Position numbers and translations under genes: made by a program. Shown in pieces: positions 1 through 35,660 of a DNA stretch of 35,660 nucleotides. The stretch's first letter is position 1, and every line of letters starts with the position of its first letter. Source of the DNA: a virus; IMG/VR virus record IMGVR_UViG_3300043449_001007, positions 1-35,660 of that record; one strand, 5' to 3'. The notes under the pieces were generated by a model that was given only the letters and a program-made list of their open reading frames with translations, was not told where the DNA came from and made no database searches.

Positions 1-249
1 CAAACGCCCCGACCAACTCAACGCGGTAGATGCCCGCCGCCGAAATGGTCGTATTCAGCATCCCGGTGGCCTCATTCAGCGCCTGAATAGCCGCGTAGGT
101 CGTCCCATCGCGCGTGATCTCAACGTTGAGCGTGCCCGAGAAGGTGCCGACCACCTGCACCCCGGCCGCGCCGTTAAAGCGCCGGTTATTCGGCTCTTCC
201 ACGCGGTAGTCGAGCGCCACAATTTCGTCGAGCGCATCAATCGTCCCGG
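1..249. repeat. Left copy of 249-bp terminal overlap
   Basis: Bases 1-249 recur at 35412-35660 with one difference: A at 122 against G at 35533. The change turns a GTC valine codon into GTT on the minus strand and is silent. The reading frame of the interrupted gene continues perfectly across the join. The simplest reading is that the window is a circular map opened at an arbitrary point, giving about 35,411 unique bases. A physical direct terminal repeat is possible but less likely, because it would lie inside a virion gene far from terminase. Confidence 0.95.
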
Positions 250-271
250 TACTGACAAAGGGGATTGCCAT
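1..271 (-). CDS. Beta-rich virion protein, 5' part (gene split by window ends)
   Basis: This is the start of a 113-aa gene that continues at 35341-35660. The ATG at 269-271 has a good ribosome site (GAGGTG) four bases upstream. Joined, the protein has a short N-terminal segment ending in a LDEIVALDYRVEEP-like stretch. It then becomes an all-beta domain of the type 'V.V.GTFSGTLNVEI..DG..Y', rich in Gly, Thr and Val, resembling small beta-sandwich proteins often encoded near phage capsid and fibre genes. It lies between the GT-B-like enzyme (280-1131) and the LLLE-motif protein, which suggests a capsid decoration or fibre accessory role. No catalytic motif is visible. The function is inferred only from position and composition. 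Confidence 0.8.
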   Translation of the reverse strand, partial: MAIPFVSTGTIDALDEIVALDYRVEEPNNRRFNGAAGVQVVGTFSGTLNVEITRDGTTYAAIQALNEATGMLNTTISAAGIYRVELVGAF

Positions 272-279
272 AGGTCACC

Positions 280-1131
280 TCAGGCCGCGACGGCCATCGT
301 GGAAAGGATTGTGGCCTCAAGCGCAGTCCCGTCCCGGAACTCGTCAAGGGTCCATTGGGTCGACGCCACCCGAGCCAACGCCTCGGTCCGTGCCTTGGCA
401 GATAGGGCCTTGAGTTCGGCGAGCGTCGTCGTGTAGCGGGCATAGGCGCATTGGGTCGCCGGGGCCAGCGCCACGACGGGCACCCCCGCGATAATAGCGT
501 CCCAGCCCACGGTCGAGTTATACGTCACCACCGCAATAGACCGCCGCAAGGCCTCGTCGAGCGGTTCATCCTTCGGTAGCGACAGCGTGTCCGCGCCCCA
601 GCAGTCGGCCGGGATCGCATCAAGATGTAGTGGGTGTGGCCGGACCGTGACAGGCTTTCCGGTGACCGTCCGCACGTATTCGACGGTCGCACGGGTCCAC
701 CGGTCCAATGCCTGCTCATCCATGCCATGTGCCGCGTCGCTTGGCTTTTGCATAGCGACCAGCATCGTCTCGGTCGTGCGGCCCGTGAGCTTGGGAAAGC
801 TCGGGATGGGCCGTCCGGCAACCCCTTCAGGAAGCCAATGTAGCGAGTCATGCAACAGCGCCCACGCATCCACCTCGGACCGGATACGCGGCAATTCCAG
901 CACCCACACGGGGACGCCGACCTTTCGGTACGCATCCGCGATGGGTTTCCCGACCCGTCCAAGGCCATCGACCACGACCGCGACGGCCGAGGTAATGACT
1001 TCTTCGGGCCGGAAGTGGTGCGACCGTTGCCAATAGGGATGTAGGCCAACGGTCGCACAACCGGACGCGAGCGCCCCGAACCGGTCTAGTTCGGGACGCC
1101 CGTATAAACAGACACGCGGGGCAGAGGCCAC
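280..1131 (-). CDS. GT-B-like glycosyltransferase (capsule/Kdo-transferase type)
   Basis: The 283-aa protein resembles the C-terminal half of capsule polysaccharide synthesis/export and Kdo- or glycerophospho-transferase enzymes. It has an RPHP motif at about residues 164-167. At about 204-220 it has YNSTVGWDAIIAGVPVV, which matches the conserved 'S-S-vG-EAl-.GkPV' nucleotide-sugar or CMP-sugar binding loop. Most of the N-terminal Rossmann half is short or degenerate. The start is a GTG with AAGGA about 11 bases upstream. The gene follows the major capsid gene by 14 bases. That position suggests it modifies virion proteins, or that it alters host surface sugars late in infection. The fold family is fairly clear; substrate and activity are not. 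Confidence 0.7.
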   Translation of the reverse strand: MASAPRVCLYGRPELDRFGALASGCATVGLHPYWQRSHHFRPEEVITSAVAVVVDGLGRVGKPIADAYRKVGVPVWVLELPRIRSEVDAWALLHDSLHWLPEGVAGRPIPSFPKLTGRTTETMLVAMQKPSDAAHGMDEQALDRWTRATVEYVRTVTGKPVTVRPHPLHLDAIPADCWGADTLSLPKDEPLDEALRRSIAVVTYNSTVGWDAIIAGVPVVALAPATQCAYARYTTTLAELKALSAKARTEALARVASTQWTLDEFRDGTALEATILSTMAVAA

Positions 1132-1145
1132 GCGGTCCGTCGTCC

Positions 1146-2132
1146 TTACTGCGTCACGAGCCGGACACCGGCCGTGAGCTTGTCATCGTAGGCCACCTGA
1201 TCCCAGTTGGTCGTGGTGCCGAGGGTGCCGTCCGTCGGGTTGGCGCCGCCGTTCCCGACGTCATACTTGAAGCCCTTCACCTCGACGTTGTAGGCATACT
1301 CAGCCTGCCAGCGGCGAGCGATATTCTCGATGCCCGTCACGAGCTCGGTCGCAAAGAGGTCGGCCTCAGACTCAGTCACCACCACCGCGCCGGACACCAG
1401 CCCGAGCGTGTTGTAGGTGTCGGTCGCCGAGCCGTTCGCGTCGGTGAGCGCCGGGGCGTCCACGACCACAAACCCGCGCCCGAGGGTCGCCGGGATGCCA
1501 CCCTGAATGGTGACAATGTCCGCAAGGCCGGTCACCTTGTCCGAAATCATCCCGTTGAGGATGTCGTAGTAGGGCTTCGAGTGCCCAATCCAGCAGACAA
1601 TGTCGCCCGCCATGTCGCCGAACTTGGCGAGCGTGCGAACGAGCGCCGAGGTCGACGCGGTCTTGGTGGTCTCGCCGGTGATGTCGAGATTCATGGCGGT
1701 GTTGCCCTGAATCGCGGCCTCGACGGCGATGAGCGCGGTGTTGACCATGTCCTTCATCTTGCGCGAAGCCGCAAGCTGGCCGAACGCGAACGAAGCCTGC
1801 GCCTCGGTGAGCCCCGCCTTCTTGATGGCGTCAAGCGTCTGCGCCACCGGGCCAATCTTGCGGTTAAGCTTGACCGAGATCGCCTCGTCTTGCGTCATCG
1901 CGAGGTCAGTCACGGACGAAGTCGAGGTGATGTCACGACGGGTGATGAGCGAGGACACATCCTTGAAAAACGCGGCCTTGCCGTAGTAGCCCTTGAGCGC
2001 GGCCGGAACGAGCTGAATCGCGCCACGGGTGCCCTCGTTGAAGAGCGCGACGTTCTGGTTCAAGCCTTCCACGAGACCGGACTGAAACTCGGCCTGATAG
2101 ATGACCATGTCTGATGCTTTGCCGATTGCCAT
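1146..2132 (-). CDS. Major capsid protein
   Basis: The 328-aa protein has the order and composition of an HK97-fold major capsid protein, most like the 'major capsid protein 13-like' group. The N-terminal region (about 30-75) has 'LVPAALKGYYGKAAFF', and 'SSLITRRDITS' lies just after. A middle segment reads 'VCWIGHSKPYYDILNGMISD', and the C-terminal 'IENIARRWQAEYAYNVEVKGFKYD' is typical of these coats. It has no signal or membrane segment. It follows the scaffold gene (2320-3036) across a 187-base gap and has a strong ribosome site (GGAAGG, eight bases before ATG). That fits the most abundant virion protein. It assembles in the host cytoplasm on the scaffold into the procapsid. Confidence 0.88.
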   Translation of the reverse strand: MAIGKASDMVIYQAEFQSGLVEGLNQNVALFNEGTRGAIQLVPAALKGYYGKAAFFKDVSSLITRRDITSTSSVTDLAMTQDEAISVKLNRKIGPVAQTLDAIKKAGLTEAQASFAFGQLAASRKMKDMVNTALIAVEAAIQGNTAMNLDITGETTKTASTSALVRTLAKFGDMAGDIVCWIGHSKPYYDILNGMISDKVTGLADIVTIQGGIPATLGRGFVVVDAPALTDANGSATDTYNTLGLVSGAVVVTESEADLFATELVTGIENIARRWQAEYAYNVEVKGFKYDVGNGGANPTDGTLGTTTNWDQVAYDDKLTAGVRLVTQ

Positions 2133-2271
2133 GTGAATAACCTTCCAAAGAGAGAGTGTGTGTGTGGCCCCCTCAAAGGCGAGGGCGAGCCGTGATAGCG
2201 TCCCGCGTCGTGCGGGGCCGCCATGACGTCCTCGACGCCCAGCGCCGGACGGTCCTTCGGTGATACAGCAA

Positions 2272-2284
2272 CCGACTCAGTCGG
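2272..2284 (-). promoter_or_regulatory. Small perfect hairpin in scaffold-capsid gap
   Basis: CCGACT-C-AGTCGG forms a perfect inverted repeat (six-base arms around one base) in the gap between the scaffold and capsid genes. It lies five bases downstream of a weak promoter-like pair. No T-run follows on the minus strand, so it is not a classical terminator. It could mark an mRNA processing or stabilising structure that helps raise capsid over scaffold expression. Confidence 0.3.
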
Positions 2285-2288
2285 CGCG

Positions 2289-2316
2289 ATCCTACAGAAC
2301 TGCGGTAAAACTACAA
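2289..2316 (-). promoter_or_regulatory. Weak candidate promoter for the capsid gene
   Basis: On the minus strand TTGTAG (2311-2316) and TAGGAT (2289-2294) are separated by 16 bases. Each matches four of six sigma70 consensus positions. The site overlaps the end of the scaffold gene and points at the major capsid gene. The match is poor enough to occur by chance. Confidence 0.22.
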
Positions 2317-2319
2317 CCG

Positions 2320-3036
2320 TCAGGCGGTCTGGCGCTTGTTAAACGCCGCCACTTGCTCTTGTGCGAGCCGGGTCTGGAACGCCTCAATCCCCTGCGCCTC
2401 GATAAACGCCGCCCGCTCATCGGACGACCATGAGGTGATCGGCTTGGCGTTGAGACCACCGGCCGCCCCAGCCCGGGTTCCCGATGCGCCGCCGCCAGAG
2501 GCCAGCGTCCCTTGGAACAGGAACGGGTACTTAGTGGTGAGCGACTTGGTGATGTAGTCCTCGACCGAGATGGTCGGGTCGACCTTGACGACCAGCGCCC
2601 CGTCCTCGGTCAAGTCAAAGTGGTCGCCGACCACCTTAAAGGCGGCCTCGATGTCTGCCGCCCGGGCCTGCCCGAGAATGGCCTTCACGCGGCCATCCAA
2701 CCGCTCGGACCGTAACGCGGACTTGGTCTTTTCGAGCTCGTCCATCACCGGCCGATACTTGGCCTCGGCCTGTTGCATGATTTCGTCGAGCTTTTCCTTG
2801 GTCAGCCCAGCGGCGGCCGCGTTCTTTTCCGCCTCGATCTGCGCCAACCGGTCCTCGAGCGCCTTGCGCTTTTGGCGCTCTTGCTTGGTTTCGCGAAGTA
2901 GTTCGTCCGCCTTGCTCTTGAGCGGGGTGACGTCGACATCTTCGGCGAGGGCGAAGCGTCCGTCTTTCAGTTCGACCGCGAGTTCGCGGCGGTCTTCGGG
3001 TAGTTCGTCGAGCGTGCTAAAGGTCAGCAGGGGCAC
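2320..3036 (-). CDS. Capsid scaffolding protein
   Basis: The 238-aa protein is highly charged and predicted to be mostly coiled coil from about residue 35 to 120, with Lys/Glu/Gln-rich heptads such as 'KQERQKRKALEDRLAQIEAEK'. A linker with Gly/Ala repeats follows, then a C-terminal segment ending 'LAQEQVAAFNKRQTA'. That is the build of phage scaffold (minor structural GP20-like) proteins. It lies directly upstream of the major capsid gene, the usual place. The start is GTG, with GAGG about ten bases upstream. It should drive procapsid assembly and then leave the shell. No protease gene or self-cleavage motif was recognised. Confidence 0.82.
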   Translation of the reverse strand: MPLLTFSTLDELPEDRRELAVELKDGRFALAEDVDVTPLKSKADELLRETKQERQKRKALEDRLAQIEAEKNAAAAGLTKEKLDEIMQQAEAKYRPVMDELEKTKSALRSERLDGRVKAILGQARAADIEAAFKVVGDHFDLTEDGALVVKVDPTISVEDYITKSLTTKYPFLFQGTLASGGGASGTRAGAAGGLNAKPITSWSSDERAAFIEAQGIEAFQTRLAQEQVAAFNKRQTA

Positions 3037-3083
3037 AGGGTTAGATCCTCGGGATCGGGTAAGTGGTGCTGGGGTGTGTTAAA

Positions 3084-3112
3084 AGGATACGGCTCGGTGC
3101 TATCTCGCGCAA
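3084..3112 (-). promoter_or_regulatory. Weak candidate promoter before the scaffold gene
   Basis: In the 79-base gap before the scaffold gene the minus strand has TTGCGC (3107-3112), a 17-base spacer and TATCCT (3084-3089). The spacing is ideal but the -35 match is modest. An internal promoter here would boost scaffold and capsid over portal and terminase. Nothing else is visible in the gap. Confidence 0.3.
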
Positions 3113-3115
3113 GTG

Positions 3116-4063
3116 CTAGGGGCGCATGACTTTATAGGTCTCAATACATCGGCAATTCCAAGGCGATGACTCGCCGGGCCACCTGTCGCCGTTAGAATAT
3201 GGCTGGTCGAGCGGCGCGATTGACTTGTTCATGATGCGGTGTTCGTCGCGCGTTCGGTTGTCGAGCGTCGCGTTCCAAACTTTCATGACGAGGTAATCAG
3301 GGCCAAGTTCATCGGCGGCCTCGCGCCACGCTAACTGGCCCCCGACCCGCTGGGACTCAAGCGCGACCGTCCGAGCCTGCAATTCCGCGTTATAGGCCTT
3401 GTAGCGGCGACGGTATCCGGCCGTCATCTGCTCAATCTGGCCCTCGGTCAGCGCTTTGCCCGCCTCACGCGCCTGCTTCAAGGTCGAGTCAAACGCCTTG
3501 GGGCGAAGTTCGTAGCCGAGCGCCTTGGTGTAGTCACCAGACCGTAGGGCACCCTCAAAGTTGGCGATAATGCCTTCTTGATACGGCGTCAGGCCAAGGG
3601 TGTCGACTAGCCCCTGCGCGACTCGGCGCGGGCTGACCCCAGCGGTGAGCCCACGCTCGGCGGCCTGCCTGAGCGCGTCGCCCATCTGCCCCTGATAGTA
3701 GGCAAACGACCCGGTCTCGATGGTGCGGACCGCTTCAAGAACGCGCGGATCGAGTTCGTCAAACCGGATATTAATCCGACGTAGGACCGGGGTGCCGTTC
3801 GTCACGGCCGTCGCCGCCATCGTCACGCCTTCCCTCGCCAGCTTTCGCGCCTGATAAAACGCCCGAGCCACTACGGCGGTGCCCAAAAGTTCATCAAGCA
3901 AGCCATCGATGTCGCCGTTTTCAAGATAACGTTCCATCCCGGCCAGCGTCATACCTTTTGCGAGCTTTTGAATGGCTGATAAAATAGCCGAGCGCAGACC
4001 GGGCTCAAGCCGCGCCGCCCGGCGCTCAAAAGCCGCAAAAATGGCCTTTTCGGCTTCGGTCAC
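3116..4063 (-). CDS. Minor head protein, SPP1 gp7 / Mu F family
   Basis: The 315-aa protein ends in the hallmark of the phage Mu gpF / SPP1 gp7 family. Around residues 260-305 it has 'W.ATLDNRTRDEHRIMN' followed by 'D.PYSNGDRWPGESSPWNCRCIE', including the conserved NCRC pair. The N-terminal part is helical. These proteins bind portal or scaffold inside the procapsid and are thought to help DNA exit or protect ejected DNA. Its ATG overlaps the stop of the upstream methyltransferase (ATGA at 4060-4063), so translation is coupled. In most phages this gene directly follows portal; here a methyltransferase is inserted between them. Confidence 0.88.
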   Translation of the reverse strand: MTEAEKAIFAAFERRAARLEPGLRSAILSAIQKLAKGMTLAGMERYLENGDIDGLLDELLGTAVVARAFYQARKLAREGVTMAATAVTNGTPVLRRINIRFDELDPRVLEAVRTIETGSFAYYQGQMGDALRQAAERGLTAGVSPRRVAQGLVDTLGLTPYQEGIIANFEGALRSGDYTKALGYELRPKAFDSTLKQAREAGKALTEGQIEQMTAGYRRRYKAYNAELQARTVALESQRVGGQLAWREAADELGPDYLVMKVWNATLDNRTRDEHRIMNKSIAPLDQPYSNGDRWPGESSPWNCRCIETYKVMRP

Positions 4064-4626
4064 GCGCCCTCGGGGGCGATGGTGGGGAACAGCACGCCAA
4101 TGCCCATTCCGGGGTGGTCAGCGTCCACGATTTCGAGCGACTTGGCCTGTTCCTTGAGCCGGTGCCACAACTGCGGCACCTCAATGCGGGTGTTTTCGGG
4201 CGACGGGGCGATGTCGTGGAACGCGACCAGATGCCCGAGCGGGCCGTACAATTGCCAGTCCGTCAGGCACCCGATATACCGGTGGTCCGCGTCGATGAAC
4301 ACGGCGTCAAACGTCGGACGGATGCCCTGCACCTGCACTGCCGTGCGCGGGTCTTGGCTGTTGGCCCGGACCAGATGCACCTCATGGCCTCGCCCGCGAA
4401 GCCGGTCGGCGACCGCCTCAAGCTCAGGCCAGCTATCGGGGCGGCCCCACAACTCGTTAGGCAACTCGACCGCAACCAGCACGGACGGGACCGGCAACGC
4501 CTCGCCCACGGCTTCGAGCGTTTGGCCGTACCGAGCGCCGATCTCGAGATAGGACCGGACGCCGTGAGCGCAAAGAATCCCGATAAACTCGTCTAACTCT
4601 CGCGGCCGTTGCGAGGGCGACTTCAC
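4060..4626 (-). CDS. Class I SAM-dependent methyltransferase
   Basis: The 188-aa protein has a Rossmann-type motif I 'YLEIGARYGQT' (about 25-35). It also has an acidic motif-II region 'VAVELP' and 'FDAVFIDADHRYIGCLTDW' (about 107-125), followed by 'GPLGHLVAFHDI'. The 'D..H.Y....DW..YGPL......HDI' pattern matches the methyltransferase-24 group, common in sugar and natural-product clusters rather than DNA methylation. It overlaps portal (4623-4626) and the minor head gene (4060-4063) by ATGA junctions and so is made with virion parts. Its substrate may be a virion sugar or protein; that is inference. Confidence 0.78.
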   Translation of the reverse strand: MKSPSQRPRELDEFIGILCAHGVRSYLEIGARYGQTLEAVGEALPVPSVLVAVELPNELWGRPDSWPELEAVADRLRGRGHEVHLVRANSQDPRTAVQVQGIRPTFDAVFIDADHRYIGCLTDWQLYGPLGHLVAFHDIAPSPENTRIEVPQLWHRLKEQAKSLEIVDADHPGMGIGVLFPTIAPEGA

Positions 4627-6122
4627 GCGTCCGCCTCTGGCATGACCTCGGCCCCGGCGATGAGCCGTTGCGTGTCAGCCTGCGTGTCGAGCGCCATCCG
4701 GCCCGCTTCCCATTCCATCGTGATGAGGTCAATCTCGTCCTCGGTCGCGGTCAGGAATCCGCCAATCACGAGCGTCGACACCGCCTGACGGATGGGCATC
4801 CCCGCACCGATGAGGGCCGCAATGGCCTGCGCGTGTGCCGGGGTGAGTTGGACGTTCTCGTAATCGCGGTTGAGCGAAACGGTCGGGGCTTCTTCCGGTG
4901 ACAGCCCGAGATACCACGCATGGTGCTCGAGCGCCATGTTGAGCGCGTCCTCGATGGCCTGCGCGGCGGTCGCAAGGGTCGAGTCCTCGGCGGCCGCGTC
5001 GAGTCGCTTGGCCTCGGCGGTCTCGGCCGACCGGGTGTCGCGCGAGAGGAAAGACATCCCCATCGACGCCATCTGCTGTTCCTTAGCCTGCACGCCCTTT
5101 TCGACTTGGTCGAGCGCCGACCCGGCAAGCTCGGTCCACTTGAACTCGCCCCCCTCGGCGACTTGGACCATGACCATCGGCCCCAAGCGTAGCGACGCGG
5201 GGTCGCCGTTGCCGTCGAGCAACGCGCCACGGATCGTGGGCTGGGGGAACGCCGCGAGCTCACGGTAGAAGCGCAGGTTAGAGGCCTGCTGATAGTGGCC
5301 GAGGTTGGCCCACGCGACCCCGAGCAACGGCGGCTTCGCGGTGAGCGGGGCATCGGTGCGCCCGGCATACGCGATGGCGATAGGCAGGGTCGAGCGGGTC
5401 CGGCCATTGCGGTCGCGGAACACGCCCTCAGACTCAAGCATGAAATCCACCTGCGATGTCTCGACCGCCCGATAGAGCCGCCATTGGGCAACGCCCTCGG
5501 TGACGGTCAGCACGCGGAACCGGTCGACGGCGGTCACGCCATACTCGCCCTCAGGCACGCTTCCGGTCTCGTAGAGTACCAGTTGCGTGATGTGCTCGAC
5601 GTTGTTCACAACCTCGGTGCGCCACGAGAGGACCGCTTGCCGCTGATAGAACGCCCAGACGGGGCGCAGGTTGAGCATCCGTTCGCTGGCGACCGTGATG
5701 ACCGCGCCCTCGGGCGACTGCGGGTGGTCAACCAGAATCAGCGCGTAGCCATCCGCGATGGCATCGGCCGCGAACTCTTTGGCCGCGATGTCGCCCTTAT
5801 TGCCCTGCGCGTCGATGTTGTCCCAATGCGCGGTGATTTCGTCCTCAAGCACCGGGGCTGAGAGCTTAGGCGGTAAGGCAAAGAGCTTGCCCACAGACGC
5901 GGAAAGCGTGCGGCCAAGCCCTTCATAAAGTTGTTCAATCTTGGACCGCTTGTGCCAGACCGAGTCCGATTCGTCTTTCCACTTGGGAATATACAGCGCC
6001 GCGTTGTCGTGCATCTGGCGCGTCCCGCCGAGCAGGTCGTGAATGAGCTCAAGATCGGGCCCAGCCTCGATGACTTCGGGCCGGATGTAGTCGGGGCGGT
6101 TCGGATTGTCGGTGTTTACCAT
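4623..6122 (-). CDS. Portal protein (DUF4055 family)
   Basis: The 499-aa protein starts with the DUF4055-type block 'IHDLLGGTRQMHDNAALYIPK' (about 28-48) followed by 'W.KR..IEQLYEGLGRTLSASVGKLF'. The middle contains 'ERMLNLRPVW', and the C-terminal part includes 'MGMSFLSRDTRSAETAEAKRLDAAAEDSTLA', typical of this portal group. Twelve copies should form the ring at one capsid vertex through which DNA is packed by terminase. It sits nine bases after the large terminase gene and overlaps the methyltransferase gene by four bases. Length is as expected for the family. Confidence 0.9.
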   Translation of the reverse strand: MVNTDNPNRPDYIRPEVIEAGPDLELIHDLLGGTRQMHDNAALYIPKWKDESDSVWHKRSKIEQLYEGLGRTLSASVGKLFALPPKLSAPVLEDEITAHWDNIDAQGNKGDIAAKEFAADAIADGYALILVDHPQSPEGAVITVASERMLNLRPVWAFYQRQAVLSWRTEVVNNVEHITQLVLYETGSVPEGEYGVTAVDRFRVLTVTEGVAQWRLYRAVETSQVDFMLESEGVFRDRNGRTRSTLPIAIAYAGRTDAPLTAKPPLLGVAWANLGHYQQASNLRFYRELAAFPQPTIRGALLDGNGDPASLRLGPMVMVQVAEGGEFKWTELAGSALDQVEKGVQAKEQQMASMGMSFLSRDTRSAETAEAKRLDAAAEDSTLATAAQAIEDALNMALEHHAWYLGLSPEEAPTVSLNRDYENVQLTPAHAQAIAALIGAGMPIRQAVSTLVIGGFLTATEDEIDLITMEWEAGRMALDTQADTQRLIAGAEVMPEADA

Positions 6123-6131
6123 GCGGAAGTC

Positions 6132-7589
6132 CTACAGCGAGAGAGAGGAAAATCCCACCGCCGCAGGCGGGGTCGAGAGCTTGGCGTATCCAGCGGACGC
6201 CGCGTCGATTTGGTCGTCGTGCTTTCCAAACGGAAAATCGGCCGCCTCGAGTCGGAACGCATCGCGCCACGGGTCCCCGGCCTTTTCCGGTCCGAGTAAC
6301 ACGTTGCCCGCCATCGCCGCCGACGCGAGTGGGGTCGCCCGTTCAGCTTTCGACCCCGTTGGGTGTTCAGTATACACGGCTAAGCCTAACGCTTGCAACC
6401 GCTTGACCAACGCGCGGGTCGCATCGTCGCCCGAGATGCCCGCCTGCTTTTCTATCCAGTAGGTGACTTTTCCCTTCCCGTATCTGGCCAAGTCGTCGCG
6501 GGCGGTCTGTTCGATGAGCGCGTCACGCGCCGCGACCTCAACGCGGAATCGTTTCACGTGCAACAGGATAGCCGTCCCATCGGGGGCGCGAGTCCATGCC
6601 GCCCCAGCGGTGTAGTCCGGGTCCGAGTTGCGACCGGCCGGACGGGTGCCCGCCATGTCCCAGTAGCGGACGACGCGGGTCCCAGCGGGGGCGGTGTCGA
6701 TGGTGCGCCACCATTCCCACTTGAACATCCCGCCTTCGCGCGGACGCGGACGGCCTTGCAACAGCGACGCGTACCCGTATTCAAGCAACTCAAGACGTTT
6801 CTCGGTTAACCATGCCGACCCTCGGTGCTCGGGCCAGAGCGGGGCGCCGACCTCACGGCCTAGCGGGTCGTTGGGCTCGGCCTCGGCCGGTAGATCGAGG
6901 ACGCGCCAGAGTCCGGCCTGCCGCTCAAGTAACCGCCCGGCCGGATCGTCTGAGTGCCACCGGGACATCGTGAACAGAACCGCCGTATGGGGTTCCGCGC
7001 GGGCCAGCAGGTCCGAGGTAATCCAGTCGAACACCCGGTCGCGGTGCGCCGGGGACTCGGCCTCGTCCCGCGAGCCGATAGGGTCGTCAATCAAGATGAG
7101 GTCCGCGTTTACACCAGCGACACCGGCCCCGGCCCCGACCGCGCGAACGCCGCCCCCCGCCTCGGTTTCCCATTCGCCCGCCGCATCGCGCTCGGATGAG
7201 ATGGGGACGCCTCGGGCCTTGGCCAGCCGCCGGATTTCGCGCGAGAACTTGTCGGCCTGCCGCTGGTTATACGACCCGACGATGAGACGGGTGCGCGGGT
7301 CCCGCTCGAGCCGGTAGACGCCGTAGCCAATAGTGTTGTGCTCGGTCTTGCCGTGCCGGATGGGGATTTGAAAGTAGGCCCGCCGTGTGACGCCCCGCGT
7401 GACGTCGTCCAAGATGTCTTGCATCGCCCGGAAGTGGGCGTAGTCCCAGCGGTGTTCCGGCCGAGCGTCCGCGATCCACTCAACGTAGTTCCGGGGCATC
7501 GCGTCCTGTTTGGCCTTCCGACGCCGTCGCCGCTCGAGCTCGATGGCGAGCGCCGCACGGACACGGGGGTCGGTCAGCGTCAGGGTCAT
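6132..7589 (-). CDS. terL: Terminase large subunit
   Basis: The 485-aa protein has both halves of a phage packaging motor. The ATPase half has a deviant Walker A 'IPIRHGKTE' (about 75-83) and Walker B 'LILIDDP' (about 164-170), followed by 'TMSRWHSDDPAGRL' as coupling motif. The nuclease half has acidic motifs 'RYWDMAGT' (Asp about 311), 'DPDYTAGA' (about 323-330) and 'FGKHDDQIDAASAGY' near the C terminus, the expected RNase H-like Asp set. It overlaps the preceding small gene by ATGA (7586-7589). The packaging mode (cos or pac) cannot be decided from the sequence. Confidence 0.95.
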   Translation of the reverse strand: MTLTLTDPRVRAALAIELERRRRRKAKQDAMPRNYVEWIADARPEHRWDYAHFRAMQDILDDVTRGVTRRAYFQIPIRHGKTEHNTIGYGVYRLERDPRTRLIVGSYNQRQADKFSREIRRLAKARGVPISSERDAAGEWETEAGGGVRAVGAGAGVAGVNADLILIDDPIGSRDEAESPAHRDRVFDWITSDLLARAEPHTAVLFTMSRWHSDDPAGRLLERQAGLWRVLDLPAEAEPNDPLGREVGAPLWPEHRGSAWLTEKRLELLEYGYASLLQGRPRPREGGMFKWEWWRTIDTAPAGTRVVRYWDMAGTRPAGRNSDPDYTAGAAWTRAPDGTAILLHVKRFRVEVAARDALIEQTARDDLARYGKGKVTYWIEKQAGISGDDATRALVKRLQALGLAVYTEHPTGSKAERATPLASAAMAGNVLLGPEKAGDPWRDAFRLEAADFPFGKHDDQIDAASAGYAKLSTPPAAVGFSSLSL

Positions 7590-7870
7590 TCCAGCCCGGC
7601 GGCCTTGGCTTGGGCGGCGAGCTCGTCATCGGTGAGCTCGGTAATGACCTTGAGGTCGATGGTCCCCTCATGGCTATGCGGCACGAGCTTGGTATACAGC
7701 AGGGTCCAGAACTTGTCAGGCGACTCTCGCGCCCACGCCATCAGGGCGTCTACCCCGCCAATGCCCTCGGCCGCCAGCCGGATCGCCTCGCGAGCCTCGA
7801 CGGTGAGCTTGTTAGGGGTGCCCTTCGGTCGGCCGGGACCGCGCTTCATGTTCGGATTTCCGCGTGGCAT
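7586..7870 (-). CDS. Putative terminase small subunit
   Basis: The 94-aa protein begins with a basic 'GPGRPKGTPNKLTVEAREAIRLA' segment (about 11-33) that occurs at the N terminus of many small proteins directly upstream of phage terL. The C-terminal half is acidic and helical. It overlaps terL by four bases and is the first gene of the late block. The ATG at 7868-7870 has no ribosome site and coincides with the predicted transcription start, so translation may be leaderless. An internal ATG at residue 8 is an alternative start. Position supports DNA recognition for packaging; no full HTH can be shown by eye. Confidence 0.65.
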   Translation of the reverse strand: MPRGNPNMKRGPGRPKGTPNKLTVEAREAIRLAAEGIGGVDALMAWARESPDKFWTLLYTKLVPHSHEGTIDLKVITELTDDELAAQAKAAGLE

Positions 7871-7872
7871 GA

Positions 7873-7906
7873 TTGCATATATACCGGTTTAAAATTGCAT
7901 ATGCAA
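7873..7906. promoter_or_regulatory. Operator-like TTGCATA/TATGCAA sites at the late promoter
   Basis: TTGCATATGCAA at 7895-7906 is a perfect 12-base palindrome covering the -35 box. A further TTGCATA at 7873-7879 covers the end of the -10 box and the bases just before the ATG. The same half-sites occur as a spaced inverted repeat at 16493-16516, upstream of the early promoter. Sites on top of the core promoter suggest repression of late genes until the regulator is lost or modified. The protein that binds is not known. Candidates in this genome are the RHH protein (15571-15795) and the two-HTH protein (10776-11360). Confidence 0.5.
7878..7906 (-). promoter_or_regulatory. Late promoter, leaderless
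   Basis: On the minus strand TTGCAT (7901-7906), a 17-base spacer and TATATA (7878-7883) form a good sigma70-type promoter. An A-rich stretch at 7921-7935 could act as an UP element. The predicted start, about seven bases after the -10 box, is 7870-7871, which is the A of the ATG of the small-terminase candidate or the base before it. The transcript would therefore have no leader. The stretch 7871-7956 holds no gene. Confidence 0.62.
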
Positions 7907-7956
7907 CTATAGAGCTTGCACATTTTTTCTCTTTGGCCTGCGTCGACGTTCTAAGT

Positions 7957-8181
7957 CTATGCGGATAGCGAACTTATGACAAGAGGACGGACCTGACACT
8001 TGGTATGTCCGAGTGCTTGGGCGTTGTCCGCGTGCCACAGCAACCAACCATCGAACGGGATTGGCGTCGCCCCATAGGTCACCGCGTAGGTAATCGGCCA
8101 CCATAGGGCGACCGGTTCGGGGTCCTCTTGGACCTCGTCGCCGTCGTCATCGAACAGGGCTTCGAACTCGACCTCGTCCAT
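7957..8181 (-). CDS. Hypothetical acidic protein, last early gene
   Basis: The 74-aa product has a strongly acidic start, 'MDEVEFEALFDDDGDEVQEDPEP', followed by a Trp- and Tyr-rich middle 'LWWPITYAVTYGATPIPFDGWLLWH'. No known domain is recognised. The ATG at 8179-8181 is chosen because longer versions of this frame run into the 58-aa membrane gene upstream. The spacing to that gene is 13 bases. It ends the early block, with 86 bases before the late promoter's first gene. The acidic head could mimic DNA, but that is speculation. Confidence 0.6.
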   Translation of the reverse strand: MDEVEFEALFDDDGDEVQEDPEPVALWWPITYAVTYGATPIPFDGWLLWHADNAQALGHTKCQVRPLVISSLSA

Positions 8182-8194
8182 GCCCGGGACCCGC

Positions 8195-8371
8195 TCAACG
8201 GTCGTCGCGAGTCGTGATAGCGGCGCGGGCCGCGAGAAACGGGGTCTTGACCGCGAGGACAGCGGCCAGCCCCACGGTGGCGATGAAAAAGACGGGGGTC
8301 GCGATACAGACAAAGACGCACGTCCACAGCAGGTCAGCCAAGGTGATGAGGCGGCGCGGGATTTTGGGCAT
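8195..8371 (-). CDS. Small membrane protein (58 aa)
   Basis: ATG at 8369-8371 follows a GGGGG ribosome-site-like run. The 58-aa product starts 'MPKIPRRLITLADLLW' and carries one long hydrophobic segment, or two short ones, at about residues 14-50 ('CVFVCIATPVFFIATVGLAA' and 'VLAVKTPFLAARAA'). It ends in charged 'TTRDDR'. It is probably an inner-membrane protein with a basic N terminus in the cytoplasm. It lies 13 bases upstream of the acidic 74-aa gene. No family is recognised. Confidence 0.6.
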   Translation of the reverse strand: MPKIPRRLITLADLLWTCVFVCIATPVFFIATVGLAAVLAVKTPFLAARAAITTRDDR

Positions 8372-8460
8372 GAGACCCCCGGATCGAGTGAGGTGAGACA
8401 GCGTGGATGAAATGTGCCACGGTGGGGCGCGTTTGGCTATCGGGGCGCTAATGCGTGCGG

Positions 8461-8862
8461 TCAGGGGTCGAGATACGGGCTCGCCATAAAGGGCTCGATA
8501 GTGACCTCGAGGCGGCCGTCTTTGGGGCGGTCGTAGCGGGTGGCGATGATGCGGACCACTTGCTTGTCGTCGTCAAAGAGGATGCCGCGCAAGGCGTCAA
8601 GCGAGACCTTGAGGCGGTTATCCAAGTCCCCGGCCCGGATACCCCGATACCAGTCGACGGTGACCGTCACCGGCGTTCCAGCGGGAAAGGGGACGGTCTT
8701 GCCGGTGTAGCCAAGTTGATAGAGCGTGGCTCGGACGGTGCTCTTGTAGTCCTTAGCCTCTTTCGAGATGTAGAGATGCCCTCGAGCTTGCCGCCAGTAG
8801 CGGTTGGCCGAGGGCGGTTCGGGCAGGGTCAGCCTGAGGCGCGGGGGCGGTGTAAAGGTCAT
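8461..8862 (-). CDS. rusA: RusA-like Holliday junction resolvase
   Basis: The 133-aa protein matches the RusA family throughout. It has 'PPSANRYWR' near the start (about 16-24), 'GDLDNRLKVSLDALRGILFDDDKQVVRI' (about 78-105) with the conserved acidic residues, and a closing 'GRLEVTIEP'. RusA dimers cut Holliday junctions and resolve branched DNA before packaging. The ATG at 8860-8862 is chosen over an upstream one because it forms an ATGA overlap with the previous gene. It works downstream of the Erf annealing protein and the exonuclease of the same block. The 89 bases after it (8372-8460) contain nothing recognised. Confidence 0.93.
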   Translation of the reverse strand: MTFTPPPRLRLTLPEPPSANRYWRQARGHLYISKEAKDYKSTVRATLYQLGYTGKTVPFPAGTPVTVTVDWYRGIRAGDLDNRLKVSLDALRGILFDDDKQVVRIIATRYDRPKDGRLEVTIEPFMASPYLDP

Positions 8863-9386
8863 CGGGGGCCGAGCACGTGTGGGGGGATGAGGCGACGGTA
8901 GGGCTCGGACGCCCATGAGTCGATCACGAGTCGCCGCGCATCCGGGAAGGTCATGAGGTTATACGTCTCAAAGTGCGTGCCGTCGGGGTTGGACTTGCGC
9001 GTGGTCGGGAAGTCGCGGGTCCACAAGGTTTCGCGAAACACGTCGAGGTCGAGCAAGTACCAGAGGCAAATACCGACGGACTGAGCACTTGCGAACCCGT
9101 AGAACATCCAGTCCGCGTGGCCGTCCATGATTTTCGAGAGCTCGGTTTCGGTGCCGGTGTCGCGGGCCGCGCGAATGGTGAACTCGGTCGGGTAGCGAGT
9201 CACGTAGTCATGCCGCCGGATGCGACAGGCAATGTGCCGAGGTTGGACGGTGAGCGAGACCATGTCGGTCGCCCTTTTGGTGTCGGTGGCGAATGAGGAC
9301 TCGGTCAACAGATGCGGACCAACGGCTAACCGTATGGCGTGCAAATACTTATCGGACCACGCGCGGTCGATGTCATAGGTGGTCAT
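8859..9386 (-). CDS. Hypothetical protein, possible nuclease-like fold
   Basis: The 175-aa protein begins 'MTTYDIDRAWSDKYLHAIR'. It has a mixed region 'CRIRRHDYVTRYPTEFTIRAA', then 'TELSKIMDGHADWMFYGFA' and 'WYLLDLDVFRETLW'. The order Glu ... Asp-Trp-x-Phe-Tyr-Gly ... Asp-Leu-Asp is reminiscent of small phage proteins suspected to have a PD-(D/E)XK-like core, but no clear catalytic set can be shown. ATGA overlaps with both the helicase gene and the RusA gene tie it to DNA replication or recombination. Its function is unknown. Confidence 0.75.
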   Translation of the reverse strand: MTTYDIDRAWSDKYLHAIRLAVGPHLLTESSFATDTKRATDMVSLTVQPRHIACRIRRHDYVTRYPTEFTIRAARDTGTETELSKIMDGHADWMFYGFASAQSVGICLWYLLDLDVFRETLWTRDFPTTRKSNPDGTHFETYNLMTFPDARRLVIDSWASEPYRRLIPPHVLGPR

Positions 9387-10483
9387 ACGCGGCTCGCCGT
9401 GCGAATGGCGTGTTGCGCGGCCTGCCAATCGCGCCGGATATGGTCGGGCAAGTCGGCGACCAGCCCGTGCTCAACAAAGAGGCGACAGGCCGCCCCCACC
9501 TGACCGCCGTCCAACCGGTGCTTGCCGATTGCGCATCCCATCAGGTGCGCGGCGACGATGTCTTGCAACGGGGTCAGGCCCGCCTCAACGGCCCGCCGGT
9601 CCTTTTCCGTGATGTCGTCCCGCAAGACACGGTGCAAGAACAGCACGCCGTCGGCCTCTTCCTCGATGGTGCCCGCCCCCTTAAGGGCTTGCAGATCGGG
9701 CGCGGCGTACCACGCGAGCTTGGTTCCGCCGGTCGCTCGGGACTGCTGTGAGGTAACAATCATCACGACCCCGGCCTCTTCGGCTAACATCTTGAGTTGC
9801 CGAATAGCAACGGACACCTGCGCGTACAGGTTAGTTTGGTCGCCCAAGTCAAGGCGAAGCAGATGGTCCACAATTACCACGCGGCACCCCCGCTCGGCCG
9901 CATCCAAGACCGCCAAGCGAAGCGCCGGGACGCTGATGGTCGGCTCGTCGTAAAGAAAGAGGCGCGGGGCCATGTCGAGCGAGCCGGGATAGATGCGGGG
10001 TTTCAGCAAAGCATCCGTCACAATGCCGACGGCCTTCGCAAAACCCTCTCGCCCACCGGGGACGGCCGAGAAGTCCCCACGCAAAACGTCAGCGGGATGC
10101 ACGTGCACCGAATGACAGGCCAGCCGGATCACGACCTCTTTGGCGGGCGTCTCAAGCGGGAAGTACGCCACCGGCGTATGCGGCGTCGGGGCGATGAGCG
10201 ACCACAACCAGTTGAGCACGAACAGGGTCTTGCCGGACCCCGTGCGGGCGGACACGATGTGAACCGACCCCGGCAAGAGCGGTCCGTAGATCGCGTCCAA
10301 GTCCCGCCACGGAAACCGGACGTGCAAATCGGGCGGGGCGATGCGTTCTACCACCTCGGCCATGGTGTCGTGACGGACCTCTGCGGGCCCGGTGACCGGG
10401 TGTAGCGGCTGGACGTCGGGGCTAAGCATCCGATGGCGTTGGCGAGGCGTTTCTGGCGAAAGGCGGGGGGATGAGGCGGTCAT
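9383..10483 (-). CDS. DnaB/RecA-type replicative helicase
   Basis: The 366-aa protein has a RecA-like ATPase core. Walker A is 'SARTGSGKTLF' (about 75-85), the second motif is 'AYFPLETPAKEVVIRLA', Walker B is 'CRVVIVDHLLRLDLG', the sensor motif is 'MIVTSQQSR', and 'LKGAGTIEEEADGVLFLHR' completes the set. This resembles the C-terminal domain of DnaB-family helicases. The usual N-terminal primase-binding domain is short or absent. Start ATG 10481-10483 makes an ATGA overlap with the gene before it; the longer open frame upstream is a shadow. It probably unwinds phage DNA for a host polymerase, since no polymerase or primase is encoded. Confidence 0.85.
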   Translation of the reverse strand: MTASSPRLSPETPRQRHRMLSPDVQPLHPVTGPAEVRHDTMAEVVERIAPPDLHVRFPWRDLDAIYGPLLPGSVHIVSARTGSGKTLFVLNWLWSLIAPTPHTPVAYFPLETPAKEVVIRLACHSVHVHPADVLRGDFSAVPGGREGFAKAVGIVTDALLKPRIYPGSLDMAPRLFLYDEPTISVPALRLAVLDAAERGCRVVIVDHLLRLDLGDQTNLYAQVSVAIRQLKMLAEEAGVVMIVTSQQSRATGGTKLAWYAAPDLQALKGAGTIEEEADGVLFLHRVLRDDITEKDRRAVEAGLTPLQDIVAAHLMGCAIGKHRLDGGQVGAACRLFVEHGLVADLPDHIRRDWQAAQHAIRTASRV

Positions 10484-10779
10484 ACCTGCACCGCCCCCGC
10501 TGGCAACATGGTCCGAGGAACGTAATCGCGGAAGTCCCGAAGGAATTGCGCCCAGCCGTCCGGCCGCTCGACCCCTTGCCGGATGGCAAGTTGGCGGTGC
10601 TTGGCAAAGTTCAGGACGGCCGCCTTGGCCGCTTCGAGGCCGTAGAGCCGGACAATGGGACCGAGATCCCGCCCGACCCGTCCATACGCGATGGCCCCGA
10701 CGTTGACCATCCACAGGTCGCCGATGGTCGCGACCCAATTCGGCGCGTCGCTCGCGTCGGCGCGTTCAGCGGTGGTCAC
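10480..10779 (-). CDS. Small replication-module protein, possible helicase loader
   Basis: The 99-aa protein starts with GTG at 10777-10779, giving a GTGA overlap with the preceding gene. It is helical, with 'WVATIGDLWMVNVGAIAYGRVGRDLGPIVRLYG' followed by 'FLRDFRDYVPRTM'. It has no ATPase motif. Because it is translationally coupled to both the two-HTH protein before it and the helicase after it, a role as helicase loader or adaptor is plausible. That rests on position only. Confidence 0.72.
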   Translation of the reverse strand: MTTAERADASDAPNWVATIGDLWMVNVGAIAYGRVGRDLGPIVRLYGLEAAKAAVLNFAKHRQLAIRQGVERPDGWAQFLRDFRDYVPRTMLPAGAVQV

Positions 10780-11360
10780 TCGTCCGCCTTTGTTGCCCGC
10801 TTCTTCGTTTGCATGAGTCCCGCCTTGCGTAACATCTCGTCGATGGCCTGCCGTGACACCCGGCGGCGCTTGGCGATATTCGTCGTTGAAAAGCCCTGAT
10901 TCCATAACTCGATCACCTCGGACCGCTCGGCGGTCATTTCTTCGTGCTTGGGCCGGATCTTGACGCCATGTGCTTTCAAGACTTGCCGAACCCGGGCTTG
11001 GGACAACTCAAACTTTTGGGCAATTTGGCCGGTGCTCATCTTTTGCATGGTGTAACATTCCACCATTTTCACCTCAACTTGGTCGCGCTTGGCCCGCCAG
11101 ACCGCTAGCAATTTCTCGCGCGGGGTGACCTCGAGCGGGTCAATGCCGGACCGGGCCTGCATCCGGCGCGTCCACTCAAGGTGAAAGGCGTCGCGGACCA
11201 GGCGATCTTTGTGCGGCCAGTTGCGGCCGTCCTTGGGATTGGGGTCCACATCAGCACATCCCACCACCGCGAGGGCCGCTTTCAGTTCTTCAAAAGCCGT
11301 CGAGGCTTCCCACCGCTCGGTCGCCTGTTGCGCCGACATCTCGCCACGGCCGGGGGTCAT
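10776..11360 (-). CDS. Protein with two tandem helix-turn-helix segments
   Basis: The 194-aa protein has two similar HTH units near its C terminus. The first is 'MSTGQIAQKFELSQARVRQVLKAHGV' (about 110-135). The second is 'FSTTNIAKRRRVSRQAIDEMLRKAGL' (about 158-183). Each has the 'I A ... S ... V/I ... L' pattern of recombinase and sigma-region-4 type HTHs. The N-terminal half is helical without a known domain. Direct coupling to a loader-like gene and the helicase suggests an origin-binding initiator; a regulator of the TTGCATA operators is the main alternative. It has ATGA and GTGA overlaps with its neighbours. Confidence 0.75.
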   Translation of the reverse strand: MTPGRGEMSAQQATERWEASTAFEELKAALAVVGCADVDPNPKDGRNWPHKDRLVRDAFHLEWTRRMQARSGIDPLEVTPREKLLAVWRAKRDQVEVKMVECYTMQKMSTGQIAQKFELSQARVRQVLKAHGVKIRPKHEEMTAERSEVIELWNQGFSTTNIAKRRRVSRQAIDEMLRKAGLMQTKKRATKADE

Positions 11361-11608
11361 ACGGCCCCCGTCAGATGGTCAGCAACGGTCTCGGCCGCGC
11401 GAGTGCAATACCACGCCGCCTTCCGTAAATCCTCGTAGGCTTGCTCGCCACTTCCTTTGCGGCCGGTGCGCCACAGGTACTTCACCGCATTGCCCCGGCA
11501 ATACGCGATGAACGCCTCGTCGCCCAAGGCCGCGCGGATTGCTTCGATGGCTTCGATGCGGCCTGCCGTATAATGCGCGGGCCGGTTGACGTTGTCGTGA
11601 TTGGTCAT
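11357..11608 (-). CDS. DUF3310 family protein
   Basis: The 83-aa protein matches the DUF3310 pattern closely: 'VNRPAHYTAGRIEAIEAI' at the start, 'YCRGNAVKYLWRTGRKG' in the middle and 'EDLRKAAWYCTRAAE' near the end. It is a short helical protein found in many phages, often in nucleotide or replication modules, with no settled function. It lies 15 bases after the Erf gene and overlaps the two-HTH gene by four bases. Confidence 0.92.
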   Translation of the reverse strand: MTNHDNVNRPAHYTAGRIEAIEAIRAALGDEAFIAYCRGNAVKYLWRTGRKGSGEQAYEDLRKAAWYCTRAAETVADHLTGAV

Positions 11609-11623
11609 CTGTCAGGGATTCCC

Positions 11624-12361
11624 CTAGAAGGGCAAATCGTCGTCGTGACGATCGTATTCAGAACTTATGTTAACGACGGGCGTCGGGGCCGCAGGCCTCG
11701 CACCTTTCGGCGGCCAAATCACGCCGTCGCACGACTTGTCCTTGCACTTGAAGTCCGGCGCCTTCGGATTCTTCTTGCCCACGCGGTTGTCCCACATCGG
11801 CCCCGTGCACTTGGGGCACACCGGTTCAGGGTCGCCCGACGCATCCAGCGCGGCGGCGGCTTCCGCCACGGCGGCGGGCACGGACGACGGGGCAGATGGC
11901 GCGGGCGGGGCCGATGCGGCGGGGCGGGACACCGGCGCGGCCGGGCGTGCGCTCGCGACGTTCCCGTCGTCGTCCTCGTCGGTGGCAAGCGCCAGCAACG
12001 CCGAAACGCCATAACGTCGGCCGTAGGTCATTGCGCCGCCAGCGCCCTGTGGGTCGACCTTGGCAATCGGGATAACACAGCCGTTTGTCAGGTGTTCCCC
12101 GGACGCGTGAACCAGCATTGTCTCGACCACAATCGCCGTGACGCGGCCTGCCTCGTCATAGCTTGGGGCCGTGGCGCCCTGCACAAGCGCCAATCCGTGT
12201 TTCGCAAGCGTCGGCCGGACGGCCTCAAGAATCGCGTCGAGGCTGGCGTAGCTGTTCTTAAAGTGCGGATTCTTGCTGTCTTTTTGGACGCTCTTGATCT
12301 CGCCCTGCGCCTTTGCAAGTGCGGCGGCCAAATTGGAAATGCCCTGCTCTGAGACTTTCAT
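11624..12361 (-). CDS. erf: Erf-family ssDNA annealing protein with zinc-ribbon-like segment and SSB-like tail
   Basis: The 245-aa protein has a clear ERF domain at about residues 5-125. It shows 'LAAALAKAQGEIKSVQKD', 'NSYASLDAILEAVRPTLAKHGLALVQ' and the signature 'AMTYGRRYGVSALLALATDEDDDG'. A long Ala/Pro linker follows. After it comes a CxxC...CxxxxC set (Cys 182, 185, 206, 211), a possible zinc ribbon. The last residues, 'DRHDDDLPF', strongly resemble the acidic C-terminal tip of bacterial SSB. The ERF domain anneals single strands in phage recombination. The tail may recruit host SSB partners. ATG 12359-12361 has AGGT upstream. It lies next to the exonuclease it would work with. Confidence 0.9.
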   Translation of the reverse strand: MKVSEQGISNLAAALAKAQGEIKSVQKDSKNPHFKNSYASLDAILEAVRPTLAKHGLALVQGATAPSYDEAGRVTAIVVETMLVHASGEHLTNGCVIPIAKVDPQGAGGAMTYGRRYGVSALLALATDEDDDGNVASARPAAPVSRPAASAPPAPSAPSSVPAAVAEAAAALDASGDPEPVCPKCTGPMWDNRVGKKNPKAPDFKCKDKSCDGVIWPPKGARPAAPTPVVNISSEYDRHDDDLPF

Positions 12362-12398
12362 CGTGCGGTACCTCGTAGGAAGGGGTGAACTGCGGGGG

Positions 12399-13064
12399 TC
12401 AGAAATAGTGCCGGATGCGTTCGTAGATGGCCTTCGTGGCCGCGACATCCTGTTCGCAATACTCAAGGATTTCTGCGTATTGGCCGCCCTCATAGAGCGG
12501 GAAAACGTCTGCGGCTGAAATGCCACCGAGCTTGCCCGGCACCCCGAGAAACTTAGACCACTCGTCAAGGCCCTCGCCCGCGATTCGAACATCCCAGTTC
12601 AACAACACGGCCTTGCAATCAAAATGCGCCTCGGTCTGATACTTGCGAAACCACTCGCGGACCGTGGCCTGCGGGACCATTGGCGAGATGCCATGAAAGA
12701 GCGACCGGATGACGATAAAGCGTAGGTCCCACGCGCCATTCCATGTGACAATCTGTTCGGCCCTGACGACGTGTTCCCAGAAAAGCTCGAGCAACTTCTT
12801 TTCGTCCGCCTCGTCCGGCATCAAGTAGGACCCGGCCGACGTGCCCACGCATAGCACGCGGCCGAGTCGGGGGTTGAGCGAACAAGTTTTCGCAAGATCC
12901 GCTTCCCACTTGTTCCGGTCGGTCGCCCGCCACTTCGCAATGGCCTCGTCCGACTTGTAGTTGGCGGGGGGAAACCGGTCGGCGGCCGGATAGTTCATGT
13001 TCAGCGAGGCCGCCAGCGGGACGGTCTCGATGTCTACCACGAGGTAACGGTCGGTCAGGCGCAT
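12399..13064 (-). CDS. DEDD-type 3'-5' exonuclease (PolB-exo-like)
   Basis: The 221-aa protein is a stand-alone proofreading-type exonuclease. The ExoI motif is 'YLVVDIETVPLA' (Asp and Glu at about 11 and 13). The ExoII region is 'QIVTWNGAWDLRFIV', and the ExoIII motif is 'ILEYCEQDVAATKAIYERI', with Tyr and Asp in the DEDDy pattern. It matches the predicted PolB-like 3'-5' exonuclease group seen in many phages and usually next to annealing proteins. It could trim DNA ends for Erf. The ribosome site is AAGGGA before ATG. The start overlaps the previous small membrane gene by ten bases. Confidence 0.88.
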   Translation of the reverse strand: MRLTDRYLVVDIETVPLAASLNMNYPAADRFPPANYKSDEAIAKWRATDRNKWEADLAKTCSLNPRLGRVLCVGTSAGSYLMPDEADEKKLLELFWEHVVRAEQIVTWNGAWDLRFIVIRSLFHGISPMVPQATVREWFRKYQTEAHFDCKAVLLNWDVRIAGEGLDEWSKFLGVPGKLGGISAADVFPLYEGGQYAEILEYCEQDVAATKAIYERIRHYF

Positions 13065-13282
13065 GGGATTCCCTTTTGCCGCTCGGCGGCGGACGAATAC
13101 GTGAAAGTCTTTGATGCGGTCATGTCCCGCGTGTGTTGCTCGATCGCGGCGTCCATCCGGTCTATCACCTTAAGCCACCGGGTCGCCGCTCGACGGCGCT
13201 CAAGGTCCACCACGGCGCAGGCAATGACATAGGCCATGACGGCATTAAGCACGGTGGTCGCAAAAAAGAACGCAAGCATCAT
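13055..13282 (-). CDS. Small single-span membrane protein
   Basis: The 75-aa protein has an N-terminal hydrophobic segment 'MMLAFFFATTVLNAVMAYVI' extended by 'ACAVVDL' (about 1-27). A basic and helical cytoplasmic part follows, 'RRRAATRWLKVIDRMDAAIEQH'. It has an ATGA overlap with the gene before it and a ten-base overlap with the exonuclease after it. No known family is recognised. It could tether early functions to the membrane. Confidence 0.68.
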   Translation of the reverse strand: MMLAFFFATTVLNAVMAYVIACAVVDLERRRAATRWLKVIDRMDAAIEQHTRDMTASKTFTYSSAAERQKGIPCA

Positions 13283-13488
13283 GGCAACATCCCCCGCATA
13301 AGGTCTGGGGTGAACGTGTAGGTCACGACCTCGTATCCCTGCTTTCTCAGCCGCGAGGCGGCCGCATACGCGTTGGGATGGGTCGCGCCAAGCGGGTGCA
13401 TCACGAGCGCCGCCTTCTTAGCCTCGTGATACTGCACGACCGCTGGAATGAGGTCAGCGTTAAAACCGAGCGGGAAATCAGCGGACAT
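13279..13488 (-). CDS. Hypothetical protein, 69 aa
   Basis: From ATG 13486-13488 the product is 'MSADFPLGFNADLIPAVVQY', continuing with a helix and a 'RLRKQGYEVVTYTFTPDLMRGM' end. No family is recognised. An upstream ATG at 13522-13524 would add 12 residues but overlaps the neighbouring gene further. Neither start has a clear ribosome site, so coupling to the preceding gene (11-base overlap) is likely. Confidence 0.6.
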   Translation of the reverse strand: MSADFPLGFNADLIPAVVQYHEAKKAALVMHPLGATHPNAYAAASRLRKQGYEVVTYTFTPDLMRGMLP

Positions 13489-13648
13489 AGGTGCGGGCCG
13501 GAAGAGGGTAGGACCGCTCACCATCGGCGGCGGCGTGGATGTTGTGCTTCATGATGCCCGGGATGGTCTCAAGGTTGGCCTTACACACCGAGCAAACCGC
13601 TGGGGTGGGTTGCACAATCGGGGCAGGCGGCGGCAAGAGGCGCGGCAT
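13478..13648 (-). CDS. Mini zinc-finger-like protein (56 aa)
   Basis: The ATG at 13646-13648 shares one base with the stop of the preceding gene (TAATG). The 56-aa product has a Pro-rich start and then CSVC...HNIH, a C-x2-C-x12-H-x2-H array that looks like a compact C2H2 finger with one residue fewer than usual between the histidines. The remainder is unstructured. It could bind DNA or a protein partner. No family is recognised. Confidence 0.55.
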   Translation of the reverse strand: MPRLLPPPAPIVQPTPAVCSVCKANLETIPGIMKHNIHAAADGERSYPLPARTYVR

Positions 13649-13920
13649 TATTCGCCCACCGGCTCGGTGTAGTCCGCGCAAAAGTCCATCCACTCGCGCT
13701 CGACCCGCTCAATGAACGCAATCAGACTTTCGCCGTCCAATCCCCAAAAGATTTCCAGTTCGCCGCTCGGGGATTTGCGGCCGGGGATTGAGAGCTTCCA
13801 GAGGCCATTCTGCCAGCGCAGGGATGGTTCCCATTTGCGGAACACGCTGTCGATCGTCCGCATCTGTAGCTCGGCCGCATAGCGGCTCAGGGGGTCAATC
13901 AAACGTCCAAACATCTGCAC
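13648..13920 (-). CDS. Hypothetical protein, 90 aa
   Basis: The product starts 'MQMFGRLIDPLSRYAAELQM'. It has a Trp-rich beta region 'WEPSLRWQNGLWKLSIPG', continues 'GELEIFWGLDGESLIAFIERV', and ends in an acidic tail. No domain is recognised. Its stop and the next start overlap (TAATG), placing it in the early operon just after the DNA methyltransferase gene, with a 36-base gap. Confidence 0.68.
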   Translation of the reverse strand: MQMFGRLIDPLSRYAAELQMRTIDSVFRKWEPSLRWQNGLWKLSIPGRKSPSGELEIFWGLDGESLIAFIERVEREWMDFCADYTEPVGE

Positions 13921-13956
13921 CTCGGGTGCTATGGTCCCGGCGTCCGGCCGGGGCGG

Positions 13957-15378
13957 TCACGCCTCAGGCGTGGGGTCTACATTCGCATTTAATAGACGAT
14001 TCGTCAAGGCATCGCGTAACCGGAACCCAATCCACGCCGCCACCGGTGAGGCCACCCCGTTCCCGCAAGCCTTATAACGGGCCGTGTCGGTGGCCGGCTT
14101 CCCCTTCTCGTCCGGCACATCGGTCCAGCCATCGGGCCAGCCCATCAGCCGCTCGCATTCCACCGGGGTCAGGCGGCGCGGGATGCCCACATACCCGATT
14201 GCCAAGTCGGTCGCTTCTTTGTAATCTCGCGCAGAAAAAGTAGAGGCTATGCCAAGTTTCGCATATTCCGCATCACGCTGTTGAGTAAACACTACTTGAT
14301 CGTTGGTCGTGCCGAGGGTAAGTCGCTTACCCTCGGATACTAACGGCCCCTTGCCGCCGCCAGGCTTGCCCTCACGGTTGCGAAGCACAACGGGCTCGGA
14401 CACAATGCCCATTCCAGCCGAAGTTGTGCCGAGTGCTGGAGATAACTCTATTTCAGATATCGGCCGCTGAGTCTGGTGAAATGCCATTGTATGTGGCACA
14501 CCCTCACCCGTGTTGCCAGCCCGAATGGTGTGCGCGACACCATTCGGCGAAACACTTTGATTGTATACATCAATCGCCAACACGCTCTGTTGTTGCTGTC
14601 CTGAATTGGACGCAGAATACAGGGTCGGCCATGTTGATTCAGGCCCAAACACGCGTTTTCCTTGATAATCCCACGGGGTTAAGCACCCGATCGACTGGTC
14701 AATGCCTGTTCCAGCATCGCTGGCAACGCTTTGCCGCGCTTTTCGGCGCGTCTGAGAATTCCCTGACAGGCTTTCGGCGAGAGATAATACTTCGGCGGGA
14801 TTAACGCCTCGGGTTCGAGTACCGAGGACAAAGACACGGCGTCGGCGCTGTGGCACCCCGAAGTATTGAGCGTCCAGTACGCGCCAAGCGGCGATTCCGC
14901 GACGACCTTCAACAACACCACCGCCGCCGCGCCAGCCTCGGGCTGGGACGGCAACATCGCTTCCAACGAAAGCTGAGAGGATTCCGGCAAAATCTGCCCC
15001 TTGGTTTGAGGATAACATTCCGACAACGTTTTCATATAAAGCAAATGGCGCCTGCGATTCTTCCCAAATGCGAAGCGCGTCAAGCACGAGCACCGATCGC
15101 TGACCGTCCATGCCTTCGCGCTTCCCTGCGATAGAAAAGTCCTGACAGGGTGCGCCAAAGGTCAGCATGGTAAACGGGCCGACCTGGCTTACAATGTCCT
15201 GCCCATTGAGCATTGACACATCGCCCCACAGCGGAACATCGGGCCACCGATGCTTCAACACCCGCCGCGGAAAGGTATCCCATTCCGCGTGGCCGACGCA
15301 CCGCCAGCCTGCCATCTCAAATCCCATGCTCATGCCGCCAACGCCCGCAAATAGCTCAACAAAGGTCAGGTCACTCAT
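13957..15378 (-). CDS. DNA (cytosine-5) methyltransferase
   Basis: The 473-aa protein has the ordered motifs of a C5 cytosine methyltransferase. Motif I is 'FVELFAGVGGMSMGFEMAGW' (about 6-25), motif IV is 'TFGAPCQDFSIAG' with catalytic Cys about 78, motif VI is 'LYENVVGMLS', and motif VIII is 'PQRRRRVFVLG'. The closing motif X region is 'YKACGNGVASPVAAWIG'. Between VIII and X is a long variable region of about 200 residues that should hold target recognition. That part is visibly less GC-rich than its neighbours. It probably methylates phage DNA against host restriction; no partner nuclease is present. The ATG at 15376-15378 overlaps the upstream gene by eight bases. Confidence 0.93.
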   Translation of the reverse strand: MSDLTFVELFAGVGGMSMGFEMAGWRCVGHAEWDTFPRRVLKHRWPDVPLWGDVSMLNGQDIVSQVGPFTMLTFGAPCQDFSIAGKREGMDGQRSVLVLDALRIWEESQAPFALYENVVGMLSSNQGADFAGILSAFVGSDVAVPARGWRGGGGVVEGRRGIAAWRVLDAQYFGVPQRRRRVFVLGTRTRGVNPAEVLSLAESLSGNSQTRRKARQSVASDAGTGIDQSIGCLTPWDYQGKRVFGPESTWPTLYSASNSGQQQQSVLAIDVYNQSVSPNGVAHTIRAGNTGEGVPHTMAFHQTQRPISEIELSPALGTTSAGMGIVSEPVVLRNREGKPGGGKGPLVSEGKRLTLGTTNDQVVFTQQRDAEYAKLGIASTFSARDYKEATDLAIGYVGIPRRLTPVECERLMGWPDGWTDVPDEKGKPATDTARYKACGNGVASPVAAWIGFRLRDALTNRLLNANVDPTPEA

Positions 15379-15571
15379 GGCTGGCCTCAAGGCACAGAAT
15401 TGGGTCATCAGTCCGGCGGGCGACCGCAAGAATCGCTCGCACTTGCAACAAATCGTCCTCAATGCGGGCTAGGTCCTCAATAAGTCGCTCGCGCTTGCTC
15501 GTAAGCTCGGCCTCAATGCCCCCGAGCGTGTCGGGAAGGGACCGCAGGAATCCGGTGGCGGGGGTGTGCAT
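15371..15571 (-). CDS. Coiled-coil protein, 66 aa
   Basis: The product starts 'MHTPATGFLRSLPDTLGG' and then forms a long amphipathic helix, 'IEAELTSKRERLIEDLARIE' continuing 'DDLLQVRAILAVARR', likely a coiled coil. Its ATG (15569-15571) shares a base with the stop of the RHH gene (TAATG). Its end overlaps the DNA methyltransferase start by eight bases. No family is recognised; it may assist either neighbour. Confidence 0.68.
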   Translation of the reverse strand: MHTPATGFLRSLPDTLGGIEAELTSKRERLIEDLARIEDDLLQVRAILAVARRTDDPILCLEASHE

Positions 15572-15795
15572 TAGTCGGATAACCTCGCCGGTTGCGGATC
15601 GCGCTCGCCGTCCGGCGGCATAATGTTGCCAGAAAACACCTGCTGTGCCGCAAAGTTGACCGCGTAGCGCCGGATAAACGTCGAGATTGGTAGCGCGGCG
15701 TCCTCGGCGGCGGCCTTGACGATTGCGTATTCTGAGTCCGAGAACCGGACGGGAATCACGCGCGGCGGACCGTCGGATAGGGGTTTGGGGGTCAT
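15571..15795 (-). CDS. Ribbon-helix-helix DNA-binding protein
   Basis: The 74-aa protein has an Arc/CopG-like core at about residues 10-48. The strand is 'PRVIPVRFSDSEYAIVKAAA', followed by the helix-turn-helix part 'ALPISTFIRRYAVNFA'. Such proteins bind short palindromes as dimers. It is therefore a reasonable candidate for the TTGCATA/TATGCAA sites near both main promoters. It is among the first genes of the early block and overlaps the 62-aa gene by ATGA. Confidence 0.72.
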   Translation of the reverse strand: MTPKPLSDGPPRVIPVRFSDSEYAIVKAAAEDAALPISTFIRRYAVNFAAQQVFSGNIMPPDGERDPQPARLSD

Positions 15796-15980
15796 TGGTC
15801 GTCCGGTCCCTCAATAAGGCGTTCGTAGATTTCGACTTCAACGATTTCGATGTCGGTCAGGTAGGGGTGGCGCTCGCGCATCTCGTCCGCGATTTGGTGC
15901 GCCTCGCCCAGCGAGTCGGCGTAGGCCTCACCGCCGTCCTCGTGCCACCGGACGATGTAGTAGCGTTCGGTGTGCATCAT
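15792..15980 (-). CDS. Hypothetical protein, 62 aa
   Basis: The product starts 'MMHTERYYIVRWHEDGGEAY' and continues with an acidic helix and strand, 'IADEMRERHPYLTDIEIVEV'. It is small and alpha/beta, with no known family recognised. Both ends are translationally coupled by four-base overlaps, which supports it as a real gene. Confidence 0.66.
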   Translation of the reverse strand: MMHTERYYIVRWHEDGGEAYADSLGEAHQIADEMRERHPYLTDIEIVEVEIYERLIEGPDDQ

Positions 15981-16192
15981 GCCGCCATCGCGCGGCGAGC
16001 GTTGCGCTTGGCCTCATCGTTGTACCAAAAGGTGCCAAGCTCGGGCTTGATCTTCCATGAGATGCCATACTGCGAAATCGCAGAGCGCGTCTGGGTGCGA
16101 GTATAGCATACGCAATGCGCGTCCTCAAAGGTGACAATCGTGCGGTCAAACAAAGCATCAATCGCGGCGGCAAATCGGGTTGGGGCGGTCAT
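15977..16192 (-). CDS. Hypothetical protein, 71 aa
   Basis: ATG 16190-16192 has a strong ribosome site (GAGGTT, six bases upstream), so the longer open frame is not used. The product contains 'FAAAIDALFDRTIVTFEDAH', two cysteines in 'HCVCY' and a basic end 'AKRNARRAMAA'. Its end shares a 16-base DNA match with the end of the neighbouring 61-aa gene. The function is unknown. Confidence 0.68.
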   Translation of the reverse strand: MTAPTRFAAAIDALFDRTIVTFEDAHCVCYTRTQTRSAISQYGISWKIKPELGTFWYNDEAKRNARRAMAA

Positions 16193-16246
16193 CTGAACCT
16201 CGGTAGAAATGGGGTGAGCTACAATTACTGCGCCATCGCGCGGCGA
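15983..16246. repeat. 16-bp direct repeat at two gene ends
   Basis: The 16 bases at 15983-15998 and 16231-16246 are identical, 248 bases apart. On the minus strand they encode the RRAMA ending of two otherwise different small proteins. This may be a trace of gene duplication or of homologous joining during module exchange. Confidence 0.5.
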
Positions 16247-16410
16247 AGCGTATAGCGAGCATCCTGCAAGCTCGCGACCACAAACTGCCGAACCATCGGC
16301 TCGCGGCGCTTGCGGGACTCGGCGGCATAGACCTGCACCAACCATTGCCCCTCGTACTGACGAATGTGACCGTGCCGACCGTTCTCGTGTTGGATGTAAA
16401 GCTCGCGCAT
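16225..16410 (-). CDS. Hypothetical protein, first early gene
   Basis: The 61-aa product starts 'MRELYIQHENGRHGHIRQYE', followed by 'GQWLVQVYAAES', a basic linker and a C-terminal helix ending 'RRAMAQ'. ATG 16408-16410 has a GGGG run nine bases upstream and leaves a leader of about 37 bases after the early promoter. An in-frame ATG at 16438-16440 lies only about seven bases from the predicted transcript start and would add ten residues. No family is recognised. Confidence 0.6.
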   Translation of the reverse strand: MRELYIQHENGRHGHIRQYEGQWLVQVYAAESRKRREPMVRQFVVASLQDARYTLRRAMAQ

Positions 16411-16453
16411 CGTTCGACCCCGTCGAAAGGTCGGCGTCATTGCCGACGGGTGT

Positions 16454-16482
16454 AGATTACACGTTTCCCGAAAGCTTGTCAA
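16454..16482 (-). promoter_or_regulatory. Early promoter
   Basis: On the minus strand TTGACA (16477-16482, perfect -35), a 17-base spacer and TAATCT (16454-16459) form the best sigma70-type promoter in the window. The predicted start is near 16447. It would drive the whole early block down to about 7957 and needs only host polymerase. Confidence 0.75.
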
Positions 16483-16492
16483 TAGCCCGTTT

Positions 16493-16516
16493 TTGCATAT
16501 TCCGCCGCGTATGCAA
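16493..16516. promoter_or_regulatory. Inverted repeat TTGCATA-N10-TATGCAA upstream of the early promoter
   Basis: Perfect seven-base arms, TTGCATA (16493-16499) and TATGCAA (16510-16516), are separated by ten bases. They lie about 46-69 bases before the early transcription start. The same half-sites make up the operator-like sites at the late promoter (7873-7906). A position upstream of the -35 box suits an activator or a looping site rather than simple occlusion. Confidence 0.55.
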
Positions 16517-17025
16517 GGCCCCGTTTTTAAGGGCAGACCCATGCCATCTGGGGGCAGTACCCCAGTTGTCAGGTCATGCTTAAACCGAAAGTCTACCGTC
16601 ACCGCTCTGGGGAAGCGTCCCGTGGGTCGCCGGGGGCTCGTGCAAAGGTTAGTGTTTCGGGCCGTGGTAGATGCCCGTCCTGCTCGGTGCTCGTCGGTCG
16701 TCTGCCCCACCTCGTTTCAGGCCGGAAGCGCGAGGATTTGGTTGTTGGGACCGAGAACACCCACGGTTAGGATTGGATCGCGCGGCTCGGGAACCGGGCG
16801 CGGCGGGAAACCAGAGACTAAGCCCGCTGTCATGCGTCCTGCGATTATGGTGCGGCACCCCCAAAAAGAGCGGCCCCTGCGATCCGCGAGAGACCCATCG
16901 CCCACCACTCAAGGGGGCTTTGGCGCGAACCAACAGGGGCCGGTCAACTTTTACTGCAATGTGCGACGGTCTCTGCGCCGCGTGTTGAGATTAACCGGCC
17001 GTAGGATGACTTTCCCAGTCCTTGC
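16517..17025. other. Main non-coding control region
   Basis: About 510 bases separate the last late gene from the early operator, by far the largest gap in a genome where genes mostly overlap. Open frames here lack ribosome sites and known domains. It holds the terminator-like stem (16863-16942), a perfect CTGGGG-GCAGTA-CCCCAG hairpin at 16548-16565, and a further imperfect long stem around 16943-16999. No iterons or tRNA were found. A replication origin or a structured RNA could lie here, but nothing shows it directly. Confidence 0.6.
16863..16942 (-). terminator. Candidate late-operon terminator
   Basis: On the minus strand CGGCCCCTG (16934-16942) pairs perfectly with CAGGGGCCG (16871-16879) and is followed by CTC and a run of five T (16863-16867). 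The 54-base loop folds in part by itself, including TTGG-TTCGCG-CCAA at 16920-16933. A nine-base GC stem with a T-run fits a factor-independent terminator, although the loop is unusually long. It lies just after the last late gene and before the early promoter, where transcription should stop. Confidence 0.45.
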
Positions 17026-17277
17026 TCATCCGCCGTCCTCGCCCTCAAACCGGTCGGGGTCCCGCGCGTGGTCTAACAGGCGCATCGCCGCGTCGACCAT
17101 CGTGGGCAGGTCACCCCCGCACCACGGGCAGACGGTCCACGGGTCCAAGATGTCGCGCGAGCCGGACCACAACCACCCCCCGGCCTCGAAGCTATACCAG
17201 AACGCGCCCCGAGCTTGGCCCTCGGCCCGGGCCTGGCACTTGACCGTCGGCTGCGTGCGCGTACATACAGCGTACAT
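17026..17277 (-). CDS. Small zinc-ribbon-like protein, last late gene
   Basis: The 83-aa product starts 'MYAVCTRTQPTVKCQARAE', has a Trp-rich middle 'FWYSFEAGGWLWSG', then 'WTVCPWCGGDLPTM' and an acidic tail. CPWC with the earlier cysteines could bind zinc. ATG 17275-17277 comes two bases after the stop of the metallophosphoesterase, with no separate ribosome site, so translation is probably coupled. No known family is recognised. Confidence 0.6.
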   Translation of the reverse strand: MYAVCTRTQPTVKCQARAEGQARGAFWYSFEAGGWLWSGSRDILDPWTVCPWCGGDLPTMVDAAMRLLDHARDPDRFEGEDGG

Positions 17278-17279
17278 AC

Positions 17280-18599
17280 TTACCGCCTTGGCTTGGATAC
17301 GGGTGACCCCGCAAAGAGCGGCCACCGGCCCGTGACGCCGTGCTCGGGGTGGACCTGCAAGAGCCATTGGGTCGGGCGGTCCACCTTGCCCAAGGCGTTG
17401 AGCGCGAACTCGTTGGACCCGATGAGCGACCCGTTCACAAACGACTCGCCCGAGGCGTGGGGCAAGCTCGACGCGTTGTGGAAATGCCCGAACGCCCAAT
17501 AGTGGACCGGCAGCCCGCGCCCCGCCTCAAGGGCGTTCATGTTGCCGATGAGGCGGTTCAAACCGTACCACGGAATCGAGTTCCAAGATTTGACGTCGTG
17601 GCCGTGCGTTTGCAGCCATCGCCACCCGTAAATATCGAACGCCACCGCGTAGCTGTTCGGGATATAAAAGGTAACATTTGGTACGTTACGCAGGTTTTCG
17701 CGGGCGAAGAGGTAGCATAATGTATCCCACGAGCGGGTCGGCTCTTTCTGTTGGATGCGCCGGGCATCGGGCAACCGCCCGTGATTCCCTGACGTACAAA
17801 ATACCTCGATGGTTGGGTAGACGGCCGCCAACTCGCGAATCGCCTTGGCTAAGACCATGCCGCAATCATAGACGGCCCAGATGACGTTTTCGTGGTCCGA
17901 GTGTTTCTCGAGCTCGTGAATCGTGCCCGAGACGAAGTCCCCGTTCGCCGCGATGACGCATCGCTCAAACCGGTAGCCGCCCCCCGCCTCAAGGCGGTTC
18001 TTGATGCTTAAATGGCTCTCGACGATGGTATCGACCCGCTCGTGAAAGATGGCGTCCGAGTATTCGTTAAAGCCGCGCATCGCCTCGGAACTCACCGCCT
18101 CGCCCGCGTGCCAATCGGACCACATTTGCACCATGGTTTCGGTCGTCACCTTCTTGCTCGGTTTCACAACCGGGGCGCGATAGGGCGGTGGGGGCGGGAA
18201 GGGCCGGGCCACGCGCGTGACCAAATCCTCAAGCGTCTTGCGTAGAGACCGCTCGCCCGCGATGGCCGTCAACGCCTCGCGCTCTTCCCGCATCATGGCG
18301 AGCCGTTCCCGGCGCTCGCGCTCGGCCTCGATGGGGTCAATCGGCGTGGGGGCCGGTAGCTCGGGCGGGGTTGGATATTGGCTCATATCCACCGGCGCAG
18401 GGCGCTCGACCCGGATGGTCGCCCCGTACTTTTGCTTCGCATTGGTCACCGAGGCGTAACTGCGGACCGCCTTGCCGCCGTGAAACTTGTGGTTCAATTC
18501 GCTGACAAGCTGTCGGGCGGTGACACGCATCGCCGAGCGCTCGGCCAGATAGGCGACCTCTTCGGTCGTCCACGGGGTCATATCGCTGCGTAGAGCCAT
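17280..18599 (-). CDS. Calcineurin-like metallophosphoesterase with N-terminal HTH-like domain
   Basis: The 439-aa protein carries the full metal-binding set of the family: 'SDWHAGE' (Asp 162, His 164), 'AANGDFVSG' (Asp 221), 'TSGNHGR', 'LQTHGHD' and 'AFGHFHNA'. The first 60 residues, 'MTPWTTEEVAYLAERSAMRV' onward, resemble a Myb/homeodomain-like helical DNA-binding unit, joined by a Pro-rich, charged linker. It may act on DNA or a nucleotide. The start is uncertain: neither ATG 18597-18599 nor the next at 18579-18581 has a ribosome site, and a pyrimidine-rich CCCTTT repeat precedes the first. It sits after the lysis genes, unusual for a DNA enzyme. Confidence 0.82.
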   Translation of the reverse strand: MALRSDMTPWTTEEVAYLAERSAMRVTARQLVSELNHKFHGGKAVRSYASVTNAKQKYGATIRVERPAPVDMSQYPTPPELPAPTPIDPIEAERERRERLAMMREEREALTAIAGERSLRKTLEDLVTRVARPFPPPPPYRAPVVKPSKKVTTETMVQMWSDWHAGEAVSSEAMRGFNEYSDAIFHERVDTIVESHLSIKNRLEAGGGYRFERCVIAANGDFVSGTIHELEKHSDHENVIWAVYDCGMVLAKAIRELAAVYPTIEVFCTSGNHGRLPDARRIQQKEPTRSWDTLCYLFARENLRNVPNVTFYIPNSYAVAFDIYGWRWLQTHGHDVKSWNSIPWYGLNRLIGNMNALEAGRGLPVHYWAFGHFHNASSLPHASGESFVNGSLIGSNEFALNALGKVDRPTQWLLQVHPEHGVTGRWPLFAGSPVSKPRR

Positions 18600-18619
18600 A
18601 AGAAGGGAAAGGGAAAGGG

Positions 18620-19171
18620 TTAACGCAACACGATGACGGCCAGCGCGGCCGCGAATCCTAACCCAAACGCCGTTCGGCGACTTGGGCAAGGCATCGGTCC
18701 AATCTTGCACACGGCAGCCGCTTCGGCAAGAAGCCGCGCCTCGCGCTCGACATCCCGTTGACGATCAGCGGCCGCCAAAGTCACGCGCCACGCCTGGCGC
18801 TCGGCCTCGTGCGCGACAAGCAAGCTATCCACCGCGTCGGTCAAGGAATCCACCACGGCGGTCAACTCGGCGACATGGGACGGTAAGACCCCCGAATCCG
18901 GTAGCGTAGGGGGCGAATCAAGGGCCGCGCGGGTCTCGCGGGCGAGCCGCCGAGCGGTGGGAATAAGCCGGACAATCTGCCCCGTCACCGTGTCAGTTTG
19001 CGACATACGGGCCGTGAGGCCGTCGGCGGCCGCGATTCGCTCGGCGTTTGCGAGGGCGATGGCGGCGCGGTCAATCGGGGTGGGCGCGTGGGCCGGACCC
19101 GCGCACCACGCGAGGGACGCCACCATCAACAGCGCCAAGGCAGCACTACGCCAGACGAACGGCGTAGTCAT
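18620..19171 (-). CDS. Unimolecular spanin-like lysis protein
   Basis: The 183-aa protein has a hydrophobic N-terminal segment ending in a cysteine ('ALALLMVASLAWC', Cys 23), like a lipoprotein signal though with Trp at -1, which is atypical. A long helical periplasmic part rich in Ala, Arg and Glu follows. It ends in a C-terminal hydrophobic segment, 'AFGLGFAAALAVIVL'. A lipidated N terminus plus a C-terminal membrane anchor is the plan of u-spanins such as T1 gp11, which fuse inner and outer membranes. It overlaps the endolysin gene by 26 bases, as spanin genes often do. An i-spanin or unrelated membrane protein remains possible. Confidence 0.62.
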   Translation of the reverse strand: MTTPFVWRSAALALLMVASLAWCAGPAHAPTPIDRAAIALANAERIAAADGLTARMSQTDTVTGQIVRLIPTARRLARETRAALDSPPTLPDSGVLPSHVAELTAVVDSLTDAVDSLLVAHEAERQAWRVTLAAADRQRDVEREARLLAEAAAVCKIGPMPCPSRRTAFGLGFAAALAVIVLR

Positions 19172-19631
19172 CCAGCCGGAAATTGGGTGCGTTCGGGTCC
19201 GTCTTGCGGCCCGGGGCAACAAGCGCGTGCGTGGTGACGGGCAGGTTCCCGAACACCGAACGCCACTCGGCCAACACTTGCTTAGCGGCCGCAATCTGCG
19301 CATCGGTCAAGGGCTCGACCCCGTCATTTTTATTCGAGAATGAGAGGCCAAGTGAGATTCCATTCACCTCGGACTGCTTTTCCCAGCGGGCGACCCCGGC
19401 GTGCCATGCCCGGCGCGATGGGGGCACACATCGGTAGATGACACCCTTTCGGCCGATCAACACGTGATAGGATACCTTGGACGTCGGGTGCATAAACCAA
19501 CTGACGGTCCCCGCCTCATTTGGGCTGGCGTCGGCGTGTAGGATAATCACTTGGACTTTGAGCGGGCCGCGCGAGTTGTGATGCGGGCATGAAACAATGC
19601 GCTCGGGAAACGGTGAACTCGGCGCGGTCAT
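19146..19631 (-). CDS. Endolysin, N-acetylmuramoyl-L-alanine amidase (Amidase_2)
   Basis: The 161-aa protein is a compact amidase_2 domain. His 32 ('ILHADAS'), His 135 ('THALVAPGRKTDP') and Asp 145 match the zinc ligands of AmpD and related enzymes, with the same ten-residue step between the last two. Lys 143 matches the conserved catalytic lysine. 'YHVLIGRKGVIYRCVP' and 'WHAGVARW' are also typical. There is no signal peptide, so export depends on the holin upstream. It cuts the peptide from peptidoglycan glycan chains. ATGA overlap with the holin gene. Confidence 0.93.
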   Translation of the reverse strand: MTAPSSPFPERIVSCPHHNSRGPLKVQVIILHADASPNEAGTVSWFMHPTSKVSYHVLIGRKGVIYRCVPPSRRAWHAGVARWEKQSEVNGISLGLSFSNKNDGVEPLTDAQIAAAKQVLAEWRSVFGNLPVTTHALVAPGRKTDPNAPNFRLDDYAVRLA

Positions 19632-19843
19632 GGGCTGTCAGGCGTAGAAACGGGCGACCCGGCGTGGCGCCCCTCGATGTAGGCGTTGGCCCCACCATAT
19701 CCGGCGGCCACAATCGCGATAGCGGAAAAAGCCGAGGCATCGACCCCGGCAAGTCCCAGCGCCGTAATAGCGACAATGGACAGCACCGAGAGAAAGAACT
19801 TTCGACCCCCAGTGCGCTCGATCAAGTTGGGCTTAGTGCTCAT
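19628..19843 (-). CDS. Putative holin
   Basis: The 71-aa product has a short polar N terminus, then two hydrophobic stretches, 'KFFLSVLSIVAITALGLAGV' and 'AFSAIAIVAAGYGGANAYI' (about 15-55), and a polar C-terminal tail. Size, topology and position directly before the amidase gene (ATGA overlap) support a class II-like holin that permeabilises the inner membrane. The 'RKF...YGGANAYIEG' pattern is common in phage holin-like proteins. Confidence 0.75.
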   Translation of the reverse strand: MSTKPNLIERTGGRKFFLSVLSIVAITALGLAGVDASAFSAIAIVAAGYGGANAYIEGRHAGSPVSTPDSP

Positions 19844-20069
19844 GGTGTCCTTCTAGGCGGGCGACCCGCTCGCGAATCTCGGAAAGCTCGTCGAGGACGA
19901 GGTTGGCGTGCTCGTCAAATCGGTCGCCGAGGCGGGTGACCTCGTGGGTCAGTTGGCGGACTGAGGTGTTGAGCGTAATAAAAAATGAGGCGACGTTAAA
20001 GAGGGCCTTGCTTAAGCCGAGTAGCGTAATGGCGACGGACCCATATAGCAACACATCGGCGGCGCTCAT
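19833..20069 (-). CDS. Membrane-anchored coiled-coil lysis-module protein
   Basis: The 78-aa protein has an N-terminal membrane segment, 'VLLYGSVAITLLGLSKALF' with 'NVASFFITL' following (about 6-34). After it comes a heptad-rich helix, 'VTRLGDRFDEHANLVLDELS' continuing 'EIRERVARLEG', and a His-rich end. It resembles small XhlA-like or holin-accessory proteins. It overlaps the holin gene by 11 bases and could be a second holin or an antiholin. Its start is coupled to a 24-codon ORF. Confidence 0.68.
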   Translation of the reverse strand: MSAADVLLYGSVAITLLGLSKALFNVASFFITLNTSVRQLTHEVTRLGDRFDEHANLVLDELSEIRERVARLEGHHEH

Positions 20070-20140
20070 ATGGAAACCTTCTTTTTGACAAAGATCGCTG
20101 CGGCTCTAATGAGGCGGTGATGATAACCTTGTAGTGACAT
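20066..20140 (-). CDS. 24-residue coupled mini-ORF at the head of the lysis cassette
   Basis: ATG 20138-20140 has a strong ribosome site (GAGGATATC). The 24-aa product, MSLQGYHHRLIRAAAIF followed by VKKKVSI, is basic and amphipathic. Its TGA overlaps the next ATG (ATGA at 20066-20069). Good initiation signals plus perfect coupling make it likely to be translated. It may be a leader that sets translation of the lysis genes, or a small membrane-active peptide. The gene is too short for similarity arguments. Confidence 0.5.
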   Translation of the reverse strand: MSLQGYHHRLIRAAAIFVKKKVSI

Positions 20141-20152
20141 GATATCCTCAAG

Positions 20153-21259
20153 TCAGGATGCGGGAATGGTCACAACATCCGACTCGGTCGGCATGACTGC
20201 GCCACAGGCGCGATAGAACACCAGATTACGGCGCAACCGCTCATCCTCAGGGTCAAGCGAGCACGCCATCATGCCATGTAAGATAGCATCTTCATGTGCC
20301 CCAAGGAAATAGCACGCCAAGGCGGCAAGATCATGCGGCCATGGCCCCCATACTTTCGGGTCGGCCGTGTAGACCGGCTCTGGCGTCGTTATGCTCAGGG
20401 CGCGTTCGGCCGCCTCGCGGCAGGTGGCCCAGTCTTGTACCTCGTAGGCGTGCTGTGCCAAGGCGACCCATGGTTCGCGGTGCGTCGGGGCCTCGCGCGT
20501 CGCATCCTCGAGAAACTTTCGCGCGTTTGCCCTGTCCCCGAGCGCCGCATACGACTGCCCCAGTAGGCGCAATGCGTAGGCCCGCTCTACGTGCCACGTG
20601 GCCCCGGGTAGCGCCAGAAACCGGCCAAGTTCGGCCACGGCCTCGGCGTGACGGCTGTAGAAGGTGAGCTCGCGGGCATAGTAAAAGGCGTTGCGGGGAC
20701 AGGCCGGGTCCTCTTGCACCGACAGCGCCAAAAGGTCCAAGTATTGCCCCCGCGATTTGCTCGGGTCCGGGTGGTGCGTGACCAAAAGCGCCGGGGTTTC
20801 GGCCCATACTTCGGGGACGCGGCCGTCGGGGCGGGGGTATTCATGGCACGGGTGGTGCCAATGGTAGCCATGTCGGGCGTGGATCTTTTCATAAAAGAAC
20901 CGGACCCCAGGCCCCCATTGGTACAAATAGCGCAGGCGGGTCGTGCCCGGGACCCATACGCGCTCAAGCTCGGCCCGCCAGCCCGGTTCTAAGACCTCGT
21001 CCAAGTCGAGCGAGATACAGACGTCGACATCGCGCGGGATTAACGCCAGCGCCGCGTCCCGTGCCTTATCAAACCGCCACGGGCTTATCCCGATGTGATG
21101 GACCGTCGCCCCACCCCATGTCAGGCGGTGGGCCGTGCCATCCGTCGAGCCCGTATCCGCGACGACCACCACATCGGCGTCCGCACATGACGCCAAGAAC
21201 CGGTCCACAAACTCGACTTCATTCTTGGCGATGGCATAGACCGCAACTCGTAGGCTCAT
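20153..21259 (-). CDS. GT2-family glycosyltransferase with TPR-like C-terminal region
   Basis: The 368-aa protein has a GT-A glycosyltransferase domain at its N terminus: 'YAIAKNEVEFVDRFLAS' (about 8-24), 'VVADTGSTDGTAHRL' (about 32-46) and 'ISLDLDEVLEPGW' with the DxD-type metal site (about 82-94). The region from about 185 to 340 is helical with TPR-like repeats, for example 'ALRLLGQSYAALGDRANARKF'. This architecture is common in protein or lipid glycosyltransferases that act on repetitive acceptors. It lies one gene after the collagen-like tail protein and has an ATGA overlap with the gene between. A role in adding sugars to that protein is proposed, not shown. Confidence 0.87.
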   Translation of the reverse strand: MSLRVAVYAIAKNEVEFVDRFLASCADADVVVVADTGSTDGTAHRLTWGGATVHHIGISPWRFDKARDAALALIPRDVDVCISLDLDEVLEPGWRAELERVWVPGTTRLRYLYQWGPGVRFFYEKIHARHGYHWHHPCHEYPRPDGRVPEVWAETPALLVTHHPDPSKSRGQYLDLLALSVQEDPACPRNAFYYARELTFYSRHAEAVAELGRFLALPGATWHVERAYALRLLGQSYAALGDRANARKFLEDATREAPTHREPWVALAQHAYEVQDWATCREAAERALSITTPEPVYTADPKVWGPWPHDLAALACYFLGAHEDAILHGMMACSLDPEDERLRRNLVFYRACGAVMPTESDVVTIPAS

Positions 21260-22146
21260 GTCGCGACGACGGTAAACGCGTTCGCAAAGCTGAAGGTCTG
21301 CGGGGTCCCGAAGTGTGTCACGATGTTCGGGTCACGGAACCGCGCCGAACCGGTGATAGTGTAAATCCCCGGATCGGTAATGTCGCTCTTTGTGTAAGTG
21401 GCGCTTGCCGCTGCGCCCTGCGCGAAGAACGTAAACGGACCGTAGGTGTCTGTGCCGTTAGTAAAACTCACCGTAAACTCAATGTCGCAGTCCAAGTCGG
21501 CGGGAAACTCTTCGTCCCACGAAAAGGTCATATCAACCGTCGCGCCGGGCGTGCTTGTGCCGGTCACCACGTTGGATGGGTTGGTGATGTTTTGCACCTG
21601 CCCAGGCGTAAAGTCGTCCCACGCGAAATAGCTGAGGTCCCCATCGTGCCAGAGCGACGCCAAGGTGCGCCATTGGTTGAGGCCAAGCCGCCCGTAGGGA
21701 CCGCCGTCCGCGATTCCTGCGAGCGCGTTCCCGAGGGCGGTGACTGCGTCCGAGTAAAGCGAGGCCGAGATTGAGCCGCCGTCCGTGGGCGACACGGGAT
21801 TCGTACCAGCCGAACCGGTCAGGATTTGCTCAGTCGGTCGGACGCGAGGCGTGTTGGTCCATGCCGCGCCCGGGTTCGTGTAGACGTTCGTAAATGACAG
21901 CGTGGTGCCGTCGTTGCCAATCGCATTTGGCGGCAATACGGTCCCATTTGACCCGTTTTGATTGACGAGCGAAATCGCATTGGTTGTGTTATACATGGCG
22001 TTCGATAGCGCCAGCCGCGCGGCCACGAGCGCCGTCTTAAGCGTGCTGCCGTTGGTAAACAGCTTTTGTTCAAAGCGATTGGTCGTGCTCGGGTCCTCAA
22101 GCGAGGACACCGTGGAATTGTCAAAGGTTGCGTAAAAGCGTGCCAT
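21256..22146 (-). CDS. Putative virion (tail) protein
   Basis: The 296-aa protein is rich in Thr, Ser, Asn and Ala. It has an N-terminal 'MARFYATFDNSTVSSLEDPS' and an internal 'NQWRTLASLWHDGDLSYFAW'. Its C-terminal beta domain has 'VDMTFSWDEEFPADLDCDIE' and 'ITGSARFRD', which look like a beta-sandwich. No enzyme motif is seen. Its place between the collagen-like tail protein (14-base gap) and the GT2 gene (ATGA overlap) suggests a tail-tip or fibre protein and a possible glycosylation partner. The family was not recognised. Confidence 0.7.
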   Translation of the reverse strand: MARFYATFDNSTVSSLEDPSTTNRFEQKLFTNGSTLKTALVAARLALSNAMYNTTNAISLVNQNGSNGTVLPPNAIGNDGTTLSFTNVYTNPGAAWTNTPRVRPTEQILTGSAGTNPVSPTDGGSISASLYSDAVTALGNALAGIADGGPYGRLGLNQWRTLASLWHDGDLSYFAWDDFTPGQVQNITNPSNVVTGTSTPGATVDMTFSWDEEFPADLDCDIEFTVSFTNGTDTYGPFTFFAQGAAASATYTKSDITDPGIYTITGSARFRDPNIVTHFGTPQTFSFANAFTVVAT

Positions 22147-22159
22147 GATGTCCTCGAAG

Positions 22160-25887
<3,728 letters not shown>

Positions 25888-25891
<4 letters not shown>

Positions 25892-26694
25892 CGGTACGCC
25901 TTGGTGTAGGTGATCTGGCCCGAGCCGGACGTCACCTGCAAGGTCGGCCACGCCGAAAGGATGTAGTTGCCGTCTTGCGGGTCAATTGCCGGAAAGTTCC
26001 ACCCGGACGCGAGCGCCACCATCGCGTTTGACCGCACGCCTGAGACCACCTTTTCCACCAAACCGCGCGAGAGGTTAATCTCGATGTAGTCGTTTGCAAG
26101 CGGCGAGTAGCCGGTAAACGACATGGTCGCCACCGTCCCGCCGTCCGAGTTCTTGTAGGTCAGGATTGGGGTCGTCGCCGCCCCGGTGATACGGATTTTC
26201 GTCTCGACGACGCGGTTACCCTTGCTGGTCGCCGTCCCGAGCGGGATCGCAACCGCCGAGGTTGTGAAGTTGACAATTTCACTTGTGGTCAGATACGCCA
26301 GCGGGTCAAACAGCATAAACTCGAGTTCAACCGCGAGATACGTCTGCCAATAGGCCGAGTTGGGCCCGGCCGGTGAATCCATGAGCACGCCCCAGTATTG
26401 CCGCGACGTATCCCATGCGGTGCCAATGCTACACGGGGACGTATTGACCGCCGCCCGCAGGTTGTCGAGCTTGGTCACGGCATCCGACAGGCTCGACCCG
26501 CTGATATAGCCGGTGAGCCGAAGCATCCGGGGCTCGATGGCCGGACGGGCCGTCCCCAGTAGCACCCCCGCCCGCTGCACCACGGCCGCCGTCTGGTAGG
26601 TATGCGTGCCCATCGACAGCAAATCGGGGGCCTCAATCAACTCGAAGCCATACGTCGTGGCGTCCACGCCGTTCAAGAAAAGAGTCCCGCTCAT
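25888..26694 (-). CDS. Distal tail protein (Dit-like)
   Basis: The 268-aa protein has the N-terminal features of siphovirus distal tail proteins: '[20 protein letters not shown]' and later '[20 protein letters not shown]' followed by 'LDNLRAA'. The C-terminal beta domain includes '[15 protein letters not shown]' and '[11 protein letters not shown]'. Dit forms the hexameric ring between tail tube and tip and anchors the fibres. It follows the tape measure gene by an ATGA overlap and precedes the collagen-like protein, the expected order. Confidence 0.78.
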
Positions 26695-28901
26695 GTCGTC
26701 ACCGCCGCGCCAGAGGTCAACCGTAGGGCCTGCACGCGGGTGCCCAAGAGGCGATCCACGGCGGCCGCGACATCAGACCCGACCTGCTTTAAGTCGGCCC
26801 CCATCCCACCCTGCACCGTCACATTGACCTGCGCCCCACTCATCCCGTTGCCCCCGCCAGCCACCGCGTCGGCGGTGCGGGTCGTCGCGACGCGAATCGC
26901 CACGAGCTCGCCAATCATGCGCGAGGCCGTGGTCTCTTGCAGGACCGTCCCCACGGACTGAATTACGCCCCCACGACCCCCGTTGCGGCCCTCAACAAAC
27001 TTCCGCATCTCATCGGCCCGTTGCTGGCGCAAGAGTTCGATCGAGGCGTAGCGGTTCTGCGCCTGCGCCAGCCGTTCCTCAGCACTAATACGCGGGGTGC
27101 GGTTCCGCGAGCCAAAGAGCCCGCCTAGGCCAACCAGCCCAAGGCCCGCGAGAATTGAGCCAAACGGCCCCATCGACTTCGGTAGCATCCCGGTAATCAC
27201 GCTGGAAATACCCTGCCCAGCCATTGAACCACCCGTCTGCTTAATGGCGTCAAACATTTGACGCATTGAGACTTTACCCTTCGTGACAAACTCGGTAAAA
27301 AAGTCCCCGAGGGCGCGTTGCATATTCTCGCGGAAGTTCTCAGCGATTTCGGCGTTGCGCTTTTCGGCGTCTAAGACGTCTTTCACATTCTTTTCGCCTT
27401 CCCGCCGTTTTCTTTCAATTTCTGCTTGATTCATGGCTTGCTGAAAACGCGCCGCCGCCTGAATGGTCGGGGTCTGCGCCGCCGCCGTTGCGATACCAAG
27501 ACCCCCCGCACCAAACGTCGGAAACTGCACGCTTTCGGTTCGCCCACCGGGCCGACGAATATTAAATCCAGACGCCGCTGCTGACGCTTTGAGACGCAAG
27601 TCAAGCACGCGTTGAGCGCGGTTAATTTCGTCCAATTCCCATTGCGCTTTCTCATCGGCGTGTGCTTTTTCCTGTAGCCACGCTTTATAGCGTTCCTGTG
27701 TCGCCTTGGCTTCCTCTTCGCGCACGCGCTTAAGCCGAGCGACCTCGGCCGCCGCGACCGCCGCCGCCGCTTCGGCGCGTCCTTCCGGCGTCAAGCTACG
27801 GGCTTGCGCTTTATTGGCGGCCGCCTGCGCTTCCCGCCCGGCTGTGGTATAGACCGTCGGCATCCCCGCGAAAGGGTTAATCGCCAATGCGGCCTTGCCG
27901 GGAATCCCTGCAATAAAGGACAGGGCCTTGGACAAACCAAACGCGCGATCGAGCTCGCCAATGGATTTCAGGATGTCGTTCTTTGACTGCGTCCATGCAT
28001 CCGAGATGGTTTTTGGCGACGTCGCAAAATCCTTGCGGATCTTGCTGTCCATTTTGAGCAAGGCGGCAATAATCTGCTCGGGCGTCAACACGCCCTGCTC
28101 GGCAAGCTTACGGAACTCACCAATCGACACGCCCATACCGGCCGCCATCGCACTCGCGACCGCCGGGATTTGCTCAAGGACCGACTTGAGGTTTTGTCCC
28201 TGCAACCGTCCGGCCGCAAAGCCCTGTGCAAGCTGAATGATAGCCTGCGATGCCTCTTGGCTGGTCGCGCCCGAGGTCTTGATTGCCATCTGCGTCAGTT
28301 CGGTAAACTTCAGCAGGTCTTTTTGTGCGATGCCCGTGTCTTTGGTCGCCAATGCAAGGCGACCATAAAGCTCGACTGCCCCCTCGTAACTTGACCGCGT
28401 CTGTTGCGCCTGCCGAAACAATTGGTCTTGCACCATCGACAACTCGGTCGAAGTCGATGTGACGAGCTTAAGACGACCTTCAAGCAGGCGGGCGGTGTCC
28501 GACAGGTTGCCATAGGACTTTCCAAGCGACACCGCAAACTGCACAATCTGTGAGGCGATAAATCCTTTTGCGGCCAAGTTGACCGCGCCCATCCCCTTTG
28601 AGAAGGTGGCCGCCGCGCCGCCGGTCCCCGCAATCGCTTGCTCGGCCTTTCGCATTTCGGCCGCGAGCTTGTCGGCTTCGCGTTGCTGTTTCTGCATGGC
28701 GGCCGACATCCGGTCCGCCTCTTTGTACGCCGCCGCCTCGGCCTGCTGGAAACGCCGGACCTCGGCCCCGGTTTTGTTCATGGCGGCCGACATGAGCGGC
28801 CCCTGTTGGGCCGTCTGCTTGAGCGCATTGCCAAGACGTTGCGTGTCCTGAATTGCCTGCGCGGCGTCTACTTTGACTTGTAGTGTGGCAAGGTCGGCCA
28901 T
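26691..28901 (-). CDS. Tail tape measure protein
   Basis: The 736-aa protein begins with a long coiled coil (about 1-90). The tape-measure domain follows (about 110-310), with 'VTSTSTELSMVQDQLFRQAQ', 'ELTQMAIKTSGATSQEASQA' and 'GRLQGQNLKSVLEQIPAVAS', and then 'EFRKLAEQGVLTPEQIIAAL'. A further helical stretch and a glycine-rich hydrophobic part near 570-610 follow. At roughly 1.5 angstrom per residue it predicts a tail of about 110 nm. Its ATG shares a base with the stop of the frameshifted chaperone gene (TAATG). Confidence 0.92.
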   Translation of the reverse strand: MADLATLQVKVDAAQAIQDTQRLGNALKQTAQQGPLMSAAMNKTGAEVRRFQQAEAAAYKEADRMSAAMQKQQREADKLAAEMRKAEQAIAGTGGAAATFSKGMGAVNLAAKGFIASQIVQFAVSLGKSYGNLSDTARLLEGRLKLVTSTSTELSMVQDQLFRQAQQTRSSYEGAVELYGRLALATKDTGIAQKDLLKFTELTQMAIKTSGATSQEASQAIIQLAQGFAAGRLQGQNLKSVLEQIPAVASAMAAGMGVSIGEFRKLAEQGVLTPEQIIAALLKMDSKIRKDFATSPKTISDAWTQSKNDILKSIGELDRAFGLSKALSFIAGIPGKAALAINPFAGMPTVYTTAGREAQAAANKAQARSLTPEGRAEAAAAVAAAEVARLKRVREEEAKATQERYKAWLQEKAHADEKAQWELDEINRAQRVLDLRLKASAAASGFNIRRPGGRTESVQFPTFGAGGLGIATAAAQTPTIQAAARFQQAMNQAEIERKRREGEKNVKDVLDAEKRNAEIAENFRENMQRALGDFFTEFVTKGKVSMRQMFDAIKQTGGSMAGQGISSVITGMLPKSMGPFGSILAGLGLVGLGGLFGSRNRTPRISAEERLAQAQNRYASIELLRQQRADEMRKFVEGRNGGRGGVIQSVGTVLQETTASRMIGELVAIRVATTRTADAVAGGGNGMSGAQVNVTVQGGMGADLKQVGSDVAAAVDRLLGTRVQALRLTSGAAVTT

Positions 28902-29616
28902 TAGTTCCCCTCAGAAATCGCTAGGACGTCTAAACGTTTCATGAGGTCCAGCTCGGCCGGACCAAATCGGACACCGGGCGGGAAAAAGCGGGATTCCCAC
29001 GCGGCAATGTCATGCAATGTAATTGGGGCAGGCCCCATTCCCCCAGCCCCACGCCATTTGTGCAACTCGAGAAAAGCGTCCCAGAGCGGCGAAAGCTCGG
29101 CCGGTAGGGGCGGTCCGTCCAGTTCGGCCCGTGCCGAGCGGGATCGCTTGGCGGCCCGTTCCAAGTGCTCGCGGGTCGTGCGGCCGTCGGCCTCTCGTTT
29201 CGCGAGCCGGAACTGATGCCGAGCATGGGCGACTAGGGCGTCGCCCCGGGTGCGAAAAAATCCGCACTCGCGAGGAACGCCCCCTGCACCTGTTCACGTA
29301 GCCACGGGTAGGCGAGATACAGCCGACGGGCTTCGGCGGCCGTACAGGCCAACGTCGCGCCATTCTCGACCACGTCTGACCAATCCACGGTGCACGCCGC
29401 AAGCAGGGCGAGCATTTTGGCGTCGAACGCCTCGGCCGAGTCCGGGTTGGGGATGTCGAGCGGTTGGTCGGCCAACTGGAAAGTCGCCGCCCGGGCCTCG
29501 GGCGAGTAACGCCCGGCAACCGTGATGGTCACCCCGGTCGGCGCCCCGTCCACGGGGTCGGTGATGGTGACGGTGATGCGGTCCTTCGGGGTCCGGCTTG
29601 CAAGATCAAATGGCAT
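28901..29616 (-). CDS. Tail assembly chaperone, frameshift fusion (gpGT-like)
   Basis: Ribosomes that slip by -1 at TTTTTTC (29254-29260) leave the upstream frame seven codons before its stop. They continue in a frame that is open from there to the TAA at 28901-28903, giving a fusion of about 238 residues (121 + 117). The downstream part, 'LVAHARHQFRLAKREADGRT' continuing 'TREHLERAAKRS', ends with 'LHDIAAWESRFF' and 'ELDLMKRLDVLAI'. It is helical and lacks its own good start. As in lambda G/GT, the fusion should recruit the tail tube protein to the tape measure. Confidence 0.85.
29227..29260 (-). promoter_or_regulatory. Programmed -1 frameshift site
   Basis: The minus strand reads GAT TTT TTC in the zero frame, so T-TTT-TTC (29254-29260) is a canonical X-XXY-YYZ slippery heptamer. 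Seven bases later comes a perfect hairpin, GGGCGAC-GCCCTA-GTCGCCC (29227-29246), at the right distance to stimulate slippage. The zero-frame stop is in its loop and second arm. The -1 frame is open onward for 117 codons. Confidence 0.9.
29233..29616 (-). CDS. Tail assembly chaperone, short form (gpG-like)
   Basis: The 127-aa product starts 'MPFDLASRTPKDRITVTITD' and ends 'LASADFFAPGATP' at the TAG 29233-29235. It lies between the major tail protein and the tape measure gene, the invariant place of these chaperones. ATG 29614-29616 is chosen because upstream in-frame starts lack ribosome sites. The likely AGAGG ribosome site sits inside a small GGCC-AGA-GGCC hairpin, which may limit translation. 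Confidence 0.85.
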   Translation of the reverse strand: MPFDLASRTPKDRITVTITDPVDGAPTGVTITVAGRYSPEARAATFQLADQPLDIPNPDSAEAFDAKMLALLAACTVDWSDVVENGATLACTAAEARRLYLAYPWLREQVQGAFLASADFFAPGATP

Positions 29617-29719
29617 GGGCCTCTGGCCTATGGGGTGAGAAGGGGAAACCAAATTGACGACACGCCGCCCACTACGGCCCCCCTTCCCAGCCACCGAGGG
29701 GCGACGCGCCGTCATCTAC

Positions 29720-30919
29720 TTACGCCGCCGAGCTCGAGAACGTCACCATCGACTCGAGCGCACCGGTCGCGGTGGGGGCCTTGCCCGCCACCCAATTCAC
29801 GGTCGAAATCATGGCCCCGTCGCCGCCCAGCGGGGCGTCCGGCGCGGACATGAGCTTAAGGTACGGGATATAAACCGCGAGGCAGTCCTTCGGCTCGGAC
29901 TCGGGCTCAGACAAGAGGAAAAAGAGCGAGAGCGTGTCCTCGTCCGCGAAGTTGCTCAGGAACGCGAGGTCAGAGCGGACCACCGAGAACGACCCCGAAA
30001 GGGTCGAGTTATTCGGGAACACATCGGGCGAGAGCGTGGTCCCGATGGTCGGCAGGGTCGAGGCCCCCATATCGAGCGACAACTCGAAGCCGGTGAGCTC
30101 GGTAATCGCGGCCCCGTTCTTCAGGATGACCGCGTCGGTAGCGACAAGGTTCGCGCCGGTATACTGCGTCGGGCTGGTCAGGACCGGCGAATCACCCGTG
30201 GTCTTGGCCGCAAACTGCCGCCCCACGATACCGAAGGTCGCCCGGACGGTGTCGTCGGCCGCCATCCCAAGGGACAGGGACGAAATGACGCAATCGGTAA
30301 AGAGCTCGGACTGGTCGATGTCCGCATGGTACTCGTCGAACGTGAAGTAGCGAGCCACCGGCGGGACGTCGTTGCCGACGCGCTTGAGGCGGGTGAGCGT
30401 AAAGCTCGAGTCCGGCGAAGCGTCGGCGGTCAGGTACCCGGCCGGAACCGTGATGGTGTCGGCCGTGACCGAGACCACCGGAATGTTCTTGCCGTTGTTG
30501 CCAGCGGTCGAGTGGTTGGTGAGGCGAACCACATCCCCGGCGCGGACGCCCTGCGTGATCCACGATCCGGCGGCGGCCACGATGGTCGTCGTCGTGGTCG
30601 TAATGGACGTCATCGTGGACTGCGTAATCGACGCGGCGGCCGACCACGTGCCACGGGTCGCGGCCTCGATGAGCTCGTCGAGCGCCCCCACGCGGCCCAC
30701 GGCGGCGTATTCGCCCCCGACCGAACGCGTGCCGTGACGGCCGATGGACGTCATGCCGTCCGCCCGCACCTCGGGGCTCTCGATGGCGGCCTTGGCGGGC
30801 ACAAGACCCCCCGAGGCGATGAGCGGCAGTTCCTTGCCGCCGGTGCCGGACGCGGCCGAGCCGAGCCCCGACTGCACCTTGTAACGAACGCTGACGTTAT
30901 TTCCTGTTTGGTACGGCAT
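29720..30919 (-). CDS. Major tail (tube) protein
   Basis: The 399-aa protein begins 'MPYQTGNNVSVRYKVQSGLG' and has 'GGLVPAKAAIESPEVRADGM', 'GRHGTRSVGGEYAAVGRV' and 'ALDELIEAATRGTWSAAASI'. This is the N-terminal layout of the phage tube-protein family that forms stacked hexamers. The middle has a beta-rich insert, and the end reads 'APLGGDGAMISTVNWVAGKA'. It sits between the tail terminator and the chaperone pair, as expected. It should be one of the two most abundant virion proteins. A 103-base gap follows, holding only small hairpins. Confidence 0.88.
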   Translation of the reverse strand: MPYQTGNNVSVRYKVQSGLGSAASGTGGKELPLIASGGLVPAKAAIESPEVRADGMTSIGRHGTRSVGGEYAAVGRVGALDELIEAATRGTWSAAASITQSTMTSITTTTTTIVAAAGSWITQGVRAGDVVRLTNHSTAGNNGKNIPVVSVTADTITVPAGYLTADASPDSSFTLTRLKRVGNDVPPVARYFTFDEYHADIDQSELFTDCVISSLSLGMAADDTVRATFGIVGRQFAAKTTGDSPVLTSPTQYTGANLVATDAVILKNGAAITELTGFELSLDMGASTLPTIGTTLSPDVFPNNSTLSGSFSVVRSDLAFLSNFADEDTLSLFFLLSEPESEPKDCLAVYIPYLKLMSAPDAPLGGDGAMISTVNWVAGKAPTATGALESMVTFSSSAA

Positions 30920-30934
30920 GAGAAAACCCTCTGG

Positions 30935-31588
30935 TTAGGCTGAAATGTGAACGCGGAACGGAATCGAGATGGTCACGACCATCGACCCGGCCGTGTACGG
31001 GATGAGTTGCGACGAAAAGGGGGCAGGCTGGCCTCGGACCCGCAACGTCGCCCCATCAGCCGCCGTGAGGACCAATCCCACCGGGAAATGGGCCAGCACC
31101 GCGTCGGCATAACTGTAGGACGCGGCCCCACCTGTGAGGTCCGGCGTCACTACTTGCACCACATACTGCGGAAGATACTCAATCGACCCCGACGGCTTCA
31201 ACGTGATAAGCTCACCCGGACCGGGTAGGTATTGCTCAATGACAAAGGGCTTCCGTGCGACCGGCTGGAACTTGACATCTTCCCACGCGGCGGCGCTTGG
31301 CAGGCCCACGGTGAGCGATCGCCCCGAGGCCGAGGATTCGACCTCGCGGGCCGTGTCCACCGTCATGGTTTGCGCCGTGACGCCCGTGATGACCGCGACC
31401 GGGTTGGCCGTAAAGCCCGCCGGGGTGACTTCCATCCCCACGCGGAAGCCGTCGGTCAAGAACGACCCGCTCGAGCGCGTATAGCCGGTGGCGGTGGCGG
31501 CCAGGCTCACGGTCCCCGTGGCGCAGACCGACAAGCTCAAAAGCCTAGTGCGGCACGCGAGCCGCCAGTCTAAGTGATTGGCTGGCAT
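30935..31588 (-). CDS. Tail terminator-like protein (DUF4128 type)
   Basis: The 217-aa protein starts 'MPANHLDWRLACRTRLLSLS'. The middle contains a Thr/Val beta insert. The C-terminal half reads 'PFVIEQYLPGPGELITLKPS', 'YLPQYVVQVVTPD', 'ADAVLAHFPVG' and 'RVRGQPAPFSSQLI', ending 'VVTISIPFRVHI'. This is the pattern of DUF4128 tail-terminator proteins, which cap the tube. It is four bases from the gp10-like gene and just before the tube gene. The N-terminal insert makes it longer than usual for the family. Confidence 0.75.
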   Translation of the reverse strand: MPANHLDWRLACRTRLLSLSVCATGTVSLAATATGYTRSSGSFLTDGFRVGMEVTPAGFTANPVAVITGVTAQTMTVDTAREVESSASGRSLTVGLPSAAAWEDVKFQPVARKPFVIEQYLPGPGELITLKPSGSIEYLPQYVVQVVTPDLTGGAASYSYADAVLAHFPVGLVLTAADGATLRVRGQPAPFSSQLIPYTAGSMVVTISIPFRVHISA

Positions 31589-31592
31589 AGGT

Positions 31593-32000
31593 TTAGTCCC
31601 CTAGCTCGCGCAAAGCTTCGGCTTGTAGCCGGTCCGCCGCCGCGACGGTGAGCTTGACTGAGTGATGTCCGCCGACCGTGGATTTGATGGGGACGCGATA
31701 CGAGCCGTTCGGATTCTTGCGCTCGTTCTTGACGCCCTTGGGATCGTATGATGACCGCAGATTATCCTCAATAACCGGCGCATAGGACACCGGCGTGGCG
31801 ATGGTCGCCTCGGTCGGCCCTTGGCGCAACGTCCACGAGGCGCGTAGAAAGCCCGTATCAACCGGCTGGCCGGGTGCGCCCGTGGTGGCTGATCCGACCG
31901 TGATGGACTCGTGGACCTTGGCCGCCGTGGACAAAAACACGGCCTTGGTCCGCGACTCGACCTTAATCGACCACCGCTTGAGTTGAGCGTCGAAGCTCAT
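31593..32000 (-). CDS. Tail completion / neck protein (HK97 gp10-like)
   Basis: The 135-aa protein has 'ESITVGSATTGAPGQPVDTG' leading to 'FLRASWTL', then 'ATPVSYAPVIE' and 'GGHHSVKLTVAAADRLQAEA'. The Gly-rich 'PVDTGFLRASW' and 'Y..VIE' elements are hallmarks of HK97 gp10-like proteins at the head-tail joint. It overlaps the head-closure gene by an ATGA and lies directly before the tail terminator gene. Confidence 0.82.
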   Translation of the reverse strand: MSFDAQLKRWSIKVESRTKAVFLSTAAKVHESITVGSATTGAPGQPVDTGFLRASWTLRQGPTEATIATPVSYAPVIEDNLRSSYDPKGVKNERKNPNGSYRVPIKSTVGGHHSVKLTVAAADRLQAEALRELGD

Positions 32001-32356
32001 CGGGCGACCGTCACATAGGCGAGGATGGCCTCACCGTCCGGGGCCACGAGCTCAACGTCCCGCACGGTCAACACGTCCCCGGACCACGTCACGCTGTCCC
32101 CCACGGCGGGCTGAACGCCCAAGGTGGTCGGGGCAAAGAGCAACCGGCGCGGATCGTCCACGACCAGCCCGAGTTCACGGAACCGTTCAACCGACCCGCC
32201 CCGGACCTGAATCGCTTGGCCCGTGATGGTGGTCGTGGTCGGCGTCACCGTGTCGGTCGCCGGGTCGTAGCCGGACGCCAGCCGGGTAAAGGTCACGGCC
32301 GCCCCGGCCGAGGTGAGCTCGGCAAGGGCGAACGAGTGCTCAAAAGCGTAGGCCAT
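31997..32356 (-). CDS. Head closure protein (head-tail joining)
   Basis: The 119-aa beta-rich protein begins 'MAYAFEHSFALAELTSAGAA' and contains 'FRELGLVVDDPRRLLFAP' and 'PAVGDSVTWSGDVLTVRDVE', resembling small head-closure adaptors. It is positioned between the connector and the gp10-like gene, with one- and four-base overlaps. Assignment rests on composition and gene order. Confidence 0.68.
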   Translation of the reverse strand: MAYAFEHSFALAELTSAGAAVTFTRLASGYDPATDTVTPTTTTITGQAIQVRGGSVERFRELGLVVDDPRRLLFAPTTLGVQPAVGDSVTWSGDVLTVRDVELVAPDGEAILAYVTVAR

Positions 32357-32904
32357 CAGACGCGCATAACGGTCAAGTTCCCGGCCCCATTCGTCAACAT
32401 CGGGCCAATCAAGGCCATCACGCGGGGATACCGGTTGACGCCCTTCGTCACGCGCGTCCCGTTGGTCGCGTAGGTGACCGAAATCACATCAACCTGCTTG
32501 CTGACAATCCCATCCGACGGGTCCGGCATAGCAATGTCGGTCCCCCCGGCCTTGAGGTATTGCAAGGCAAGTTCGCAGGTCGCGTCCTTGACCCGCTGGG
32601 GCACCTCGTCCTCGGGAAAGTAGACGATGTCGTCCAGCGACAAGGTCTCGTCGTCGTAGGGCGCGTCGGGGTTCTCAACGTAGGCCCGGGGCCACGCCAA
32701 GGCTTGCGCCTCATCCACGCGCGAGCCCTTCCAGTAGAGGTAGGTAATGTCCCGCGAGGCTTCCACGAGCGCGGGAAGCTGCGAGGCCGCAGCCGTCCAC
32801 GCGCCTGCGTTCAGACGCCCCTCGCAATAGGCCGTCATCTCGGCGGCCGTGACGAACGAGTTCGCGTCCGACGCGCCCGGGGTGGCGACAATCACGAGGG
32901 GCAT
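32356..32904 (-). CDS. Head-tail connector (DnaT-like-named phage adaptor family)
   Basis: The 182-aa protein has the typical start 'GASDANSFVTAAEMTAYCEG', then 'ALVEASRDITYLYWKGSRVD' and 'QALAWPRAYVENPD', and 'EVPQRVKDATCELALQYLK'. This pattern is widely annotated as 'DnaT-like ssDNA-binding', but in phages it occupies the head-tail adaptor position, as it does here. It probably binds the portal ring. One-base overlap with the next gene. Confidence 0.82.
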   Translation of the reverse strand: MPLVIVATPGASDANSFVTAAEMTAYCEGRLNAGAWTAAASQLPALVEASRDITYLYWKGSRVDEAQALAWPRAYVENPDAPYDDETLSLDDIVYFPEDEVPQRVKDATCELALQYLKAGGTDIAMPDPSDGIVSKQVDVISVTYATNGTRVTKGVNRYPRVMALIGPMLTNGAGNLTVMRV

Positions 32905-32907
32905 CGG

Positions 32908-33099
32908 TTAGCCCTCGGCCGGGGTTGCGTCCGGCACGAGTGCCAGGCCCGGCTCGGGCGCAGGCTCAGCGGCGGCCGGTTCGATCTTCTTGGACAGCAC
33001 GGCGACCGCCTCGGCGGCGGGCAGTCCAGCGGCCTTGACCGCAACGTCCAGCAACTGCAAGAGGACGCGGGCTTCTTCCTTCGAGAACTCAATCGGCAT
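32908..33099 (-). CDS. Hypothetical small protein, 63 aa
   Basis: The product starts 'MPIEFSKEEARVLLQLLDVA', with a helix-helix unit followed by an Ala/Pro/Glu-rich unstructured tail. No family is recognised. The start has a pyrimidine-rich leader (CCCCCTTTTG) and no ribosome site. Position before the connector gene suggests a virion-assembly accessory. Confidence 0.6.
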   Translation of the reverse strand: MPIEFSKEEARVLLQLLDVAVKAAGLPAAEAVAVLSKKIEPAAAEPAPEPGLALVPDATPAEG

Positions 33100-33126
33100 A
33101 GCAAAAGGGGGTTGAGGTGAGTCCTA

Positions 33127-33528
33127 CTACGGTAAATCTAGCGAGTGTCCAGCAAACCACGTGGACGGGTGCGCTTCCGTCCCCAGCACATCATGTCGGC
33201 ACTCATGCGCCCAAAGCTTGGCGTTGTCCTTATGCGCCTTCAGGACGACGATGGTCCGCGAGTGCTTCCAGTACTTGCCCCAGTGATGCGAGCCGTCGGG
33301 GAAGCGGTCGTAGGCGTATATCCCATACCGCAATTCATCCGGTGAATGATTTGCAGGCTCGCCGCCCTTGTACCGGACCAACGCCGCCTGTGTCCACCAG
33401 AGTTCGTCCAGCGGCTTGCGGTCCTCGACGGGGAACACGGTCTGTCCCCAGTTGAGGGGCGGGGTCTGCTTACCCAGCCCGAAGGCTCGAAGCAGTTGCC
33501 GCCCGATGCCGCGAAGCCAGTCCAGCAC
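33127..33528 (-). CDS. HExxH zincin-like protein
   Basis: The 133-aa protein has a hydrophobic N-terminal helix, 'MLDWLRGIGRQLLRAFGL', and a Trp/Tyr-rich middle. Near the end is 'LWAHECRHDVLGTEAHP', with His 108, Glu 109 and His 112 as an HExxH motif and His 120 as a possible third ligand. The protein therefore looks like a minimal zinc metallopeptidase. It is encoded inside the head-tail module and may be a virion protease. Activity is inferred from the motif only. Confidence 0.68.
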   Translation of the reverse strand: MLDWLRGIGRQLLRAFGLGKQTPPLNWGQTVFPVEDRKPLDELWWTQAALVRYKGGEPANHSPDELRYGIYAYDRFPDGSHHWGKYWKHSRTIVVLKAHKDNAKLWAHECRHDVLGTEAHPSTWFAGHSLDLP

Positions 33529-33771
33529 TTACTCGGCCTCTGCCTCGACAGGCACATCCTTCCACGCTTCCTGTGCCAGCGTCAGGTAGTACGGCTCGTC
33601 GCCCAGCACCGCCTCGGCCTGCGGGTCGTGCGGGGCCAGCACGCAGCGCCAGTAGGTCTGGCTGATGACCTCGGCGTCCTTCAGCACCTCGGTGGTCTTG
33701 CGGACCCCGATGCTCTTGGACGGTAGGATGTTGAACTCGCTAATGAAGATTCTCTCGCTAAACGTTGCCAT
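33529..33771 (-). CDS. Hypothetical protein, 80 aa
   Basis: The product starts 'MATFSERIFISEFNILPSKS', contains 'TYWRCVLAPHDPQAEAV' and ends in an acidic 'DVPVEAEAE'. Its stop directly abuts the HExxH gene. The family is unrecognised; similar short proteins occur beside phage fibres. Confidence 0.62.
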   Translation of the reverse strand: MATFSERIFISEFNILPSKSIGVRKTTEVLKDAEVISQTYWRCVLAPHDPQAEAVLGDEPYYLTLAQEAWKDVPVEAEAE

Positions 33772-33798
33772 TGTTATCCTCGTTGGGTGAGCTGTCCG

Positions 33799-33818
33799 CC
33801 GCTACCATCCAGTAGCGG
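33799..33818 (-). promoter_or_regulatory. Intergenic hairpin after the fibre gene
   Basis: CCGCTAC-CATCCA-GTAGCGG is a perfect seven-base stem between the fibre gene and the 80-aa gene. No T-run follows, so it is more likely an attenuator, RNase or stability element than a terminator. Confidence 0.4.
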
Positions 33819-33824
33819 TATGAA

Positions 33825-35195
33825 TTACGAAACGCGATACATTCCATTTATCTGAATTGCCGTTGATGCCGCCAAATCTGAAACAACGATGTCGTCGCCA
33901 TTGGCATTTGATACATTTTCGCGTATGGTCAGATACGATTGGCTGGAAACAACGCTTGCACTCATATAACCACTAAATGTTACACCTCGCGCAATAATCG
34001 CTTGCGGTCGATACCAGTTGCCAGAAATTGATGCGCTGGCAAACGGTAATCCGCGAATAAACAAAGTATTTCCACCTGTCATACCAGACGTACTGGTAAT
34101 AGCAATGTTAATATAAAATCTGACCACATTGCCAATCTTGGTGTAGTGTCCTTCTTGCTCACCATAACTTGCGGCCTGATTCCCGCCCGATGCGGCGTCA
34201 AATGCCGTTGGCGTAAACGTCCCTTCCTCGTAATCGTCGAGCGTGTTGGCGTTCGTCGAGGCCGACTGCGTGGCGGGGAAGGTGATGCCAGCGCCAGAAG
34301 TGGTCGGTGCGGTATTGCCAACGCCGATAGCGTTCAGCACCTGCAATCCCCCACTCGCATCCAGCGTCATCGCCGTGGTGAACGTGATGGTGTTCCCGGC
34401 GGTGCCAGAGGCCGCATACGCCCACGAATGTGCGCCAGCGTTCTGCGTATACAGCGTGGCGGCGGCAGATGCTATGTATTTGTGGTTTGAGCCATCCCAG
34501 AACTGGTTGGTTGAGAACTGCGAAATGCTTGACGAGCGCGAGTTCACGCCAAGCTGTGCTACCTGAAGTGCCGTCGTGGACCACGCACTCGGCGTCACCC
34601 CGAGGCCGAGGTTGCCGCTCATCACCACGTTCTTGGTTCCCGTTGGGATGCTGATAACGCCATCACCGTTCTTGTTCAGGATGTTCAAATCGGTAGACGA
34701 ACCTTGCCCAATAACCCACGCGCCGTCTGTGGTAGACGAAGCAAACCGTGCAACGCCATTCGCCGCCGGAAGCCCAGACCCACCGCCACCAGTCAGCGAA
34801 AGCACGCCACCGACGCCCGTATTGCCGCTGACCGTCAGCGAGGTCAGGGTGCCGACCGAGGTGAGCGAGGACGCGGTGACGCCAGACCCGAGGGTCGAAG
34901 ACGACAGGACATCCGTCGCGCCAATCTTATAGGTCCCGGACACAAGGTTCAGGCTGTCCCCGGACGCAAGGTCGAGACGGTTGGCCGACCCGCGCGAGAC
35001 CACGACATCCGTGTCGATGGTCAGGTTGCCGGTCATCGTCAGGCCCGCGAGGGTCCCGACGGCCGTGGCCGCCGCGGCGACGTTGGCCCCCGTGATCTTG
35101 TAATTCGCCCCGCCCCGGTTGATGACGTACTCGTCCGCCGCCTGCGAGGCCGCGCCACCGGTCAGTTGGCTGATTTTCTTGTCAAACTCACTCAT
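33825..35195 (-). CDS. Fibre protein with common phage fibre N terminus
   Basis: The 456-aa protein starts 'MSEFDKKISQLTGGAASQAA', followed by 'DEYVINRGGANYKITGANV', the N-terminal attachment motif seen in many phage fibre proteins. A long, low-complexity beta region follows, rich in Ser, Thr, Gly and Ala with 'SLTSVGTLTSLTVSGNTGVG'-like repeats. The C-terminal 130 residues ('YGEQEGHYTKIGNVVRFYIN') form a globular tip. DNA for that tip is clearly more AT-rich than the rest of the genome, which suggests exchange of receptor-binding modules. It lies between capsid and connector genes, so a head or neck fibre is possible. ATGA overlap with the LLLE gene. Confidence 0.82.
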   Translation of the reverse strand: MSEFDKKISQLTGGAASQAADEYVINRGGANYKITGANVAAAATAVGTLAGLTMTGNLTIDTDVVVSRGSANRLDLASGDSLNLVSGTYKIGATDVLSSSTLGSGVTASSLTSVGTLTSLTVSGNTGVGGVLSLTGGGGSGLPAANGVARFASSTTDGAWVIGQGSSTDLNILNKNGDGVISIPTGTKNVVMSGNLGLGVTPSAWSTTALQVAQLGVNSRSSSISQFSTNQFWDGSNHKYIASAAATLYTQNAGAHSWAYAASGTAGNTITFTTAMTLDASGGLQVLNAIGVGNTAPTTSGAGITFPATQSASTNANTLDDYEEGTFTPTAFDAASGGNQAASYGEQEGHYTKIGNVVRFYINIAITSTSGMTGGNTLFIRGLPFASASISGNWYRPQAIIARGVTFSGYMSASVVSSQSYLTIRENVSNANGDDIVVSDLAASTAIQINGMYRVS

Positions 35196-35344
35196 GATAC
35201 GGCCTCAAGTAGTAAAAGGGTCCCAGATTCCAACAGCAGGTCGTACCCGTCCTCGAGCGCCAGATTGTAGGCCGCCTCGTCTGCCGTCGCCTCGGACCGC
35301 CGACGACGACGGGTGCTGGCCGAGGTCTGCTTGGGGGCGGTCAT
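35192..35344 (-). CDS. Small LLLE-motif protein
   Basis: The 50-aa product has a basic start, 'MTAPKQTSASTRRRRRSEAT', and ends with 'YNLALEDGYDLLLESGTLLL' plus LEAVS. This is a repeated 'LLLE(D/S)G' beta-turn motif. A related motif lies at the N terminus of the collagen-like tail protein. The ATGs on both sides overlap by four bases (ATGA), coupling the beta-rich protein, this gene and the fibre. It may be an adaptor or a beta-roll cap. Confidence 0.65.
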   Translation of the reverse strand: MTAPKQTSASTRRRRRSEATADEAAYNLALEDGYDLLLESGTLLLLEAVS

Positions 35345-35660
35345 CCTTCCACCGCCACCAAATGCACCGACGCCGTGCCGGACGTCCACGCGGTCGCCTT
35401 AACGCGCACCGCAAACGCCCCGACCAACTCAACGCGGTAGATGCCCGCCGCCGAAATGGTCGTATTCAGCATCCCGGTGGCCTCATTCAGCGCCTGAATA
35501 GCCGCGTAGGTCGTCCCATCGCGCGTGATCTCGACGTTGAGCGTGCCCGAGAAGGTGCCGACCACCTGCACCCCGGCCGCGCCGTTAAAGCGCCGGTTAT
35601 TCGGCTCTTCCACGCGGTAGTCGAGCGCCACAATTTCGTCGAGCGCATCAATCGTCCCGG
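35341..35660 (-). CDS. Beta-rich virion protein, 3' part (continues at 1-271)
   Basis: This is the remainder of the 113-aa gene starting at 271 in the left copy. The stop is TGA at 35341-35343, overlapping the ATG of the next gene. The C-terminal residues include 'AAGIYRVELVGAFAVRVKAT' and 'TASVHLVAVEG', regular beta strands of a small sandwich domain. See the entry at 1-271. Confidence 0.8.
   Translation of the reverse strand, partial: GTIDALDEIVALDYRVEEPNNRRFNGAAGVQVVGTFSGTLNVEITRDGTTYAAIQALNEATGMLNTTISAAGIYRVELVGAFAVRVKATAWTSGTASVHLVAVEG
35412..35660. repeat. Right copy of 249-bp terminal overlap
   Basis: This is the second copy of the sequence at 1-249, identical except for G at 35533 where the left copy has A at 122. 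The single silent mismatch suggests that the two ends came from slightly different strains in a mixed population, or that one holds a sequencing error. Confidence 0.95.

Follow-up and report, generated by a model that had tools for sequence, protein, structure and literature searches.

Why does the same seven-base word stand in front of both the early and the late genes of a phage? Could this reflect recognition of two control regions by one protein? The stretch of DNA analysed here (the window) is a single IMG/VR record of 35,660 nt from an uncultivated phage (IMGVR_UViG_3300043449_001007), with almost all genes on the minus strand. Its ends overlap by 249 bases with 1 mismatch (1-249 against 35412-35660), so the genome is probably circular or permuted, at about 35.4 kb; the database listing gives no end repeats for the record despite this overlap. 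Round the circle, the early promoter (16482-16454) is followed by the early operon, terS, terL, portal and capsid genes, tail genes and an exonuclease-family gene. The early operon encodes an RHH protein, a C5 methyltransferase, a 3'-5' exonuclease, an Erf-like annealing protein, a two-HTH protein, a DnaB-like helicase and a RusA-like resolvase. Matches to phage portals and to the closest relative, IMGVR_UViG_3300005662_000265 (hereafter G001), were the basis for assigning the portal and capsid genes. The putative terS has a 23-residue match (52%) to the end of its G001 counterpart, and its profile match, phrog_11043, is of unknown function. The late operon is likely terminated by a hairpin lying between its end and the early promoter; an Rfam search of the sequence returned no match. 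Beyond it, a small minus-strand ORF (17026-17280) ends in CPWCGGDLPTMVDAAMRLLDHARDPDRFEGEDGG and possibly encodes a zinc-binding protein, in surroundings that otherwise resemble a long non-coding gap.

The word TTGCATA/TATGCAA occurs 7 times in the whole window, against 1.34 copies expected, a number reached in none of 100 shuffles. Five of the seven copies sit in two non-coding control regions, starting at 7873, 7895 and 7900 before terS and, ahead of the early operon, at 16493 and 16510. The half-sites that the preliminary description had placed there (7873-7879, 7895-7906 and 16493-16516) were confirmed. It had noticed one further copy, near 748; a second lies within a gene at 27318-27324, and these two coding copies represent about chance level, so that the motif is not frequent in genes. 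The reading as one palindromic operator did not hold, as spacing and arrangement of the half-sites differ between the late and early places. The perfect 12-mer TTGCATATGCAA occurs once in the window, at 7895, and the palindrome reported again over the late -10 and start region proved to be a single half-site (9/12 as a 12-mer), so that the late layout combines a 12-bp palindrome with one half-site at a distance of 22 bp.

Is the sharing of this word between the two regions more than chance? When both control regions were shuffled with dinucleotides kept, only 3 of 2000 trials produced any shared 7-mer with 5 copies, a test that corrects for all 7-mers, and the 4 copies of the commonest shared 8-mer, ATATGCAA, were equalled by a shared 8-mer in none of 2000. 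For a word taken from the late region, the probability of at least 2 copies in the early non-coding region is 0.0008. Five copies are unexceptional when all non-coding DNA is pooled, a comparison made without correction for GC-rich words, and three copies of one 7-mer inside 60 bp are not unusual across the genome (5 cases against 3.3 expected); 12-bp palindromes also arise by chance elsewhere. The late trio alone is thus not significant, and what gives it weight is its position together with the sharing with the early region. This evidence is good, but it depends on both places having been picked as control regions. The shared motif is real and probably functional, and since the word recurs in both regions beyond chance, one protein is probably the binder at both.

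Features of the two control regions and of the genes around them (positions in the window).
Feature	Position	Strand	Remarks
Probable terminase small subunit (terS), first late gene	7586..7870	-	directly before terL
Third half-site TTGCATA	7873..7879	+	direct repeat of 7895 at 22 bp; 9-mer ATTGCATAT repeated
Late promoter of the preliminary description, TTGCAT-17-TATATA	7878..7906	-	weak (3/6 + 4/6); rank 95 of 71,240
Perfect 12-bp palindrome TTGCATATGCAA	7895..7906		lies in the 86-bp gap upstream of terS
Better late promoter candidate, TTGTCA-17-TAGACT	7954..7982	-	rank 3; start predicted at about 7947
Likely last early gene, 74 aa	7957-8181	-	family match: none
Two-HTH protein, 194 aa, second candidate regulator	10776..11360	-	weak HTH matches
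RHH protein, 74 aa, best candidate regulator	15571..15795	-	PF21983, NikA-like
Promoter-like TTGAGG-17-TATACT, extended -10 TG	16100..16128	-	rank 4; inside ORF 15977-16192, upstream of the RHH gene
10/12 match to the 12-mer, TTGCGTATGCTA	16104..16115	-	overlaps spacer and -10 of the promoter-like site
Early promoter TTGACA-17-TAATCT	16454..16482	-	rank 2; A-tract 16490-16494 upstream of the -35
Inverted repeat TTGCATA-N10-TATGCAA	16493..16516		centred near -57 relative to the predicted early start
Terminator-like long, very stable stem, then T-run CTCTTTTT	16863..16945 (within 16855-16950)	-	z -2.99

Promoters were ranked with an approximate sigma-70 matrix, its hexamer frequencies taken from general knowledge. 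The late sites overlie the -35 and start of the promoter at 7906-7878, as expected for the occlusion first proposed, but occlusion then hinges on a weak promoter that ranks only 95th. With the stronger candidate at 7982-7954, which lies 40-75 bp upstream of them, the sites would fall in its leader, at about +41 to +75, and a repressor bound there would be a downstream roadblock and not an occluder. Two placements of the late sites therefore come into question: on a weak promoter that is perhaps regulated, or downstream of the stronger candidate. This stronger candidate sits in the end of the gene at 7957-8181. At the early promoter, the position of the inverted repeat fits the suggestion of a protein acting from upstream; activation, repression and no effect are all compatible with it. 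The second-best match to the 12-mer in the genome, at 16104-16115, lies within a gene and was picked up post hoc; since chance alone should give about 0.5 matches this good in a genome, it is suggestive by its position only.

Which protein might read these sites? Two candidates come from the early operon. The RHH protein matches PF21983 with an E value of 7.5e-7 and 29.6 bits (cut-off 27) over residues 13-49 of 74, and a PDB search with it gave only NikA (2ba3, E 0.19). A single-sequence monomer model (mean pLDDT 67) places helices at 20-32 and 37-55 with fair confidence and leaves the N-terminal strand unassigned. Matches of the two-HTH protein to late activator and Q-like families are weak (phrog_836, E 0.00098; phrog_79, E 0.00016), with no Pfam activator family above cut-off, and its structure model is poor (pLDDT 53). 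Searches of viral contigs with the RHH protein, the DnaB-like helicase and the two-HTH protein returned no relatives; in annotated phages, the RHH protein has one weak partial match and the two-HTH protein none. The RHH protein is the better candidate and most likely the putative binder of the TATGCAA sites, because it exceeds the Pfam cut-off, is early, lies near the operon start and is possibly autoregulated, while the two-HTH protein is a possible regulator of both sites. Of the proposal that one regulator serves both places, shared recognition is backed by the shuffle statistics, and the two proteins are candidates for the regulator. As a whole the proposal is plausible in its main lines and weaker in its particulars.

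In the reading we prefer, with a probability of roughly 0.4, TATGCAA is the half-site of a phage-specific DNA-binding protein, most likely the RHH protein of the early operon, which would repress the late genes and adjust the early operon and itself. The strong early promoter would fire without phage help. Accumulating RHH protein would then bind the palindrome and the extra half-site before terS and restrain late transcription. It would do so by covering the weak promoter there, or else by blocking polymerase that arrives from 7982 or reads through from the early operon. The early operon and the synthesis of the regulator would be tuned through the sites at 16493-16516 and perhaps at 16104-16115. 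To the observed motif, its statistics and its position, this account adds the binding itself, the protein responsible and the direction of the effect, which we infer; late repression is suggested by the overlap with the terS promoter region. The account is favoured by the two places being the main non-coding control points of a one-direction genome, and by the second-best 12-mer match overlying the promoter-like site upstream of the RHH gene. Against it, the motif is not conserved in terminase relatives with upstream sequence, and one dimer would have to bind differently at half-sites that abut in the late region and are 10 bp apart in the early one.

Could a late activator made early explain the same sites? 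The motif would then bind a protein such as the two-HTH candidate, which would turn on the promoter at 7906-7878, the early site providing feedback. That promoter is weak, as activated promoters are, and the protein does show its weak similarity to activator families; but the sites cover the -35 and start instead of lying upstream, the family matches are slight, and the promoter at the early site should work without an activator. We regard this reading as unlikely, and the same holds for chance. AT-rich promoter DNA in a genome of 63% GC might yield similar words twice, the motif was chosen after the sequence had been seen, 7-mer trios are common enough and relatives lack the word, but the dinucleotide-keeping shuffles of both regions give P of about 0.001 for the sharing.

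Binding by a host regulator is very unlikely. In its favour, the phage regulators are candidates only, and relatives on short contigs in two Gemmatimonadota genome bins make this phylum a likely host group. Among 200 Gemmatimonadota genomes, however, the 12-mer occurs in only 7 (8 sites; the reversed control gives 2), and none has the gapped form TTGCATA-N10-TATGCAA, so that a host regulon of the exact form is not visible; the host itself is uncertain. It is hardly credible that the late repeats act in RNA, forming a hairpin immediately ahead of the terS start codon once transcription has begun at 7982: the predicted leader fold does pair the palindrome with the downstream half-site in a 10-bp stem, but it is no better than shuffles (z 0.36), and the early copy, upstream of its promoter, would be absent from the early RNA.

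How does the preferred RHH-operator reading compare with known systems? RHH repressors (CopG, Arc and the NikA-like PF21983) resemble the present case in a small predicted DNA-binding protein of the early operon and in short palindromic half-sites; unlike them, half-site spacing varies between the two places here, and binding is putative. Autoregulation is common among RHH repressors, and autoregulation by the present RHH protein would fit that habit. CopG half-sites contain TGCA, a lead only, and NikA serves plasmid mobilisation together with a relaxase. Phage late activators (RinA/ArpU/LtrC, Q-like) act at promoters before terS; here too the control point is directly upstream of terS and a candidate lies in the early operon, but that candidate has weak profile matches only and the sites overlie the promoter. 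The lambda CII site is TTGC-N6-TTGC around -35, and TTGC words are found at the weak -35 here; a CII-type site at 7873-7906 was ruled out, the repeats being inverted or 22 bp apart. The P2 Ogr/delta site is a TGT-N12-ACA dyad near -55. Such a site was ruled out for the early dyad (about -57), which is TTGCATA-N10-TATGCAA without TGT/ACA. Literature on the exact word concerned unrelated matter only, and the literature searched contained none on RHH early/late switches in phages. The system appears to be of an ordinary kind among phage early/late control elements, in an instance that is not conserved. If the account is true, phages of a host group that has received little study, possibly Gemmatimonadota, would gain a regulator-operator pair open to testing, and the operator would exemplify turnover with the early module while structural genes stay; the general picture of phage gene control would be unchanged.

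Is there such turnover among relatives? Most structural genes are common to this phage and G001 (42-90% identity), and the early genes of G001 include none in common. Before its terS, G001 carries AACGTAT at 3279 and 3296 and inverted at 3307; the plan is the same, the word is not. Since chance should produce a few trios of this sort in a genome as large as this one, it is the place of the trio alone that is of note. A different half-site together with an unrelated visible early region is what joint change of operator and regulator would produce. AACGTAT (G001 is L002 of our set, 3279-3313) is the exact unreversed complement of TTGCATA, which has no meaningful mechanism and is probably coincidence. 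Conservation of the motif at the late place was not borne out: neither TTGCATA nor a trio precedes terS in the L003/L004/L005 group and L006, and TTGCATA is absent there from all other terminase or portal relatives with upstream sequence. No relative with a matching early region was found among the viral contigs searched. We think it unlikely that this lineage keeps the terS operator plan of palindrome and extra half-site while replacing the word together with the early regulatory module, giving each phage a private RHH-type switch (TATGCAA here, AACGTAT in G001). Among the further terminase or portal relatives, most lack the AT-rich gap before terS, and trios of other words occur only in L074, L091 and L025. 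In L091, a distant terminase relative, a long palindrome, GTTAGTGAGCACTCACTAAC, stands twice upstream (2399-2449) and resembles a repressor operator array.
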